A DNA stretch of 64,000 nucleotides from Haliovirga abyssi (lineage in GTDB: Bacteria; Fusobacteriota; Fusobacteriia; Fusobacteriales; Haliovirgaceae): assembly GCF_030295325.1 (NCBI RefSeq), contig NZ_AP027059.1:1054001-1118000 (forward strand), read 5' to 3'. A program made the translations under genes and the position numbers. Shown one piece after another: positions 1-64,000 of this stretch. The notes under the pieces are model-generated. The model did no database searches. It worked only from the letters and a program-made list of their open reading frames with translations, and had not been told where the DNA came from. The number at the start of each line of letters is the position of its first letter. Positions within the stretch are counted from its first letter, which is position 1.

Positions 1-1449
1 GAAAATTATGTTATTTATGATATAGAAAAAAGAAAAAACAAAATTTTAGAAAGTATAAAAGATAAATGTTCTACTGTAGGAGAAAAAGTTTTAATTGATG
101 ATGAACTATTAAATGAAGTTACAAATTTAATAGAATATCCATATCCAATAATAGGAACATTTAATGCAGAATTTTTAGAAGTTCCACAAGAAGTTTTGAT
201 TATAACAATGCAAACTCATCAAAGATATTTTCCTGTATTGGATAATGAAGGGAAATTATTACCTAAGTTTGTATTAATTCGTAATGGAATAGAAAATTCT
301 GAGAATGTAAAAAAAGGTAATGAAAAAGTTTTAAGTGCAAGATTGTCTGATGCGAGATTTTTCTATTATGAAGACTTGAAAAAATCATTAGATGAAAATG
401 TAGAGAAATTAAAAACAGTTGTTTTTCAAAAAGATTTAGGAACAATTTATGATAAAATAGAAAGAACTGAAGAGATAGCAGAACAACTGATAAAAGCATT
501 AAATATTGATGATAAAAAAAGTGATATATTAAGAACTATTCATTTAGCAAAATCTGATTTAGTTACTAATATGATTTCTGAAAAAGAATATACAAAACTT
601 CAGGGATTTATGGGAATGAAATATGCAGAGAAAGCTGGAGAAAAAGATACAGTAGCGAAAGGTATATTTGAGCATTATTTACCAAGATATCAAGGAGATA
701 TTCTTCCTGAAACTACTGAAGGAATTATTGCATCTATTTCAGATAAGATTGATACAATAGTTGGGTGCTTTGGAGTAGGTCTTATACCAAGTGGATCACA
801 AGATCCTTATGCATTAAGAAGAGCAGCACTGGGGATTGTAAACATAATATTAAATAGCAATTTGAATATCTCTATTTTAGATATTATAAATACTTCTTTA
901 AATATATATGAAGAGAAAAATATATTAAAATCAGATAAAAAAGAGATTTTTGAAAATTTAAAAGGATTTTTTAAAAATAGAGTTATAAATGTACTAGTAG
1001 ATATGGGATATAGAAAGGATATTGTCACATCAGTTGTAGAAATTGATTTTGATAATATTTATGAAACAAAAGAAAAAATAGAAGTTTTAACGAAAGTTTC
1101 AAAAGAAGAGGATTTTGAAGATATAGTTCTTTTGATAAAAAGAGTTAAAAATATATTAAAAGATTTTAAAATTGTAGATATTTCAACTGAACTTTTTGAA
1201 AAAGAAGAAGAAAAGGAGTTATATGATTTCGCAATATCTTTAGAAGAGAGAAATAGAACAAATTTAATAGATAAAAATTATGAAAAATATTTTATGGATA
1301 TTCTTTCTGGGAAAAATATAATAAACAATTATTTTGATAATGTAATGGTTATGGATAAAAAAGAAGATATAAAAAACAATAGAATATCATTGTTAAAAAA
1401 ATTAGATGATTTGTTTAGTAAAGTTGCACAAATTAAAGATATAAATTAA
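1..1449 (+). CDS. glyS: Glycyl-tRNA synthetase beta subunit (5' end missing)
   Basis: Beta subunit of the bacterial two-subunit glycyl-tRNA synthetase, which with GlyQ charges tRNA-Gly in the cytoplasm. The frame is open from base 1, so the gene begins upstream; the TTG at 196 is internal. Family signatures include QTHQRYFPV near the beginning, DARFFYYEDL, the HLAKSDLVTNM region and GSQDPYALRRAALGI in the centre. About 482 residues are visible, roughly the C-terminal two thirds. A terminator follows directly, so this ends a transcription unit. The assignment is secure. Confidence 0.95.
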   Translation, partial: ENYVIYDIEKRKNKILESIKDKCSTVGEKVLIDDELLNEVTNLIEYPYPIIGTFNAEFLEVPQEVLIITMQTHQRYFPVLDNEGKLLPKFVLIRNGIENSENVKKGNEKVLSARLSDARFFYYEDLKKSLDENVEKLKTVVFQKDLGTIYDKIERTEEIAEQLIKALNIDDKKSDILRTIHLAKSDLVTNMISEKEYTKLQGFMGMKYAEKAGEKDTVAKGIFEHYLPRYQGDILPETTEGIIASISDKIDTIVGCFGVGLIPSGSQDPYALRRAALGIVNIILNSNLNISILDIINTSLNIYEEKNILKSDKKEIFENLKGFFKNRVINVLVDMGYRKDIVTSVVEIDFDNIYETKEKIEVLTKVSKEEDFEDIVLLIKRVKNILKDFKIVDISTELFEKEEEKELYDFAISLEERNRTNLIDKNYEKYFMDILSGKNIINNYFDNVMVMDKKEDIKNNRISLLKKLDDLFSKVAQIKDIN

Positions 1450-1453
1450 CTAT

Positions 1454-1501
1454 AAAAAGTAGAAACAGAGAAAGCTAAAGTTTTCTCTGTTTTTACTTTT
1501 T
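1454..1501 (+). terminator. Rho-independent terminator after glyS
   Basis: A long stem (1454-1473 with 1481-1501, one G-T pair) closes a short loop and its 3' arm is T-rich. It starts four bases after the glyS stop codon. Confidence 0.85.
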
Positions 1502-1557
1502 GTATAAAGATATAAACTTATTATATATAGGCTATAATTAGAAAAGCCCTGATATAC

Positions 1558-1586
1558 TTGTAAAAAACAAGAAATTTTGATATAAT
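1558..1586 (+). promoter_or_regulatory. Sigma-70 type promoter for pcrA
   Basis: TTGTAA (1558-1563) and a perfect TATAAT (1581-1586) are separated by 17 bp. The ATG lies 31 bp downstream behind an AGAGGTG ribosome binding site. Confidence 0.75.
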
Positions 1587-1617
1587 ATAAGTATCAAAAT
1601 GAAGAGGTGTTTATATA

Positions 1618-3783
1618 ATGAGTATATTGGATGGATTGAATGAAGAGCAACGAATGGCAGCAGAAACATTAGATGGACCTGTTTTGATTTTAGCAGGAGC
1701 AGGAAGTGGAAAAACTAGGACAATAACATATAGAGTTGCACATATGATAAAAGAAAAAAATATATCTCCATATGATATTCTAGCGGTAACATTTACTAAT
1801 AAAGCAGCAAAAGAGATGCGAGAAAGGGTAGAATCTTTAGTTGGAGAAGATTCTGGAAAAATTCAAATTTCGACATTTCATGCTTTTGGTGTGAAATTAC
1901 TTAGAATTTATGGAAAACACGTTGGATATGATAGCAATTTTAATATTTATGATTCTGATGATCAAAAGAGAGTTATAAAAAGTATATTAAAGAAATTAAA
2001 TATGGATAACGATGGATTGAAACCATCAGCAATATTATCTAAAATATCAAAATTAAAAGAAGAAGGGATATTCCCTTTAGAATATGAAAAAATGGCAATT
2101 GATTATTATAGTAAAAAAATATTATCAATTTATATAGAATATCAAAAAGCATTAAAAGAAAATAACGCATTTGATTTTTCTGATATCTTGGTATACACAA
2201 ATGAGTTATTAAATAACAAAGAAATATTAGAAAAATTGCAAAATAGATACAAATATATTATGGTAGATGAATATCAAGATACAAATAAAACACAATATAA
2301 TATTATAACAAAAATTGCTGCTAAAAATAAAAATTTATGCGTAGTTGGAGATGAAGATCAAAGCATTTATGGATTTAGAGGAGCAGACATAAGAAATATA
2401 TTAAATTTTGAAAAGGATTATAAAGACGCAACAGTTATTAAGTTAGAAAAAAATTATAGATCTACAAATATAATATTAAGTACTGCAAATGCTTTAATAA
2501 AAAATAATGAAACTTCAAGAGGAAAAAACCTTTGGACAGATAGAGAAGGCGGAGAATTAATTTCTGTATATGAAGCAGAAACTGCAGGAGAAGAAGCATA
2601 TCATGTATCTAATGAAATAAAAAAAATAGTTGATGTGGTAGGTGGATATAAAAATATTGCAATATTATATAGAACAAATGCTCAATCAAGACTATTTGAA
2701 GAATCATTTATAAAAGCTAAAATACCATATAAAATTTTTGGTGGAGTTCAATTTTATCAAAGAAAAGAGATAAAAGATATAATATCTTATTTGAATGTGG
2801 TAAATAATACAGCTGACAATTTTAGTATTAGAAGAATTATAAATGTTCCTTCAAGAGGTATTGGAGAAAAAACAATTAAAAGATTGGAAGAATATAGAGA
2901 AGATATGAATGTACCTCTATTTTATGCAATAAAAAATGTGGATAATATTTCAACAATAACTCCAAAAGCAAGAATTGCATTAAAAAAACTTTATTCTATA
3001 TTCGAAGATTTAATAAATTTATCTAAAGAAGAGACAGTTACTGATTTAATAGATACTTTATTAGAAAGAACAAAAATTTTAGATACTTTTAAATTAAATA
3101 ATGAAGATGAAAGAGTTAAAAATATATATGAATTAAGAAATGGTATTCAAGAATTAGAAAAAGAAAATGGATATATTGGATTAGGAGATTATCTTGAAAA
3201 TATAGCGTTGTCTGCAAATACAGATAATATGGATGAAAGTGATGACTATGTCAAATTAATGACTGTACACAATTCAAAAGGGTTAGAGTTCCCTGTTATC
3301 TTTATGGTTGGGGCAGAGGAAGAACTATTTCCATCTTTAAGAGAAAATACAGAAGAAGAGCTAGAAGAGGAAAGAAGGCTTTGTTATGTGGCAGTAACTA
3401 GAGCAAAAGATAGATTATATATAACTTACTCTAGGACAAGAGCCACTTTTGGAAATTCAAGCTTTATGAGAGTTCCATCTAGATTTATAGGAGAAATGCC
3501 AGAGAAAAATCTAAATAATGAAAAAGTATATATGAATTCTAATGGATATAAAAATGATAGTACAAAAGTTGCTTCTGAATTAAATGCTAAGATAGAAAAG
3601 AATAAGAAAAAGAAGAAAAAATTTAAAGGTGATTATGCTGTTGGAGATTACGTTATTCATAAAAAATTTGGAGAAGGAAAAGTAAAAGGAATAGATATAA
3701 ATAGAGTTGATATATATTTTCCAGGACATGGAGATAAGAAATTTCCAACAAAAATAGCTTCCAAATTTTTATCAAAATCTTAG
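1618..3783 (+). CDS. pcrA: ATP-dependent DNA helicase PcrA/UvrD
   Basis: Superfamily 1A 3'-5' DNA helicase acting in nucleotide excision repair and removal of recombination proteins. Seen in sequence: Q-motif (residues 7-14), Walker A AGAGSGKT (26-33), DEYQDT (about 216-221), GDEDQSIYGFRGAD (about 244-257), motif IV LEKNYRST, motif V MTVHNSKGLEFP and motif VI VAVTRAKDRL. A Lys-rich linker leads to a Tudor-like C-terminal domain (about 675-715), as in PcrA of low-GC bacteria. The 721-residue length is typical. It has its own promoter and the next gene starts 8 bp after the stop. Confidence 0.95.
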   Translation: MSILDGLNEEQRMAAETLDGPVLILAGAGSGKTRTITYRVAHMIKEKNISPYDILAVTFTNKAAKEMRERVESLVGEDSGKIQISTFHAFGVKLLRIYGKHVGYDSNFNIYDSDDQKRVIKSILKKLNMDNDGLKPSAILSKISKLKEEGIFPLEYEKMAIDYYSKKILSIYIEYQKALKENNAFDFSDILVYTNELLNNKEILEKLQNRYKYIMVDEYQDTNKTQYNIITKIAAKNKNLCVVGDEDQSIYGFRGADIRNILNFEKDYKDATVIKLEKNYRSTNIILSTANALIKNNETSRGKNLWTDREGGELISVYEAETAGEEAYHVSNEIKKIVDVVGGYKNIAILYRTNAQSRLFEESFIKAKIPYKIFGGVQFYQRKEIKDIISYLNVVNNTADNFSIRRIINVPSRGIGEKTIKRLEEYREDMNVPLFYAIKNVDNISTITPKARIALKKLYSIFEDLINLSKEETVTDLIDTLLERTKILDTFKLNNEDERVKNIYELRNGIQELEKENGYIGLGDYLENIALSANTDNMDESDDYVKLMTVHNSKGLEFPVIFMVGAEEELFPSLRENTEEELEEERRLCYVAVTRAKDRLYITYSRTRATFGNSSFMRVPSRFIGEMPEKNLNNEKVYMNSNGYKNDSTKVASELNAKIEKNKKKKKKFKGDYAVGDYVIHKKFGEGKVKGIDINRVDIYFPGHGDKKFPTKIASKFLSKS

Positions 3784-3791
3784 GAGGTAAT

Positions 3792-4643
3792 ATGGGGAAT
3801 AAAAGAAAAACTATAATGAAAGAAGTTAAATATGAAGGGATAGGTCTTCATAAAGGGCAAAATATAAAATTAAGACTTTTGCCAGCAGAATCTAAATCTG
3901 GAATTATTTTCAGAAGAGTTGATGTAGAAAAAGATAATGAAATTGAATTAAAATTAGAAAATGTATTTAATCCCACAAGAGGAACAAATATTATAAATAA
4001 AAAAGGAGTGGCTGTATATACAATTGAGCATTTTTTATCAGCATTATATGTCTATGGAATAACAGATATTTTTGTGGAAATAGATGGGAATGAAATGCCA
4101 ATAGGAGATGGAAGTGCATTTCCTTTTATAGAGCTAGTAGATATTGCTGGAATAAAGGAATATAATGAAGATGCGGAAGTGATAGAAATATTAGAACCGG
4201 TATATATTGCAGAAGAAGATAAATATATAGTAGGATTGCCACATGGAGATTATAAAATAACTTATGCAGTAAATTATAATCATAGTTATCTGAAATCTCA
4301 ATTAGTTGAATTTGAGATAAATAAAGAAACTTTTAAAAATGATATTGCAAGAGCCAGAACTTTTGGATTTGATTATGAACTTGAGTATTTGAAATCAAAT
4401 AATTTAGCATTAGGTGGGACTTTAGAAAATGCAATAGTTGTAACTAATGATGGAGTCTTAAATCCAGAAGGGTTAAGATTTGAAGATGAATTTGTTAGAC
4501 ATAAAGTCTTAGATTTAGTAGGAGATTTAAAAATATTAAATAAAACAATAAAAGGACATATAATAGCAATAAAAGCAGGACATGCTTTAGATATGAAATT
4601 TGCTAAAAAACTTTCAAATATAATAGGAGGAGATACAAAATGA
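3792..4643 (+). CDS. lpxC: UDP-3-O-acyl-N-acetylglucosamine deacetylase
   Basis: Zinc amidase for the first committed step of lipid A synthesis. Characteristic features are the EHFLSAL segment (zinc His), RARTFGF, the HKVLDLVGDL segment, and GHIIAIKAGHALD near the C-terminus. It has 283 residues and is not fused to FabZ. An AGGAGG site sits just before the ATG. Its last four bases overlap the fabZ start (ATGA), implying coupled translation. This starts the envelope block fabZ-lpxA-lpxI-lpxB. Confidence 0.95.
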   Translation: MGNKRKTIMKEVKYEGIGLHKGQNIKLRLLPAESKSGIIFRRVDVEKDNEIELKLENVFNPTRGTNIINKKGVAVYTIEHFLSALYVYGITDIFVEIDGNEMPIGDGSAFPFIELVDIAGIKEYNEDAEVIEILEPVYIAEEDKYIVGLPHGDYKITYAVNYNHSYLKSQLVEFEINKETFKNDIARARTFGFDYELEYLKSNNLALGGTLENAIVVTNDGVLNPEGLRFEDEFVRHKVLDLVGDLKILNKTIKGHIIAIKAGHALDMKFAKKLSNIIGGDTK

Positions 4644-5062
4644 TGGATGTTATGGAAATAATGGAGGTTTTGCCTCACAGATACCCTTTTTTATTAGTAG
4701 ATAGGGTATTGGAAGTAGTACCAAATGAAAAAATTATTGCAATAAAAAATGTTACTATTAACGAAGGGTTTTTCCAAGGACATTTTCCTGGTCATCCAAT
4801 AATGCCTGGAGTGTTAATAGTAGAAGCAATGGCTCAAGCAACAGGAGCTTTAATGATGGAAAAAGGTTCAGATAAAGTTCCTTATTTTATGGCTATTGAA
4901 AATGCAAAATTTAGAGCACCAGTAAGACCGGGGGATCAATTAAGATTTGAATGCTCTATAATAAAGGTGAAAGGAAAAATATTGAAAGCAAAAGGAATAG
5001 CTACAGTTGATGGGAAAAAAGCAGCGGAAGCAACTTTAATGTTTTCAATAATGGATAAGTAG
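4640..5062 (+). CDS. fabZ: 3-hydroxyacyl-ACP dehydratase FabZ
   Basis: Hot-dog fold dehydratase of fatty acid elongation; converts beta-hydroxyacyl-ACP to trans-2-enoyl-ACP. Visible signatures: HRYPFLLVDRV near the N-terminus and GHFPGHPIMPGVL followed by EAMAQ, which carry the catalytic His and Glu. The 140-residue length is typical. Between lpxC and lpxA it can balance hydroxyacyl-ACP use between lipid A and phospholipids, a known arrangement in Gram-negatives. Confidence 0.95.
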   Translation: MMDVMEIMEVLPHRYPFLLVDRVLEVVPNEKIIAIKNVTINEGFFQGHFPGHPIMPGVLIVEAMAQATGALMMEKGSDKVPYFMAIENAKFRAPVRPGDQLRFECSIIKVKGKILKAKGIATVDGKKAAEATLMFSIMDK

Positions 5063-5071
5063 GTGATATAA

Positions 5072-5845
5072 ATGAGAATACATCCAACGGCAATAATTGC
5101 CAAGAATGCTAAAATAGATGAAAGCGTAAGTGTAGGAGCATATAGTGTTATTGGTGATAGCGTTGTAATAAAAAAAGGAACTAAAATTTCAGAACATGTT
5201 GTTATCTCAGGAGATACTTTAATTGGAGAAAATAATGAAATTTTTCCTTTTGCCTCAATTGGGCAAGCTCCACAAGATTTAAAATATGATGGAGAAAATA
5301 CTAAATTAATTATAGGAAATAATAATAAAATAAGAGAATTTGTAACTATTAACAAAGGAACTATTGCATCAGGAAAAACAGTTATTGGAGATAATAATCT
5401 GTTTATGGCATATGTTCATATTGCTCATGACTGTATTGTTGGAAATAATTGTATTTTTGCAAATGCTGCTACGTTAGGCGGCCATGCTGAAATTGATGAT
5501 TATGTGGTTATAGGTGGTCTAAGTGGAGTTCATCAATTTGTAAAAATAGGTGCAAATGTTATGATCGGAGCTACTTCAGCAATAGTAAAAGATGTTTTAC
5601 CATATGTAACAATAAAAGGTAGTGAAAATCCAAAAATTAGAGGTTTAAATTTAATTGGATTGAAAAGAAGAGGAATTAGTAATGAAGATATAAAGAGTAT
5701 AAAAGAAGCTTATAAAATGATTTATATGGGTAAAAAAACTTTGAAAGATTTATTAGTTGAATTAGAAGAAAAATATGAAGGAAATGAATATATAAAATAT
5801 CTAATAAATTTTGCGAGAAAATCAGAAAGGGGAATTTATAGATAA
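5072..5845 (+). CDS. lpxA: UDP-N-acetylglucosamine O-acyltransferase
   Basis: First enzyme of lipid A synthesis; transfers a 3-hydroxyacyl chain from ACP to UDP-GlcNAc. The protein has left-handed beta-helix hexapeptide repeats from residue 3 onward and the MAYVHIAHDC segment with the catalytic His. A C-terminal helical domain ends at residue 257, the usual length. It shares one base with the next start (TAATG), so translation is coupled to lpxI. Confidence 0.95.
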   Translation: MRIHPTAIIAKNAKIDESVSVGAYSVIGDSVVIKKGTKISEHVVISGDTLIGENNEIFPFASIGQAPQDLKYDGENTKLIIGNNNKIREFVTINKGTIASGKTVIGDNNLFMAYVHIAHDCIVGNNCIFANAATLGGHAEIDDYVVIGGLSGVHQFVKIGANVMIGATSAIVKDVLPYVTIKGSENPKIRGLNLIGLKRRGISNEDIKSIKEAYKMIYMGKKTLKDLLVELEEKYEGNEYIKYLINFARKSERGIYR

Positions 5846-6651
5846 TGGAAAAAATAGGAATTTTAGTAGGAAATGGAAATCTACCATATTTTTTTTATAA
5901 AGCTGCAATTAAATCTGGATATGATGTGTATCCAATTGGATTATTTGATAGTGTAAGTTCTAAATTAAAAAAAGCCCCTAATTATATTCAAATTAATATA
6001 GGAGAATTAGGGAAATTATTAAGTTATCTGTTATTAAATAAAGTAGATAAATTGATAATGCTTGGTAAAGTTGAAAAAAGTATAATTTATCAAGATTTAA
6101 AATTAGATGAAATGTTTCAAAATTTAATTTCAAAATTACCTGACAGAAAAGATGAAACACTTGTATTTGGAATTATGGCTATATTAAAAGAAAATGGTAT
6201 TGATATTTTGCCACAAAATTTTTTATTAAATCATTTTGTAGCAGAAGAAAAACAATATACAACTTTAGGTATAGAAAATGAAGATGATAAAAAAAGCATT
6301 GAAATAGGAATAGAAGCTGCTAAAACATTGGGGAAACTTGATGTAGGGCAAACAGTTGTTGTGAATAAAAAAGCTGTAGTAGCTCTTGAAGCAATAGAAG
6401 GAACTGATGAGACAATAAAAAGAGCTGGAGTCTTCTCTGGAAATAATTGTATAATAGTAAAAACTTCTAGACCACAACAAGATATGAGGGTAGATGTTCC
6501 TGCAATTGGTCTTAATACTCTTGAAGAAGCTATAAAAATAAAAGCAAAAGGTATTGTGATAGAAGCTGGGAAAGTGTTAATTTTAGATAAAGAGAAATTA
6601 ATAAAAAAGGCTAATGAAAATAATATGTTTATAGTAGGAGTTGTTATTTAA
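5845..6651 (+). CDS. lpxI: UDP-2,3-diacylglucosamine pyrophosphatase LpxI
   Basis: DUF1009/LpxI family hydrolase that makes lipid X from UDP-2,3-diacylglucosamine. It replaces LpxH in many bacteria and has a different fold. The opening residues (IGILVGNGNLPYFFYKAA), the GKVEKS segment and the C-terminal RPQQDMRVDVPAIGL stretch are family hallmarks. At 268 residues it has the expected size. It overlaps lpxB by one base in a tightly coupled operon. No lpxH or lpxD is in the window. Confidence 0.92.
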   Translation: MEKIGILVGNGNLPYFFYKAAIKSGYDVYPIGLFDSVSSKLKKAPNYIQINIGELGKLLSYLLLNKVDKLIMLGKVEKSIIYQDLKLDEMFQNLISKLPDRKDETLVFGIMAILKENGIDILPQNFLLNHFVAEEKQYTTLGIENEDDKKSIEIGIEAAKTLGKLDVGQTVVVNKKAVVALEAIEGTDETIKRAGVFSGNNCIIVKTSRPQQDMRVDVPAIGLNTLEEAIKIKAKGIVIEAGKVLILDKEKLIKKANENNMFIVGVVI

Positions 6652-7733
6652 TGAATTTTTTTGTATCAGCAGGAGAAATTTCTGGAGATATTCATTTATC
6701 ATATTTGGTAGAAGAGATAAAAAAAATTAATTTAAATACTAAATTTTATGGAATGTGTGGAAAATATTCTGAAAAAGTTGGAGTAAATATTGTCGAGAAT
6801 ATCGACAATATTTCTATTATGGGGTTTGTAGATGTAATTTTTAAATATAAAGAGTTAAAAAAAAGATTAAATAGATTTATAAATTTTATTGATGAAAATA
6901 ATATTAAAAATATTATTTTAGTTGATTATGGTGGATTTAATTTAGCTCTCCTAAAGAAACTAAAAGAAAGAGAAAAATCAACAAAAAAAAAGTATAAAGT
7001 TTTTTATTATATTCCTCCTAAACTATGGGTTTGGGGAGAAAAAAGAATAAAAAAACTTAATTTAGCTGATTTTATATTATCTATTTTACCTTGGGAAGAG
7101 GAGTTTTATAAAAAACATAATAGAGAAATAGTATATTATGGGAATCCATTAGTAGATAAATTTAAATTTAATTATAATAAAAATGCTGATAAAATATTAT
7201 TGTTACCAGGAAGTAGAAAGCAAGAAATTGTTTCTTTACTTCCTGAAATGCTAAAAATAGTAAAAATAAATAGTGAAAAAAAATTCATATTAAAATTGGC
7301 CAATAAAGAAAGTTTAGATTGGATAGAAATACCAAAATATGATAATTTAGAAATAGTTATAGATGTAACTTTAATGGATGTTAGCAGAGATATAAAATTT
7401 GCAATTGCTGCATCTGGAACAGTTACTTTAGAACTAGCTTTGATAGGGATTCCAACTATAGTTGGTTATAAAATATCTATTTTAAATGAAATTATAGCAA
7501 AACTATTAATAGATTATAAATATGTTTCATTGCCAAATATAACTTTAGATAAAGAAATTTTTCCAGAACTATTACAAAATAAATTTAATGTTAAAAATAT
7601 AGAAAAAAGTATAGAATATATAGAAAATAATATAGAAAATATATTGGATGATTTAAAAAGTGTAAGAGAAAAATTAGGTAAAAGAGATATAGTAAAAAAA
7701 TATGCTAAATTTATAATTGGAAAAATTGATTAG
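6651..7733 (+). CDS. lpxB: Lipid-A-disaccharide synthase
   Basis: GT19 glycosyltransferase that condenses lipid X with UDP-2,3-diacylglucosamine to the tetra-acyl disaccharide at the inner membrane face. Hallmarks are the N-terminal SAGEISGDIH, the PKLWVWGEKR segment, LLPGSRKQEI and the ASGTVTLELAL motif in the C-terminal donor-binding half. Its 360 residues fit the family. It ends the lipid A operon. A 12-bp inverted repeat with a 5-base loop (6785-6813) lies inside the coding sequence. Confidence 0.95.
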   Translation: MNFFVSAGEISGDIHLSYLVEEIKKINLNTKFYGMCGKYSEKVGVNIVENIDNISIMGFVDVIFKYKELKKRLNRFINFIDENNIKNIILVDYGGFNLALLKKLKEREKSTKKKYKVFYYIPPKLWVWGEKRIKKLNLADFILSILPWEEEFYKKHNREIVYYGNPLVDKFKFNYNKNADKILLLPGSRKQEIVSLLPEMLKIVKINSEKKFILKLANKESLDWIEIPKYDNLEIVIDVTLMDVSRDIKFAIAASGTVTLELALIGIPTIVGYKISILNEIIAKLLIDYKYVSLPNITLDKEIFPELLQNKFNVKNIEKSIEYIENNIENILDDLKSVREKLGKRDIVKKYAKFIIGKID

Positions 7734-7771
7734 AATATGATTCTTATTTAGGAATGGATTAAAAATAATAA

Positions 7772-7807
7772 AATATAAGAAACTTATTTTTTAAACGTTC
7801 TTTAGGA
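7772..7807. repeat. 36-nt dispersed element, copy A
   Basis: This 36-nt sequence is identical to 49384-49419. It has an AAGAA...TTCTT framework around a T-rich core and ends in CTTTAGGA. Copies with a few changes occur at 40768-40799 (inverted) and 37682-37712. A weaker relative lies at about 7852-7898, just before the fumarase start. Confidence 0.7.
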
Positions 7808-7829
7808 ATGATTGATTTTCTTTTTGTTG

Positions 7830-7857
7830 TTGTATGGCATTATTAACACATTATAAG
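7830..7857 (+). promoter_or_regulatory. Possible promoter of the fumarase operon
   Basis: TTGTAT (7830-7835) is 16 bp from TATAAG (7852-7857), about 43 bp before the ATG. The match is moderate. Confidence 0.35.
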
Positions 7858-7899
7858 ATATGAGAAATTTATTTTTAAATATTTCTAAAAGGAGATAAT

Positions 7900-8739
7900 A
7901 TGAGAATAATTGAAACATCAAAAATAGTAGAAGAAGTTGAAAAATTATGTATAAATTCTAACTATTATTTAGGAGAGGATATAATTTTTAAATATAAAGA
8001 AGGAATAACAAAAGAAGAATCAGAAACTGGAAAAGAAATTTTCGAACAACTTTATGAAAATGCAAAGATAGCTAAAGATTTTAAAAAACCAATTTGTCAA
8101 GATACAGGAATGGCTGTAGTATTTGTTGAATTAGGCGAAGAAGTACATATTAATGGAAATTTAGAAACAGCTATAAATGAAGGTGTCGCAAAAGGATATA
8201 AAAAAGGATATTTGAGGAAATCGATTGTAAAAGACCCTCTTTTTAGAGAAAATACAAATGATAATACACCTGCAGTTATTCATATATCAATTGTAAAAGG
8301 TGATAAATTAAAAATAGTTGTAGCTCCTAAAGGTTTTGGAAGCGAAAATATGAGTCAAATAAAAATGTTTCCACCAGCAGCTGGAGTAGAAGGAATAAAA
8401 GAATTTGTATTAAAAGTAGTAGAAGAAGCTGGACCTAATCCATGCCCGCCAATTATAGTAGGAGTTGGAATTGGTGGAAATTTTGAACATAGTGCTTTGT
8501 TGGCTAAAAAAGCACTGTTAAGAAATATTGGGGACAGAAATAAGAATAGTTATTATTCAGAATTAGAAATTGAGTTATTAGAAAAAATTAACAGATTAGG
8601 AATTGGACCTCAAGGTTTTGGAGGGAAAATAACAGCATTAGACCTATTTATAGAAACATATCCTACGCATATCGCAGGAATGCCTGTGGCAGTTAATATT
8701 GGATGTCATGTAAATAGACATAAGGAAGTGTTAATATGA
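7900..8739 (+). CDS. Class I fumarate hydratase, alpha subunit
   Basis: Large subunit of the oxygen-sensitive [4Fe-4S] fumarase (or the related L-tartrate dehydratase), interconverting fumarate and malate. Three conserved cysteines suited to ligate the cluster are visible: Cys66 in PICQDTG, Cys182 in NPCPP and Cys269 near the C-terminus. GIGGNFEHSALLAKKALLR is also typical. The 279-residue length matches the split form in anaerobes. A GGAG site lies before the ATG and the 3' end overlaps the beta subunit by 4 bp. Tartrate specificity cannot be excluded. Confidence 0.9.
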   Translation: MRIIETSKIVEEVEKLCINSNYYLGEDIIFKYKEGITKEESETGKEIFEQLYENAKIAKDFKKPICQDTGMAVVFVELGEEVHINGNLETAINEGVAKGYKKGYLRKSIVKDPLFRENTNDNTPAVIHISIVKGDKLKIVVAPKGFGSENMSQIKMFPPAAGVEGIKEFVLKVVEEAGPNPCPPIIVGVGIGGNFEHSALLAKKALLRNIGDRNKNSYYSELEIELLEKINRLGIGPQGFGGKITALDLFIETYPTHIAGMPVAVNIGCHVNRHKEVLI

Positions 8740-9308
8740 ATGAAAAATCAGTAAAAAAAACGGTTAAATTAACTACACCATTAAAAAATGAAGATTTGGT
8801 AAATTTAAAAATTGGAGATAAAATTTTATTAACTGGAATTATTTATACTGGAAGAGATGCAGCACATCAAAAATTTATAGATACATTAAATAGAGGAGAA
8901 AAATTACCATTTGAAATAGAGGGCTCCGTGATATACTATGTAGGACCTGCGCCAGCAAAACCAGGTGAAGTAATAGGTTCTGCTGGACCAACTACAAGCT
9001 ATAGAATGGATAAATTTGCACCTGAATTAATAAAATTAGGATTAAAAGGAATGATTGGAAAAGGAAAAAGAAGTAAAGAGGTCATTGAAGCTTGTAAAAA
9101 ATATAAATCTGTTTATTTTGGAGCAACTGGTGGAGCAGCAGCATTAATTGCATCAAGAATAAAAAGCAGTAAAATTATTGCATATGAAGATCTAGGCCCT
9201 GAAGCAGTTAGAGAAATGTATGTGGAAGATTTTCCAATGATAGTAGTAAATAATACATCTGGGGAAGACTTATATGAGGAGGGAAAAAGGAAATGGAAGG
9301 AATTATGA
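8736..9308 (+). CDS. Class I fumarate hydratase, beta subunit
   Basis: Small subunit partnering the preceding alpha subunit. Characteristic segments are [10 protein letters not shown], the [21 protein letters not shown] stretch (substrate-binding swivelling domain), GMIGKGKR, and [12 protein letters not shown]. The length of 190 residues is typical. It starts inside the end of the alpha gene (ATGA overlap), and its last 16 bases overlap the RNase PH gene, so the operon is compact. Confidence 0.9.
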
Positions 9309-10042
9309 TAGAAAGAGATGACAAAAGAGCATTAAATGAATTGAGGAATATAAAAATAACAACAAATTATATAAAATATCCAGAAGGTTCTGTTTTGATT
9401 GAATGTGGAGATACAAAGGTTATATGTAATGCAACAGTAAATGATAAGGTGCCACCATTTTTAAGAGGAAAAGGGAAAGGATGGATTACAGCAGAATATT
9501 CTATGCTTCCTAGAGCGACTGGAACAAGAAATATGAGAGAATCTGCAAAAGGTAAACTTAGTGGAAGAACTATGGAAATACAAAGATTAATAGGAAGAGC
9601 TTTGAGAACAGGAATTGATTTGGATAAATTGGGCGAAAAAACGATTATAGTTGATTGTGATGTTATTCAAGCCGATGGGGGAACAAGAACCGCTTCTATA
9701 ACTGGAGGGTATATTGCACTTGCACTTGCAATAGATAATCTTATGAAAAAAAATAGATTAAAAGAAAATCCTTTACTTGGAAATGTAGCAGCAATAAGTG
9801 TTGGAATAGTTAAAGGAGAACCTATGTTAGACCTTAAATATTCAGAAGATTCAGTTGCTGAGGTAGATATGAATGTGATTATGAATTCAAAAAATGAATT
9901 TGTAGAAGTGCAAGGAACTGGAGAAGAAGCAACTTTTGATAGAACTGAATTGAATAAAATGTTGGATTTGGCAGAAAAAGGGATTAAAGAATTAATAGAT
10001 ATACAAAATCAAGCTATTGGTGAGGGGATAAATGAAATATAA
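9293..10042 (+). CDS. rph: Ribonuclease PH
   Basis: Phosphorolytic 3'-5' exoribonuclease that trims tRNA 3' ends. Matching segments: the [14 protein letters not shown] beginning, [48 protein letters not shown], the [18 protein letters not shown] active-site region and [12 protein letters not shown]. The ATG at 9293 has GGAGGG about 9 bases upstream; an in-frame ATG at 9305 is less well placed. The start overlaps the fumarase beta gene and the end overlaps rdgB by 11 bp. Confidence 0.94.
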
Positions 10043-10637
10043 AATTTTTCTTGCAACTAAAAACAGAGGGAAAATAGATGAATTTAAAGATATTTTTAAA
10101 AAATATAATAATATAGAACTGTTATCAATGTTAGATGGATATGAATTTCATGATGTAATAGAAGATAAAGAGACTTTTGAAGAAAATAGTCAAAAAAAAG
10201 CATTGGAGATTGCAAAAGTTGTAAAAATGTTTGTGATATCAGACGATTCCGGACTTGAAGTTAAAGCTTTAGATGGAAGACCTGGAGTTTATTCAGCAAG
10301 ATATTCAGGTGAAAATGCTACAGATGAAACAAATAATAAAAAGCTTTTGAAAGAGATGAAAGATAAAACAGAGCGAGAGGGGAAATATATTTCAGCAATA
10401 ACAATTGCTTCTCCTAGTGGTAAATATAGAACATATGTAGGAGAAATAAAAGGAAAAATATTAGATAAAGAAGTTGGAAATAAAGGTTTTGGATATGATC
10501 CGCTATTTTATGTGGAAGAATATAAAAAAACTTTTGGAGAATTAGATGAAAAATTAAAAAATAATATTAGCCATAGAGCAAATGCTATGAAAAAACTTGA
10601 TAAAGAAATTTTAGAATTTTTAAAGGCAGGTGAATAA
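10032..10637 (+). CDS. rdgB: XTP/dITP pyrophosphatase (RdgB/HAM1)
   Basis: Housekeeping nucleotidase that hydrolyses deaminated purine triphosphates, preventing their incorporation into nucleic acid. Motifs: [11 protein letters not shown] at the N-terminus, [24 protein letters not shown] in the middle (split here as SDDSGLEV and [12 protein letters not shown]), GFGYDPLFY, and the SHRANAM segment near the C-terminus. The 201-residue length is normal. rph-rdgB is a common gene pair. Confidence 0.93.
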
Positions 10638-10639
10638 TT

Positions 10640-12112
10640 ATGAAATATATTAGTACAAGAGGTAATTATAAAAAAGTGAACTCTGCAGAAGCTATAAAAC
10701 TTGGGATGGTACCAGAAGGTGGACTTTTTGTGCCAGAAAGTATACCAAAATTAAATTTGGAAGATTTAAAAAATATTTCAAAAGAAAATTATCAAGAGAT
10801 AGCAAAAAAAATATTATCTTTATTTTTGACAGATTTTGATTCTAAAGAAATTAGCGAAATTGTAAATAATTCATATGGTGAAAATTTTGATACAAAAGAT
10901 GTCACTCCATTAGTAAAGATTAAAGATAATTTGTATATATTAGAGCTTTGGCATGGTCCAACAGCTGCATTTAAAGATATGGCACTTCAAATGTTGCCAC
11001 ATTTAATGCTAAAATCAAAAGAAAAAGTTGGAACAGACAAAACTACACTTATATTGGTGGCTACATCAGGGGATACAGGAAAAGCTGCTTTAGAAGGATT
11101 TAAAGATATAGATGGAATAGAGATAATAGTATTTTTCCCAGAAGAAGGTGTAAGCAAAGTTCAAGAATTACAAATGAGGACTACAACTGGAATAAATACA
11201 AAAGTTATTGGTATCAATGGTAATTTTGATGACTGTCAAACAGGAGTTAAAAATATTTTTTCGGATAAAATTTTAGCAACTGAGTTAGCTAAAAAAGGAT
11301 ATGAATTATCATCAGCTAATTCTATAAATTGGGGAAGACTTTTGCCACAAATAATATATTATTTTAAAGCATATTTTGAATTAGTAAATAACGATAAAAT
11401 AAAAATTGGAGAAAAAGTAAATTTTTCTGTACCAACTGGAAATTTTGGAAATATATTAGCAGGATATTATGCTAAAGAGATTGGGCTACCTGTTAATAAA
11501 TTTATATGTGCTTCAAATAAAAATAAAGTGTTATCAGATTTTATTAATACAGGAGAATATAATAAAAATAGAGATTTTTATAAAACTATGTCTCCTTCAA
11601 TGGATATTCTAATATCATCTAATTTAGAAAGATTTTTATTTGAAATAACAGGACATAATTCAGAAAAAATTGATAATTGGTATAAAGAATTAAATAAAAC
11701 TGGAAAATTTAATGTAGATGATGAAACTAAAAACAAAATAAATAAAATTATGGTTGCTGGATTCGCAAGTGAAGATGAAACAGAAGAAACTATATCTAAA
11801 ATTTATTCTGAAACAAATTATTTGTTAGATACACATACAGCAGTTGGAGTTAAAGTGGTAAATAATTATAATTTAGATGGAAAAACAATAGTTGATTCTA
11901 CAGCTAATCCGTATAAATTTACAGGAAATGTATTAAAAGCATTAACTGGAGAAAGTGAAAAAGATGAATTTGTAGCAATAGATAAACTAAATGAAAAAAC
12001 AAAAGTAGAAATACATAGAGCGGTAAAAGGGTTAGATAAGAAAGAGATATTACATAATGAAACTATTAGAAAAGATGAGATGAAGGATGTAGTAGTGAAA
12101 AGTGTAAAATAA
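10640..12112 (+). CDS. thrC: Threonine synthase
   Basis: PLP enzyme converting O-phospho-L-homoserine to threonine. It opens with the MKYISTRGNYKKVNSAEAI segment, carries the PLP lysine in HGPTAAFKDMALQ (near residue 113), and has the TSGDTGKAALEGF and SVPTGNFGNILAGYYA segments. At 490 residues it belongs to the longer class found in fungi and Gram-negatives. It starts two bases after rdgB. A double-hairpin repeat and then a terminator follow. Confidence 0.94.
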   Translation: MKYISTRGNYKKVNSAEAIKLGMVPEGGLFVPESIPKLNLEDLKNISKENYQEIAKKILSLFLTDFDSKEISEIVNNSYGENFDTKDVTPLVKIKDNLYILELWHGPTAAFKDMALQMLPHLMLKSKEKVGTDKTTLILVATSGDTGKAALEGFKDIDGIEIIVFFPEEGVSKVQELQMRTTTGINTKVIGINGNFDDCQTGVKNIFSDKILATELAKKGYELSSANSINWGRLLPQIIYYFKAYFELVNNDKIKIGEKVNFSVPTGNFGNILAGYYAKEIGLPVNKFICASNKNKVLSDFINTGEYNKNRDFYKTMSPSMDILISSNLERFLFEITGHNSEKIDNWYKELNKTGKFNVDDETKNKINKIMVAGFASEDETEETISKIYSETNYLLDTHTAVGVKVVNNYNLDGKTIVDSTANPYKFTGNVLKALTGESEKDEFVAIDKLNEKTKVEIHRAVKGLDKKEILHNETIRKDEMKDVVVKSVK

Positions 12113-12174
12113 AATTAGGCGAAAAGAGCTCATTTCCAATGTGGTTAAGTATTGGATTTTGGTTTAGTGGCTTA

Positions 12175-12281
12175 TAGACCTCATCCCCCAACCCCTTCTC
12201 CTAACTTAGGAGAAGGGGAGTTAAATAACAAAAAAGTCCTCTCCTAAGTTAGGAGAGGATTTAGGTGATGCCTGAAAATGG
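12175..12281. repeat. Double-hairpin dispersed repeat, copy 1
   Basis: This is a GC-rich element in AT-rich surroundings. Hairpin 1 (12192-12218) has perfect 13-bp arms of CCCCTTCTCCTAA type around one base. Hairpin 2 (12237-12259) is close to the reverse complement of hairpin 1's core. Short inverted ends (TAGACCTCA left, GGTGATGCCTGA right) frame them. A second copy lies at 53842-53948. The structure recalls REP- or MITE-like elements; no transposase is nearby. Confidence 0.75.
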
Positions 12282-12298
12282 ATAGAATTATATTAAAG

Positions 12299-12341
12299 AA
12301 GTGTTTTTGAAGAAATTATTTTCTTTGGAAACACTTTTTTT
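12299..12341 (+). terminator. Terminator after thrC
   Basis: AAGTGTTT pairs with AAACACTT, with partly paired A/T-rich arms inside, followed by a run of T. It separates the thrC unit from the sigma-54 activator gene. Confidence 0.8.
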
Positions 12342-12386
12342 AATACAATTTTTTATCATGTGGTAAAAAAGTTTTTATTATTACTG

Positions 12387-12415
12387 TTGACAATTCGTTC
12401 AAAAAGAGGTACTAT
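12387..12415 (+). promoter_or_regulatory. Promoter of the sigma-54 activator gene
   Basis: A consensus TTGACA (12387-12392) is 17 bp from TACTAT (12410-12415). The ATG at 12447 lies downstream. An in-frame GTG at 12360 lies upstream of this promoter, supporting the shorter protein. Confidence 0.6.
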
Positions 12416-12446
12416 TTTAACATACCAAAATAGGGCGGTGATCGAA

Positions 12447-13814
12447 ATGGATATATCGAAGAAAATATTAAATAGTATAAGTGAAGGAGTTTTTACAATA
12501 AATGATGAATGGAAAATAACTTCTTTTAATAAAGCAGCTGAAAAAATAACTGGTTATAAAAGAGAAGAAGTGATGGGAAAATATTGTAAAAATATATTTA
12601 AGAGTAATAAATGTAGTAAAGGTTGTCCTATGCTTGAAGTTATAGAGTATGATGAGCCAAAAGAAGAAAAAAGTGAAATGAATATAATTGACAAAGCAGG
12701 TAAAATAGTGCCAATAAGAGTTAAAAATTATTCTTTGAAAAATTCTGTTGGAGAAACCATTGGTGGAATTGAACTATTTGAAGATATACGAGAGATTATA
12801 GAACTGAAAAAGAGATTAAACGAAGAAAAAACTATTATAAGAGAATCAGATAAAATGGAAAAAATAATCGAATTAGCTAATGTTGCTTCCAAGTCGGATT
12901 CTACAATATTAATAACTGGAGAGACTGGAACAGGTAAAGAAGTTATAGCTAATTATATTTATAAAAATAGTGAAAGAAAAAACAGACCTTTTATAAAATT
13001 AAATTGTGCAGCACTGCCAGGAAGTGTTTTAGAATCGGAGCTTTTTGGGTATGAAAAAGGAGCTTTTACAGGGGCTGTAAAAACTAAAAAAGGATATTTT
13101 GAATTAGCGGATAAAGGAACAATATTTTTGGATGAAATAGGAGAATTAGAATATGGATTTCAAGCTAAGTTATTGAGAGTATTGCAAGAAGGAGAATTTT
13201 ATAGAATTGGAGGGGAAAAGTTAGTAAAAGTAGATATTAGAATTATAGCAGCTACAAATAAAGATTTAAAAAAAGAGGTTGTTGAGAAAAAATTTAGGGA
13301 GGATCTTTATTATAGATTGAATATATTTAATTTGCATATGCCTGCATTAAGAGATAGAAAAGAAGATATATTACCTTTGGTGTATAGTTTTATAAATAAA
13401 TTCAAAGTTAAATTTGAAAAAAATATAATGGGTATTTCAAAAGATGCTTTAAATGTTTTGGTTAATTATAGTTATCCTGGTAATATTCGGGAATTGGAAA
13501 ATATTATTGAACATAGTTTTATAGTTGCTAAAAATAATATGATTATGGTTGGAGACTGGCCAAATAATTTGGTAGAGAATAAATCTATTAAAAATAATGT
13601 GGAAAATGAAATTAAACAAAATGATAAGCTTGTCGAATTGAATGAAAATATTGAAATAAAGCCTTTAGATGAATTTGAAAAAGAATATATTTTGGGAGTT
13701 CTTAAAAAATTTGAAGGAAATAAGGCAAAGACTGCAAGAGAATTAAAAATTGATATAAAAAAATTGTATAGGCGATTAGAAAAATGGAGAAAAAATAGTC
13801 AAAACGGCATGTAG
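12447..13814 (+). CDS. Sigma-54-dependent transcriptional activator with PAS domain
   Basis: Enhancer-binding protein that would open sigma-54 RNA polymerase promoters. Order: PAS sensor (about 1-110), AAA+ domain with Walker A GETGTGKE (158-165) and the sigma-54 contact loop GAFTGA (205-210), and a Fis-type helix-turn-helix near the C-terminus (about 415-450). The PAS domain holds a Cys triad (C47, C56, C60) that could sense metal or redox state (inference). It heads the ORP-like cluster; the Desulfovibrio ORP operons are likewise controlled by sigma-54 and a cognate activator. The ATG start gives 455 residues. Confidence 0.92.
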   Translation: MDISKKILNSISEGVFTINDEWKITSFNKAAEKITGYKREEVMGKYCKNIFKSNKCSKGCPMLEVIEYDEPKEEKSEMNIIDKAGKIVPIRVKNYSLKNSVGETIGGIELFEDIREIIELKKRLNEEKTIIRESDKMEKIIELANVASKSDSTILITGETGTGKEVIANYIYKNSERKNRPFIKLNCAALPGSVLESELFGYEKGAFTGAVKTKKGYFELADKGTIFLDEIGELEYGFQAKLLRVLQEGEFYRIGGEKLVKVDIRIIAATNKDLKKEVVEKKFREDLYYRLNIFNLHMPALRDRKEDILPLVYSFINKFKVKFEKNIMGISKDALNVLVNYSYPGNIRELENIIEHSFIVAKNNMIMVGDWPNNLVENKSIKNNVENEIKQNDKLVELNENIEIKPLDEFEKEYILGVLKKFEGNKAKTARELKIDIKKLYRRLEKWRKNSQNGM

Positions 13815-13879
13815 GTGCATAAAGGTATGCTGTTTTGGGATGGTATCTATATAAAGAATGTTTTATTTCAAATTAATAA

Positions 13880-13909
13880 TTGATATTTATGAAATAGAAT
13901 TGCTATAAG
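13880..13909 (+). promoter_or_regulatory. Possible promoter of the permease pair
   Basis: TTGATA (13880-13885) and TATAAG (13904-13909) are 18 bp apart. The same stretch holds TTGCT preceded at the right distance by only one of the two expected G bases, so a sigma-54 promoter is possible but weak. Confidence 0.4.
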
Positions 13910-13978
13910 TAAGTTATTAAGAAAGTAAGTAATTAATTTAAATATAGTAAAAAATAAAATTAGGGAGGTTAAAAAAAT

Positions 13979-14461
13979 ATGATATTTTTATATATTTTGA
14001 CTTTAGTTGCAGTGTTAATATCATTTTTAATTAATGCAAAGAAAACAAAGAAAGCTGTAATTATGGGAGTGAAAAAATTATGGAAAATAACTCCAGCATT
14101 TATTGCGATTATTATAGTGGTATCAATTGTTTTATATTTAGTACCAAAGGAAATGATCGTTCATTATCTTGGTGGATCAAATACATATTTTGGAATGATT
14201 TTGGCTTTAATAATTGGGACAATAACAGTTTTACCAGGTCCTATAGTATATCCTCTTTGTGGAATACTTCTTGAGCAAGGAGTGTCATATGGTGTTATTG
14301 CTGCATTTTCAGTTTCTCTTATGCTTGTAGGAGTATTATCGTTTCCGGTTGAAAGTGCTTATTTTGGTAAAAAATTTGCTGTTTTAAGAAATTTAACAAG
14401 TCTTTTTATTGCTGTTGTTGTAGCGTTGGTATTTGCATTTTTAAATGGGAGGTTATCATGA
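13979..14461 (+). CDS. YraQ/ArsP-like half permease, first of pair
   Basis: Small inner membrane protein of 160 residues with about four or five hydrophobic segments. The HYLGG segment and the Gly/Pro-rich LPGPIVYPLCG stretch resemble one half of the predicted permease family PF03773 (YraQ, ArsP). The next gene supplies a second, related half, overlapping by 4 bp, so the two probably assemble as a heterodimer. The substrate is unknown; in this cluster a metal, metalloid or sulfur compound is a reasonable guess. A strong GGAGG site precedes the ATG. Confidence 0.7.
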   Translation: MIFLYILTLVAVLISFLINAKKTKKAVIMGVKKLWKITPAFIAIIIVVSIVLYLVPKEMIVHYLGGSNTYFGMILALIIGTITVLPGPIVYPLCGILLEQGVSYGVIAAFSVSLMLVGVLSFPVESAYFGKKFAVLRNLTSLFIAVVVALVFAFLNGRLS

Positions 14462-14994
14462 AAAAATCAAAAAATAATAAGATTAAAAAAATTATTTTTG
14501 CTCTGTTTTTTATTTTTATATCTTTTTCTTATTTTATAAAATTTACTCCAGGTGTTTTAGTAGGTAAAAATTTTATTGATTTTGCACTTCAAATGATTGA
14601 AATGTTACCACCGATATTTATATTAGTTGGGCTTTTTGATGTATGGGTAAAAAAAGAAACTATAGAAAAACATTTAGGTAAAGATGGTGGGTTTAAAAGC
14701 TATATTTTGGTTTTTATATTGGCAGCTCCAATGGCTGGAGGGCTTCTAGCAGCGTTTCCAATTGCATATGCTATCTATAAAAAAGGAGCAAGGCTTACAG
14801 TTATGCTTGTTTTTTTAGGTGCTGTTGGGATAGGACGTGTTCCTATGGTTCTTTTTGAAGCTTCATTTTTGGGAATAAAGTTTAGTGCTATTCGTTTAAT
14901 TGTATCTATTCCTCTTGTAATTATTACAGGAGTTATGTTAGGAAGAGCATTGGAAAAAAGAGAATATAAATTACCTGAAAATAATCAAAATTAA
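14458..14994 (+). CDS. YraQ/ArsP-like half permease, second of pair
   Basis: Membrane protein of 178 residues with a basic N-terminus and about five hydrophobic segments. The HLGKDGG stretch and LAAPMAGGLLAAFPIAYA correspond to the HYLGG and Pro/Gly-rich segments of the preceding protein, as expected for two halves of a PF03773-type permease. Translation is coupled (ATGA overlap). Full-length members normally carry both halves in one chain, so this looks like a split permease. Function is inferred from family and neighbours only. Confidence 0.7.
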   Translation: MKKSKNNKIKKIIFALFFIFISFSYFIKFTPGVLVGKNFIDFALQMIEMLPPIFILVGLFDVWVKKETIEKHLGKDGGFKSYILVFILAAPMAGGLLAAFPIAYAIYKKGARLTVMLVFLGAVGIGRVPMVLFEASFLGIKFSAIRLIVSIPLVIITGVMLGRALEKREYKLPENNQN

Positions 14995-15034
14995 TATAAG
15001 TTAATATTTTTGAAACAAATTTGCTTATATTAAT
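14990..15034 (+). promoter_or_regulatory. Inverted repeat between permease pair and TPR-like gene
   Basis: Perfect 11-bp arms (ATTAATATAAG at 14990-15000, its complement at 15024-15034) flank TTGAAA, and a TATAGA follows at 15034. It may be an operator or RNA stem. Confidence 0.45.
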
Positions 15035-15050
15035 ATAGAGGGTGGTGGAA

Positions 15051-15416
15051 ATGAGAAATAGACATAGATGTGGGATGAGAATGAGTGCAAATAAATATTT
15101 GATGATGAAAGATTATGAAACTGCATATAATTTATATAAGAATATGATTGATGAAAATGGAACCGTTAATGATTATTTAAAATATATATTTATTCTTGTT
15201 ATGTTAAATAGAAGTTATGAAGCTGTAGAAATCGTAAATAAAATATTGCCATCTGCTATAAAATGTAAAGGATATGGGCTATTAAAAGAATTAATAAAAG
15301 ATAATATTGATATAATTAGAGATAGAGGAGATATTATAGGAGAAAAAATATTTAAACTTATTTTAGGAGATGGAAAAGATGGAAGTAACAGTTTTGATGG
15401 AAAACCTTGTATATAA
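15051..15416 (+). CDS. Small TPR-like protein of unknown function
   Basis: A 121-residue, mostly helical protein. One tetratricopeptide-like unit is visible (about residues 11-40, KDYETAYNLYKNMI pattern), followed by further helices. The N-terminus is basic with a CGMRM motif. AGGGTGGTGG precedes the ATG. Its 3' end overlaps the next gene by 38 bp, suggesting co-expression. Possibly an adaptor in the cluster; no function is assigned. Confidence 0.6.
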   Translation: MRNRHRCGMRMSANKYLMMKDYETAYNLYKNMIDENGTVNDYLKYIFILVMLNRSYEAVEIVNKILPSAIKCKGYGLLKELIKDNIDIIRDRGDIIGEKIFKLILGDGKDGSNSFDGKPCI

Positions 15417-16203
15417 ACAAGGTTTAAAAAGTGAACATGGGTTATCTTTTTTATTAAAATCAGATGATTTGAAAATAATTTTTGATACAGGGCAAACAGG
15501 AGATTTTATATGTAACGCTATTGCATTAGGAGAAAATTTAAAAAATGTTGATTATGTAGTTTTAAGTCATGGTCATTATGATCATACAGGTGGATTAAAA
15601 AGATTTTTAGATATAAATAAAACTGCAAAAATAATTATGAAAAAAGAGGCGTTAGAAGAAAAATATTCGAATTCAACTGGGAAAATAAGACCAATAGGAT
15701 TTGAATTAAAAGATAGTTATATGAATTATGATAATGAATTTATATTTGTAGATGGTTTTTATGATATTAATAAAAATATTAGAGTAATTGGAGATATAAA
15801 AAAATATACTGATTATGAAGATGATGAAAAAAAACTGTTTATAAAAAAAGATGAAGAATTTATAAAAGATAGTTTTAAAGATGAACTATTTTTAGTTGAA
15901 AAAAATGATAATAATAAAAAAATAGACATTATAACAGGATGTTCTCATAATGGGATTATAAATATTATAAAAACTGCAAAATATAATTTTGAGGATTATA
16001 AAATAAATTCAGTTATTGGAGGAACACATTTAAAAGGAAAATCAAGCGATAGAATAGAAAAAACTATAAAAGCATTAGAAAAATTAGAAATAAATAAAAT
16101 TGGAGTTAATCATTGCACAGGTATTGATAGTTATACAATTTTAAAATCAAAATTAGGCGATAATATTTTTTACGCATATACAGGATTAAAAATAAATTTA
16201 TAG
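15379..16203 (+). CDS. Metallo-beta-lactamase fold hydrolase
   Basis: Cytoplasmic MBL-fold protein with the metal motif HGHYDH (H64, H66, D68, H69), further His in GCSHNG and GGTHL, and a C-terminal NHCTG. The layout matches the family annotated as 7,8-dihydropterin-6-methyl-4-aminobenzene phosphate synthase-like, often found beside NifX/Mrp genes in anaerobes. The ATG at 15379 is preferred over 15370 because GGAG (15366-15369) is well spaced only for the former. The physiological substrate is unknown. Confidence 0.82.
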
Positions 16204-16213
16204 GAGGATTAAA

Positions 16214-17449
16214 ATGGCAGAACAACAAGTAAATAATGATCAAGCAATGCAAGATATGAGATTAAAAGCAAATGTAGAAAAAATCAAACATAAAATTGTG
16301 GTAATGAGTGGAAAAGGTGGAGTTGGAAAATCTACTGTTGCTACAAATATAGCTTATGGATTAGCATTAGAAGGGAAAAAAGTTGGGCTTTTAGATGCAG
16401 ATGTACATGGACCAAATATTCCATTAATGTTAGGTATTGAAGGAAAAAAGATTGCTAATTTAGCAGAGCCATATCAAGTACATGAAAATTTAAAAGTTGT
16501 TTCTTTGAGCTTTTATGTGGGAAGTTCTGATGATCCGATTATTTGGAGAGGTCCTGCAAAAACAGGAGCAATAAAACAACTTTTAGCTGATGTAAATTGG
16601 GGCGACTTAGATTATATGGTAGTTGATTTGCCACCAGGAACAGGAGATGAACCATTAACAATAGCTCAAAATATTGGAAAAGTAGATGGAACTGTAATAG
16701 TAACAACACCACAAAATGTAGCATTACTTGATTCAAGAAAGTCAGTGAAATTTTCAAAATTATTAAATATGCCTATACTTGGTATAGTAGAAAATATGAG
16801 CGGATTTATTTGCCCTCATTGTGGAGAAAGAGTAGATATATTTAAATCTGGTGGAGGAGAAGCTGCTGCAAAAGAGTTAGGTGTGAATTTCTTAGGGAAA
16901 ATACCAATGGATCCAGCTATTGTTGAAGCAGGAGATAGTGGGAAACCGTTTATCTATTTTAATAACGGAGGAATTGCAGCTGGTATATTTACAGGAATTG
17001 TAGATGAATTAATAACTAAATCTGAAGGAAAAACAACTGAAAAGAAAGAAGAAGAAAAAACAGGAAATAGTGGAGGAGAAAAAATTATGAGAATAGCATT
17101 TCCAACAAATGATAGAGTTAATGTAGAAGAACATTTTGGACATTGTAAAGAGTTTGCTATATTTGAGGTAGAAGCTGGGAAAATATTAAAAACTGAATTT
17201 ATAACACCACCACCACACGAACCTGGAGTGCTACCTAAATTTTTACATGAAGAGAAAGTTAATATAATAATTACTGGAGGAATGGGTCAAAGGGCTGTAG
17301 ATATATTTCATTCTAATGAGATTGATGTTATATTGGGAGCAAGTGGAAGTATGGAAGATGTGTTAAATGAATATTTAGGCGGAGATCTATATTCTAAAGG
17401 ATCGGCATGTAATCATGATCATGATGATGACCACGAATGTAATCACTAA
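16214..17449 (+). CDS. Mrp/ApbC-type Fe-S carrier ATPase fused to an ORP/NifX domain
   Basis: Residues 1-270 are an Mrp P-loop ATPase: deviant Walker [10 protein letters not shown] (33-41), [18 protein letters not shown], and CPHC (C200, C203), the metal-binding pair of Fe-S carriers. After an acidic linker, residues 292-400 form a dinitrogenase cofactor (NifX/ORP) domain with GHC and GGMGQRA segments, ending in a His/Asp/Cys-rich tail. This is the Mrp-ORP architecture of Desulfovibrio orange protein clusters. GGAGGAG lies 9 bases before an internal ATG (17087), so a free ORP domain could also be made. Confidence 0.9.
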
Positions 17450-17460
17450 AATTAAGTTTA

Positions 17461-17562
17461 ACTTATATGAAACCGAGAAATCGGTTTTATATAAGTGCTG
17501 AAATTTTGCAAATCAAAATATTAGCACTTATAATGAAATATTTGCCTGGTTTTAAGGGCAAA
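17461..17562 (+). promoter_or_regulatory. Three consecutive stem-loops before the DUF5320 gene
   Basis: Stem 1 (17461-17496) pairs ACTTATAT with ATATAAGT through a GC-richer centre. Stem 2 (17493-17529) shares bases with stem 1 and pairs AAGTGCT with AGCACTT, 14 of 16 matched. Stem 3 pairs TTTGCC (17541-17546) with GGGCAAA (17556-17562). Stems 1 and 2 cannot both form fully, as in switching leaders, and no T tract follows. It may be regulatory or an mRNA processing site. Confidence 0.5.
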
Positions 17563-17587
17563 AACTATGAAATGGAGGTTGATTAAA

Positions 17588-17935
17588 ATGAGAGGAAACA
17601 GAAGAGGACCATTAAATGAAGGTCCAATGACAGGAAGAGGATTAGGATTATGTAGCGGGAGTGAAACTACTGGATATGTAAAAGAAGGCGGTAGATTGGG
17701 ATTAGGATTAGGTAGAAGAAATGGAGCAGGAATGGTTGGAGGCTTTGGAAGAAGAGGCGGAAACGTTGGAGCAGGAAGAGGCTTTGGATTTAGAGGCAGA
17801 GGATATGGATATGAAAATTATTCTGCACCTGCTATTAATGAAACAGAATATTTAAAAGAAGAAGAAAAAGTTTTAAGAGCAAACTTAGATGCTATTTCTA
17901 AAAGATTGGAAGAATTAGAAAAAAATAGTAAATAA
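17588..17935 (+). CDS. DUF5320-type small Gly/Arg-rich protein
   Basis: A 115-residue protein. The N-terminal GPMTGRGLGLC is the signature of DUF5320 proteins, which accompany NifX/ORP and MinD-ferredoxin genes in anaerobes. The middle (about 30-75) is rich in Gly and Arg, and the last 35 residues predict as a coiled coil (KEEEKVLRANLDAISKRLEELE). GGAGG (17574-17578) selects the ATG at 17588 over one 21 bases upstream. Role unknown; scaffold or cofactor handling is a guess. Confidence 0.75.
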   Translation: MRGNRRGPLNEGPMTGRGLGLCSGSETTGYVKEGGRLGLGLGRRNGAGMVGGFGRRGGNVGAGRGFGFRGRGYGYENYSAPAINETEYLKEEEKVLRANLDAISKRLEELEKNSK

Positions 17936-17969
17936 TTTAACTATGAAAATCAGTAAAACGTACCAGAAG

Positions 17970-18005
17970 ATTGGTGTGTTTGATATGAGATTCAAACACA
18001 CCAAT
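17970..18005 (+). terminator. Perfect 14-bp stem-loop after the DUF5320 gene
   Basis: Arms ATTGGTGTGTTTGA (17970-17983) and its exact complement (17992-18005) close an 8-base loop. There is no T tract, so it may stabilise or process the message rather than terminate it. Confidence 0.5.
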
Positions 18006-18047
18006 TATATTAATTAAAATGAAATATTAATTTGGAGGAAAAATAAA

Positions 18048-19118
18048 ATGGAGAAAAAAGTAATAAAGAATTTTAGCCCTTCTTGGTTTGCGGTGGTTAT
18101 GAGTACAGGAATTATACCAATTGATTTATGTTTGGCAAAATCAAGCGTCCCTTTTTATTCTACTTTAGCAAAAATATTTTTTGTTTTATCAACATTAGTA
18201 TTTGTTGCATTATTTATACCATGGATTATTAGATTTTTTACAAATATGGATGAGATAAAAAAAGATTTAAGACATCCTGTATTGGGGAGCTTTTTCCCAA
18301 CAGTTGCAATAGCAACTTTGATATTAGCAATTGATTTTTTAAGAATAGGAGAATCCTTTTTAGGAAAAGAGTTAGCTTTAAAAATAGCATTAATTCTTTT
18401 TGTAATAGGTACAATCGGTGTATTTTTATTTGGATTTATTATATTACCACTAACTTATATTAGTGATAATATAAATTTACAACATGCTAATTTTGGCTGG
18501 TTTATACCGCCGGTTTCTCATCTTATAATTGCTGTTGTAGGGCTTGATTTAGTTCCACATTATAAAAATACAGTTTTAGGAAATAATATTTTTATAATAT
18601 CTTTAATTGGAGCAGGAATAGGTATGTTTTTATATTTATTTGTGGGTGCAATTGTATATCATAGATATATTTATCATGAAATGCCAATGCCTAAATTGGC
18701 CTCAACATTTTTTATAGGCATGTCTCCAACAGCTATTTTAACAATTATATTGGTAAAATTAGTTGCAGCTTCTAAATTTGTAAGTTATAATATAAATGTT
18801 GGAGCAATAAGTTCAGTTTCTAAAGTTTTGGGTATTGCATTTTGGGGATTTAGTATATGGTGGTTTATTATTTCGTTGATAGTTTTAGTTCATCATATTA
18901 AATCAAAACAATTACCTTATGCTTTAAGTTGGTGGGCTTTTATATTTCCAATTGGTGCTTTAGGTGTGTCTACTGGAGCGATTAATAAATTGGTGCATTT
19001 CAAATATTTTATATATTTTTTAAATGGGATAGATATTGTACTGTTAGCAATGTGGCTATTTATAGGAATAAAAACCATAAAAGGCATAGTCAATGGAACT
19101 GTTTTTGAGGCGCATTAA
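18048..19118 (+). CDS. TDT family (TehA/SLAC1-like) membrane transporter
   Basis: Inner membrane protein of 356 residues with about ten hydrophobic helices. The opening FSPSWFAVVMSTGIIP matches the tellurite-resistance/dicarboxylate transporter (TDT) family, whose members carry anions such as C4-dicarboxylates, sulfite or nitrate. Substrate cannot be read from sequence; sulfite or another sulfur anion would suit the metal-sulfur neighbours but this is inference. It has its own GGAGG site and is 21 bp from the DUF89 gene. Confidence 0.85.
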   Translation: MEKKVIKNFSPSWFAVVMSTGIIPIDLCLAKSSVPFYSTLAKIFFVLSTLVFVALFIPWIIRFFTNMDEIKKDLRHPVLGSFFPTVAIATLILAIDFLRIGESFLGKELALKIALILFVIGTIGVFLFGFIILPLTYISDNINLQHANFGWFIPPVSHLIIAVVGLDLVPHYKNTVLGNNIFIISLIGAGIGMFLYLFVGAIVYHRYIYHEMPMPKLASTFFIGMSPTAILTIILVKLVAASKFVSYNINVGAISSVSKVLGIAFWGFSIWWFIISLIVLVHHIKSKQLPYALSWWAFIFPIGALGVSTGAINKLVHFKYFIYFLNGIDIVLLAMWLFIGIKTIKGIVNGTVFEAH

Positions 19119-19139
19119 ATAATAAAATAGGAGTGGATT

Positions 19140-20015
19140 ATGAAAACATATGTAGAATGTATTCCGTGTATAATTAATCAAGGTATAAAAATAGGTAGAA
19201 GATTAGATATTAAAGATGAAAAAATAGAAGAGATGGTAAGAGAATTAATGGACCATTTAAAAGGAGAAAATTTTAATAAAACTCCGGCAGAATTAGCAAA
19301 ATATTCATATAAGATAATAAACAAGTATATGATGACAAATGACCCATATAAAGAGATAAAAAAATATTATAATGAAAGTATGTTAAAATTAGTTCCAGAA
19401 ATAAAAAATATAATTAATAACTCTGGTAATAGATTTGAAATAGCTATGAAAATAGCTGTACTAGGAAATATAATAGATTTTGGTTCAAAGCATAAATTTT
19501 CTGAAAATGATATAATAAAAAAAGTTAGAGATATAGGAAATAGCTATTTTGCGATTGATGATAGTAAAAAGTTATATGATAAATTAAGAGTATCAAAAAC
19601 TTTACTATATATTGGAGATAACTGTGGAGAAATAGTTTTTGATAAAATATTTATCGAATATATAAAATTTTCTTTTCCTAATTTAAAAATTTATTATGGA
19701 GTAAGAGGTGAACCTGTAATTAATGATGTTACTATAGTAGATGCAAAAGATGTAAATATGGAAGAAGTAGCAGAAGTTATAGACAATGGAGATAATTCTC
19801 CAGGAACAGTATTAAATAATATATCTGGAAAATTTAAAGATTTATTATTTAATTCAGATTTAGTAATTTCAAAAGGACAAGGCAATTATGAAACTTTAAA
19901 TGAAATTAATAGAGATGATGTTTTTCTATTATTTATGGCAAAATGTGATGTTGTGTCAAAAGAATTAGGGGTAAAGAATATGAGCTTTATTTGTAAAAAA
20001 ATAGATAATATTTAA
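19140..20015 (+). CDS. DUF89/ARMT1-like metal-dependent phosphatase family protein
   Basis: A 291-residue soluble protein. The N-terminal TYVECIPCIINQ with its Cys pair is typical of the archaeal/bacterial DUF89 subgroup. GDNCGEIVFD, with the conserved Asp and Asn, and the SKGQGNYETLNE segment form the metal and phosphate site. Family members are damage-control phosphatases acting on small phosphometabolites. The DUF89 subgroup is often linked to NifX-like genes. Exact substrate unknown. GGAG lies before the ATG. Confidence 0.8.
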   Translation: MKTYVECIPCIINQGIKIGRRLDIKDEKIEEMVRELMDHLKGENFNKTPAELAKYSYKIINKYMMTNDPYKEIKKYYNESMLKLVPEIKNIINNSGNRFEIAMKIAVLGNIIDFGSKHKFSENDIIKKVRDIGNSYFAIDDSKKLYDKLRVSKTLLYIGDNCGEIVFDKIFIEYIKFSFPNLKIYYGVRGEPVINDVTIVDAKDVNMEEVAEVIDNGDNSPGTVLNNISGKFKDLLFNSDLVISKGQGNYETLNEINRDDVFLLFMAKCDVVSKELGVKNMSFICKKIDNI

Positions 20016-20090
20016 AAATAAAAAGCTTTTAATATATATTAATATATGCTAATATATACGCATATAAAATAAAAATAGGAGGATTTAAAA

Positions 20091-20465
20091 ATGAGAATAG
20101 CAATAACAGCAAAAGGTGAAGGATTAAAATCAATGGTAGATGACAGATTTGGAAGATGTGAGAATTTTGTAATATTTGATACAGAAACAAAAGAAACAAC
20201 TACAGTAGATAACGATGCAAAAAATGAAAGTGGAGGAGCAGGAGGAAAAGCTGTAAGAATTTTATCTTTAAATAAGGTGGATGTAGTTATAGCTCCTGAA
20301 TTGGGACCAAAAGCAACTGAAGGATTAAAAGCTTTTGAAATAAAAGCCTATAAAAAAGGAAATAGTGCTACAGTAGAGGAAGCTATTAATAATTATAATG
20401 AAAATAAACTTGAAGAAATTAAATTTTCTACAGTAGAAGAACATAGTGGACTTAGAAAAGCTTAA
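20091..20465 (+). CDS. Stand-alone ORP/NifX (dinitrogenase cofactor-like) protein
   Basis: A 124-residue member of the dinitrogenase iron-molybdenum cofactor family. It opens with MRIAITAKG, has DDRFGRCENFVIFD, and the GGAGGKAV and APELGPKATEGLKAF segments that line the cofactor cleft. Orange protein of Desulfovibrio, which binds a Mo-Cu-S cluster, belongs here. Being single-domain, it may be the acceptor for a cluster delivered by the neighbouring MinD ATPases (inference). AGGAGG precedes the ATG. Confidence 0.85.
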   Translation: MRIAITAKGEGLKSMVDDRFGRCENFVIFDTETKETTTVDNDAKNESGGAGGKAVRILSLNKVDVVIAPELGPKATEGLKAFEIKAYKKGNSATVEEAINNYNENKLEEIKFSTVEEHSGLRKA

Positions 20466-20530
20466 AAGAAAGAATAATTGATAATAGAAAATTAATTATG
20501 AGGAAAATGAGAAGATAGAAATATAAAATT

Positions 20531-20670
20531 AGGTGCTTATAATTTTATATTTAATTAAGGGTCAGATAAACGAGTGCTTACTATTTTCCTATAAAAAAAT
20601 ATCGTTTATGTATTTTTTTATAGGAAACCTTTAGTAAGCTATTGTTTTATGAGCGCTAAATTATAAAAGA
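20531..20670 (+). ncRNA. Structured leader upstream of the MinD-ferredoxin operon
   Basis: Nested pairing surrounds a very strong hairpin: perfect 17-bp arms (20585-20601 and 20611-20627) with a 9-base loop. Outside an internal loop, GCTTACT (20576-20582) pairs with AGTAAGC (20633-20639). Further out, TTATAATTT (20537-20545) pairs with 20658-20666. The loop TCGTTTAT (20602-20609) is also complementary to ATAAACGA (20566-20573) just 5' of the stem, which would make a pseudoknot. The ATG follows at 20684. No known riboswitch class was recognised. Confidence 0.5.
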
Positions 20671-20683
20671 GAGGTAGAAAAAA

Positions 20684-21523
20684 ATGAGAATAGCTGTTTT
20701 AAGTGGAAAAGGTGGAACAGGGAAAACAACAATATCTACTAATTTATCTATAAATATAGAAAATTCTATGTTGATTGATACTGATGTAGAGGAACCAAAT
20801 TCACATATTTTTTTGAAACCAAATATAACTGAAACAAAAAGTGTGAAAGTTGAGTACCCTGTTGTAGATAATGAAAAATGTACTTTATGTGGAAAATGTG
20901 GAGATTTTTGTAATTTTAATGCAATAATACCAGCTAAAAATACAGTTTTAGTATTTCAAGAGAGTTGTCATTCATGTGGTGGATGCAAAATGGTTTGTCC
21001 AACTGGGGCGATAACATATTCTAAAAGAGAAATTGGTAAAATATATGAAGGCGATACTAAATTTGGTATTAAGATGAAATATGGAGAGCTAAATTTAGGT
21101 GAAATGTCAGGTGTAAAAATTATAGAAGAATTAAAAGAGATTACTAAAAATGAAGATATTGTAATAATTGATTCTCCACCTGGTACTTCTTGTTCAACTG
21201 TTGCTGCAGTAGAAGATGTTGATTATGCAATAGTGGTTACAGAGCCTACTCCTTTTGGTGTAAGTGATATGAAAATGGTAGTAGAAATGTTAAGAGAAAT
21301 GAAAATTCCATTTAGTGTATTTATTAATAAAGCTGGTTTAGGTGATAATGAAGTTTATGAATATTGTGAAGATGAAAAAATTAAAATTATAGGCGAGGTA
21401 CTTTTTGATAAGAAAATTGCTGAATATTATTCTGAAGGGATTCCGTTTTCAACAAAAATTCCTAAATATAAGAAGTTGTTTAATGATATTTTTGAAGAAA
21501 TTTATATGGAATTTAGAAAATAA
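20684..21523 (+). CDS. MinD/ParA-type ATPase with inserted 2[4Fe-4S] ferredoxin domain (first)
   Basis: A 279-residue deviant Walker P-loop ATPase (GKGGTGKTT, 8-16) interrupted by a bacterial ferredoxin module with Cys 66, 69, 72, 76 and 95, 98, 101, 105, enough for two [4Fe-4S] clusters. DSPPGTS (Walker B region) follows. Such proteins occur in pairs next to orange protein and NifX genes and are proposed to assemble or carry metal-sulfur clusters. It shares one base with the J-domain gene, so the two are translationally coupled. Confidence 0.9.
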   Translation: MRIAVLSGKGGTGKTTISTNLSINIENSMLIDTDVEEPNSHIFLKPNITETKSVKVEYPVVDNEKCTLCGKCGDFCNFNAIIPAKNTVLVFQESCHSCGGCKMVCPTGAITYSKREIGKIYEGDTKFGIKMKYGELNLGEMSGVKIIEELKEITKNEDIVIIDSPPGTSCSTVAAVEDVDYAIVVTEPTPFGVSDMKMVVEMLREMKIPFSVFINKAGLGDNEVYEYCEDEKIKIIGEVLFDKKIAEYYSEGIPFSTKIPKYKKLFNDIFEEIYMEFRK

Positions 21524-21807
21524 TGGATATTTATAAAAAATATTTAGAAGCTATAAAAATACTTGAATTACCTTTGAAGTTTAATTTGAAAATTTTAAAG
21601 AAAAGATATAAAGATATGATTAAAATGTATCATCCTGATTTGAATAATGATGAAGAGATGGAATTGAAAATTCATGAAATAAAAGAAGCTTATGAAATTC
21701 TTTTGAGTTATTTTGAAAATTATAAATTAAATTTTGAAAAAGATAATTTTAAACTTTCTCCAAAAGAATTATATGAGAAAAAATTAATGAATGATTGGAA
21801 AATTTAA
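21523..21807 (+). CDS. Mini J-domain (DnaJ-like) protein
   Basis: A 94-residue protein consisting of little more than a J domain (about 12-66), with helix II LKKRYKDMIKMY, the catalytic HPD tripeptide, and helix III ending in EAYEILL. There is no Gly/Phe or zinc region, so it is not a general DnaJ. J proteins of this kind recruit Hsp70 to specific clients; HscB does so in Fe-S assembly. Sitting between two MinD-ferredoxin ATPases it may play the same role here (inference). It starts on the stop codon of the preceding gene. Confidence 0.85.
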   Translation: MDIYKKYLEAIKILELPLKFNLKILKKRYKDMIKMYHPDLNNDEEMELKIHEIKEAYEILLSYFENYKLNFEKDNFKLSPKELYEKKLMNDWKI

Positions 21808-21872
21808 AAATATTGTTTTTGAATTATTTTTTTAAAAACAGAAATGAGAAAATATAAAGGAAGGTTTTTAAA

Positions 21873-22733
21873 ATGGATATTAATGAAATAGTTATAATTT
21901 CAGGAAAAGGTGGGACAGGAAAGACAACATTAACAGCATCGTTAATACCTTATTTTGAAGAGTTAGTTGTTGGAGATTGTGATGTTGACGCTCCTGATTT
22001 AAAAATTCTTTTTGAAGGTGATAATATTACTAAAGAAGGATTTGTAGGTACTAAAAAAGCTATTATTAATGAAGAAAAATGTATAAAATGTGGAAAATGT
22101 TATAGAGCTTGTACTTTTGGAGCAATAACAAAAGAGATAAAAATGAACACTCCTAAATGTGAAGGTTGTGGAGTTTGTGAATATGTTTGCCCAGTTGGAG
22201 CAATAGAATTAAAAGATGCTGTAGTAGGGAATTTGTTTGTTTCGAATACCAATTATGGAAAAATGGTTCATGCGAGATTAATACCTGGAGAGGAAACATC
22301 GGGAAAATTAGTTTCTGCAGTTAGAAAAAGAGCTAAAAAAATAGCTTTAGAAGAAAATAAAAAAAATATTATAATAGATGGAGCTCCTGGTGTGGCTTGT
22401 AACGTAATTTCATCAATAACAGGAGCAAAAAAAGTAGTAATTGTAACTGAACCAACTTTTTCAGGATTGCATGATTTAGAAAGAGTATATGAAGTGACTC
22501 AAAAATTTAGATTGCCAGTTTTAGTTGTTATTAATAAGTATGATCTGTCTATAGAAATGAGTAATAAAATAGAAGAATTTTGTAAAGAAAAGAATATAGA
22601 GTTAGGATTAAAAATACCTTTTAATAAAAAAATGGTAAAAGCGATTGTAGATAAAAAAATTCCTTCATTAGCTGAAAAAGAATTTTTTGACAGTTTCGGA
22701 TTTGGAGAGTTTATTGAGAAGTTGAAAAAATAG
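21873..22733 (+). CDS. MinD/ParA-type ATPase with inserted 2[4Fe-4S] ferredoxin domain (second)
   Basis: A 286-residue paralogue of the first ATPase: P-loop GKGGTGKTT (11-19), GDCDVDAPD switch, ferredoxin insert with Cys 70, 73, 76, 80 and 96, 99, 102, 106, and DGAPGVAC in place of DSPPGTS. The two probably act together, as the paired ATPases of the Desulfovibrio ORP complex do (family knowledge). A good ribosome binding site, AAGGAAGG, precedes the ATG. The 2[4Fe-4S] ferredoxin gene follows 17 bp downstream. Confidence 0.9.
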   Translation: MDINEIVIISGKGGTGKTTLTASLIPYFEELVVGDCDVDAPDLKILFEGDNITKEGFVGTKKAIINEEKCIKCGKCYRACTFGAITKEIKMNTPKCEGCGVCEYVCPVGAIELKDAVVGNLFVSNTNYGKMVHARLIPGEETSGKLVSAVRKRAKKIALEENKKNIIIDGAPGVACNVISSITGAKKVVIVTEPTFSGLHDLERVYEVTQKFRLPVLVVINKYDLSIEMSNKIEEFCKEKNIELGLKIPFNKKMVKAIVDKKIPSLAEKEFFDSFGFGEFIEKLKK

Positions 22734-22750
22734 AAAAAGGAGTGAAAAAA

Positions 22751-23050
22751 ATGCCTTGGATAAAAACAAATGAATGTAAAGGATGTGCTAAATGCATATC
22801 AGTATGTCCAGTTAATGCAATTTCAATGATAGATTCAAAAGCTGTAATAGATCAAAAAAAATGTATTAATTGTGGTGCTTGTTTAACTGTGTGCCCATTT
22901 GATATTATTAGACCAAATTCTGAAAATCCTGAATTGAAAGGTTTAGGAAATGGAAGAGGAGGCGGTCGTGGAAGAACTGGTGGCGGATTAGGCGGACAGG
23001 GTTCTGGACTTGGAAACGGCGGCGGAAGAGGTATGGGACGTGGCAGATAA
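22751..23050 (+). CDS. 2[4Fe-4S] ferredoxin with Gly/Arg-rich tail
   Basis: A 99-residue protein. Residues 1-50 are a classical dicluster ferredoxin (Cys 9, 12, 15, 19 and 38, 41, 44, 48). Residues 63-99 are almost only Gly, Arg, Leu and Gln. The tail resembles the Gly-rich part of the DUF5320 protein at 17.6 kb. AAGGAG (22737-22742) fits the ATG at 22751, not the GTG at 22742. The tail's coding sequence overlaps the start of the MFS gene by 11 bp. Confidence 0.85.
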   Translation: MPWIKTNECKGCAKCISVCPVNAISMIDSKAVIDQKKCINCGACLTVCPFDIIRPNSENPELKGLGNGRGGGRGRTGGGLGGQGSGLGNGGGRGMGRGR

Positions 23051-24263
23051 AAAATCAATTAGATTAACTTATATTAGCTTTGGATGGCATAGTTTTTTTC
23101 TTGCGCTTACTATGTCAATGATAGATTTTAATACTGTTTTTCCATCATTGATTTCAGAATTATCTAAATCAAAACTTATATTTGGAGCATTATATGCAAT
23201 TTTGCTAGGTGCTCCAAATATTTTCAATATGATTTTTAGTCATCATATGAGAAAACATCATTATAAAAAGAAATATTTGCTTTTAGGAATTTATATGAGA
23301 GGATTTTCCTTTTTAGGGATGTCTTTATCAGTAATATTTTTTGCGAAAAGTAATCCAATGTTAGCTATTACTCTTTTTTTCTTGTGGATATTTATATTTT
23401 CAGCAAGTGCAGGATTTGCAGGAATAGCTTATTCTAATTTAATAGCAAAACTATTATCTACGCATGAAAGAGGTCAATTTTATGCAACAAAACAATTTGT
23501 AGGAAGTACAGCAAGTATTATTGGTGGAATAGTTATAGGAAAAATATTTAAAAATAGTGGTTTTGCGTATCCTTATAATTATGGGATAGCTTTATTCATA
23601 GGATTTGCGGGATTAGTAATTGCTTCTTTGGGGTTTTATGCTATAAAAGAACCGTCTTCAGAAATTGAAACAGATGATTATAATTTTTTAGAATTTTTAA
23701 AGCAAGTACCAGAGATTTTAAGAAATAATAGAAAATTTTTAAATTTTATTATAGTAGAAAATATAAGTAGTTTCTCTTTGATGATATTACCATTTTATAT
23801 GGTATTTGCTAAAGATAAATTAGGAGTTGGAAAAAATTATATAGGAAAATATTTAATGTTTCAAATTTCAGGAATGGTAATTTCAAATTTGATTTGGGGA
23901 TATTTCATTAAAAGAAAAGGTACAAAAAAGATGACTGGAGATTGTATTATTATAGGAGCAATATTACCAATTTTAGCAATTATATTATCAAATTTTGGAG
24001 CAAATATTTATTCATTTTTATTTTTCATAATAGGTTTCGTAATGAGTGGAAGAAGAATAACTTTTGAGCCATATTTATTAGATATAATTCCTTCAAATAG
24101 AAGAGTTACATTTTTAGGAATTAGAGGAACATTAAATATTTTAATGATAATATTACCTTTAATTGGAGCAACTGTAATAAAATTCTTTGGATATTATACA
24201 GCATTTTTAATAGTATCTGGAGTTATGTTTTTTGCATATTATTTATTGAGAAAGGAGAATTAA
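23040..24263 (+). CDS. MFS family transporter
   Basis: About 407 residues with roughly twelve hydrophobic segments, an inner membrane carrier of the major facilitator superfamily. Start choice: the GTG at 23040 has GAAGAGG 8 bases upstream, while the TTG at 23010 lies deep in the ferredoxin tail. Basic cytoplasmic loops (KHHYKKKY) and the symmetrical layout fit MFS. Nothing shows the substrate. A NifX-like gene begins one base after the stop, so it belongs to the cluster. Confidence 0.8.
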   Translation: MADKKSIRLTYISFGWHSFFLALTMSMIDFNTVFPSLISELSKSKLIFGALYAILLGAPNIFNMIFSHHMRKHHYKKKYLLLGIYMRGFSFLGMSLSVIFFAKSNPMLAITLFFLWIFIFSASAGFAGIAYSNLIAKLLSTHERGQFYATKQFVGSTASIIGGIVIGKIFKNSGFAYPYNYGIALFIGFAGLVIASLGFYAIKEPSSEIETDDYNFLEFLKQVPEILRNNRKFLNFIIVENISSFSLMILPFYMVFAKDKLGVGKNYIGKYLMFQISGMVISNLIWGYFIKRKGTKKMTGDCIIIGAILPILAIILSNFGANIYSFLFFIIGFVMSGRRITFEPYLLDIIPSNRRVTFLGIRGTLNILMIILPLIGATVIKFFGYYTAFLIVSGVMFFAYYLLRKEN

Positions 24264-24264
24264 T

Positions 24265-24669
24265 ATGAATGAATTAATAATAGCGTGTGCTACAAATAAT
24301 GGAGAAGAATTTGTAAATGATCATTTTGGTAGTGCAAATTATTTTGATATTTATAAAATGTCAAAAGAGAGCATTGAAAAAATAGATAGAGTAGATAATA
24401 CAAGTGAAGAGGAAAAAGAGGATGATGGAATACATGGAGATCCAAATAAAGCCAAAGGAATATCTGGAATATTAAAAAAGAAAGATGTTCAAGTTGTAGT
24501 TGGTTATAAAATGGGACCAAATATCATTAGAATGAAGAAAAAATTTGTGCCTGTGATCGTTAGAAATATAAATATAAAAAATAGTTTAGAAATTGTAAAA
24601 AATAATTTTGATAAAATAGTTGAAGAATTAAATAATGGTGAAAATAGAAAACATATAGTATTAGAATAG
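24265..24669 (+). CDS. ORP/NifX-like protein, divergent
   Basis: A 134-residue dinitrogenase cofactor-family protein. It keeps the IACATNNGEEFVNDHFG opening, the FDIYKM strand and VVGYKMGPNIIRMKKKF, but has an acidic insert (about residues 43-58) where the fused and single ORP proteins have other residues. It is the third ORP-type domain of the cluster and closes it, with a terminator overlapping its stop codon. Possibly a cluster carrier or insertase partner. Confidence 0.8.
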   Translation: MNELIIACATNNGEEFVNDHFGSANYFDIYKMSKESIEKIDRVDNTSEEEKEDDGIHGDPNKAKGISGILKKKDVQVVVGYKMGPNIIRMKKKFVPVIVRNINIKNSLEIVKNNFDKIVEELNNGENRKHIVLE

Positions 24670-24692
24670 GACCTTTAGGGGTCCTATTTTTT
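24665..24692 (+). terminator. Terminator at the end of the ORP-like cluster
   Basis: Perfect 9-bp arms (AATAGGACC and complement) with a 6-base loop and a T7 tract. The stop codon lies in the first arm. A second A/T-only hairpin follows at 24695-24719. Confidence 0.9.
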
Positions 24693-24955
24693 TAGGATAA
24701 AAAAATTGATTTTTTATCCATGGTGTGATATAATGCAATGCATATTAACATTGGTATGAAATGGTTGAAAGAATATCTACTTAAGAATAAATTATAAATT
24801 TATTCAGGAAGTAAGTAATGCTATTTTTTTAACATTATTTAGTAACAAATATCCAAACATTCTAATTTTTTTATAATCTTAATTTAATATAAAATTCTAT
24901 TGATTAAAAAAATTAGGTGAAATAAAATATTAATTTTTAGAAAGGAGGTAAATAA
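24693..24955. other. Intergenic region before the flotillin operon
   Basis: No gene is seen. After the second A/T hairpin (24695-24719) the sequence is low complexity until the promoter at 24900-24928. Confidence 0.6.
24900..24928 (+). promoter_or_regulatory. Promoter of the flotillin/AAA ATPase operon
   Basis: TTGATT (24900-24905) and TAAAAT (24923-24928) are 17 bp apart. AAGGAGG and the first ATG follow within 30 bp. Confidence 0.6.
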
Positions 24956-25600
24956 ATGAACTATATAAAATACGCTTTTACTGGTATTAATATATTGCCA
25001 TCAATATTTTTACTTATTATAATTTTTTATTGGTTAATGACTATACTAGGATTTTTTTCAATTGATTCGGGACTGGATATTAATACAGATGCAAATTCTG
25101 ATTTAGAGCTTAATTCTGAATTAGAAGGTGATATTAATTTAGGAAATCTTTCAATAGCTAGTAAAATTTTTGAATTTTCAAATATGGGAGCAATGCCATT
25201 TATGGTCTATTCAACTTTCTATGTTATTGTCTTGTGGACATTATCAATGTTGACTTATTACATAAAAATATCGCAAAATATATTTATATCTTTAATAATT
25301 TTTATTATCAATTTCATCTTAACTTTTTTCTTAACTAAAATAATAACTCTTCCCTTAGTTAAATTTTTTAAATCTTTTAATATTGATGAAAAAAATAAGA
25401 TAATTGGCTCTATATGTACATTAAAATCAACTATTGAAGGAGAACATATAGGATTAGCTGAAGTAGAAAATGATAAATATCCAATAGTAATAAATGTAAA
25501 AAGCCCAAATAAGAAAATAGAAAAAGGAGAACAGGCTATTGTAATATCAGAAGAAAATAACAATAATTTATATATAGTAGAAAAAAATAATTTTTTTTAG
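24956..25600 (+). CDS. OB-fold membrane protein, YqiJ/NfeD-like partner of flotillin
   Basis: A 214-residue integral membrane protein: helix at about 13-35, an Asp/Asn/Glu-rich loop (about 40-70), two or three helices (about 80-145), then a soluble beta domain (about 150-214) with an NfeD/OB-like pattern (GSICTLKSTIEGEHIGLAEV). Proteins of this plan (YqiJ, DUF1449) are encoded next to flotillins and thought to partner them in membrane microdomains. Here the flotillin follows 18 bp later. Assignment rests on layout and context. Confidence 0.75.
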   Translation: MNYIKYAFTGINILPSIFLLIIIFYWLMTILGFFSIDSGLDINTDANSDLELNSELEGDINLGNLSIASKIFEFSNMGAMPFMVYSTFYVIVLWTLSMLTYYIKISQNIFISLIIFIINFILTFFLTKIITLPLVKFFKSFNIDEKNKIIGSICTLKSTIEGEHIGLAEVENDKYPIVINVKSPNKKIEKGEQAIVISEENNNNLYIVEKNNFF

Positions 25601-25618
25601 AAAGGAGAATGGTTAGAA

Positions 25619-27655
25619 ATGATTGAGTTTATTTTGTATGTGGTAGGTATTGTAGTTTTTTTGTTATTCATTGGAATACCAATGATTTTAAGTATGTTTT
25701 ATAAGAAGGTAGTTCAAGGGAAAACCATAGTTAGAAATGGAATAGGAGGTTCAAAAGTTTCTTTTTCTGGAATATGGGTAATTCCTATATTGCATAAATT
25801 TGAAAAAATGGACATTTGTGTTAAAAGAGTAGAAATTGCTAGAGAAGGTAAAGAGGGTTTGATTTGCAAGGATAATTTAAGGGCAGACATAAGAGTAGCT
25901 TTTTTTGTAAAAGTAAATCATACTGAAGAGGATGTTTTGAGGGTTGCTAAATCTTTAGGAACAGAAAAAGCGTCTGATACTGTAACTTTAATGGAGTTTT
26001 TTGATGCTAAATTTTCAGAAGCATTAAAAACAGTGGGTAAAAAATTTGATTTTGTGCAATTATATACTGAAAGAGATAAATTTAAAGATGAAATTTTACA
26101 AGTTATAGGTACTGACTTAAATGGATATATTTTGGAAGATGCTGCAATTGATTATTTGGAACAAACAGATATTAATTTATTAAATCCTGATAATGTGTTA
26201 GATGCAGAAGGGATTAAAAAAATAACAGATTTAACAGCGAAACAACTTGTAATGGCAAATCAAATAAAAAGAGACAAAGAAAAAACTATTGTAGAACAAG
26301 ATGTAACTGCAAGAGAGGCTATATTAGAATTAGAAAAACAAAAATCTGAAGCAGAAGAAAAACAAAATAGAGAAATAGAAAATATTAAATCAAGAGAAAA
26401 TGCTCAAATAAAAATAATTCAAGAAGAGGAAAAATTAAAATCAGAAAATGCAAGAATTAAAGTAGAGGAAGAATTAATGATTGCAGAAGAAAATAAAAAT
26501 AGACAAATTATAATAGCACAAAAATCAAAAGAAGCTACAGAAGCTGTAGAAACAGAAAGAGTTGAGAAACAAAGATTATTAGAAGCTACAGAAAAAGAAA
26601 AATTAGTTTCTTTAGCTCAAATTGAAAAAGATAAAAAGATAGAGACTGAAAATAAAAATATTAAAGAGATAATAAAAGATAGAGTTATAGTTGAAAAAAG
26701 TGTAGTAGAAGAAGAAGAAAAAATAAAGGATACTAAAGAACTAGCTGAAGCTAAAAGAAAAAAAGGTGTTAGCATTACTGCAGCAGAAGCTGATGCAGAG
26801 GTTCAAGGCATAGAAAAAGTAAAATCAGCAGAAGCAGAAAAAGAAAGTGCTACAATTTTAGCAGAAAAAGAAATTATAGTTGCAGATACAGAACTAAAAA
26901 CGTCACATAAAAAAGCTGAAGCTACTAAAATATTAGCAGATGCTAAATCAGAAGAAGCAGCAATAGTAGGAATATCAGAAGCAAGAGTATTAAAAGCAAA
27001 AGCGGAAGCATATACAGCTGAAGGGCAATCAAAAGCTACAGTTATAAAATTAGAAGCTGAAGCTACAGCAAAATCGATAGAATTAAAAGGATTAGCTGAA
27101 GCTAAAACTACAAAAGAAAAAGCATTAGCTGAAGCAGAAGGGATAACTAAAAAAGCTGAAGCAATGAAAAAACTTGATTCTGTTGGAAAAGAACATGAAG
27201 AATTTAAATTAAAACTTAATAAGGAAAAAGAGGTAGAACTTGCTGAAATAAATATTCAAAAAGATGTTGCTGTATCACAAGCGGAAGTTGTAAAAGAAGG
27301 ACTTAAAAATTCTAATATTGATATAGTTGGAGGAGATACTATATTCTTTGATAAATTAGTAAAATCAATTACTTTAGGAAAACAAGTTGATAGAGTGATA
27401 GATAATTCGGATGTTTTAAAAAATATAAACGATACTTTTTTTGATGGAGATGCTGAAAATTTTAAAAAACAATTAAAATCATTTGTTTCTAATTTTAATT
27501 TAAATACAGAAGATGTTAAGAATCTTACTATATCAAGCGCTATATCTAAAATGATGAAAAATTCTCCAAATAAAAATGATTTTTTTAATGGTATTTTAGA
27601 TAAAGTTAATAAAATAGGAATTGGAGATAAACTTGTCTCAACAATAATGGATTAG
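25619..27655 (+). CDS. Flotillin family (YqiK-like) membrane scaffold protein
   Basis: 678 residues. An N-terminal hydrophobic helix (about 3-25) is followed by a band 7/SPFH domain (about 30-200) and then a very long charged coiled coil (about 205-560) rich in Ala, Glu and Lys, with the repeated AEA pattern of flotillins. A C-terminal globular region (about 565-678) completes it. Flotillins oligomerise into membrane scaffolds. The gene lies between the OB-fold membrane protein and the giant ATPase (next start 10 bp after its stop), so the three likely form one machine. Confidence 0.9.
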   Translation: MIEFILYVVGIVVFLLFIGIPMILSMFYKKVVQGKTIVRNGIGGSKVSFSGIWVIPILHKFEKMDICVKRVEIAREGKEGLICKDNLRADIRVAFFVKVNHTEEDVLRVAKSLGTEKASDTVTLMEFFDAKFSEALKTVGKKFDFVQLYTERDKFKDEILQVIGTDLNGYILEDAAIDYLEQTDINLLNPDNVLDAEGIKKITDLTAKQLVMANQIKRDKEKTIVEQDVTAREAILELEKQKSEAEEKQNREIENIKSRENAQIKIIQEEEKLKSENARIKVEEELMIAEENKNRQIIIAQKSKEATEAVETERVEKQRLLEATEKEKLVSLAQIEKDKKIETENKNIKEIIKDRVIVEKSVVEEEEKIKDTKELAEAKRKKGVSITAAEADAEVQGIEKVKSAEAEKESATILAEKEIIVADTELKTSHKKAEATKILADAKSEEAAIVGISEARVLKAKAEAYTAEGQSKATVIKLEAEATAKSIELKGLAEAKTTKEKALAEAEGITKKAEAMKKLDSVGKEHEEFKLKLNKEKEVELAEINIQKDVAVSQAEVVKEGLKNSNIDIVGGDTIFFDKLVKSITLGKQVDRVIDNSDVLKNINDTFFDGDAENFKKQLKSFVSNFNLNTEDVKNLTISSAISKMMKNSPNKNDFFNGILDKVNKIGIGDKLVSTIMD

Positions 27656-27665
27656 GGTGATTAAA

Positions 27666-30600
27666 ATGGGAAATGTGGAAACTATAGAAAAAACAGAAGA
27701 AAAAAAAGGTTCTAAATTTGAAGCATATAATGTAATTAGAAAAAGATTAGTAGAACAATCTAATGTTTTAAAAGATAAAATTGACAAATTGAATGTAGAT
27801 AGAATTAAAATATTTGGAAAAATAGAAAATGGGATAAAAAAAACAGAGATGATTGTAACTGAAAATAGTTGTATTCCACGTGACATTGTTCCTATACAAA
27901 ACAAATTAATTTTAGGATACAATGTTCAAATGGGATTAAAAACAACAACAGATATTTCTGATATTTTTTCTATATATGAGTATAATGAAGACAGTTTAAA
28001 AAAAGTAGGATATGAATTAATAGATGACGATAAATTTAAAAAAGATTTAAAAGATTTATATAAGTATTATAAAGAGAGTTTCTTTGCAAAATTTTTTGAA
28101 AAAGAAAATATTTTACATATGGTTTTTCAAAATGGGAAAAATGAAGAGGATATAAAAAGTTTTAAATGGATTTTAACTTCTGAGAATAAATTTGTGTATC
28201 TTGGAAATAGATTTAGTCACGAAGTAGAATTTCCTAAACAGCAAGAATTAAATTGGATAAAAACTAAAAGAGAAGACCAGATATCTGGTCTTCACCCTCA
28301 TATTTCGATAAACGATAAAATTTTTGTAGAGACCATTGAAGGAGATTTAACTTTAAAAATAGAAAATAATACTGAAACAGGTAAAGGGATATACTCTGAA
28401 GAAGTTGAAAATTTAGATCAAAATTTAGATGATTCAGAAATATATTATGCTGAGGTAGGAAATTTAATATTATTAAAAATAAAACCTTATCAAGAGAAAA
28501 CATTTAGAAATCTTGTCTTTAATGAAAAGACAAAAGAAGTCATTAAAGTTGATGGAATAGAAGAAGCTTGTGTTTTATTACCAGAAAATCAAGGAATAAT
28601 TTTTCCAAATGGAAGTGTATTGCAATCTGGTGGTGGGAAAATATTTGATATTAATCATAAAAATATGGTGTTTGAAATTAAAAAATCTTCAAATAATGGA
28701 GAAGATTATCAATATATTTTTTATAATAAATCAAACGGGGAATATTATATTTATAATTATAATATAATAAATCAAGAAATTATAAAGCCTGTAATTTGTA
28801 ATGGATATTCTCATTTTAAAAATGGTGATATGATAGTTTTTAAAGAGGATAGTGAACCTAAAAGGAGTCACACAATACAAATATGGAAAACATCTTTTAG
28901 TGATGATAATAACATAGTTGATGAAGAAAATAAAAATAATTTTTTATATAATCTTGGAAATAAAGAGATTGTAAAATTAATGGCAGATTGTCACTCTTTA
29001 TATAAATTGATAAAAAAAGATGATAGTTATTATGGCTTATATATAGATATAAATAAAGAATCTGAAAAGATTAAAAACAATTATTTTTGGATTAATAAAA
29101 AAGAAGCTTATGGTATAAATTCTGTATTAGAAGATATAAAAAAAGCTGCAGCAGTAGCAATAAATGAATTTGATAAAGTAGATAAAGAGAAAGAAAATAA
29201 TAAAAACAGATTTAATTTGGTAAAAAGTAATGTTGAAAATATAATAAAAAACATAAAATATTCATCTTTTGAAACTATTTATGATTTTGTAAATATTTTA
29301 AATGACTTAAGAAAATCAAGAGGAGAAATTTCTAGTTTAAAAGAATTAAAATTTATAGAGATAAGCTCAATAAATAATTTAGAGAATGAAGTAAAAGAAA
29401 ATAATTTGAAAATAGCAGAAAAATGTGTTGATTTCCTTATGGGAAAAGATAGTTTAAATCCTTATGTAGATAGTGTAAAAGAGATAGAAGAAAAATTAGA
29501 TGATGTAAAAAAAGCAATTACAGGAAAAGAATTAAGTGAAAAAATAAATGAAGTTTCAGAAGAATTAGAGATTTTAATTAATGTAGTAAATAACTTAAAA
29601 ATAGAAGATACTACAAAGAGCTCTGAAATTTTGGATAAAATTTCTCTTTTATTTTCAAGATTAAATCAAAGTAAATCAAAACTGAATGGAATAGTAAAAA
29701 ATCTTGGGAGTAAAGAAAAAAAAGGAGAATTTTTTTCTAAACTTAATTTATTAAGTCAATCAGTTTCTAATTTTTTAGAGATAGCAGATACTTCTGAAAA
29801 ATTAAATAATTATCTTACTAAATTAATTGTTCAGCTAGATGAACTAGAGAGTAACTTTTCTGAATTTGAAGAGTTTATTCCTCAAATTACAGAAAAAAGA
29901 GAAGAGATAATATCAAGTTTTGAAACTAAGAAACAACAAATAGTAGATAAAAAAAATAGAAAGATTGATTCTCTTTTTAAGGCATCAGAGAGAGTTTTGA
30001 AGGGTATAGAAAATAGAGTAAATGCTTTAGATAAGATAGAAGATATTAATGAAATTTTCTCAGCTGATTTAATGATAGAAAAATTAAGAGATATAATTGA
30101 TAAATTAACAGATTTAGGAGAAGGAAATAAAGCTGACGGTTTAGAAAATAAAATTAAGGTTTTAAAAGAAAATAGTATAAAACAATTAAAAGACAAAAAA
30201 GAACTGTTTTTAGATAAAAATACTATTAAATTAGGTAATAATAATTTCTTGATTAATGATCAAAAAATAGAATTAGCTTTATTAAAAAAAGATGATGGCT
30301 TCTATTTTAATATTTCAGGAACAGATTTTTATGAAAAAATAGATAGTTCAAAAATTGAAAAATATAGAGATGTTTGGGAACAAGAGGTAATATCAGAAAA
30401 CAAAGAAGTTTATAGAGCAGAATTTTTAGCGTATAAAATATTAAAAAAATATAAAATTAATGGTGAATTAGAAAAATTATATGCTATTCCAGAAGAAGAT
30501 TTGAAAGATATAATTAAAAATTATATTTTAGATAACTTTAAAGAATATTATGTTAAAGGAGTTCATGATGTTGATGGATTTTTAATTTTGAAAGAACTCT

Positions 30601-32588
30601 TAATTAAAGAGAAGGAGCTTGAACTAGGAGCATTTGATCCAATTACTAGAGGCGCTGGAAATTTATTTTGGGAATATGGATTAGATAATAAGAATAAAGA
30701 AAAACTTTTAAAAAGATTAAAATCTATAAATCTAATTAATAAATTTTCAAATAAGAATATTGAAAATGGATTTTTACCTGAATTAGAAGAAAGAATCGGA
30801 AAATTTGTTGAAGATAAAAAATGGATAAAATATAATAATATAAAAGATATTGCTAATTATATTGCTAAAGAGATAGGCGCAAATAAATATTTTGTAATGA
30901 GTTTAGAAGCGAAAGATTTATATGAAGAGTTTATAAATCATTTGAAAACTATAGGTGCAAAAAATATTTTTGATAAATCTTTAGAGGATTTAAAAGAGGA
31001 TATCGAAGGTAAATATATTGTAATAAAAGAATGGATAAATTCTTTTATTTTAAACACAGAAAAAAGTTTTGATAGTTTTATTTATGAGTTAATATCGATA
31101 ATTATATTGGATAATTTTTCAAAAAGAAGAGTTTTAAAATTAGATACAGCAATAAAAATAAAAGGGTTAGTTGGACAACATAAATTTATAAATCAAACTA
31201 AATATGAGATTAATTATAATGATTTTATGTTAAAATTAGAAAAATTTAATTCTATAAATGTACCTAAATTTATAGAATTTCAAAAATTAAAACAAGAAGA
31301 AATATCCCAAATGAAAGAAAAGTTAAAATTTGAAGAATTTATGCCGAAGGTTTTACTTTCTTTTGTTAGAAATAAACTGATCGATAATGTTTATTTGCCA
31401 TTAATAGGAAATAATTTAGCGAAACAAATAGGAGCGGCAGGAGCAAATAAAAGAACAGATAACATGGGAGTTTTATTATTAATATCTCCTCCTGGATATG
31501 GAAAAACTACATTAGTAGAATATATATCAAATAGATTAAATATGTTAATGGTTAAGGTTAATTGTCCAACTATTGGAAATAGTGTAACTTCACTTGATCC
31601 AGAACAGGCAGATAATATAAATGCAAAAGAAGAGTTACTAAAACTAAATATGGCGTTCGAAATAGGGAATAATATTATGATATATTTAGATGACATACAA
31701 CATTCTAATCCTGAATTTTTGCAAAAATTTATATCTCTTTGCGATGGACAAAGGAAAATTGATGGAGTTTATAAAGGAAGAAGTAAAACTTATGATTTTA
31801 GAGGTAAAAAAGTTGCTGTAGTTATGGCAGGAAATCCATATACAGAAAGTGGAGCAAAATTTCAAATACCAGATATGCTTTCTAATAGAGCTGATGTTTA
31901 TAATCTTGGAGATATGTTGAAAGAAAATGAAGAAGCGTTTAAATTAAGTTATGTAGAAAATGCAGTGACTTCTAATGTATATTTAAATAAAATTTATATG
32001 AAAGATTCTTCAAATATTTATAAATTAATAAAAGTAATCGAAACAGGCAACAGAGATAATATAGAATTTAATGGAAATTATACAGAACAAGATATATCAG
32101 AAGCTTTAGAAGTTATGAAAAAAATGTTAAAAGTAAGAGATGAAGTTTTAAATGTAAATATGGAATATATATATTCTGCTTCACAAAGTGAAGAATATAG
32201 AGTAGAGCCATCTTTTAAATTACAAGGTTCTTATAGAAATATGAATAAAATTTCTGAGAAAATTATTCCAATAATGAATAATGATGAATTAAGAAAACTA
32301 ATTGAAATAAGCTATGAAAATGATTCTCAAACATTAGCAACTGATTCTGAAGCGAGTATTTTAAAATTTAAAGAAATTACAGAAAGACTGAATGAAGATT
32401 CAAGTAGACGTTGGACAGAAATAAAGAATATGTATATTAAAAATAAAACTAATGATGGCAGCGATAAAATTATATCTTTAACTAAAGCTATTCGTTCAAT
32501 AGGTAGAAGTATTGACAGGTTAAAAAAAAATAAAAAATATTCTAATGATTATAACAAGAAAAAAGATGACAGCAAAAATATAAGATAA
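27666..32588 (+). CDS. Giant AAA+ ATPase of the flotillin-associated 'DNA repair ATPase' type
   Basis: About 1640 residues. The N-terminal third (about 80-430) is beta-rich with conserved HPHISINDKIFVETIEGDLT and NLILLKIKPYQE segments that I associate with large proteins labelled DNA repair ATPase in databases. Residues about 480-860 are helical and coiled coil. The C-terminal AAA+ module has Walker A PPGYGKTT (1275-1282) and Walker B with DD (1342-1343), then NRADVYNLGD. The start is the ATG after GGGTGAT. Function is unproven; remodelling of a membrane or DNA partner is inference. A 22-bp palindrome lies at 28272-28293. Confidence 0.8.
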   Translation: MGNVETIEKTEEKKGSKFEAYNVIRKRLVEQSNVLKDKIDKLNVDRIKIFGKIENGIKKTEMIVTENSCIPRDIVPIQNKLILGYNVQMGLKTTTDISDIFSIYEYNEDSLKKVGYELIDDDKFKKDLKDLYKYYKESFFAKFFEKENILHMVFQNGKNEEDIKSFKWILTSENKFVYLGNRFSHEVEFPKQQELNWIKTKREDQISGLHPHISINDKIFVETIEGDLTLKIENNTETGKGIYSEEVENLDQNLDDSEIYYAEVGNLILLKIKPYQEKTFRNLVFNEKTKEVIKVDGIEEACVLLPENQGIIFPNGSVLQSGGGKIFDINHKNMVFEIKKSSNNGEDYQYIFYNKSNGEYYIYNYNIINQEIIKPVICNGYSHFKNGDMIVFKEDSEPKRSHTIQIWKTSFSDDNNIVDEENKNNFLYNLGNKEIVKLMADCHSLYKLIKKDDSYYGLYIDINKESEKIKNNYFWINKKEAYGINSVLEDIKKAAAVAINEFDKVDKEKENNKNRFNLVKSNVENIIKNIKYSSFETIYDFVNILNDLRKSRGEISSLKELKFIEISSINNLENEVKENNLKIAEKCVDFLMGKDSLNPYVDSVKEIEEKLDDVKKAITGKELSEKINEVSEELEILINVVNNLKIEDTTKSSEILDKISLLFSRLNQSKSKLNGIVKNLGSKEKKGEFFSKLNLLSQSVSNFLEIADTSEKLNNYLTKLIVQLDELESNFSEFEEFIPQITEKREEIISSFETKKQQIVDKKNRKIDSLFKASERVLKGIENRVNALDKIEDINEIFSADLMIEKLRDIIDKLTDLGEGNKADGLENKIKVLKENSIKQLKDKKELFLDKNTIKLGNNNFLINDQKIELALLKKDDGFYFNISGTDFYEKIDSSKIEKYRDVWEQEVISENKEVYRAEFLAYKILKKYKINGELEKLYAIPEEDLKDIIKNYILDNFKEYYVKGVHDVDGFLILKELLIKEKELELGAFDPITRGAGNLFWEYGLDNKNKEKLLKRLKSINLINKFSNKNIENGFLPELEERIGKFVEDKKWIKYNNIKDIANYIAKEIGANKYFVMSLEAKDLYEEFINHLKTIGAKNIFDKSLEDLKEDIEGKYIVIKEWINSFILNTEKSFDSFIYELISIIILDNFSKRRVLKLDTAIKIKGLVGQHKFINQTKYEINYNDFMLKLEKFNSINVPKFIEFQKLKQEEISQMKEKLKFEEFMPKVLLSFVRNKLIDNVYLPLIGNNLAKQIGAAGANKRTDNMGVLLLISPPGYGKTTLVEYISNRLNMLMVKVNCPTIGNSVTSLDPEQADNINAKEELLKLNMAFEIGNNIMIYLDDIQHSNPEFLQKFISLCDGQRKIDGVYKGRSKTYDFRGKKVAVVMAGNPYTESGAKFQIPDMLSNRADVYNLGDMLKENEEAFKLSYVENAVTSNVYLNKIYMKDSSNIYKLIKVIETGNRDNIEFNGNYTEQDISEALEVMKKMLKVRDEVLNVNMEYIYSASQSEEYRVEPSFKLQGSYRNMNKISEKIIPIMNNDELRKLIEISYENDSQTLATDSEASILKFKEITERLNEDSSRRWTEIKNMYIKNKTNDGSDKIISLTKAIRSIGRSIDRLKKNKKYSNDYNKKKDDSKNIR

Positions 32589-32881
32589 ATATCTTTAATT
32601 ATCAAATTTCAAAAATACCTATCTCATAAAATAGTAATAAATTTCTTGCTATTTTATGAGGTAAAAATTGCTAAAAGACGGGTTTTCAATTTTATTTTTA
32701 AATACGTAATAGTTTAAGTTTTTTTATAAGAAAATATGAGAAACATATCTTTCGAATATTCAGGATTGGTAACTTTTTCTAAATATATGGATAAATTTTT
32801 TAGTATCTCAATAGAAAATTTTATATACTTAATTAATTGAAAACTATATATTAGTTTTAACAATTGACATTTTAAAATCTA

Positions 32882-32910
32882 TTGACATATTACTTCAATT
32901 ATGATATACT
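32882..32910 (+). promoter_or_regulatory. feoAB promoter
   Basis: Perfect TTGACA (32882-32887), 17 bp, then TATACT (32905-32910). The feoA ATG is 43 bp downstream behind GGAGG. Confidence 0.85.
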
Positions 32911-32924
32911 TTGATTATCAAAGT
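32908..32924. promoter_or_regulatory. Perfect 17-bp palindromic operator at the feoAB start site
   Basis: ACTTTGATTATCAAAGT is a perfect palindrome around a central base, overlapping the -10 end and the likely transcription start. The TGATTATCA core recalls Fur-type boxes. A repressor bound here would block the iron uptake genes; Fur or a DtxR-like protein is the likely candidate. Confidence 0.65.
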
Positions 32925-32952
32925 AAAAGATATCAGAATGGAGGAATATAAA

Positions 32953-33249
32953 ATGACAATATATCTAAACGAGCTGTTACCGGGTCAGTCTGCTTTCATA
33001 GTTGGAATTGAAGAAAATTCAACTTTAAGACAAAGATTAATGGAACTTGGAGTTAGAGAAGGAAAGCAAGTTTTTATGAGAAGAAGAGCTCCGTTAGGAG
33101 ATCCTATGGAAGTTAATGTTATGGGAACAAATCTATCTATTAGAAAATCAGAAGCTAGATATGTAATGATAGATAAAGTGGTAACTTGCCCTGGAAATGG
33201 AAAAATGAGAGGGTTAGGCAAAGGATTAGGAAGGAGACATAATAAATGA
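32953..33249 (+). CDS. feoA: Ferrous iron transport protein A
   Basis: A 98-residue SH3-like FeoA: LPGQSAFIVGIEE, the LRQRLMELGVREGKQV core and a C-terminal basic Gly-rich tail. It is thought to assist FeoB. GGAGG at about 32940 sets the ATG at 32953; an upstream TTG at 32911 lies inside the operator palindrome and would be at or before the transcript start. The 3' end overlaps feoB by 4 bp. Confidence 0.92.
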   Translation: MTIYLNELLPGQSAFIVGIEENSTLRQRLMELGVREGKQVFMRRRAPLGDPMEVNVMGTNLSIRKSEARYVMIDKVVTCPGNGKMRGLGKGLGRRHNK

Positions 33250-35360
33250 AAAAATTAAATGTAGCTTTATTAGGAAATCCTAATTGTGGGAAAACAACTT
33301 TATTTAATGCTCTAACAGGTGGGAAACAGCATGTAGGGAATTGGGCAGGAGTTACAGTAGAAAAAAAAGAAGGAGAATTTGAATATAATGGGCAACAAAT
33401 TAATATAATAGATTTACCTGGAATTTATAGTTTATCAACAAAGACTATTGAAGAGAAAGTATCAAGAAATTATCTAATAGAAGAAAAACCAGATTTAGTA
33501 ATAAATATAATTGATGGGACTAATCTTGAAAAAAGTCTTTATTTAACGACGCAATTAATGGAATTAGGTATAAAATTTATATTAGCTATAAATATGTATG
33601 ATGAAGTAAAAAGCAAAGGAATAAAAATAGATATAAAAAAATTGTCAAAATTTTTAAATGTTCCTGTTATTCCAATAATTGCTAGGAATGAAACTGGAAT
33701 AGATTTATTAAAAAGCAATATAACTTCTGAATCAACCCTAAGTAAAGCCAAAGTAGGTTATGATGAAGATATAGAAAATGCAATAGAAAGCCTGTTAAAA
33801 ATAATAAAAAAAGATAAAAAAATAGAAGAAAAAATTAATATAAGATGGCTAATTATAGAACTGTTAGAAGGAGATCCTAAAGCATTTGAAATGCTAAAAA
33901 ATAGTATAGTATATGATGAAGTAAAAAATACATTAGATGATAAGATTGAGTATGTAAAAAAAATATATAATGAAGAAATAAAAATTGTTATAATGGAAAA
34001 AAGATTTGGATTTATATTAGGATTGATAAAAGAGTGTGTAATTATTAGAAAAATGGATTTTTCAAAATTAGATATAACTGAAAAAATTGATAATATTATA
34101 CTGAATAAATGGGTAGGATTGCCTCTGTTTTTATTTATACTTTGGGGGACATTTAATCTAACATTTGTTTTTGGAAATTTTTTTAGTTCTTATATTAATG
34201 ATGGAATAGTGTTACTTGGAAATTTTGTATCAAATGTATTGCCAAATGGAATATTAAAAGATATGCTAATAGATGGTGCAATTGGAGGAATGGGAGGAAT
34301 TTTAGTATTTTTACCTCAAATTTTAATTTTATTTTTAGTTATAGCTTTATTAGAAGATTCAGGATATATGGCAAGAGTTGCATTTATAATGGATAAACTT
34401 ATGCATTATTTAGGTTTGCATGGAAAATCCTTTATTTCGCTATTCATGGGATTTGGATGTAATGTACCAGGAATAATGGCTGCAAGAATACTAGAAAATG
34501 AAGATGATAGAATTGTAACTGCTTTAGTAAATCCATTTATGAGTTGTTCTGCAAGACTGCCAATTTATATATTAGTAACAGGAATGTTTTTCAAAAAAAA
34601 TGCAGGAAATGTTATTTTTTCTATATATCTTATTGGGATTATAGTAGCTATTTTTACTGCAAAGATGTTGAAAAAATTCTTTTTTAAAGGGTTATCAGTT
34701 CCTTTTGTAATGGAATTGCCGCCATATAGAGCTCCAACTTTGAAATCTTTAATGATACATATGTGGGATAGAGCTTCAATGTTTTTGAAAAAAATGGGTG
34801 GAGTAATTTTAATAGGGGCATTAATAGTTTGGGCATTAGGGTATTTTCCTATTAATAAAAATTATTCAAATAATATTGTTAAATTAGAGACTCAAGCTAG
34901 CAAAATTACAGATATTCAAAAAAAGAATGATTTATCAATGAAAATAGAGGATATGAAAAAAGTTGAAGATATGGAAAATAGTTATATGGGGAAAATTGGA
35001 AAAACAATAGAACCAGTATTTAAACCATTAGGAATAACGTGGAGAGAAGGAGTTGCATTAATTGCAGGAATAACTGCAAAGGAAATTTTTGTTAGTACAA
35101 TTTCTGTATTATATGGAGTAGGAGATGAAAATGCCACTGGATTAAAGAGAAAAATGTTGAAAGATGGAATAACTCCAATAGCGGCTTATGGTTTAATGGT
35201 GTTTGTGCTGCTGTATATACCTTGTGTTGCAACAATTGCAGCAATAAGAAGAGAAACTAATTCATTAAAATGGACTATATTCTCTGTTATATATGGTATT
35301 TCAATTGCATATGCACTTAGTTTTTTAATAAATACAATTGGAAAATCTATATTTTATTAA
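33246..35360 (+). CDS. feoB: Ferrous iron transport protein B
   Basis: Main Fe2+ importer of anaerobes, in the inner membrane. An N-terminal G domain has G1 GNPNCGKTT (10-18), G3 DLPG and G4 NMYD; a helical GDI-like domain follows. The membrane part carries two Gate motifs with GFGCNVPGIMAAR and, near the end, YIPCVATIAAIRRE. At 704 residues it is a typical FeoB. It is translationally coupled to feoA and followed by the Cys-rich accessory gene. Confidence 0.96.
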   Translation: MKKLNVALLGNPNCGKTTLFNALTGGKQHVGNWAGVTVEKKEGEFEYNGQQINIIDLPGIYSLSTKTIEEKVSRNYLIEEKPDLVINIIDGTNLEKSLYLTTQLMELGIKFILAINMYDEVKSKGIKIDIKKLSKFLNVPVIPIIARNETGIDLLKSNITSESTLSKAKVGYDEDIENAIESLLKIIKKDKKIEEKINIRWLIIELLEGDPKAFEMLKNSIVYDEVKNTLDDKIEYVKKIYNEEIKIVIMEKRFGFILGLIKECVIIRKMDFSKLDITEKIDNIILNKWVGLPLFLFILWGTFNLTFVFGNFFSSYINDGIVLLGNFVSNVLPNGILKDMLIDGAIGGMGGILVFLPQILILFLVIALLEDSGYMARVAFIMDKLMHYLGLHGKSFISLFMGFGCNVPGIMAARILENEDDRIVTALVNPFMSCSARLPIYILVTGMFFKKNAGNVIFSIYLIGIIVAIFTAKMLKKFFFKGLSVPFVMELPPYRAPTLKSLMIHMWDRASMFLKKMGGVILIGALIVWALGYFPINKNYSNNIVKLETQASKITDIQKKNDLSMKIEDMKKVEDMENSYMGKIGKTIEPVFKPLGITWREGVALIAGITAKEIFVSTISVLYGVGDENATGLKRKMLKDGITPIAAYGLMVFVLLYIPCVATIAAIRRETNSLKWTIFSVIYGISIAYALSFLINTIGKSIFY

Positions 35361-35399
35361 AAGATGATTTTTGAACGTTTATTAATGGAGGTGTTTAAA

Positions 35400-35564
35400 A
35401 TGATACAAGAAATAATAGTCGGAATTATAATGGTTATAGTAATATATATAGCTTTTAAAAAAATGTATGAATCTTTTAAAAATGCAGAGAGTGGGACTTG
35501 TTCTTCATGTACACATAAAAGTTCATGCAATATATATAGCGAAAAAAATGTTATAAAAAAATAA
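35400..35564 (+). CDS. FeoB-associated Cys-rich membrane protein
   Basis: A 54-residue protein with one N-terminal membrane helix (about 4-20) and a short tail with CSSCTHKSSC (three of four Cys in a tight group). This matches the FeoB-associated Cys-rich family encoded after feoB in many anaerobes. GGAGG selects the ATG at 35400 rather than the upstream 35364. The tail may bind iron next to the pore; function is not proven. Confidence 0.85.
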   Translation: MIQEIIVGIIMVIVIYIAFKKMYESFKNAESGTCSSCTHKSSCNIYSEKNVIKK

Positions 35565-35622
35565 TTAAAATAGTTAAGGGGAAACATACAAAAAAACTTA
35601 TACTACCATAAATAAAAAAAGC

Positions 35623-35651
35623 TTGAAATTAATCAACTGATATAGTAGAAT
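35623..35651 (+). promoter_or_regulatory. Promoter of the BMP lipoprotein gene
   Basis: TTGAAA (35623-35628) and TAGAAT (35646-35651) are 17 bp apart, with AGGAGG and an ATG 38 bp downstream. Confidence 0.6.
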
Positions 35652-35688
35652 AGTAAATAGAACAAATAAAAAATAGGAGGTAATTGTT

Positions 35689-36699
35689 ATGAAAAAAGTG
35701 GTTTTATTATTGGTAGTCTTATTAGGTATTTTTGGTTGTACAGGAAAAAATGTATCTTCAGGGACAAAAGTTAAAAAGGTAGTGAAAGAAGCTCCAGTAA
35801 AGCCTATAAAGGTAGGATTATTAGTAGAAGGGTTGGGGGATAAGGGCTTTAACGATTCTGCTTTCATTGGGCTAAAACAAGCTGAAAAAAAATTAGGAAT
35901 AAAATTTAATTATGTTGAACCAGCTTCTGAAGAAGCAGTAGATTACTTTTTAAAAAAATATGCAGAAAGTGATTATGATTTAATAGTGGTTGTAGGATAT
36001 AGAATGAAAGCAGCAACTGAAAAAGCAGCAATAGATCATCCAAATGCAAAATTTGCAATAGTTGATGCTAGAATAGATTTACCAAATGTAGCTTCTTTGC
36101 TTTTTAAAGAAGATGAAGGGTCGTTTTTAGTGGGGGCATTATCTGGAATGATGACTAGAACTGGAGTAATAGGATTTATAGGTGGAATAGATATTCCTTT
36201 GATTAGAAAATTTCAAGAGGGATATTCTAGTGGTGCAAAATATGTAAATCAAAATGTTATGACTGTTGATACATATATAGGAGGAGCTAACCCTTTTTAT
36301 TCTCCAGGGACAGGAAGAAGAAAGGCAGAAGATATGATAAAAAAAGGAGCTGATATATTATATAGTGCTGCAGGTAGAACAGGCTTGGGTGTTATAGATG
36401 CAGCAAAAGATGCAGGGATATATGCAATAGGAGTAGATTCTGATCAAGATGGGTTAGCTCCAGGAACAGTTCTAACTAGCATGGTAAAACATGTGGATGT
36501 TGCTGTATATAATACTGTAAAAATTACAGCACAAGGGAATTTTAAACCTGGAATAAACTTATTTGGATTAAAAGAAGGTGGAGTTGGAATAACTGATCTA
36601 ACATATACAAAAGATAAAATACCAACATATATGTTAGCAAAATTAAAAAAAATAGAAATAGGAATAATAGATGGCAGTATAGATATACATGCTAGATAA
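35689..36699 (+). CDS. BMP family (PnrA-like) substrate-binding lipoprotein
   Basis: Lipoprotein of 336 residues with a type II signal peptide: basic start, hydrophobic core and Cys17 in the lipobox IFGC. The mature part has the family opening KVGLLVEGLGDKGFND and the later segments PFYSPGTGRRKAEDM, LYSAAGRTGLGV and GVDSDQ. Homologues bind nucleosides for BmpA/Nup ABC importers. No ABC permease or ATPase lies nearby, so partners must be elsewhere. It stands alone between the feo and yceD units. Confidence 0.9.
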   Translation: MKKVVLLLVVLLGIFGCTGKNVSSGTKVKKVVKEAPVKPIKVGLLVEGLGDKGFNDSAFIGLKQAEKKLGIKFNYVEPASEEAVDYFLKKYAESDYDLIVVVGYRMKAATEKAAIDHPNAKFAIVDARIDLPNVASLLFKEDEGSFLVGALSGMMTRTGVIGFIGGIDIPLIRKFQEGYSSGAKYVNQNVMTVDTYIGGANPFYSPGTGRRKAEDMIKKGADILYSAAGRTGLGVIDAAKDAGIYAIGVDSDQDGLAPGTVLTSMVKHVDVAVYNTVKITAQGNFKPGINLFGLKEGGVGITDLTYTKDKIPTYMLAKLKKIEIGIIDGSIDIHAR

Positions 36700-36817
36700 T
36701 TAAATTAAGAATATATTATATTTTTTTTCGAGTTTATCTATAATTATAATGTATAAAAATAAAACTAAATAATATTTATATATTTTTATCTGAAAAAGCG
36801 TAGAACAAACAAAACAC

Positions 36818-36846
36818 TTGACAAAAAATAGGATATAAAGTATAAT
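36818..36846 (+). promoter_or_regulatory. Consensus promoter of the yceD-rpmF-fatty acid block
   Basis: Perfect TTGACA (36818-36823), 17 bp, perfect TATAAT (36841-36846). GAGGTGAT and the yceD ATG follow at 36874. Confidence 0.9.
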
Positions 36847-36873
36847 AAGTTGCTAATTTATGAGGTGATAGTA

Positions 36874-37374
36874 ATGAAAATAAACGTAGCAGAATTAAAA
36901 AGACAAAAAACAGATATAACAAATTTTTCAGGTGAATTACTGTTGGATAATCTGTATGAGGATTCTGCATTGGTAAAGTATAACTTAAATTTAAAGGTTG
37001 TAGGAAATGAAGTTATAGCAACAGGAAGAATAATAACGAAAGTAAAGTTAAAATGTGTTAGATGTCTTAAAAATTTTTATCAAGATGTAGATACCGAATT
37101 TGAAACTTCATATCTTGAAGAAGAAGATTATAATGAGTATTTAAAGTTAGAGGAAGCAGAACATTTTTTTAACAGTGATGAAATTGTAAGAGAAAAAATA
37201 TCAGGAAATGAAATTGATATTGATAAGTTGTTCAGGGAATATATCCTTCTTGAAATTACAGAATATCCTATTTGTGATGTTAATTGTAATGGAATAGAAG
37301 AGATTGAGCTTTATTCTAAAAATGAAGAGATAGATCCCCGATGGAATCAACTTTTAAATATAACAAAGAAGTAA
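36874..37374 (+). CDS. yceD: YceD/DUF177 family protein
   Basis: A 166-residue member of the YceD family, almost always encoded before rpmF and linked to 23S rRNA or large-subunit assembly. It has the CVRCLKNF motif with its Cys pair in the centre and a second Cys pair near the C-terminus, plausible zinc ligands. The ATG at 36874 behind GAGGTGAT is chosen over an upstream TTG at 36850. Confidence 0.9.
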   Translation: MKINVAELKRQKTDITNFSGELLLDNLYEDSALVKYNLNLKVVGNEVIATGRIITKVKLKCVRCLKNFYQDVDTEFETSYLEEEDYNEYLKLEEAEHFFNSDEIVREKISGNEIDIDKLFREYILLEITEYPICDVNCNGIEEIELYSKNEEIDPRWNQLLNITKK

Positions 37375-37398
37375 GAAATAGGAGGTGGAATACAGAAA

Positions 37399-37599
37399 AT
37401 GGCAGTATCTCCAAAAAAAACATCAAAAGCAAAAAGAGATATGAGAAGATCGCATCATGCTTTAAAAGCCACAGGTTTATCAGTATGTCCTAGTTGTGGA
37501 GCTCCAAAGAGACCACATAGAATATGCTTAGAATGCGGTGTTTATGGTGATAAACAAGTTTTAAATGCAGGAGAAGAAGTAGTTGCAAACGCAGAATAG
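37399..37599 (+). CDS. rpmF: 50S ribosomal protein L32
   Basis: A 66-residue basic protein opening [20 protein letters not shown], the typical L32 N-terminus, with a zinc ribbon from Cys30, 33, 43 and 46. Its position between yceD and plsX is widely conserved and links ribosome and lipid synthesis. AGGAGG stands ahead of the ATG. Confidence 0.97.
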
Positions 37600-37681
37600 T
37601 TAAATCTACTAAGGGATGGGTTAAAAATAATTTGCACATTTGATAATAATATAATGTTTTGATCATTTTTATTATTAAATG

Positions 37682-37712
37682 TATAATAAAAATAATTTTT
37701 TAAACATTCTTA
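37682..37712. repeat. 36-nt dispersed element, diverged copy before plsX
   Basis: It shares the AATTTTTTAAAC(A/G)TTCTT core with the copies at 7772, 40768 and 49384. It lies between rpmF and the terminator-like hairpin. Confidence 0.5.
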
Positions 37713-37718
37713 ACTGAG

Positions 37719-37749
37719 AAAAGCAAGATATAATTATCTTGCTTTTTCT
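37719..37749 (+). terminator. Terminator or attenuator between rpmF and plsX
   Basis: Perfect 12-bp stem (AAAAGCAAGATA with complement at 37735-37746), TAAT loop and T-rich 3' side. It ends about 20 bp before the plsX ATG, so it could reduce read-through from rpmF into lipid genes. Confidence 0.85.
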
Positions 37750-37768
37750 TTATAGTATAGGAGGAATT

Positions 37769-38761
37769 ATGATAGTAGCATTAGATGCAATGGGTGGAGA
37801 TTTTGCTCCAGTAGAAACAGTAAAGGGAGCTGTTTTAGCATTGGATGAAATAAAATCTTTAGAAATAATCCTAGTTGGAGATGAAAAATTAATAAAAGAA
37901 GAATTAAAAAAATATAGCTATGATAAAAAGAGAATAAAAATAGAGCATACAACTGAATTTATAAAAATGAAAGAAGAAAGTTCACCAGCTATGGCTGTAA
38001 GGAAAAAGAAAAAGGCTTCGATGAATATTTCTTTAGAACTTGTAAAAGAAGGAAAAGCTAATGCAAGCGTTTCTGCTGGTAATACAGGAGCTTTAATGAG
38101 TGCAAGTTTATTAAAATTAAAGCGTATAAAAGGAGTATTAAGACCTGCTATAACAACAATTATGCCATCTAAAAGAGGGAATATAGTTCTTATGGATGTA
38201 GGTGCAAATGCTAATTGTAAACCAGAATATTTAGAACAATTTGCTATTATGGGATCATATTATGCAAAACTGTTTCTTAAAAAAGATAATCCTAAAATTG
38301 GTTTGATTAATATAGGAGAAGAAACAGGAAAAGGAAATGAATTAGCAGTAGCTTCATATGAACTTTTAGAAAAAAATAAAAAAATAAATTTTGTTGGAAA
38401 TATAGAGCCTAGAGATATAGTAGACACTGATATAGATGTGGCTGTTACAGATGGATTTACTGGAAATGTAATATTAAAAACAGCAGAAGGTGTAGGAAGT
38501 TTTATAACAGGAATATTAAAAGATGAAATAAAAAAATCTTTTATGGCAAAATTAGGTGCAATATTTTTAAAAAATGTATTTAAAACATTAAAATCTAAAA
38601 TGGATTCTTCAGAATATGGAGGAGCTATTTTTCTTGGAGTAGATGGTATTTCAATAAAAGCTCATGGGAATTCAAATTCAACAGCAATAAAAAATGCGAT
38701 TAAAGTTGCTAATTTTTTTGCAGAAGCTAATTTTATTGAAAACTTAAAAGAAAATTTTTAA
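37769..38761 (+). CDS. plsX: Phosphate acyltransferase PlsX
   Basis: Makes acyl-phosphate from acyl-ACP, the donor for PlsY at the membrane. Visible: IVALDAMGGDFAP at the N-terminus, ASVSAGNTGALM, the DVGANANCKPEYLEQFA segment, GEETGKGNE and TDGFTGNV. The ATG at 37769 behind AGGAGG gives 330 residues, the usual size. It opens the fatty acid cluster plsX-fabH-fabK-fabD-fabG-acpP. Confidence 0.95.
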   Translation: MIVALDAMGGDFAPVETVKGAVLALDEIKSLEIILVGDEKLIKEELKKYSYDKKRIKIEHTTEFIKMKEESSPAMAVRKKKKASMNISLELVKEGKANASVSAGNTGALMSASLLKLKRIKGVLRPAITTIMPSKRGNIVLMDVGANANCKPEYLEQFAIMGSYYAKLFLKKDNPKIGLINIGEETGKGNELAVASYELLEKNKKINFVGNIEPRDIVDTDIDVAVTDGFTGNVILKTAEGVGSFITGILKDEIKKSFMAKLGAIFLKNVFKTLKSKMDSSEYGGAIFLGVDGISIKAHGNSNSTAIKNAIKVANFFAEANFIENLKENF

Positions 38762-38794
38762 GAATAATAATTTTTATAAACTGGAGGATATAAT

Positions 38795-39790
38795 ATGAAA
38801 AAGTTAAAAAGTGTAGGGATAGTTGGCTTAGGTTCTTATCTACCTGAAAAAGTTTTAACAAATAAAGATTTAGAAAAAATAGTAGATACTACTGATGAGT
38901 GGATAAAAAGCCGTACTGGAATAGAAGAAAGAAGAATTGCAGCTAAAGAAGAAGCTACTTCTGATTTAGCTATAAAAGCTGCTAAAAAAGCATTAGAGGA
39001 TGCAAATGTATCTCCTGAAGAGATTGATTTGGTTATAGTCTCAACTATAACACCTGATTTTGCATTTCCAGCAACAGCAGCTATAGTACAAGATAAAATA
39101 GGAGCATCAAATGCTGCAGCATTTGATTTGGAAGCAGCGTGTACAGGATTTGTTTATGGATTAGCAGTAGGTGGGAATTTTATTGCTACAGGTATGTATA
39201 AAAAAGTATTAGTTATAGGCTCAGAAGCTCTTTCTAGAATTATGGATTGGGAAGATAGAAATACATGTGTACTATTTGGAGATGGAGCATCAGCAGCAGT
39301 ACTTGGAGAAGTAGAAGATGGATATGGATTATTATCTTATGATTTAGGAGCTGATGGAAGTGGTGGACATACATTGGATCAACCAGGCGGTGGATCTAGA
39401 AATCCAGCAAGTGATGAAACTGTAAATAAAAAAATGCATTATTTGAGAATGAAAGGAAAAGAAGTTTTTAAATTTGCTGTTACTGCTTTACCTAAGACTA
39501 CATTAAAAACATTAGAAAATCTTAATATGACTCCAGATGATGTTGATTTATATGTCCCACATCAAGCAAATGTAAGAATAATAGAAGCGGCAGCAAAAAA
39601 ATTAAAACAACCTGTTTCTAAATTTCATATGAATATGAATAAATTTGGGAATACTTCATCTGCATCTATAGGAATAGCTTTAGATGAATTGTATAAAAAT
39701 GATAAGTTAAAAAAAGGCGATAACATAGTATTAGTAGGTTTTGGAGCAGGTTTAACATATGGTTCTTGTTTAATTAAATGGTCAAAATAG
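38795..39790 (+). CDS. fabH: 3-oxoacyl-ACP synthase III
   Basis: Initiating condensing enzyme of fatty acid synthesis. Active site residues are visible: Cys near 115 in AACTGF, His in VPHQANVRI and Asn in GNTSSAS. The N-terminus [16 protein letters not shown] and SRTGIEERR are typical. 331 residues. GGAGG precedes the ATG. The next gene, a FabK, is 25 bp downstream. Confidence 0.96.
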
Positions 39791-39815
39791 TAATTCTAAA
39801 AGTAGGAGGACAAAA

Positions 39816-40760
39816 ATGATAAAAACTGAAATTTGTGATTTATTAAAAATAAAATATCCAATATTTCAAGGAGCAATGGCATGGATAGCTGAAGGTAATT
39901 TAGCAGGACATGTTTCAAAAGCTGGAGGACTTGGAATTATTGCAGGTGGTGGAATGCCATCAGAATTGTTAAGAGAAGAGATAAGAAAAGTTAGAAAAAT
40001 TACAGACAATCCATTTGCAGTAAATTTAATGTTGATGATGGATAATGTAGAAAAACAGATAGAAGTTTGTATAGAGGAAAAAGTTCCTGTTGTTACAACT
40101 GGAGCTGGAAATCCTGGAGCATTTATAAAAAAATTAAAAAAAGCTAAAATAAAAGTTATACCAATTGTTCCATCAGTTGCATTAGCTAAAAGAATGGAAA
40201 AATCTGGTGCAGATGCAATAATAGTAGAAGGGGTAGAAGCAGGAGGTCATGTTGGAGAATTAACAACAATGGCTTTATTACCTCAAATAACAGCAGCAGT
40301 GGATATTCCTGTTATTGGAGCAGGAGGAATAGCTACAGGGAAACAATTTGTAGCAGCATTAGCATTAGGAGCTAAAGGTGTACAAGTTGGGACAAGATTT
40401 TTAATTGCTGAAGAATGTACTGTTCATGAAAATTATAAAAAAGCAATATTAAAAGCTAAAGATAGGAGTACTGTTGTTACTGGAAGAAAAACAGGACATC
40501 CAGTTCGAATTATTAATAATAAACTTGCAAAAGAGTTTATTAAACTTGAAGAATCAGGTGCTTCAAATGAAGAATTGGAAAAAATGGGAGCAGGAAGATT
40601 AAGAGCAGCAGCAAAAGATGGAGATATTAATTTTGGAAGTGTTATGTCAGGACAAGTTGCAGCAATGGTTAATAAAGAGGAAACTTGCGAAGATATAATA
40701 TTAGACTTAATTAATTCTGCAGAAAATGAACTAAACAATTTGAAAAACTTATATCTTTAA
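39816..40760 (+). CDS. fabK: Enoyl-ACP reductase II (FabK), first copy
   Basis: FMN-dependent TIM-barrel enoyl-ACP reductase that closes each elongation cycle; it replaces FabI in many Gram-positives and anaerobes. The N-terminal [12 protein letters not shown], the [12 protein letters not shown] segment with the catalytic His, and [12 protein letters not shown] with GTRF (FMN phosphate binding) match streptococcal FabK. 314 residues. Its place in the block fabH-fabK-fabD-fabG supports the role over nitronate monooxygenase. No FabI is in the window. Confidence 0.9.
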
Positions 40761-40767
40761 AATAATC

Positions 40768-40799
40768 AAAGAATGTTTAAAAAATAATTTTCTTATATT
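40768..40799. repeat. 36-nt dispersed element, inverted copy before fabD
   Basis: The reverse complement matches copies A and B at 30 of 32 positions. It lies in the 129-bp gap between fabK and fabD. Confidence 0.6.
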
Positions 40800-40889
40800 T
40801 TGTTATAAAAACGCTAAAATCGTGCGTATTTTAAAACAAAATGGAAATGTTATTTTTAAGCCGTTCATAATTTATAATTGGAGGTAAAA

Positions 40890-41801
40890 ATGTCAAAAGT
40901 TGCATTTGTTTTTCCAGGACAAGGAGCTCAATATGTTGGAATGGGAAAAGAATTATATGAAAATAGTAATAAAGCAAAAGAGATATTTGATAATATATTT
41001 AGTGATTTAGAAATAAACTTGGAAAATATTATGTTTGATGGTCCAGAAGAAAAGCTGAAAGAAACAAAATATACTCAACCAGCAATAGTGGCGTTTAGTT
41101 CTGTTTTAACAGAATTATTAAAAGAAAAAAATATAAAAGCGGATTACGTTGCAGGACATAGCTTAGGAGAATATAGTGCACTTAATGCAGCAGAAGTACT
41201 TTCTATAGAAGATACTGTTAAATTAGCAGAATTAAGAGGAAGTATAATGAATGATATTACAGAAAATATAAATGGAACAATGGCAGCTATATTAGGAGTT
41301 CCTGCAGAAAAAATTATAGAAATTTGTAATGGAATTTCAGAAGTGGTTGAAGCAGTTAATTTTAATGAACCAAAACAAACTGTAATAGCTGGAACAAAAG
41401 AAGGAATAGAAAAAGCAGTAGAAGAATTAAAAAAAGCTGGAGCCAGAAGAGCGGTAATTCTAGATGTATCAGGTCCATTTCACTCATCATTAATGAAGCC
41501 AGCAGGAGAAAAATTAAAAGAAAATTTAGAAAATTTTAATTTTGAAAATGCAGAAATAAAAATAGTTGCAAACACTACAGGAAAAATTATAGATAGTGTA
41601 AAAGATATAAAAATAGAACTGTACAATCAAACATTTGGACCTGTAAAATGGGTTGATATAGTTAACGTATTAAAAGAAGAAGGGGTTACAAAAATTTATG
41701 AAATAGGTCCTGGAAAAGTATTAAAAGGATTAATCAGAAAAATTGACAGAGGATTAGAAGTGATAAATATAGAGAAGATAGAAGATATAGAAAAACTTTA
41801 A
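40890..41801 (+). CDS. fabD: Malonyl-CoA:ACP transacylase
   Basis: Loads malonyl groups on ACP. FPGQGAQYVGMG opens the protein; the nucleophile Ser91 lies in AGHSLGEYSA, and the second-site His in GPFHSSLM. 303 residues with the ATG behind GGAGG at 40890; an in-frame codon 12 bases earlier has no suitable site. Part of the fatty acid cluster. Confidence 0.95.
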   Translation: MSKVAFVFPGQGAQYVGMGKELYENSNKAKEIFDNIFSDLEINLENIMFDGPEEKLKETKYTQPAIVAFSSVLTELLKEKNIKADYVAGHSLGEYSALNAAEVLSIEDTVKLAELRGSIMNDITENINGTMAAILGVPAEKIIEICNGISEVVEAVNFNEPKQTVIAGTKEGIEKAVEELKKAGARRAVILDVSGPFHSSLMKPAGEKLKENLENFNFENAEIKIVANTTGKIIDSVKDIKIELYNQTFGPVKWVDIVNVLKEEGVTKIYEIGPGKVLKGLIRKIDRGLEVINIEKIEDIEKL

Positions 41802-41829
41802 AATATATTAAAGATATTAGGAGGTTATT

Positions 41830-42573
41830 ATGATAAATTTAAAAGATCAAATAGCAGTAGTAACAGGTTCTGCAAGAGGTATAGGAAGAGCAATGGCAGA
41901 AAAATTTGCAGAAGCAGGAGCAAAAGTAGTAATTACGGATATACTAGAAGATGGAGAAAAAACAGCACAAGAAATAGCTGAAAAATATGGTGTTGAAACA
42001 AAATTTATAGTATCAAATGTTACTGATTATGAAAGTGCAAAAAATTTGGTAAAAACTACATTAGAGGTTTTTGGTAAAATAGATATTTTTGTAAATAATG
42101 CTGGGATAACAAGAGATGGATTATTCTTAAGAATGAAAGAAGATGATTTTGATAGAGTTATATCTGTAAATTTGAAAGGTGTATTTAATTGTACACAAGC
42201 AGTTTTTAAAGCTATGGTAAAGCAAAGAAGTGGTTCTATAATAAATATATCATCTGTAATTGGATTAATAGGGAATGTTGGGCAAACTAATTATGCTGCT
42301 TCAAAAGCAGGGATATTAGGAATAACAAAATCTGTAGCTAGAGAAGGGGCGAGAAGAGGAATAAGAGTCAATGCCATAGCACCTGGATTTATCAAGACAG
42401 ACATGACTCATATATTAAAAGAAGAAGTTCAAAAACAAATATTATCTCAAATTCCAATGGGGGAAATGGGGACTCCAGAAGATATTGCTAATACAGCGTT
42501 ATTCCTTGCATCTGATTTGTCAAAATACATAACAGGACAAGTAATTACAATTGATGGTGGAATGGTAATGTAG
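41830..42573 (+). CDS. fabG: 3-oxoacyl-ACP reductase FabG
   Basis: NADPH-dependent short-chain dehydrogenase that reduces beta-ketoacyl-ACP. TGSARGIGRAM is the cofactor motif, NNAG follows, and the catalytic Ser-Tyr-Lys set appears as INISSVIG and YAASKAG. 247 residues, ending in ITIDGGMVM as FabG proteins do. AGGAGG stands before the ATG. Confidence 0.96.
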   Translation: MINLKDQIAVVTGSARGIGRAMAEKFAEAGAKVVITDILEDGEKTAQEIAEKYGVETKFIVSNVTDYESAKNLVKTTLEVFGKIDIFVNNAGITRDGLFLRMKEDDFDRVISVNLKGVFNCTQAVFKAMVKQRSGSIINISSVIGLIGNVGQTNYAASKAGILGITKSVAREGARRGIRVNAIAPGFIKTDMTHILKEEVQKQILSQIPMGEMGTPEDIANTALFLASDLSKYITGQVITIDGGMVM

Positions 42574-42639
42574 GTAAAATAAAACTTGAAAAAACAAGAA
42601 AAATTTGTTATAGTTAATTTGAGAGGAGGTGAATTATTA

Positions 42640-42873
42640 ATGGCAGAATTATTTGAAAAAGTTAAAGAAGTTATAATTGAACAATTAGGCGTAGATGGAG
42701 AATCAGTTGTAGCTGAAGCATCTTTCGTAGATGATTTAGGAGCAGATTCTTTAGATACAGTTGAATTAATTATGGCATTTGAAGAAGAATTTGGTGTAGA
42801 GATTCCTGATGAAGAGGCTGAGAAAATTAAAACAGTTCAAAACGTTTTAGATTATATTAAAGCTAACGCATAA
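42640..42873 (+). CDS. acpP: Acyl carrier protein
   Basis: A 77-residue acidic four-helix carrier. Ser37 in [10 protein letters not shown] receives the phosphopantetheine arm. The ATG at 42640 is chosen because GAGGAGGTG lies 9 bases upstream, and the encoded protein then has the standard length. The gap to fabG holds only this ribosome site and A/T-rich sequence. Confidence 0.97.
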
Positions 42874-42874
42874 A

Positions 42875-42973
42875 CTATAGGGGTAATAATTACCCCTATA
42901 GCAAATCAATTATATTATATTGCTTATAGTATGATTGATTTGCAAAAAGTGTTTTTTAATACTTTTTGTTTTT
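42875..42973 (+). terminator. Triple hairpin with terminator after acpP
   Basis: Stem 1 (42875-42901) has perfect 12-bp arms CTATAGGGGTAA with a 3-base loop. Stem 2 pairs GCAAATCAAT (42901-42910) with 42934-42943. Stem 3 pairs CAAAAAGT (42943-42950) with ACTTTTTG (42961-42968) and runs into T5. Stem 3 is a rho-independent terminator; the others may protect the abundant acpP message. Confidence 0.8.
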
Positions 42974-43015
42974 GAATCGAAGCTTTTAATATATTAAGGA
43001 GAGGTGAAATAAAAA

Positions 43016-43957
43016 ATGAATTTTCCAAAATTAAAAATAGGCAATCTAACACCTAAATTTCCTATTATACAAGGTGGAATGGCTATAAGAGTATCTATGG
43101 CTAAATTAGCAGCAGCAGTTGCTAATGAAGGTGGAGTAGGAGTTATTGCAGGTACAGGATTAAAATTAGAAGAATTAGCCAATGAAATAAAAAAAGCTAA
43201 GGAGATGACTAAAGGAATTATTGGTGTAAATATAATGTTTGCAGCAACTGATTTTGTAGAATTAGTAAAAACATCTATAGAAAGTGGAATTGATTTAATA
43301 ATTTCAGGTGCTGGCTTTTCAAGAGATGTATTTGCAATGGCAAAAGAAGCTAAAATCCCATTTTTACCAATAGTATCATCTGTAAAATTGGCTAAAATAT
43401 CAGAAAGATTAGGGGCTAGTGCAATAATAGTTGAAGGTGGTAATGCAGGAGGACATCTTGGAACAGATAAAGATAGTTGGGATATTGTAAAAGATATAAA
43501 AGAAGCAGTAAAAATTCCAGTTATTGGAGCAGGAGGAGTTGTAACTCCAGAAGATGCACAAAGAATGTTTGATTTAGGATTAGATGGAGTACAAATGGGA
43601 ACTAGATTTGTAGCAAGTAAAGAAGTAGAAATATCAGATGTATTTAAAGAATTATATATAAAATCTAAAAAAGAAGATGTTGTTGAGATAATGAGTTCTG
43701 CAGGATTACCTGCGAATGCAATAAAGACAAAATTTACAAATTTAGTATTAGCAGGAAAAGCTCCAAAACCAGAAAACTGTACAAATTGTTTAAAGCATTG
43801 TAGTAGAAAATTTTGTATAAAAGATGCTTTGAATAGAGGTCATGATGGAGATTTAGAAAGAGGGGTATTTTTTACTGGAAAAGATGTTTGGAAAATACAT
43901 GATATACTTTCGGTAAAAGAAATATTCCAACAATTTATAAATTATAAGGCACAATAA
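43016..43957 (+). CDS. FabK/nitronate monooxygenase-like flavoprotein, second copy
   Basis: A 313-residue FMN TIM-barrel protein, paralogous to the fabK at 39.8 kb but distinct. It has FPIIQGGMAIRVSMA, EGGNAGGHLG and IGAGGVVTPEDA with GTRF. The C-terminal region has CTNCLKHCSRKFC, a four-Cys group absent from the first copy, possibly binding zinc or an Fe-S cluster. It lies between acpP and fabF. It may be a second enoyl reductase with other chain preference or a nitronate/2-enoate oxidoreductase. Confidence 0.75.
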   Translation: MNFPKLKIGNLTPKFPIIQGGMAIRVSMAKLAAAVANEGGVGVIAGTGLKLEELANEIKKAKEMTKGIIGVNIMFAATDFVELVKTSIESGIDLIISGAGFSRDVFAMAKEAKIPFLPIVSSVKLAKISERLGASAIIVEGGNAGGHLGTDKDSWDIVKDIKEAVKIPVIGAGGVVTPEDAQRMFDLGLDGVQMGTRFVASKEVEISDVFKELYIKSKKEDVVEIMSSAGLPANAIKTKFTNLVLAGKAPKPENCTNCLKHCSRKFCIKDALNRGHDGDLERGVFFTGKDVWKIHDILSVKEIFQQFINYKAQ

Positions 43958-43988
43958 TAAAATATAACTTTAGAAAGAGGTGGATGAA

Positions 43989-45230
43989 TTGAAAAGAGTA
44001 GTAATAACAGGAATAGGATTAATAACAGCTCTTGGGACAGGAAAAGAAAAAACTTGGACAAATCTTTTAGAAGGTAAAACAGGGATTTCTAATATAAAAT
44101 CATTTGATGCAACTGGATTCGCATCGACTGTAGCAGGAGAAGTAAAAGATTTTGATGCATCAGAATTTATAGAAAAAAAAGAATTGAAAAAATTAGCCAG
44201 ATATACTCAATTTGCAGTAGTTGCTTCGAAAATGGCATTAGAAGATGCAAAATTAGAAATAACTGAAGAAAATGCAGAAAATATAGGAGTAATAGTTAGT
44301 TCTGGTATTGGTGGAATTGAAATAATGGAAAAACAATATTCTATATTGGAAAAAAGAGGACCTAGAAAATTATCTCCATTTACAATACCTGCCATGATCG
44401 AAAATATGGCTGCTGGGAATGTTTCTATTTATACAGGAGCAAAAGGACCAAATAAAAGTATTGTAACAGCATGTGCTTCTGGAACTCATTCGGTAGGAGA
44501 TGCTTTTGAAATGATTAAAAGCGGAAGAGTTGAAGCTATGATTGCAGGTGGGACAGAAGCTTGTATCACTCCTCTTGCAGTAGGAGGATTTTGTGCATTA
44601 AAAGCTTTATCTACTAAATATAATGAAACTCCTGAAAAATCTTCTAGACCATTTAACGTAGATAGAGATGGTTTTGTAATGGGAGAAGGAGCAGGAATAT
44701 TAATTTTAGAAGAGTTAGAATCAGCAAAAAAAAGAGGAGCAAAAATATATGCTGAAATAGTAGGATATGGAGAAACAGGAGATGCATATCATATGACATC
44801 ACCAGCACCAGGAGGAACAGGTGCAGCAAGAGCTTTTAAAATGGCATTAAAAGAAGGAAATATCAAACTAGAAGATGTGGATTATATTAATGCTCACGGG
44901 ACTTCAACTGCAGCAAATGATAGATTAGAAACAGCTGCAATTAAATCAGTATTTGGGGAACAAGCATATAAATTAGCTGTTAGTTCTACAAAAGGAGCTA
45001 CAGGACATGCTTTAGGTGGAGCAGGAGGGGTAGAAGCTGCATTTTTAGCTTTGGCTGTATCAGAAGGTATAATGCCTCCAACAATAAATTATGAAAACCC
45101 AGATCCTGAATGTGATTTAGATTATATACCAAATAAAGCAGAAAAAAGAGATATAAAAGTAGCTATGTCAAGTTCTCTTGGATTTGGTGGGCATAATGCT
45201 GTAATAGCATTCAAAAAATATTCAAATTAG
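43989..45230 (+). CDS. fabF: 3-oxoacyl-ACP synthase II
   Basis: Elongating condensing enzyme. The catalytic Cys162 is in TACASGTHS, the first His in AHGTSTAAND and the second in GATGHALGGAGG. The TTG at 43989, preceded by GAGGTG at proper distance, gives the standard opening MKRVVITGIG; a GTG at 43980 overlaps that site and is less likely. 413 residues. Confidence 0.94.
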   Translation: MKRVVITGIGLITALGTGKEKTWTNLLEGKTGISNIKSFDATGFASTVAGEVKDFDASEFIEKKELKKLARYTQFAVVASKMALEDAKLEITEENAENIGVIVSSGIGGIEIMEKQYSILEKRGPRKLSPFTIPAMIENMAAGNVSIYTGAKGPNKSIVTACASGTHSVGDAFEMIKSGRVEAMIAGGTEACITPLAVGGFCALKALSTKYNETPEKSSRPFNVDRDGFVMGEGAGILILEELESAKKRGAKIYAEIVGYGETGDAYHMTSPAPGGTGAARAFKMALKEGNIKLEDVDYINAHGTSTAANDRLETAAIKSVFGEQAYKLAVSSTKGATGHALGGAGGVEAAFLALAVSEGIMPPTINYENPDPECDLDYIPNKAEKRDIKVAMSSSLGFGGHNAVIAFKKYSN

Positions 45231-45244
45231 AAGAGGTGATATGG

Positions 45245-45961
45245 TTGTTATCAGATAAAAAAATATGTGAATTCGAAAAAAAAATTAATTATACTTTTTT
45301 AGATAAATCTTTATTAACAAAAGCTTTAATCCATAGATCATATGGAAATGAACATAGAGATTTTAAAAATATAAATAATGAAAAATTGGAATTACTTGGT
45401 GATGCTGTTTTAGATTTAATTATAACGGAATATATATATATAAAGTTTAGTAATGCAACTGAAGGAGAACTCGCTAAATTAAAAGCTATGATTGTTAGTG
45501 AGCCTCTCCTTGCAGAGGTTTCTACTGAAATAGGAATTGGAAGTTATATGTTTTTAAGTAAAGGAGAAGAGCTAACTGGTGGGCGAGAAAGAAATTCTAT
45601 TTTAGGAGATGTTTTTGAAGCCTTATTAGGAGGGATTTACTTAGATTCTGGGTTTGAAAATGCCAAAGAATTTGTTTTAAAATATTTTGTAGATAGAATT
45701 GTTCATATTGATGAAAATCTTGATTTAGTAGATTATAAAACAATATTACAAGAATTTACTCAAAAAGAATATAAAAAGATACCAAAATATATTGTATTAG
45801 AAGAGTTAGGACCAGATCATAATAAACAATTTAAAGTTGGTGTTAAAGTTAAAAATAGTATTGTAGGAGAAGGTTTAGGCAGAAATAAAAAATCAGCAGA
45901 ACAAATGGCTGCAAGAAATGCTTGTGGTAGATTAGAGGTAAAATTGCATGAAACATTATAA
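45245..45961 (+). CDS. rnc: Ribonuclease III
   Basis: Double-strand specific endoribonuclease for rRNA and mRNA processing. The signature NEKLELLGDAVLDL holds the metal-binding residues; a GRERNSILGDVFEALLGGIYLD stretch gives the second acidic site (written GDVFEALLG here). A dsRBD forms the last 70 residues. The likely start is the TTG at 45245 behind GAGGTG; an in-frame GTG at 45236 lies inside that site. The end overlaps the next gene by 14 bp. Confidence 0.93.
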   Translation: MLSDKKICEFEKKINYTFLDKSLLTKALIHRSYGNEHRDFKNINNEKLELLGDAVLDLIITEYIYIKFSNATEGELAKLKAMIVSEPLLAEVSTEIGIGSYMFLSKGEELTGGRERNSILGDVFEALLGGIYLDSGFENAKEFVLKYFVDRIVHIDENLDLVDYKTILQEFTQKEYKKIPKYIVLEELGPDHNKQFKVGVKVKNSIVGEGLGRNKKSAEQMAARNACGRLEVKLHETL

Positions 45962-46982
45962 TATTCCAATTTTTATAGTACATTACGGCTGTCCACATAT
46001 GTGTGTGTTTTGCAATCAACAAAATATAACTGGAGTTATTACTAATATACAGCCTAATGAAATAAGAGCTATTATAGAGGAAACTTTAAAAACTTTACCT
46101 AAAAATTCTGAAAAAGAGATAGCATTTTTTGGTGGTACTTTCACTGGACTACCTATAAAATTACAAACTGAATTTTTAGAAGTGGCAAATGAATATATAA
46201 AAAAAGGGTTAGTCAATGGGATTAGAATGTCAACTAGACCAGATTATATTAATAGAGAAATTTTAGATAATTTATCAAAATATAATGTTACTACAATTGA
46301 ATTAGGAGTTCAATCGTTTAATACTGAAGTTTTAAAGCTATCTGAAAGAGGTCATTCAAGAGAAGATGTCTTTAATGCTTCAGAATTAATTAAAGAATAT
46401 GGAATAACATTAGGATTGCAAATAATGCCAGGATTACCAGGCTCTACAATTGAAAGCGATATTGCTGGAATAGAAGATATTTTAAAAATAATGCCTTCAT
46501 TAATTAGAATTTATCCTACATTAGTACTTGAAAATACAAAATTAAATTCAATGTATAAAAATGAAGAGTATCAACCCTTATCAATAAGTGATGCTGTAAA
46601 AATAACATTACCTATGATAATTAAATTAGAATTAAATGGAATTAAAATTATACGTGTAGGGTTACAACCAGCAGATGATTTAAGAAAAGAAGGAGTAATT
46701 ACAGCTGGACCATTCCACTCATCCTTTAGAGAAGTTGTGGAAAGCGAAATTTATTACGAATTTTTAAATATAATATTAAAAAAAGAAAAAGAATTAAATG
46801 TTATAACTAATCAAAGTAATATTTCTAGAATAGTTGGAATGAATAAAGTTAATTTAAAAAAATTTAATGGGAAATTAAATTTTAATATTGATAATTCATT
46901 AGAAAAAGAGCTTATTTTAGTAAATAAAAAATCCTATAAAAGAAAAAATATACTAATGGCTTTGGAGATGAATAATATATGA
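45948..46982 (+). CDS. Elp3-like radical SAM protein without acetyltransferase domain
   Basis: A 344-residue radical SAM enzyme. The [4Fe-4S] cluster motif is CPHMCVFC (CxxxCxxC) near residue 15, followed by FFGGTFTGLP and the RPDYIN segment seen in Elp3-type and HemN-type proteins. A member of this group is often encoded next to rnc in anaerobes. The acetyltransferase half of true Elp3 is missing. Substrate unknown; a tRNA-related role is a family-based guess. It overlaps rnc and, by 4 bp, rng. Confidence 0.8.
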   Translation: MKHYNIPIFIVHYGCPHMCVFCNQQNITGVITNIQPNEIRAIIEETLKTLPKNSEKEIAFFGGTFTGLPIKLQTEFLEVANEYIKKGLVNGIRMSTRPDYINREILDNLSKYNVTTIELGVQSFNTEVLKLSERGHSREDVFNASELIKEYGITLGLQIMPGLPGSTIESDIAGIEDILKIMPSLIRIYPTLVLENTKLNSMYKNEEYQPLSISDAVKITLPMIIKLELNGIKIIRVGLQPADDLRKEGVITAGPFHSSFREVVESEIYYEFLNIILKKEKELNVITNQSNISRIVGMNKVNLKKFNGKLNFNIDNSLEKELILVNKKSYKRKNILMALEMNNI

Positions 46983-48445
46983 AACAGATAATAATTACTT
47001 CTACAGAATATGAAATAAAAGCAGCTTTACTTGAAGATGGGGTTTTAACAGAATTTTTTATTGAGAGAGATGATAAAAAAAGAATAGTTGGAAATATCTA
47101 TAAAGGAAAAGTTGCAAATGTTTTGCCAGGAATGGAATCTGCTTTTGTAGATATAGGATTGAAAAAGAACTCTTTTTTATATGTAAAAGATTTAAGAGAG
47201 TTTGAAGAAAAATATCTTGATGGAATAGAACATAGTAAAAAACCAATAGAAGAAATTTTAAATGTGAATGATAATGTTATAGTTCAAATACTAAAAGAAC
47301 CAACAGGGACAAAAGGGGCTAGGGTAACGACTCACTATACAATTCCTGGTAAATATCTAGTTTTAATGCCAAACAATGATTATATTGCAATTTCTAAAAA
47401 AATAGGTAATGAGGAAGAAAGAGAAAGATTAAAAAATATATTACAAGATATAAAGCCTGATGGCGTTGGAGTTATAATAAGAACAGATGCACAAGGAAAA
47501 GATGAAAAATATTTTATAAAAGAGATTGAATATCTAACAAAGCAATGGAAAGAAGTAGAACATAAATCTTATAATGCTCAAATTGGAGATCTTATATATA
47601 AAGATAGCACTTTAGTAGAAAGAGTATTAAGAGATATATTTTCATCAGAAATAGATCATTTAGTTGTAGATTCAGAAGATAATTATTGGAAAGTAATAGA
47701 TTATATCTCTACATTTTCTGATTCAAATTTAAAACTAAAAGTTCAGCTATATCATGAGAGCGAACCAATTTTTGAACATTATGGAATTAATAGTGAATTA
47801 AAAAAAGTTCTTCAAAAAAAAGTATGGCTTGATTGTGGAGGATATCTAATTATTGAAAAAACAGAAGCTTTGGTAAGTATTGATGTAAATACAGGAAAAA
47901 ACACAGGAACTTATGATTTGGAAAGTACTGTTTTTCAAACAAATATGGAAGCTGCAAAAGAAATTCCAAAACAGTTGCGTTTAAGGAATTTAGGTGGTAT
48001 AATTATAATTGATTTTATAGATATGAAACTAGAAGAAGATCAGAAAAAAGTTGTAGAAATTTTAGAGGAAAATCTATCAAAAGATAGAATAAAGAATAAT
48101 ATAGTAAGATTTACAGAACTTGGACTTGTGGAAATGACAAGAAAAAGAACTGGGAAAGAACTTTCTAAATATTTTTTAGAGAAATGTCCACATTGTAATG
48201 GAACTGGAATGATAAAAAGTAGCGAATTTATTATTGATGATATTATTATGGAAATTAGATTTCTATCAGTAGATGAAGATATTAAAAGAATAAAATTAAA
48301 AGTTAGTAATCAATTATACGCAAAAGTACAAAGTTTATATTTAGATTTTATAGAAAAATATTTAAAAGATTATAATAAAGAATTTGAAGTGTTGTTAGAT
48401 AGATCACTTGAAAGAGATAAATATGAGATTGTGCTTGAAAATTAG
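46979..48445 (+). CDS. rng: Ribonuclease G
   Basis: Endoribonuclease of the RNase E/G family that processes 16S rRNA and mRNA. Order: S1 domain (about 35-125, IYKGKVANVLPGMESAFVDIG), catalytic region with SIDVNTGK and IIDFIDM (the metal Asp residues), and the zinc-link CPHCNGTG. 488 residues, the size of RNase G without the long RNase E scaffold tail. It is coupled to the radical SAM gene. Confidence 0.94.
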   Translation: MKQIIITSTEYEIKAALLEDGVLTEFFIERDDKKRIVGNIYKGKVANVLPGMESAFVDIGLKKNSFLYVKDLREFEEKYLDGIEHSKKPIEEILNVNDNVIVQILKEPTGTKGARVTTHYTIPGKYLVLMPNNDYIAISKKIGNEEERERLKNILQDIKPDGVGVIIRTDAQGKDEKYFIKEIEYLTKQWKEVEHKSYNAQIGDLIYKDSTLVERVLRDIFSSEIDHLVVDSEDNYWKVIDYISTFSDSNLKLKVQLYHESEPIFEHYGINSELKKVLQKKVWLDCGGYLIIEKTEALVSIDVNTGKNTGTYDLESTVFQTNMEAAKEIPKQLRLRNLGGIIIIDFIDMKLEEDQKKVVEILEENLSKDRIKNNIVRFTELGLVEMTRKRTGKELSKYFLEKCPHCNGTGMIKSSEFIIDDIIMEIRFLSVDEDIKRIKLKVSNQLYAKVQSLYLDFIEKYLKDYNKEFEVLLDRSLERDKYEIVLEN

Positions 48446-48453
48446 GAGGACAA

Positions 48454-48951
48454 ATGAACAAAAATGCAATTTATCCAGGAAGTTTTGATCCAATAAGCAA
48501 TGGACACATTGATATAATAAATAGAGCTTTAAATATATTTGATAACTTAGTTATTGCAGTTTTGAATAATTCAGAAAAAAAATCTTGGTTTTCTGTAGAA
48601 GAAAGAGTTAATATGATAAAAGAACTTTATGGAAACAATAAAAAAATACAGATAAAAAGTTTTGATGGACTTTTAGTTGATTTTATGGAAAAAGAGAATT
48701 TGAAAATTGCTATTAGAGGATTACGTGCGGTGTCTGATTATGAATATGAATTGCAACTAGCACTTTTTAATAGTCAATTATCTAAAGGAAAGTTTGAAAC
48801 TATATTTTTACCAGCATCAAGAGAAAATTTATATTTAAGTTCAACTGTAATAAAAGAGATTGCTATTAATAATGGGCAATTAGAAGAGTATGTTGATAAA
48901 ACAATTTTAAATAAAATAAGAGAAAAAGCAAAAATAAAAAGGGGTGAATAA
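48454..48951 (+). CDS. coaD: Phosphopantetheine adenylyltransferase
   Basis: Penultimate step of CoA synthesis. The nucleotide motif SNGH (15-18) lies in YPGSFDPISNGHID; IRGLRAVSDYEYE and the LSSTVIKE segment (usually ISST) are also present. 165 residues. Only two bases separate it from the receiver gene. Confidence 0.95.
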   Translation: MNKNAIYPGSFDPISNGHIDIINRALNIFDNLVIAVLNNSEKKSWFSVEERVNMIKELYGNNKKIQIKSFDGLLVDFMEKENLKIAIRGLRAVSDYEYELQLALFNSQLSKGKFETIFLPASRENLYLSSTVIKEIAINNGQLEEYVDKTILNKIREKAKIKRGE

Positions 48952-48953
48952 TT

Positions 48954-49313
48954 ATGATAAAATTATTAGTTGTGGATGATTCATTATTTATGAGACAAAT
49001 GTTAAAAAATATTTTGCCAAGAGATAAATTTGAAGTTGTAGGAGAAGCTTCAACTGGAAAAGAAGCGATTTCTAAATTTAAAGAATTGGAACCAGATTTA
49101 ATCACTATGGATATAACTATGCCTGATATGGATGGAATTACTGCTGTAAAGGAGATTAGAAGAATATCTCCAGAGGCAAAAGTTATTATGTGTAGTGCCA
49201 TGGGACAAAAGCCAATGATAAGAGAAGCTTTAGAAGCAGGAGCTATTGATTTTATAATAAAACCATTTGATAAAGATAAAGCAATAAAAATTTTAGAAGC
49301 AATGTCTTTATAG
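48954..49313 (+). CDS. Single-domain CheY-like response regulator
   Basis: A 119-residue receiver domain with the acidic pair D8/D9, phosphoacceptor D53 (MDITMPDMDG), a conserved Ser in MCSAMGQ and Lys in IIKPF. The MCSAMGQ segment resembles chemotaxis-type CheY. No output domain or sensor kinase is in the window, so partners are elsewhere. A terminator follows the stop. Confidence 0.88.
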   Translation: MIKLLVVDDSLFMRQMLKNILPRDKFEVVGEASTGKEAISKFKELEPDLITMDITMPDMDGITAVKEIRRISPEAKVIMCSAMGQKPMIREALEAGAIDFIIKPFDKDKAIKILEAMSL

Positions 49314-49314
49314 G

Positions 49315-49343
49315 CAGATATAGCTTAGGCTATATCTGTTTTT
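49315..49343 (+). terminator. Terminator after the CheY-like gene
   Basis: Perfect 10-bp arms CAGATATAGC with complement around TTAG, then T5. Confidence 0.9.
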
Positions 49344-49383
49344 GTATAATTAAATATGAATTAAAATTTATATTTGATTATAC

Positions 49384-49419
49384 AATATAAGAAACTTATT
49401 TTTTAAACGTTCTTTAGGA
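49384..49419. repeat. 36-nt dispersed element, copy B
   Basis: It is identical over 36 nt to 7772-7807. Its last bases (CTTTAGGA) supply the ribosome binding site of radA, which begins at 49429. Confidence 0.7.
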
Positions 49420-49428
49420 GAAAAAAAC

Positions 49429-50772
49429 ATGAAAAAAAAAGAATATTATGTGTGTACAAATTGTGGGTATAAAACTAATAAATGGATAGGAAAATGTCCA
49501 GAGTGTGAATCTTGGAATAGTTTTGAAGAAGAGACAGAAGCACCTATAAAGATAAAAACAGAAAAATCAATAAAAGCTATTACAATAAATGAAGTAGAAT
49601 TGTTAAAAGATTATAGATATAAAACAAATTTTAATGAATTTGATAGAGTTCTTGGTGGTGGATTGGTAAGAGGGGAAGTAGTTTTATTAACGGGGAACCC
49701 TGGTGTAGGAAAATCTACTTTATTACTTCAAATTTTAAAAGATTATACTAAATATGGAGATGTCTTATATATTTCTGGAGAGGAATCTGCTGAACAAATA
49801 AAGCATAGAGCTAAAAGATTAAAAATAAATAGCGATAAACTATTTTTAGTATCTGAAACAGAAATCGAAGCTATAAAAAAATATATTTTAGAGAATAAAC
49901 CAAAAGTAGTTGGAGTTGATTCTATACAAACATTATATTCAAACGAATATAATGCAATACCAGGAACTGTTACACAAATTAGAGAATCTACATTAAAGAT
50001 AGTAGAAATGGCAAAAAAACATGGAATATCATTTTTTATTGTGGGGCATATTACAAAAGATGGTAAAGTTGCAGGTCCGAAATTATTGGAACATATGGTT
50101 GATGCTGTAATGAGTTTTGAAGGAGAAGAGAATTATTTATATAGAATTTTAAGAAATAGTAAAAATAGATTTGGTTCTATTAATGAAGTGGGAATATTTA
50201 ATCTTGAAGATGATGGGATTAGTGAAATAAGAAATCCTTCTGAATTCTTTTTAGGTGAAAGAGATGAAAAAAATATAGGAAGTATTGTAGTTCCAGTCTT
50301 AGAAGGGACAAAAGTATTTTTATTAGAGATACAATCTTTAACATCAACTACAAATTTTGGAATGGCTAGAAGAGTTGCTCAAGGAATTGATTATAATAGA
50401 ATGCAAATATTATTAGCAATATTAGAAAAAAAATTCTCTTTAAATTTAACTACACAAGATATATTTATTAATATTCCTGGAGGGTTGTCAGTAAAAGAGA
50501 CAACTATTGATTTAGCTATAGCTCTTTCGATATTATCTAGTATTAGGGATATACCTGTAAATAATGATGTAGCTGCATTGGGAGAACTTGGACTTAGAGG
50601 AGAAGTGAGAAAAGTATCTTTTATAACAAAAAGATTAAATGAACTAAAAAAAATGGGATTTAAAAAAATTTATTTGCCAGAGGGGAATAGAAAAGAAGTA
50701 GAAAAATCTAGTATTAATTTAAAATTTTATTATTTAAAAAATTTATATGAATTATTGGAAAGGATGAAATAA
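49429..50772 (+). CDS. radA: DNA repair protein RadA
   Basis: RecA-like helicase promoting branch migration in recombination. A C4 zinc finger (Cys 9, 12, 23, 26) is followed by the P-loop GNPGVGKST (about 89-97), the RadA-specific KNRFG motif (about 245-249) and a C-terminal Lon-like domain. 447 residues. Two bases separate it from disA, the usual partner. Confidence 0.95.
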   Translation: MKKKEYYVCTNCGYKTNKWIGKCPECESWNSFEEETEAPIKIKTEKSIKAITINEVELLKDYRYKTNFNEFDRVLGGGLVRGEVVLLTGNPGVGKSTLLLQILKDYTKYGDVLYISGEESAEQIKHRAKRLKINSDKLFLVSETEIEAIKKYILENKPKVVGVDSIQTLYSNEYNAIPGTVTQIRESTLKIVEMAKKHGISFFIVGHITKDGKVAGPKLLEHMVDAVMSFEGEENYLYRILRNSKNRFGSINEVGIFNLEDDGISEIRNPSEFFLGERDEKNIGSIVVPVLEGTKVFLLEIQSLTSTTNFGMARRVAQGIDYNRMQILLAILEKKFSLNLTTQDIFINIPGGLSVKETTIDLAIALSILSSIRDIPVNNDVAALGELGLRGEVRKVSFITKRLNELKKMGFKKIYLPEGNRKEVEKSSINLKFYYLKNLYELLERMK

Positions 50773-50773
50773 A

Positions 50774-51841
50774 ATGAAAGATAATAGTGCAATTTTAAAA
50801 ATGTTAGCATTAGCATCTCCAGGGACAGATCTAAGAAAAGGTTTAGATAATATATTAGATGCAGAGACAGGAGCTCTCATTGTTGTAAGTGGGTCTTCAG
50901 AAATATTAAGTATTTCTGATGGTGGATTTGAAATAAATTGTAATTATGAACCTGAAAAAATATATGAACTTGCAAAAATGGATGGAGCAATAATTATAGA
51001 TAAAGAAGTGAAAAAAATATTGATGGCAAATGTTCACTTGCAGCCTAATTCTAAAATTACGACTATTGAAAGTGGAACAAGGCATAGAACTGCAGAACGT
51101 GTAGCAAAACAAACAGGAGAATTAGTTGTATCTATTTCTGAAAGAAGAAAAAGGATTACACTTTATCAAAATGATGAAAGATACATGATAAGAAATATTA
51201 CAGATATAATGAGTGAAGCAAACCAAGGTATAAAAACATTAGAAAGATATAAAACGGTATTAGATAAAGAACTTAAATATTTAACTATTATGGAATTTGA
51301 TGAAATGGTAACATTATATGAAGTTACACATGTAATACAACGTTTCGAAATGTTATTTAAAATAGCTGACGAGATAAAAAAATATATAGTAGAATTAGGA
51401 GTAGAGGGAAGATTAATAAATATGCAATTGGATGAACTATTAATGGGAACTCAAGAAGAATTTGAATCATTATTAAAAGATTATTATAATGAAGAAAGCC
51501 AATTAAGTATGGAAGATATTATAGCAGGATTAAATAGATTAAATCAAGAAGAGATATTAATAATAGAAAATATATCATATTTACTTGGATATTCTAAAAA
51601 TTACAAAACATTAGATGATAAAATAGTTCCAAAAGGATATAGAGTTTTAGGGAAAATATTAAAATTAACAAAAAGAGATATATTAAAAATAGTGGAAACA
51701 TTTATAGATTTAACAAGTATTTTAAATGCAACAATAGATGATATTTCAGAGATAAAAGGAATTAGTAAATTTAAAGCTAAGTCAATACAAAATGGATTAA
51801 AAAGATTAAAAGCTACTATTTTATTAGAGAAAGAGATCTAA
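50774..51841 (+). CDS. disA: DNA integrity scanning diadenylate cyclase DisA
   Basis: Makes c-di-AMP and reports on DNA integrity. The DAC domain shows MDGAIIID (DGA motif) and GTRHRTAERVA (RHR motif). A helical middle and a C-terminal helix-hairpin-helix domain (about 300-345, IKGISKFKAKSIQNG) complete it. 355 residues. radA-disA is a conserved pair; RadA is known to inhibit DisA. Confidence 0.95.
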   Translation: MKDNSAILKMLALASPGTDLRKGLDNILDAETGALIVVSGSSEILSISDGGFEINCNYEPEKIYELAKMDGAIIIDKEVKKILMANVHLQPNSKITTIESGTRHRTAERVAKQTGELVVSISERRKRITLYQNDERYMIRNITDIMSEANQGIKTLERYKTVLDKELKYLTIMEFDEMVTLYEVTHVIQRFEMLFKIADEIKKYIVELGVEGRLINMQLDELLMGTQEEFESLLKDYYNEESQLSMEDIIAGLNRLNQEEILIIENISYLLGYSKNYKTLDDKIVPKGYRVLGKILKLTKRDILKIVETFIDLTSILNATIDDISEIKGISKFKAKSIQNGLKRLKATILLEKEI

Positions 51842-51915
51842 AATTATAAGAAATATAAATGAATTATTTATAGATTTAAAGATACAAAAAATAAAAAATT
51901 ATGGAGGTTATTGTT

Positions 51916-52881
51916 ATGGCAGAAAATGATTTAAATCAAAATGTTAATAATTTTTTAAAATTTGTAAAAGGGCTGGGAATATTTGGAGTACTAATCGTAC
52001 TTGGATTGTATTTAGCAACAGGTATCTATGTAGTTCAACCTGATGAACAAGCAGTAATACTAAGATTTGGTAAATATGTTGAAACAACTGGACCAGGAGT
52101 GCATTGGCATACACCATCACCAGTTGCTGCTGTTTATAAAGCTAAAACAACAGCAGTTCATAGAATTGAAATAGGATTTAGAACCATAAATCCAGGACCA
52201 CCTGCAAGATATAGAGATATTCCAGAAGAGGCTCTTATGCTTACAGGAGATGAAAATATATTATCAGTAGATGCAATTGTACAGTATAAAATTAAAGATA
52301 TTAAGCAATATATTTTTAATTTAAAACAACCGTATAAGATGCTAAAAGATGCGGCAGAAGCCTCTTTGAGACAAATAGTAGGGAAAAATTTAGTAGAAGA
52401 AGTTTTAACAGTGGGTAAAGAAAAAATTCAAAGAGAAACTAAAGATAGATTGCAAGAGATATTAGATAAATATGAAACAGGAGTTTATGTATTGAATGTG
52501 CAATTGCAAGATGTACAGCCGCCTAAAGAGGTAATAGGAGCTTTTAAAGATGTGGCTAGTGCAAAAGAAGATAAAATTCGTTATATAAATGAAGCAAATG
52601 GATATAGAAATGATATGATTCCAAAAGCAAGAGGAGAGGCGGAAAAAGCTTTAAATGATGCAGCAGCATACAAATCAAAAAGAATAAACGAAGCACAAGG
52701 AGACGTAGCAAGATTTACAAAATTATATGATAAATATAAATTAGGGAAAACTGTAACTAAAACAAGAATGTACCTTGAAACAATGGAAGGAATTTTGCCT
52801 AATGTTGATAAAATAATTGTAGATAAAAATTTAGAAGGCAAATTATTAAATATTATCGGAAAAGAAGGTGATATCAAATGA
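51916..52881 (+). CDS. hflK: FtsH protease modulator HflK
   Basis: SPFH membrane protein that forms with HflC a cage around FtsH. A single membrane helix (about 19-40) is followed by the GIYVVQPDEQAVILRFGKY strand region and the band 7 domain, then a helical tail. GGAGG (51903-51907) selects the ATG at 51916 and not the one at 51901 that precedes it. 321 residues. It overlaps hflC by 4 bp. Confidence 0.92.
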   Translation: MAENDLNQNVNNFLKFVKGLGIFGVLIVLGLYLATGIYVVQPDEQAVILRFGKYVETTGPGVHWHTPSPVAAVYKAKTTAVHRIEIGFRTINPGPPARYRDIPEEALMLTGDENILSVDAIVQYKIKDIKQYIFNLKQPYKMLKDAAEASLRQIVGKNLVEEVLTVGKEKIQRETKDRLQEILDKYETGVYVLNVQLQDVQPPKEVIGAFKDVASAKEDKIRYINEANGYRNDMIPKARGEAEKALNDAAAYKSKRINEAQGDVARFTKLYDKYKLGKTVTKTRMYLETMEGILPNVDKIIVDKNLEGKLLNIIGKEGDIK

Positions 52882-53735
52882 AAAAAATATTAGGAGTAGT
52901 AGCGATAATAGCAATAGCTATATTTTATACAGGAGTGTTTTATGTTACAGAAATAGAAGAAGCTATAGTAGTTAGAATGGGACAACCAGTTAGAAAACCT
53001 ATTATGAAAGCAGGGCTTAATTTTAAAATACCATTTATAGAAAAAGTTGATAAATTTGATAAAAGATTATTAGAATACGATGCAGAACCTAAAGAAATAA
53101 TTACAAAAGACAAAAAAAATATAGTAATCGATAACTATGCTAGATTTAAAATAAGCAATCCATTGCTTTTTTTACAAACAGTACATGATGAAGCTGGAGC
53201 TCAAGTAAGATTAGATGATATAATATATTCTGAGTTAAGACAAAATATAGGTAGATATACATTAACAGAGATATTGTCTTCTAAAAGAGAAGATATTATG
53301 AGAACTGTAACTAAAAATTCTGATGAAAAAGCTAGAGAATTTGGAATAGTTATTGTAGATGTAAGAATAAAGAGAGCAGATTTACCACAACAAAATGAAT
53401 TGAATGTATATAAAAGGATGCAAACAGAAAGAGCTCAACAAGCTAAAAAATATAGAGCAGAAGGAAAAGAGCAAGCATTACAAATAGAATCAAAAGCAGA
53501 TCAAGAAAAAACAACAATTTTAGCAGAAGCATATAGAAAAGCAGAAGAGATAAAAGGAGAAGGAGATGCAAAAGCTCTACAAATATATGCAGATGCTTAT
53601 AATAAAGATCCTGACTTCTATAAATTCACAAGAAGTTTAGACGCATATAAAAAGATTTTTTCTCAAAAAAATAAAAACAGAATTATTATATCAACTGATT
53701 CAGATTTGTTTAATCTTTTTGGTGGTGTAAAATAA
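52878..53735 (+). CDS. hflC: FtsH protease modulator HflC
   Basis: Partner of HflK with an N-terminal membrane helix (about 3-23), band 7 domain beginning YVTEIEEAIVVRMG, and the RADLPQQNE and ADAYNKDPDFYKFTRSLDAY segments typical of HflC. 285 residues. It is distinct from the flotillin at 25.6 kb, so the cell has at least two SPFH systems. Confidence 0.93.
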   Translation: MKKILGVVAIIAIAIFYTGVFYVTEIEEAIVVRMGQPVRKPIMKAGLNFKIPFIEKVDKFDKRLLEYDAEPKEIITKDKKNIVIDNYARFKISNPLLFLQTVHDEAGAQVRLDDIIYSELRQNIGRYTLTEILSSKREDIMRTVTKNSDEKAREFGIVIVDVRIKRADLPQQNELNVYKRMQTERAQQAKKYRAEGKEQALQIESKADQEKTTILAEAYRKAEEIKGEGDAKALQIYADAYNKDPDFYKFTRSLDAYKKIFSQKNKNRIIISTDSDLFNLFGGVK

Positions 53736-53999
53736 AAAATATATATAAAATTTCCCCTTCTTAGATTTTTTTGAGAAGGGGAAAGCTTTATAAGAGGGAC
53801 AATAGAGGGCACACTTACCCAACTTCAAAGGCATCAGGGAATAGACCTCATCCCCCGACCCCTTCTCCTAATTTAGGAGAAGGGGAGTAAAAATAAAAAA
53901 ATTCTATCCTAAGATAAGAGAGGATTCAGGTGAGGTCTGAAAAATGGGAAAAAAAATAATAAAATAAAAGAACAATAAAATAGAGGAGGAAACTATTAG
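53736..53999. other. Intergenic region hflC-pyrB
   Basis: 264 bp without a gene. It holds an 11-bp perfect stem-loop (53751-53761 with 53774-53784) that probably ends the hflKC message, a GC-richer stretch, the double-hairpin repeat at 53842-53948, and a GGAGG site for pyrB. Confidence 0.7.
53842..53948. repeat. Double-hairpin dispersed repeat, copy 2
   Basis: The same order as copy 1: TAGACCTCATCCCCC, then a perfect CCCCTTCTCCTAA-type hairpin, then a second diverged hairpin and the end TGAGGTCTGA. Here the two ends are better inverted repeats of each other than in copy 1, while hairpin 2 has decayed. Confidence 0.75.
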
Positions 54000-54923
54000 A
54001 TGTTATTAAAAAATAGAAATCTATTTGGAATCAAAGATTTATCAGTAGAAGATATTATGGCTATATTTGAAAAAGCCAAAGAATTTAAAGCTTTATCAAG
54101 AAGTAAAATAAAAAAAAATAGTTTATTAAGAGGAAAAACAGTAGTTAATCTTTTTTTTGAAAATAGTACTAGAACAAGAAGTTCATTTGAAATAGCAGGG
54201 AAAAGGCTTGGAGCAGATGTTATAAATATGAGTGTTAGTACTTCATCTATAAAAAAGGGAGAATCGCTTATTGATACAGCAAAAACATTAGATGCTATGA
54301 AGGCTGACTTGTATGTAATAAGGCATTCTCAAGCTGGAGCACCTAAAATGTTTTCTAAATATGTAAGTGGTCAAGTAATAAATGCAGGAGATGGAGTTCA
54401 TGAACATCCTACGCAAGCATTATTAGATGGATTTACAATATATGAAACAGGGAAGAAATTTAAAGATTTGAATGTAGCTATTATTGGAGATATTCTTCAT
54501 TCAAGGGTTGCACGTTCAGATATATATTTATTAAAAAAATTAGGTGCAAATGTAACATTAGTTGGTCCTGCTACACTTATTCCAGATGAATTCAAAAGTT
54601 TTGGAGTTGAAATCGAAAATAATTTAGATAATATTTTAGGAAAAATGGATGTAATTAATCTTTTGAGAATTCAATTAGAAAGGCAAGGTGATAGTTTATT
54701 CCCTAGTTTGGATGAATATCATAATTTTTTTGGGTTAAATGATGAAAGATTAAAAAAAATGAAAGAAGATGCAATAATAATGCATCCAGGACCAATGAAT
54801 AGAGGTGTCGAAATTTCATTTGATGTAGCTGATTGTAAACAACAAGTGATACTTGACCAAGTAGAAAATGGAGTTGCTATTAGAATGGCATTATTAGCTT
54901 TAATTATTGAAGGGAGTGAATAA
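54000..54923 (+). CDS. pyrB: Aspartate carbamoyltransferase catalytic subunit
   Basis: First committed pyrimidine step. The carbamoyl phosphate site FENSTRTRSSFE, the HPTQALLD segment and the HPGPMNRGVEI segment are all visible. 307 residues. No pyrI follows; trpE starts one base after the stop codon, so the two share a transcript despite unrelated pathways. Confidence 0.95.
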   Translation: MLLKNRNLFGIKDLSVEDIMAIFEKAKEFKALSRSKIKKNSLLRGKTVVNLFFENSTRTRSSFEIAGKRLGADVINMSVSTSSIKKGESLIDTAKTLDAMKADLYVIRHSQAGAPKMFSKYVSGQVINAGDGVHEHPTQALLDGFTIYETGKKFKDLNVAIIGDILHSRVARSDIYLLKKLGANVTLVGPATLIPDEFKSFGVEIENNLDNILGKMDVINLLRIQLERQGDSLFPSLDEYHNFFGLNDERLKKMKEDAIIMHPGPMNRGVEISFDVADCKQQVILDQVENGVAIRMALLALIIEGSE

Positions 54924-54924
54924 A

Positions 54925-56397
54925 ATGAGGATATATCCTGATTATAATGAAATAGAAAAAGCATCAAAACAAGGGAATGTAATTCAAATTTATACAAAAA
55001 TATTAGCAGATGTAGAAACTCCAATATCTGCTTATTTGAAATTAGCTAAAGATGAAGAATATTCATTTTTACTAGAGAGTATTTCTGGAGAGGATAAATT
55101 TGCAAGATATACATTTTTGGGAGTAAATCCATCTATTAAAATTTCTGCAACAGATGACAATGTAGAAATAATAGAACATGAAAAAACTACTGAATTCAAA
55201 TTAAAAACTGGTGAAAATCCTTTGGATTATTTAAAAAATATAATGAGTAAATATAAAATGGTAAAAAATGAAAAATTACCAAGTTTTGTTGGTGGGGCTG
55301 TTGGATATTTTGGGTATGATACTGTAAAATATTTTGAAAAAATAGAGAAAAAAAATAGAGCTGAAATTAACGTTCCTGATATGTATTTTATGATCACAGA
55401 TACAATCTTAGCATTTGATAGATTTAAACAAGAGCTATTAATTATTTGTAATATGTTTATAGAAGAAGATAGAGATTTGAAATCAATTTATGATGAAAGT
55501 GTTGAAAAGATAAAAAATATTTATGAAAAATTGACAAATGAAGTTAAATTAAATTTTCAAATAAGCGAAGTAAAAGAAGAAATTAAAATCAGTTCTAATT
55601 TCAAAAAAGAGGAATTTTATAAAGCTGTAGAGAGTTCAAAAGAATATATAAAGTCAGGAGATATATTCCAAGTTGTATTATCGCAAAGATTTATGGCAGA
55701 ATACAAACATAATCCATTTGACGTATATAGAAGACTAAGAAGCATAAATCCTTCACCATATATGTTTTATCTCAACTTTAAGGATTTTAAAATAGCAGGG
55801 GCATCACCTGAAATTTTAGTGAAATTAGAGGGAGATACAATTACTTTGAGACCAATAGCAGGGACTAGAAAAAGAGGAAAAGATGTAGAAGAGGATATTG
55901 CATTGGAAAAAGAACTTTTGAGTGATGAAAAGGAGATTGCAGAACATATAATGCTTGTAGATTTAGGTAGAAATGATGTAGGAAAAATCTCAAAATATGG
56001 AACTGTAAAAGTCACAGAAAAAATGGTAATAGAAAGATATTCTCATGTAATGCACATTGTGTCTAGTGTACAAGGTAAAATTGAAGAAGATAAAGATGGA
56101 TTTGATCTATTGCAAGCAGTATTTCCAGCAGGGACATTAACAGGAGCTCCAAAAATAAGAGCAATGGAAATTATAGAGGATTTGGAACCAGTTAAGAGAG
56201 AAATATATGGTGGAGCTATTGGATATTTTAGTTTTAATGGAGATTTGGATAGCTGTATAACAATTAGAACAATGGTATTTAAAGATAATAAAGCATTTAT
56301 GCAAGCAGGAGCAGGAATTGTATATGATTCTATTCCTGAAAATGAATATAAAGAAACAGAGAATAAGATTGCTCCAGTTATTAGGGCTTTGGGGTAG
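54925..56397 (+). CDS. trpE: Anthranilate synthase component I
   Basis: Makes anthranilate from chorismate with TrpG glutaminase. An N-terminal LLES motif fits tryptophan feedback binding. The C-terminal half has [47 protein letters not shown] and YGGAIGYFS. The ATG at 54925 follows a GGGAGTG site; 490 residues. No trpG, trpD or trpC follows, so the operon is incomplete here. Confidence 0.92.
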
Positions 56398-56428
56398 GGC
56401 GTTAATAGTAGGAATTAGAGATAAAGTT

Positions 56429-56463
56429 TTCGCATATACAATCTTTATGGAAGGATATGCGAA
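56429..56463 (+). terminator. Stem-loop after trpE
   Basis: Perfect 9-bp arms TTCGCATAT (56429-56437) and complement (56455-56463), followed by a GGTTTTAT stretch. The T tract is weak, so it is a probable terminator only. Confidence 0.5.
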
Positions 56464-56587
56464 GGTTTTATGCGTGTATAAACGAGTTAGGTGCAATTGT
56501 AATTTTTATATAAATTAATATTTTGAGATAAATTCAGTCATAAGAGATAAATAAGATGATTATTAATTAAAATAAGGAGAAGAAAAA

Positions 56588-57526
56588 ATGTTTCCAGATA
56601 TAAATGACTTTGATAAGAATGATTTTAGACAATTGATATTATATTCATGGAAATTTGAATTAAATGCAATTGAAAGTTTAATAGAGATAACGAGTAAGGA
56701 CATGGAAGAAAAAAGAAAAGAATTACATGATTTGTCGGTAGAAAATTTAGATAATTATATTCATGAAGAGTGTATGAAAAATATTATTTATTTGCATGAA
56801 ACAGAAATGCTTGCATTTCAATCTTTTTTTTTAACGATATATTCAGTAGTAGAAGCTTCTTTAGATAGATATTGTGAAATTTGTAAAAGAAAATTTGAAT
56901 TAAAGATAGGGCTTGAAGATTTAAAAGATAAGGGAATAACAAGAGCAATTAACTATTTAGAAAAAGTTGTAGACATGGAAGAAATTAAATACAATGATAT
57001 GTATAGAAAAATGAAACTAATAAATAAACTAAGAAATGATATTATTCATAAAGCGGGTTATATATCTGAAAAAGGAAAAATTGAAATATATAAAGAAGAA
57101 TTAGAATTAGAAGTGATTGATGGAAAGATAAAATTTATTTGTGAAGATATTAAAAGGTTATATAAATATATGGATGATTTTATTAAATTAATATTTAGCA
57201 AAAAAATAAAATCATATGATGAAAATTTTAATAGTGAAGAATTTGAAATTGTAGAATCAATAGGAGAATTTTATAAGGAAAATAGAGTAGTTATATTGAA
57301 ATTGAAAGATCAAGAAATAAAAATTGGTGATTTTATGTATATAAAAAGAAATGAAGAATTAATAAAATTAGAAATACTTGAAATTCAGCTAAACGGGAAA
57401 ACAGTTACTGATATAAAGGATGAAGAGGTAGGAATAAGGTTTAAAGATAAATTAAAAAATACAGATTTATTTTATTTAAAGAATAAAAGCAATATACAAA
57501 ATATGATAAAAGGAGAGAAAATATGA
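56588..57526 (+). CDS. HEPN-like protein with C-terminal beta-barrel-like region
   Basis: 312 residues, not firmly recognised. The N-terminal 200 are helical and contain RNDIIH (R149-H154), which fits the R-x4-H active motif of HEPN RNases. After about residue 235 the pattern turns to strands (KIGDFMYIKRNEELIKL and later EVGIRFKDKL), reminiscent of the EF-Tu domain II barrel. It overlaps the DUF3800-type gene by 4 bp, suggesting a two-gene module, perhaps toxin-antitoxin or antiviral. RNase activity is inferred from the motif only. Confidence 0.55.
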   Translation: MFPDINDFDKNDFRQLILYSWKFELNAIESLIEITSKDMEEKRKELHDLSVENLDNYIHEECMKNIIYLHETEMLAFQSFFLTIYSVVEASLDRYCEICKRKFELKIGLEDLKDKGITRAINYLEKVVDMEEIKYNDMYRKMKLINKLRNDIIHKAGYISEKGKIEIYKEELELEVIDGKIKFICEDIKRLYKYMDDFIKLIFSKKIKSYDENFNSEEFEIVESIGEFYKENRVVILKLKDQEIKIGDFMYIKRNEELIKLEILEIQLNGKTVTDIKDEEVGIRFKDKLKNTDLFYLKNKSNIQNMIKGEKI

Positions 57527-58636
57527 AATGGGAAATAGATGTAAATAAAGAGAGAAATGAGATTTTACTTTTTGATAAGAAAGGAATTAATGGTAGATAT
57601 AAATTTTATTATGATGAAACAAATAATTTTAGAAAATTTTGGATAAAGGAAAATAAATTTAATGCATCTACGAATAAGAACTTTGTTTTAGCAGGTTTAG
57701 TGCATGAAGATGTAGAAGTTTTACCTAATATAGAAGATTTATTTGGAAAATTGAAATTACAATCAAATGTGAAGGAATTGAAGTTTAAAATGATATCAAA
57801 GGGTAAATTTCTCGAGTGTTGTAAATCTCAAAAATTGAATATAATATTAAAATATATTTATGAAAATAAAATATATTTACATTATGTAAAACTTGATCCA
57901 TTTTATTACTCGATAGTGGACATAATAGATTCGATATTAGAAAATGAGTATATGGATTTTTCTTTTGAATTAAAGAATTGCTTATATAAAATAATGTATG
58001 CGGATATAGAAAAGACTACAGAATTATTTTTAAAACATGATTATCCAAATATAAAAAAAGATATAAAAAATGAATTTATTGATGATCTTTTAGATATGAT
58101 AAATGAAAGTGAAGTTAAAAATATGATGAAAAATTTTCTAATAGAGTTGTTAAAAAAATCAAGAGAAAAAGAAGAATTACCATTTATAATGGACAATTTA
58201 AACAATAATAAATGATTTATTATTGTTTTATATTTCACCATTAAAGTTATTTAAAAATTCAATACATATTTTTGATGAAGAGAAAGAAATAGAAAAATTG
58301 ATAAGCAATTTAAAATTTATAGATGATGAAAAAGAATTATTGCATTATGTTTTTAAAAAGTCAGAAGAAGATAAAATGATACAATTATCAGATGTAATTG
58401 CAGGTTTATTAGGAAAATATTTTGATTATATAAAAGGAGGATCGTTTATAGAGATAGAAAAAGATATAAAAAAATTAAAAGAACATGAAATAGAATATGA
58501 AAATTTAATATTATTACATAAGATATTGAAAAAATCAGAAGATAAATGTATTGGATTTTTACATAATACTTGCTGTATTGAAGAACAGAAAAAAATTTCT
58601 TATATTTTTGAAATGCTTGAGGAAGATTTATATTAG
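57523..58636 (+). pseudogene. DUF3800-like gene broken by a frameshift
   Basis: The first frame (57523-58215, 230 residues) starts with a YYDETNNF segment like the YxDESG of DUF3800, with acidic D31/E32. The second frame (58223-58636) carries QLSDVIAGLLGKYFDY, the C-terminal DUF3800 signature. The frames join if one A is removed from the AAA at about 58210-58212, restoring a protein of about 370 residues. The break lies in a perfect 13-bp-arm palindrome (58201-58227). It may be a real pseudogene, phase variant, recoding site or sequencing error. Confidence 0.65.
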
Positions 58637-59047
58637 ATAAATTATTTTATATTTTGAGAGTTTAAAGGTTTTTTTATAAAAAGAAGCGAAGTTATTAAAG
58701 ATAAAGAAGTAGAGATGACTGCACCTAACACTATGCAGTCGATACATCTTCACCTAAGCCCTGTGGGACGTAATTCGATTCGCTAACAGGAGACCTGTAA
58801 CGCTTATCTTCATTACTCTAGTGGTTCAGAAGCATCGCCTAGCATGGGAGCCGTTATCTGACAGAAATCAGCCTTTATTTATCTAATAAAGTTGGTTTTA
58901 ACCGTTAAAATTTAAAAGCAAAAAACCAAAACTCGCCTAAAGAAATTTCCGCCGACCGTCCTAGTCGGCTAAGTAAACATATTTAGTGAAAAAAATCAAA
59001 AAAAATGTTATAATTGACCATAAATAATTATAAAAAAGAGGTGGAAT
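58637..59047. other. GC-rich non-coding block before the restriction-modification genes
   Basis: 411 bp without an intact gene. From about 58700 to 58985 the base composition is clearly richer in G+C than the surroundings. Stem-loops include GACTGC/GCAGTC nested in AGATG/CATCT (58713-58759), ACAGG-AGA-CCTGT (58786-58798), CTGA/TCAG (58858-58871) and GCCGAC/GTCGGC (58951-58969). On the minus strand a short open stretch ends in MLGDASEPLE. It could be a non-coding RNA or the remnant of an IS200/IS605 3' end. Confidence 0.45.
59004..59014 (+). promoter_or_regulatory. Extended -10 promoter of the methylase gene
   Basis: TGTTATAAT, an extended -10 with perfect TATAAT (59009-59014), stands 34 bp before the ATG, which has GAGGTGG ahead of it. 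No clear -35 is seen. Confidence 0.55.
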
Positions 59048-61027
59048 ATGAAAATACAAGAAATATTAAAAGATAGTAATTATAAATTGTCATTATTTAA
59101 TGAAAGTTATATAGAAAAACTTGAAAATTCTATTTTTGAAAAGGAATTAAAAAATGGTAAAGCATACTACATAAAATGTATGGTAAGAAATAAAGATATA
59201 AAATTAACTCCAGAAGAGATTGTTAGGCAATTATACCTAATGCAGTTAAATGAAAAATACGGATACTCATTTGAAAGAATGCAAGTAGAATATATAGTGA
59301 ATTTTGGAAGAGAGAAAAAAAGAGCAGACATAGTAATTATGGATAAAATACAACCAACAGTTCCATATATTATTATTGAAGTGAAAAAACCAAAATTAAA
59401 AGATGGAAAAGATCAGTTGAAATCATATTGTAATGCAACTGGTGCAACTATGGCCGTATGGAGTAATGGAGAACAAATAACATATTATCATAGAAAAGAT
59501 CCTAATTATTTTGAACCAATAACAAATATACCAACAGAAAAACAGAGTTTAAGAGATTTATTAAAAGAAAAATTTTATATAGATGATTTAATTGAAAAAG
59601 ATGAGTTGAAAAATCAAAAAAAATCACTTAAAAGTATTATTTTGGATATGGAGGATGAAGTTCTTTCAAATTCTGGAGTAGATGTATTTGAAGAAGTTTT
59701 TAAACTTATATTTATAAAACTTTATGATGAATTACAGAGCACAAGAGATAGAGATAGAATGATTGAATTTAGAAAATATGGCGAAAGTGATAGTGAATTA
59801 AAAGAAAAAATAGAAGAACTTTTTGATAAAGCAAAGGAAAAATGGACAGGAATTTTTAAAGATGATGAGGGAATAGATTTAACTCCATCTCATTTGTCTG
59901 TTAGTGTTTCATCATTACAGAATGTAAAATTATTTAATTCTAACCTTGATGTTATTGATGACGCTTTTGAATATCTTGTAAATAAAAATTCAAAAGGTTC
60001 AAAAGGTCAATATTTTACGCCTAGATATGTAATTGACATGTGTGTAAAAATGCTGAATCCAAAAGAAGAAGAATATATTATAGATACCGCAAGTGGAAGT
60101 TGTGGATTTCCAATTCATAATGTTTTTGATGTATGGAAAAAAATATATAATGAATTAGGCATAGAAGAAAGTCATTTGTTTACTGCAGAAAAAAAACATG
60201 CAAGGGCATTAGACTATGTAAAAGAAAAAGTTTTTGGAATAGACTTTGATAAAAAAAGTGTTCGAGTAGCAAGAATGTTAAATATTATTGCAGGAGATGG
60301 ACATACTAATGTATTAAACTTAAACTCTTTGGATTATGGAAGATGGGAGGAAAGTACTAAAGATGAAAATTGGCAAGATACTTATTTTGATGGTTGGAGA
60401 AGACTAAAAAAATTAAGAAAAAACAGAAATTCAAATAAAGAGTTTGAATTTGATATTGTAATGGCAAATCCACCTTTTGCAGGAGATATAAAAGAAGGAA
60501 GAATTTTAGCAAGATATGATTTAGGGAAAAAACCAAATGGAAAATGGCAGACAAAAGTGGGGCGGGATATTTTATTTATAGAAAGAAATCTTGATATGTT
60601 AAAATCTGGTGGAAGAATGGCGGTAGTTTTACCACAAGGAAGATTTAATAATTCAAGTGATAAAGCTATTAGAGATTTTATAGCCGAAAAATGCAGGATT
60701 TTAGCAGTAGTTGGACTTCATGGGAATGTTTTTAAGCCACATACAGGAACCAAAACAAGTGTTTTGTTGGTGCAAAAATGGGATGAAAAACTTTGTCCTA
60801 AAAAAGATGATTATAATATATTTTTTGCAACTATGCAAAAACCTAGTAAAGATAATAGTGGAGATAAAATTTATGTAAAAGATGAAAATGGACAAAATAT
60901 TTTAGATGATCATGACCATTTGATAGTTGACCATGATTTATATAATCACGATGGAAAAACAGAAGATGGAATAGCAGAGGCTTTTATTGAGTTTTCAAAA
61001 AAGGAGAAGTTGAGTTTTTTTATTTAA
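59048..61027 (+). CDS. Type I-like DNA methylase (HsdM) with N-terminal nuclease-like domain
   Basis: 659 residues. Residues about 50-150 resemble the HsdR N-terminal nuclease fold: D94 in RADIVIMD, then E111-x-K113 in IIIEVKKPK, a PD-(D/E)xK pattern. A helical HsdM-type domain (about 190-310) leads to the N6-adenine methylase with motif I DTASGSCGF (346-354) and catalytic NPPF (474-477). No HsdR helicase is in the window. The stop follows a T7 run (61015-61021); a -1 shift there opens into the S subunit, so the two may be one R-M-S polypeptide. Confidence 0.88.
   Translation: MKIQEILKDSNYKLSLFNESYIEKLENSIFEKELKNGKAYYIKCMVRNKDIKLTPEEIVRQLYLMQLNEKYGYSFERMQVEYIVNFGREKKRADIVIMDKIQPTVPYIIIEVKKPKLKDGKDQLKSYCNATGATMAVWSNGEQITYYHRKDPNYFEPITNIPTEKQSLRDLLKEKFYIDDLIEKDELKNQKKSLKSIILDMEDEVLSNSGVDVFEEVFKLIFIKLYDELQSTRDRDRMIEFRKYGESDSELKEKIEELFDKAKEKWTGIFKDDEGIDLTPSHLSVSVSSLQNVKLFNSNLDVIDDAFEYLVNKNSKGSKGQYFTPRYVIDMCVKMLNPKEEEYIIDTASGSCGFPIHNVFDVWKKIYNELGIEESHLFTAEKKHARALDYVKEKVFGIDFDKKSVRVARMLNIIAGDGHTNVLNLNSLDYGRWEESTKDENWQDTYFDGWRRLKKLRKNRNSNKEFEFDIVMANPPFAGDIKEGRILARYDLGKKPNGKWQTKVGRDILFIERNLDMLKSGGRMAVVLPQGRFNNSSDKAIRDFIAEKCRILAVVGLHGNVFKPHTGTKTSVLLVQKWDEKLCPKKDDYNIFFATMQKPSKDNSGDKIYVKDENGQNILDDHDHLIVDHDLYNHDGKTEDGIAEAFIEFSKKEKLSFFI
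61015..61021 (+). other. T7 tract joining methylase and specificity frames
   Basis: Read in frame as TTT TTT after AGT. One added T, or a -1 ribosomal slip, gives SFFYLSPFDEEKY and continues without a stop into the S subunit. This is a typical slippery or phase-variable homopolymer. Confidence 0.6.
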
Positions 61028-61059
61028 GCCCTTTTGATGAGGAGAAATATAAAAACTTA

Positions 61060-62487
61060 TTGGAAGGGCTGGGAATTAAAGAAAAACTTTTTTCACAAGT
61101 ATTTGAAAATAAAGACTTTAGAATAGATAGTCAATTTTATACAAAGGAGCCTATTAAAAATCCGTTACTTATTTATGATAAAATTGGAAATAAATTAGAC
61201 AAATCACAATATGGTATATCAATATCTATGAATGAAAATAATGTAGGGTATCCAATATATAGAATGAATGAAATACATAATTTATTATGTGATTTAAGTG
61301 TAAACAAATCTGCAAATATTTCAGAAAAAGAATTGGAAATATTTAAGTTAAATGATAGAGATGTTATTTTTAATAGAACTAATTCTTTTGAATGGGTTGG
61401 AAGGACAGGCATATATAGAAAATTAGATAATAAAGACTTTATTTTTGCTTCATATCTTGTGAGATTTATCCCTGATGAAAAATTTATTTTACCTGAATAT
61501 TTAACAGCTTTTTTAAACTCAAAGCAAGGAGTATGGGATATAAAAAGAAGAGCAAGACAATCAATTAATCAAACAAATGTAAATCCCGAAGAAGTGAAAG
61601 AAATTGAGATTCCTTTACTTTCAATGATATTTCAAAAAAGAATTAAAAACTTATTTGAAGAAGCACATATTAGTAGAGTTACTTCTGAAACACTATATAA
61701 ACAAGCAGAAAATATTTTACTTGAAGAGCTAGACTTAAAAGACTGGAAACCAACAAATGAAAATATAAAGATTAAAAGTTTAAAAAACTCATTTTTGCAA
61801 AGTGGAAGACTAGATAGTGAATATTATCAGCAAAAATATGAAGAGATAATTGAAAAAATTAAAAGTTATAAGGGTGGGCATGATACTTTAGAAAATCTTT
61901 GTAACCTAATGGATAAAAATTATAAACTAAAAGAAAAACAATATTATAAATATATAGAATTATCAAATATCGGAACAACTGGAGATGTTACTGGATTTAC
62001 TTATGAGTTAGGAGAAGACTTGCCAAATCGAGCAAGAAGAAGAATAAAAGAAAATGATGTAATTGTTTCTTCTATTGAGGGTTCGCTTGAAAAAGTTGCA
62101 TTAGTGACAAAAAAATTTGACAATAGCTTATGTTCAACAGGTTTTTATGTAATTAATTCTGAAAAAATTAATTCTGAAACATTACTTATTTTATTAAAAA
62201 ATAAAATAGTACAGCAAATACTAAAACAAAATTGTTCGGGTACAATTTTAACAGCAATAAATAAAGATGAATTTTTAAGAATAGGTCTTCCAATAATAGA
62301 TTTGCTAATTCAAAATAAAATAGAAGAGAAAATAAAAGAAAGCTTTGATTTAAAAGAAAAATCAAAACAATTATTAGATATTTCAAAATTAGCAGTTGAA
62401 AAAGCGATTGAAGAAAATGAAGAAATAGCTTTAATGTGGATAGAAAATAAATTAAAAGAACTAAATATTAAATTAAATGAGGTATGA
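61060..62487 (+). CDS. Restriction-modification specificity subunit (HsdS-like)
   Basis: About 475 residues with two target recognition domains (about 30-195 and 255-440) separated by helices, the usual S plan: first TRD ending with NPEEVKEIEIPLLS, second with the TGFYVIN and GLPIIDL segments. A start is unclear: TTG at 61060 has a poor site, and the frame is open back to 60991 with no ATG. This favours expression as an extension of the preceding methylase. It overlaps the upstream ATG of the DUF262 gene. Confidence 0.8.
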   Translation: MEGLGIKEKLFSQVFENKDFRIDSQFYTKEPIKNPLLIYDKIGNKLDKSQYGISISMNENNVGYPIYRMNEIHNLLCDLSVNKSANISEKELEIFKLNDRDVIFNRTNSFEWVGRTGIYRKLDNKDFIFASYLVRFIPDEKFILPEYLTAFLNSKQGVWDIKRRARQSINQTNVNPEEVKEIEIPLLSMIFQKRIKNLFEEAHISRVTSETLYKQAENILLEELDLKDWKPTNENIKIKSLKNSFLQSGRLDSEYYQQKYEEIIEKIKSYKGGHDTLENLCNLMDKNYKLKEKQYYKYIELSNIGTTGDVTGFTYELGEDLPNRARRRIKENDVIVSSIEGSLEKVALVTKKFDNSLCSTGFYVINSEKINSETLLILLKNKIVQQILKQNCSGTILTAINKDEFLRIGLPIIDLLIQNKIEEKIKESFDLKEKSKQLLDISKLAVEKAIEENEEIALMWIENKLKELNIKLNEV

Positions 62488-62488
62488 A

Positions 62489-63532
62489 ATGGCAAAAAAA
62501 ACTATTGCGGAAATAGAAGAAAATATAAATAAACAACGAAAAAATGTAAAATATGATACAAAAGAATATACCCTTGAACTATTAGTTTCAAAGTTTAATA
62601 GAGCTATAGAAGAAAGTAAAACTACTGAAATTTTTGTTCCTTTTTATCAAAGAAAATTCGTTTGGGATGAAAAAAGACAATCTAAATTTATAGAATCTTT
62701 GATTTTAGGAATGCCAATACCACCTATATATTTAGCAGAAATAGACGATGGTGTTTTAGAAATAATAGACGGATCACAACGAATTAGAACTATTAATGAA
62801 TTTTTAAAAAATAGACTAAAATTAAAAGGATTGTTAAAGCTTGAAGAACTAAATAATATTACATTTAATGAATTAAATAGTTCCAGAAAAAGAAAAATAA
62901 ATAATATCTCAATTAAAGCAATAGTAGTAACGGATATAGAAAAAAAGGATATGAATATAAGACATGAAATTTTTGAAAGATTAAATACTGGAGGAGAAAC
63001 ATTAAAAAAAATGGAAGTGACAAAAGGAGCGAAAGAAGGTAAATTTATTGAATTTATTTATAATGAATGTGGAGAAAACTCAATTTTAAAAGAAATATCA
63101 AATTTTAGTTCTAATGATGAAAAAAGAGGTTATAAAGAAGAATTTTTAATAAAATATTTTGCCTATTGTGAAAATTTAGAGTTTGAAATATATGTAAATG
63201 ATTATCTAAATAAATATATTGAAGAGAAAAATGAAAAATTTAAAAATGATGATACAAAAGATTTATATTTGATTCAGTTTAAAGAAATGTTGAAAATAGT
63301 AAAATACAATGAATTAGTAAAAGATATATCTATAAATAGAAAGAATAGATTGTTAGCTATTTTTATAGGGGTTACATTAGCGATAAAAGAAAAAAAAGAA
63401 TTAGTTAATAAATCATTTGAAATAGATATTTATAGTGAAATATTTATAGAGAACGCAAAAAGTAATGGTTTAAATAAATTAAAGGAAAATATAGAATTAG
63501 TTAAAAATAAAATATTAGAGGCAAGTTTATGA
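62489..63532 (+). CDS. DUF262 domain protein (GmrS/ParB-like nuclease family)
   Basis: 347 residues. The DUF262 hallmarks are present: FYQRKFVWDEKRQSKFIES, the GMPIPPIYL segment, DGSQR (94-98) and EIFERLNTGG. DUF262 is the N-terminal half of type IV enzymes such as GmrSD and also occurs alone in defence islands; the DUF1524 HNH half is missing here. GAGGT places the ATG at 62489. It overlaps the HEPN gene by 4 bp, suggesting joint action. Confidence 0.85.
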   Translation: MAKKTIAEIEENINKQRKNVKYDTKEYTLELLVSKFNRAIEESKTTEIFVPFYQRKFVWDEKRQSKFIESLILGMPIPPIYLAEIDDGVLEIIDGSQRIRTINEFLKNRLKLKGLLKLEELNNITFNELNSSRKRKINNISIKAIVVTDIEKKDMNIRHEIFERLNTGGETLKKMEVTKGAKEGKFIEFIYNECGENSILKEISNFSSNDEKRGYKEEFLIKYFAYCENLEFEIYVNDYLNKYIEEKNEKFKNDDTKDLYLIQFKEMLKIVKYNELVKDISINRKNRLLAIFIGVTLAIKEKKELVNKSFEIDIYSEIFIENAKSNGLNKLKENIELVKNKILEASL

Positions 63533-64000
63533 CAAATGATCTAAGAGAATTTTTTGAAGAAAGAAAATTAGAAGTAGAAGAATTTTTTAATTTTCTTTCT
63601 ACTATAAATGATAAGAAAACTTATAAAAATGAGTTTTTAATTTTAAAAAGTCAATCAATTTTATTGTTATATAATTTAATTGAAGGTTCTGTTAATAAAG
63701 GAATTGAGTATATTATTGATTCAATTAATGATAAAATGTTGAAATATAGCGAAATTGATGAAAAAATAAAAATTATTTGGTATAAACATAAAGCATCAAA
63801 TATTAGAAATAAAGATGATTATAGTGAGATTTTAAGAGAAATTGAAAATTATATTAATCAAGAAGTGGAAATTGATATAAAAAAATTCAGGAAAAATAAT
63901 AGTAGTTATTTTTCTGCTGGAAATTTAGATGGAAATGCTATTAAAAAAATGTTGGAAAAACGATTTGAGATTGATTTTTCTAAGCAAGAATATAGATTGA
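63529..64000 (+). CDS. MAE_28990-like HEPN protein (3' end beyond window)
   Basis: 157 residues are visible before the window ends. It opens MTNDLREFFEERKLEVEEF, has a helical hydrophobic pair (SQSILLLYNLIEGSVNKG), then a SAGNLDGNAIKKMLEKRF segment that matches the pattern of MAE_28990/MAE_18760-type HEPN proteins. These are frequently encoded directly after a DUF262 gene, as here (ATGA overlap). An RNase role is inferred from the family. The catalytic residues may lie in the missing part. Confidence 0.6.
   Translation, partial: MTNDLREFFEERKLEVEEFFNFLSTINDKKTYKNEFLILKSQSILLLYNLIEGSVNKGIEYIIDSINDKMLKYSEIDEKIKIIWYKHKASNIRNKDDYSEILREIENYINQEVEIDIKKFRKNNSSYFSAGNLDGNAIKKMLEKRFEIDFSKQEYRL

Follow-up and report, generated by a model that had tools for sequence, protein, structure and literature searches.

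Organization of the locus

The window, a stretch of 64,000 nucleotides from Haliovirga abyssi, contains an operon-like trio of genes at positions 24956–32588 of the + strand, with all three open reading frames present. Gene 1 (24956–25600, +) encodes a YqiJ/YuaF-type inner-membrane protein of 214 residues, recognised from its open reading frame, hydropathy and profile comparison. Gene 2 (25619–27655, +) encodes a flotillin of 678 residues, and gene 3 (27657–32588, +) a giant AAA+ protein assigned to the DUF3686 family by Pfam. The latter has 1643 residues when read from GTG 27657 and 1640 residues when read from ATG 27666, which is the more likely start. The intergenic gaps are 18 bp (gene 1/gene 2) and, counted to ATG 27666, 10 bp (gene 2/gene 3), exactly as given in an earlier note on this DNA. 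Ribosome-binding sites (GAAAGGAG) lie upstream of genes 1 and 2.

A terminator-like hairpin at 24663–24686 (+ strand; −16 kcal/mol, z −3.24), in which a T-run follows the 12-bp stem, closes the upstream Nitro_FeMo-Co gene and separates it from the trio. Just 3′ of this hairpin sits the best-placed promoter candidate, a sigma-70 match TTGATT-17-TATAAT with a TG-extended −10 element (24706–24734, +), which comes from a consensus scan only. Promoter-like matches across the region number 78 against 67 ± 7 in shuffled sequences, and such a small excess does not bear out the single shared promoter claimed earlier. The terminal stem-loop, by contrast, is real: it is an 18-bp hairpin at 32620–32663 (+; −22.5 kcal/mol for the stretch, z = −5.25), and none of 200 shuffles was as stable. 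Its stem is A+T-rich and no T-run comes immediately downstream, which sets it apart from a classic intrinsic terminator. A search of the window against Rfam for structured RNA gave no match.

The membrane protein and the flotillin

The product of gene 1 has hydrophobic segments at residues ~4–40 and 82–138, as judged by hydropathy, and a C-terminal OB-type β domain. The window protein alone has no direct match in Pfam. A profile of 31 homologues aligns with E. coli YqiJ (hhalign 95.6%, E 1.2e-8); 15 of these 31 match YqiJ_N at E ≤ 1 (best 3.6e-8) and three match NfeD. The flotillin consists of an N-terminal membrane segment (residues 1–32), an SPFH/Band_7 domain and a long Ala/Glu-rich coiled coil. 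Its full-length sequence returned nothing from Pfam, probably owing to the composition/bias filter of HMMER, and the N-terminal part scanned alone gave Band_7 (PF01145, E 9.6e-10). It shares 29% identity with E. coli YqiK over 440 residues (E 3e-46).

Architecture of the giant AAA+ protein

Pfam finds PF12458 (E 7.4e-163), DUF7902 (PF25472, E 1.1e-21) and AAA (E 5e-6) in the product of gene 3. Profile searches of the PDB returned P-loop matches (p97, RuvB and others) for the ATPase and nothing useful for its N-terminal part, so that structure comparison was needed. In the AlphaFold2 model of the N-terminal region (mean pLDDT 91.1, pTM 0.88), the DUF3686 region folds as a β-propeller at residues 55–413 (27819–28895, +) with helices on its flanks. 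The best structural matches are of the WD40 type, the top one being the WDR domain of DCAF1 (Z 9.8, 222 residues, rmsd 5.9). Since Foldseek TM-scores are low, the propeller is called from VIA-align together with the strand pattern. It is followed by a helical/coiled-coil region at residues ~487–840 (29115–30176, +), with DUF7902 at 598–678; the model shows a helix from residue 487 and leaves out residues 521–839.

The AAA+ domain occupies residues ~1230–1580 (31344–32396, +; model mean pLDDT 88.0). Its nearest solved folds are NorQ (Z 16.4, 242 residues, rmsd 4.2) and CbbQ2 (Z 15.3). The ten top VIA-align matches are all NorQ or CbbQ (Z 14.9–16.4), with dynein (Z 14.7) and midasin (Rea1, Z 13.9) coming next. 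As modelled, the domain is thus closest to the MoxR-type remodelases NorQ and CbbQ. The β-rich N-terminus, coiled coils and C-terminal AAA+ module described in the earlier note are upheld by Pfam and structure prediction.

The AAA+ core is complete and conserved, with Walker A PPGYGKT (residues 1278–1284; 31488–31508, +), Walker B YLDDIQH (1343–1349; 31683–31703, +), sensor 1 GNPYTES (1392–1398; 31830–31850, +), an arginine-finger-like MLSNRAD (1407–1413; 31875–31895, +) and sensor 2 GSYRNMN (1524–1530; 32226–32246, +). In Walker B an Asp-Asp pair replaces the usual Asp-Glu, and it does so in all 146 of the 146 homologues that have the Walker A motif. This invariance suggests slow or switch-like hydrolysis. 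The zinc metalloprotease motif HEXXH is absent from the 1643 residues, hydropathy reveals no membrane segment in the ATPase, and Pfam finds no nuclease or DNA-binding domain in it. A 3320-residue version in a Gimesia MAG (L030) proved to be an artefact of masked bases read as alanine.

Conservation of the trio

Neighbours were counted in 59 genomes sampled regardless of similarity, at loci with room for neighbours. A same-strand flotillin adjoins the ATPase in 57 of them, and in 53 of these 57 the flotillin and a YqiJ-type gene are both next to it. A further 92 loci mostly keep the gene order, and contig ends explain most absences among them. Apparent absences of the flotillin include one locus (L096) at which it adjoins the ATPase but is divergently oriented, and two (L035 and L039) at which none is found nearby. 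Such conservation is far above chance. The recurrent gene families are the trio itself, PspA, CesT and an HTH/S24 regulator.

Co-occurrence is reciprocal. Nine of 394 genomes from Bacteroidota and Fusobacteriota carry the ATPase, and exactly these nine also have a close relative of the flotillin. In the 296 Bacteroidota genomes, the eight top flotillin matches (52–59% identity) come from exactly the eight genomes with DUF3686, and from the next match (44%) downward the genomes lack it. The ATPase-flotillin association claimed earlier is therefore confirmed by both adjacency and one-to-one co-occurrence, and the possibility that homologues of the ATPase mostly lack flotillin neighbours was tested and found not to hold. 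Adjacency, congruent trees and joint presence in the genomes compared tie a separate flotillin subfamily to a YqiJ-type protein and a DUF3686 protein; judged from these genomes, the three appear to travel together almost always in bacteria.

Origin of the trio in H. abyssi

Distances in the three gene trees are correlated pairwise (r 0.79, 0.76 and 0.72; permutation p 0.001). All three trees put the window trio beside Halanaerobiia, and among 98 Fusobacteriota genomes the ATPase and its flotillin subfamily are found only in H. abyssi; the trio therefore probably arrived as one unit, as far as gene trees and distribution can tell. The G+C content of the operon (23–26%, against 22–32% along the window) does not look foreign. 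Composition being uninformative, the case for transfer is made by the trees and the distribution. No near DNA copy of the locus was found in plasmids. A phage or mobile-element origin was rejected, since 50,697 phage records contain no relatives and none of 28 pattern matches in IMG/VR was confirmed.

A CesT-PspA dyad lies at ~282,270–283,370 in H. abyssi, some 0.8 Mb from the trio and not in the same operon. Its co-transfer with the trio was considered and is weakened by a related dyad in another Fusobacteriota genome that lacks the ATPase; moreover, no CesT of this kind was found at those PspA genes of Orenia and Halanaerobacter that were read. The pair probably stood outside the acquisition of the trio.

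Comparison with known systems

The gene trio is not new. Operons of a YqiJ/YuaF protein, a band-7/flotillin protein and an AAA+ protein that carries propeller repeats at its N-terminus as well as a coiled coil were described by Ravi et al. in 2024 (PMC11237479), and all three components occur in H. abyssi (YqiJ profile; Band_7; PF12458 with AAA and the propeller model). Their full operon carries a CesT/Tir-PspA dyad, which the H. abyssi operon lacks, like the abbreviated versions without PspA that they also list (PMC11237479). To that description the present analysis adds that flotillin and ATPase co-occur reciprocally, that the AAA+ domain has a MoxR-like fold, that its Walker B is invariably Asp-Asp, and that a LexA/CI-like regulator accompanies the trio in Bacteroidota. 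The literature searched contains no paper naming DUF3686 or PF12458, in keeping with the earlier note's remark that there is no established mechanism.

The yqiJ-yqiK operon of E. coli and yuaF-yuaG (floT) of B. subtilis resemble the trio in having a YqiJ-type OB protein followed by a flotillin, but both lack the AAA+ gene (checked for E. coli). The ATPase-linked flotillins form a tighter subfamily, with 52–59% identity across phyla compared with at most 44% for other Bacteroidota flotillins. FloA-NfeD of S. aureus likewise combines a flotillin and an OB-domain partner in one operon and is reported to bind and stabilise unfolded membrane proteins without ATP (PMC11222466), to which the trio adds a dedicated ATP-driven motor. 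HflK and HflC are SPFH proteins in complex with the AAA+ protease FtsH (PMC13220708) and thus also pair an SPFH scaffold with an AAA+ motor; FtsH, however, is a membrane-anchored protease, whereas the DUF3686 protein has neither a membrane segment nor HEXXH.

From the MoxR remodelases (NorQ, CbbQ, RavA), which are nearest in fold, the trio's ATPase differs in its fusion to a propeller and long coils and in its Asp-Asp Walker B. A VWA-domain partner gene is typical of MoxR-type AAA+ proteins, though not universal, and none occurs among the recurrent neighbour families of the trio loci. MoxR-type proteins are defined by a β-hairpin insert in helix 2, H2i (PMC13036017); at this position the ATPase model has a conserved loop of ~14 residues and no β-hairpin.

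A proposed function and its alternatives

We propose that the trio is a three-part machine, built on a flotillin scaffold, that remodels membrane complexes without proteolysis when the envelope is under stress, a reading that we hold with about even confidence. Flotillin oligomers would form at the inner membrane face, and the YqiJ-type partner would stabilise them through its OB domain, as NfeD does FloA. The soluble AAA+ protein would dock onto this scaffold via its propeller and coiled coils, assemble into a ring by way of its MoxR-like motor and, during envelope stress, spend ATP to remodel or disassemble the client proteins or complexes that the flotillin has collected. Clients would presumably not be degraded, since the ATPase has no protease motif. 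The ATP-independent holding by FloA-NfeD and the HflKC-FtsH complex both count in favour of this reading; the little phenotype of SPFH gene deletions in P. aeruginosa (PMC13086221), which concern other SPFH proteins, counts against it, as do the scarcity of PspA beside the trio outside Bacteroidota and the distant CesT-PspA dyad of H. abyssi. The idea of a membrane scaffold carrying a remodelling ATPase, raised in the earlier note, is supported.

The stress role suggested there is linked through operons with PspA and CesT, Ravi et al. having tied the trio to PspA envelope-stress operons (mSystems; PMC11237479), and through an S24-type (LexA/CI-like) HTH regulator beside the Bacteroidota versions. 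All 7 of the Bacteroidota sampled, and 25–28 of the most similar loci, have PspA and CesT_Tir_1 close to the trio, and a PspA homologue is directly upstream in a Kiritimatiellota genome. Where CesT/Tir and PspA share the operon, PspA would be a likely client or co-worker. These loci, together with a PspA gene in H. abyssi and PspA matches exceeding the cut-off in 7 of the 8 genomes probed, also favour an ATPase that mainly disassembles membrane PspA (ESCRT-III-type) polymers as a bacterial Vps4-like recycler, flotillin and YqiJ-type protein serving only for recruitment; the idea has been proposed generally for PspA-AAA+ pairs (PMC11237479). However, 52 of the 59 sampled loci belong to two other phyla, with PspA nearby in one of these 52 within the stretches read, no such CesT was found at the PspA genes read from Orenia and Halanaerobacter, and in H. 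abyssi the remote position of the dyad and its ATPase-less relative make the link weak. We consider this reading rather unlikely.

The remaining alternatives fare worse. The fold similarity to NorQ and CbbQ, and the Fe-S/FeMo-type and feoA/feoB-like genes flanking the window trio, would fit a NorQ/NorD-like chaperone inserting metal or cofactor into a membrane metalloenzyme; yet these metal-related genes are not recurrent neighbours of the trio in other genomes, and those that are include no VWA partner, which leaves it improbable. Equally improbable is an anti-phage system, such as the phage response suggested earlier: the patchy spread over phyla, the likely transfer of the trio and the occasional copy on a plasmid would suit it, but no PADLOC system model fits (P-loop matches only, best E 0.011), phage records and viral contigs hold no relatives, the gene trees are deep and congruent, and the recurrent co-operonic genes are those of envelope stress rather than nucleases or toxins. 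The label DNA repair ATPase, mentioned in the earlier note, does exist in Pfam and RefSeq, but it is a label only. Beyond the name, a weak RuvB P-loop similarity of only ~50 residues and a conceivable tie of the S24-type regulator to the SOS response speak for it; the top fold matches are MoxR proteins and not RuvB, no DNA-acting domain was found and the partners are membrane proteins, so that repair is very improbable.

Within the flotillin-scaffolded remodelase that we favour, a more specific version can be put forward tentatively, with the balance somewhat against it. The trio may be a non-proteolytic counterpart of HflKC-FtsH, in which the flotillin and its obligate propeller-bearing MoxR-like remodelase form an ATP-driven compartment for membrane-protein disassembly, with a slow, switch-like motor (from the invariant Asp-Asp) and, in Bacteroidota, LexA/CI-like control.

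The function of bacterial flotillins is a long-standing question, and for most of them an obvious effector is missing. Here a single flotillin subfamily is matched one-to-one with a single giant AAA+ protein, which provides a defined effector candidate, and the trio could reveal whether ATP-driven machines, be they proteolytic like FtsH or not, are a general feature of SPFH scaffolds.

Gene organization and protein families

The three genes lie on the + strand at 24956-25600 (gene 1, 214 aa), 25619-27655 (gene 2, 678 aa) and 27657-32588 (gene 3), open reading frames being found where the earlier note had placed them. Depending on the start codon, gene 3 encodes 1643 aa (GTG) or 1640 aa (ATG at 27666), and the ATG is preceded by a Shine-Dalgarno-like stretch (AGGGTG); the 10-bp gap proposed before this gene fits the later start. 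A strong terminator-like hairpin at 24663-24686 closes the upstream gene, and the predicted terminal stem-loop was recovered as an 18-bp hairpin after the operon (z -5.25). The single promoter that had also been proposed is likely from the layout, and only likely, because promoter-like sites are about as frequent as expected by chance.

Gene 3 encodes DUF3686 (PF12458, E 7e-163), DUF7902 and an AAA domain. The product of gene 2 is a flotillin: it has a Band_7 domain as well as a membrane segment, and shares 29% identity with E. coli YqiK over 440 aa. No model matched gene 1 by itself; a profile of its family does match E. coli YqiJ (E 1.2e-8), and YqiJ_N matches were obtained in 15 of 31 relatives (E up to 1, best 3.6e-8), so that its description as an OB-fold membrane protein is correct by family. 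A Band_7 search of the same genome found two more SPFH/Band_7 genes side by side at 52030-52599 and 52956-53468, probably an HflK/HflC-like pair.

The trio is of a kind already described by Ravi et al. (PMC11237479) and uncharacterised. Their ATPase is presumably a DUF3686 protein, as both its architecture and its neighbours are identical. An earlier paper (PMC2636767) had described NfeD-flotillin operons. The literature searched contains no paper naming DUF3686 or PF12458.

Linkage of flotillin and ATPase

Genomes from three phyla were sampled evenly via the DUF3686 family, independently of similarity to the window, with carriers in 8 of 296 (Bacteroidota), 53 of 329 and 30 of 199 genomes. 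Sixty loci were read, and in 57 of the 59 with room for a neighbour the flotillin adjoins the ATPase on the same strand; the earlier note had named ATPases mostly without flotillin neighbours as a finding that would speak against its reading. A YqiJ-type gene is present as well in 53 of 57 loci, and the same gene order prevails in the 92 most similar loci. One ATPase, in a Rubripirellula MAG (L059:9902-15217), is split into two ORFs (9902-12232 and 12554-15217) and is therefore broken or misassembled.

Among the 296 Bacteroidota genomes, the eight best matches of the window flotillin (52-59% identity) come from the eight DUF3686 genomes and from no others; the match that ranks next (44%) is in a genome without the ATPase. 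Across 98 Fusobacteriota genomes, the ATPase and this flotillin subfamily were both found only in Haliovirga abyssi. Because the linkage holds in both directions, the flotillin subfamily appears, from sequence, to be dedicated to the DUF3686 ATPase. The observation of the earlier note holds, and the genes are grouped far more tightly than it could have known.

Structure of the ATPase

AlphaFold2 models of good quality were obtained from alignments of 62-63 relatives. Residues 1-520 (pLDDT 91, pTM 0.88) are predicted to form a beta-propeller between helices, closest in structure to WD40-type propellers (best Z 9.8), in agreement with the propeller predicted in the AAA+ protein by Ravi et al. 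(PMC11237479). Residues 840-1643 (pLDDT 88) end in the AAA+ domain, which among solved structures comes closest to NorQ and CbbQ (Z 14.9-16.4), with dynein and midasin next. The modelled fold is MoxR-like. Strands 528-533 and 536-541 of the model make up a pre-sensor-1 beta-hairpin, but the helix-2 insert is a loop instead of a hairpin, so that the domain is a candidate MoxR member in the strict sense. The conserved motifs include Walker A, sensor 1, the arginine finger and sensor 2. Walker B reads Asp-Asp in each of the 146 homologues that possess a Walker A motif; in AAA+ proteins it is Asp-Glu as a rule. The protease motif HEXXH is absent from the ATPase sequence.

Genomic context and origin

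CesT_Tir_1 and PspA genes lie near the trio in 7 of 7 newly sampled Bacteroidota loci and likewise in many of the most similar loci. In most of these loci a divergent HTH regulator precedes CesT, as at L006:2562-3347 (-), where a LexA/CI-like regulator with a Peptidase_S24 domain stands before the CesT-PspA-YqiJ-flotillin-ATPase cluster, and in about 24 further Bacteroidota loci. Both of the two regulators scanned carry the Peptidase_S24 domain, one above and one below the Pfam cut-off; LexA and S24 are unmentioned by Ravi et al. On the Pseudomonas megaplasmid pQBR103 (NC_009444.1, 84395-105326), the trio comes after a YjfI-PspA-polyamine-type operon (YjfI, PspA, rhomboid, DUF2491, DUF350, DUF1190 and glutathionylspermidine synthase), a locus uniting the two operon types.

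Haliovirga abyssi has one PspA gene, with CesT_Tir_1 directly before it; the two lie roughly 0.8 Mb away from the trio (L177:4272-5370, about 282271-283369 of the contig). The pair lies among glycosyltransferase-like genes, in what looks like a region for surface-sugar synthesis. A similar pair was found in just one other Fusobacteriota genome (G041, locus L176), which lacks the ATPase, and the pair is therefore not claimed as part of the acquired unit. The stretch upstream of the trio (20684-24669) encodes two MinD-like P-loop ATPases that carry 4Fe-4S domains, along with a small protein resembling ferredoxin, an MFS transporter and a Nitro_FeMo-Co protein; feoA- and feoB-like genes follow downstream (32911-35360). 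The MFS gene, the sole window neighbour compared, is in none of the other loci.

The ATPase, flotillin and YqiJ-type trees all place the window beside Halanaerobiia (Orenia, Halanaerobacter) with high local support, the ATPase identity being about 60%, and the three distance matrices are correlated (r 0.72-0.79, p 0.001). Given these trees and a single carrier among the Fusobacteriota genomes, transfer of the whole trio as one is the simplest reading; it is no longer visible in base composition.

Possible function

By analogy with FloA-NfeD (PMC11222466) and HflKC-FtsH, the flotillin scaffold would collect membrane proteins as clients; the ATPase, whose hydropathy is that of a soluble protein, would dock on this scaffold and remodel them with ATP. 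The most serious alternative is that the ATPase recycles PspA. Relatives are carried by some plasmids, pQBR103 included, but by no phage record or viral contig. A role of the trio in phage defence has little support, and so has a role of the ATPase in DNA repair.

The analysis adds counts for the linkage in both directions, the assignment of a MoxR-like fold, the observation that the Asp-Asp Walker B is invariant, the S24-type regulator and the isolated acquisition in Fusobacteriota. The trio offers a flotillin with a well-defined effector.
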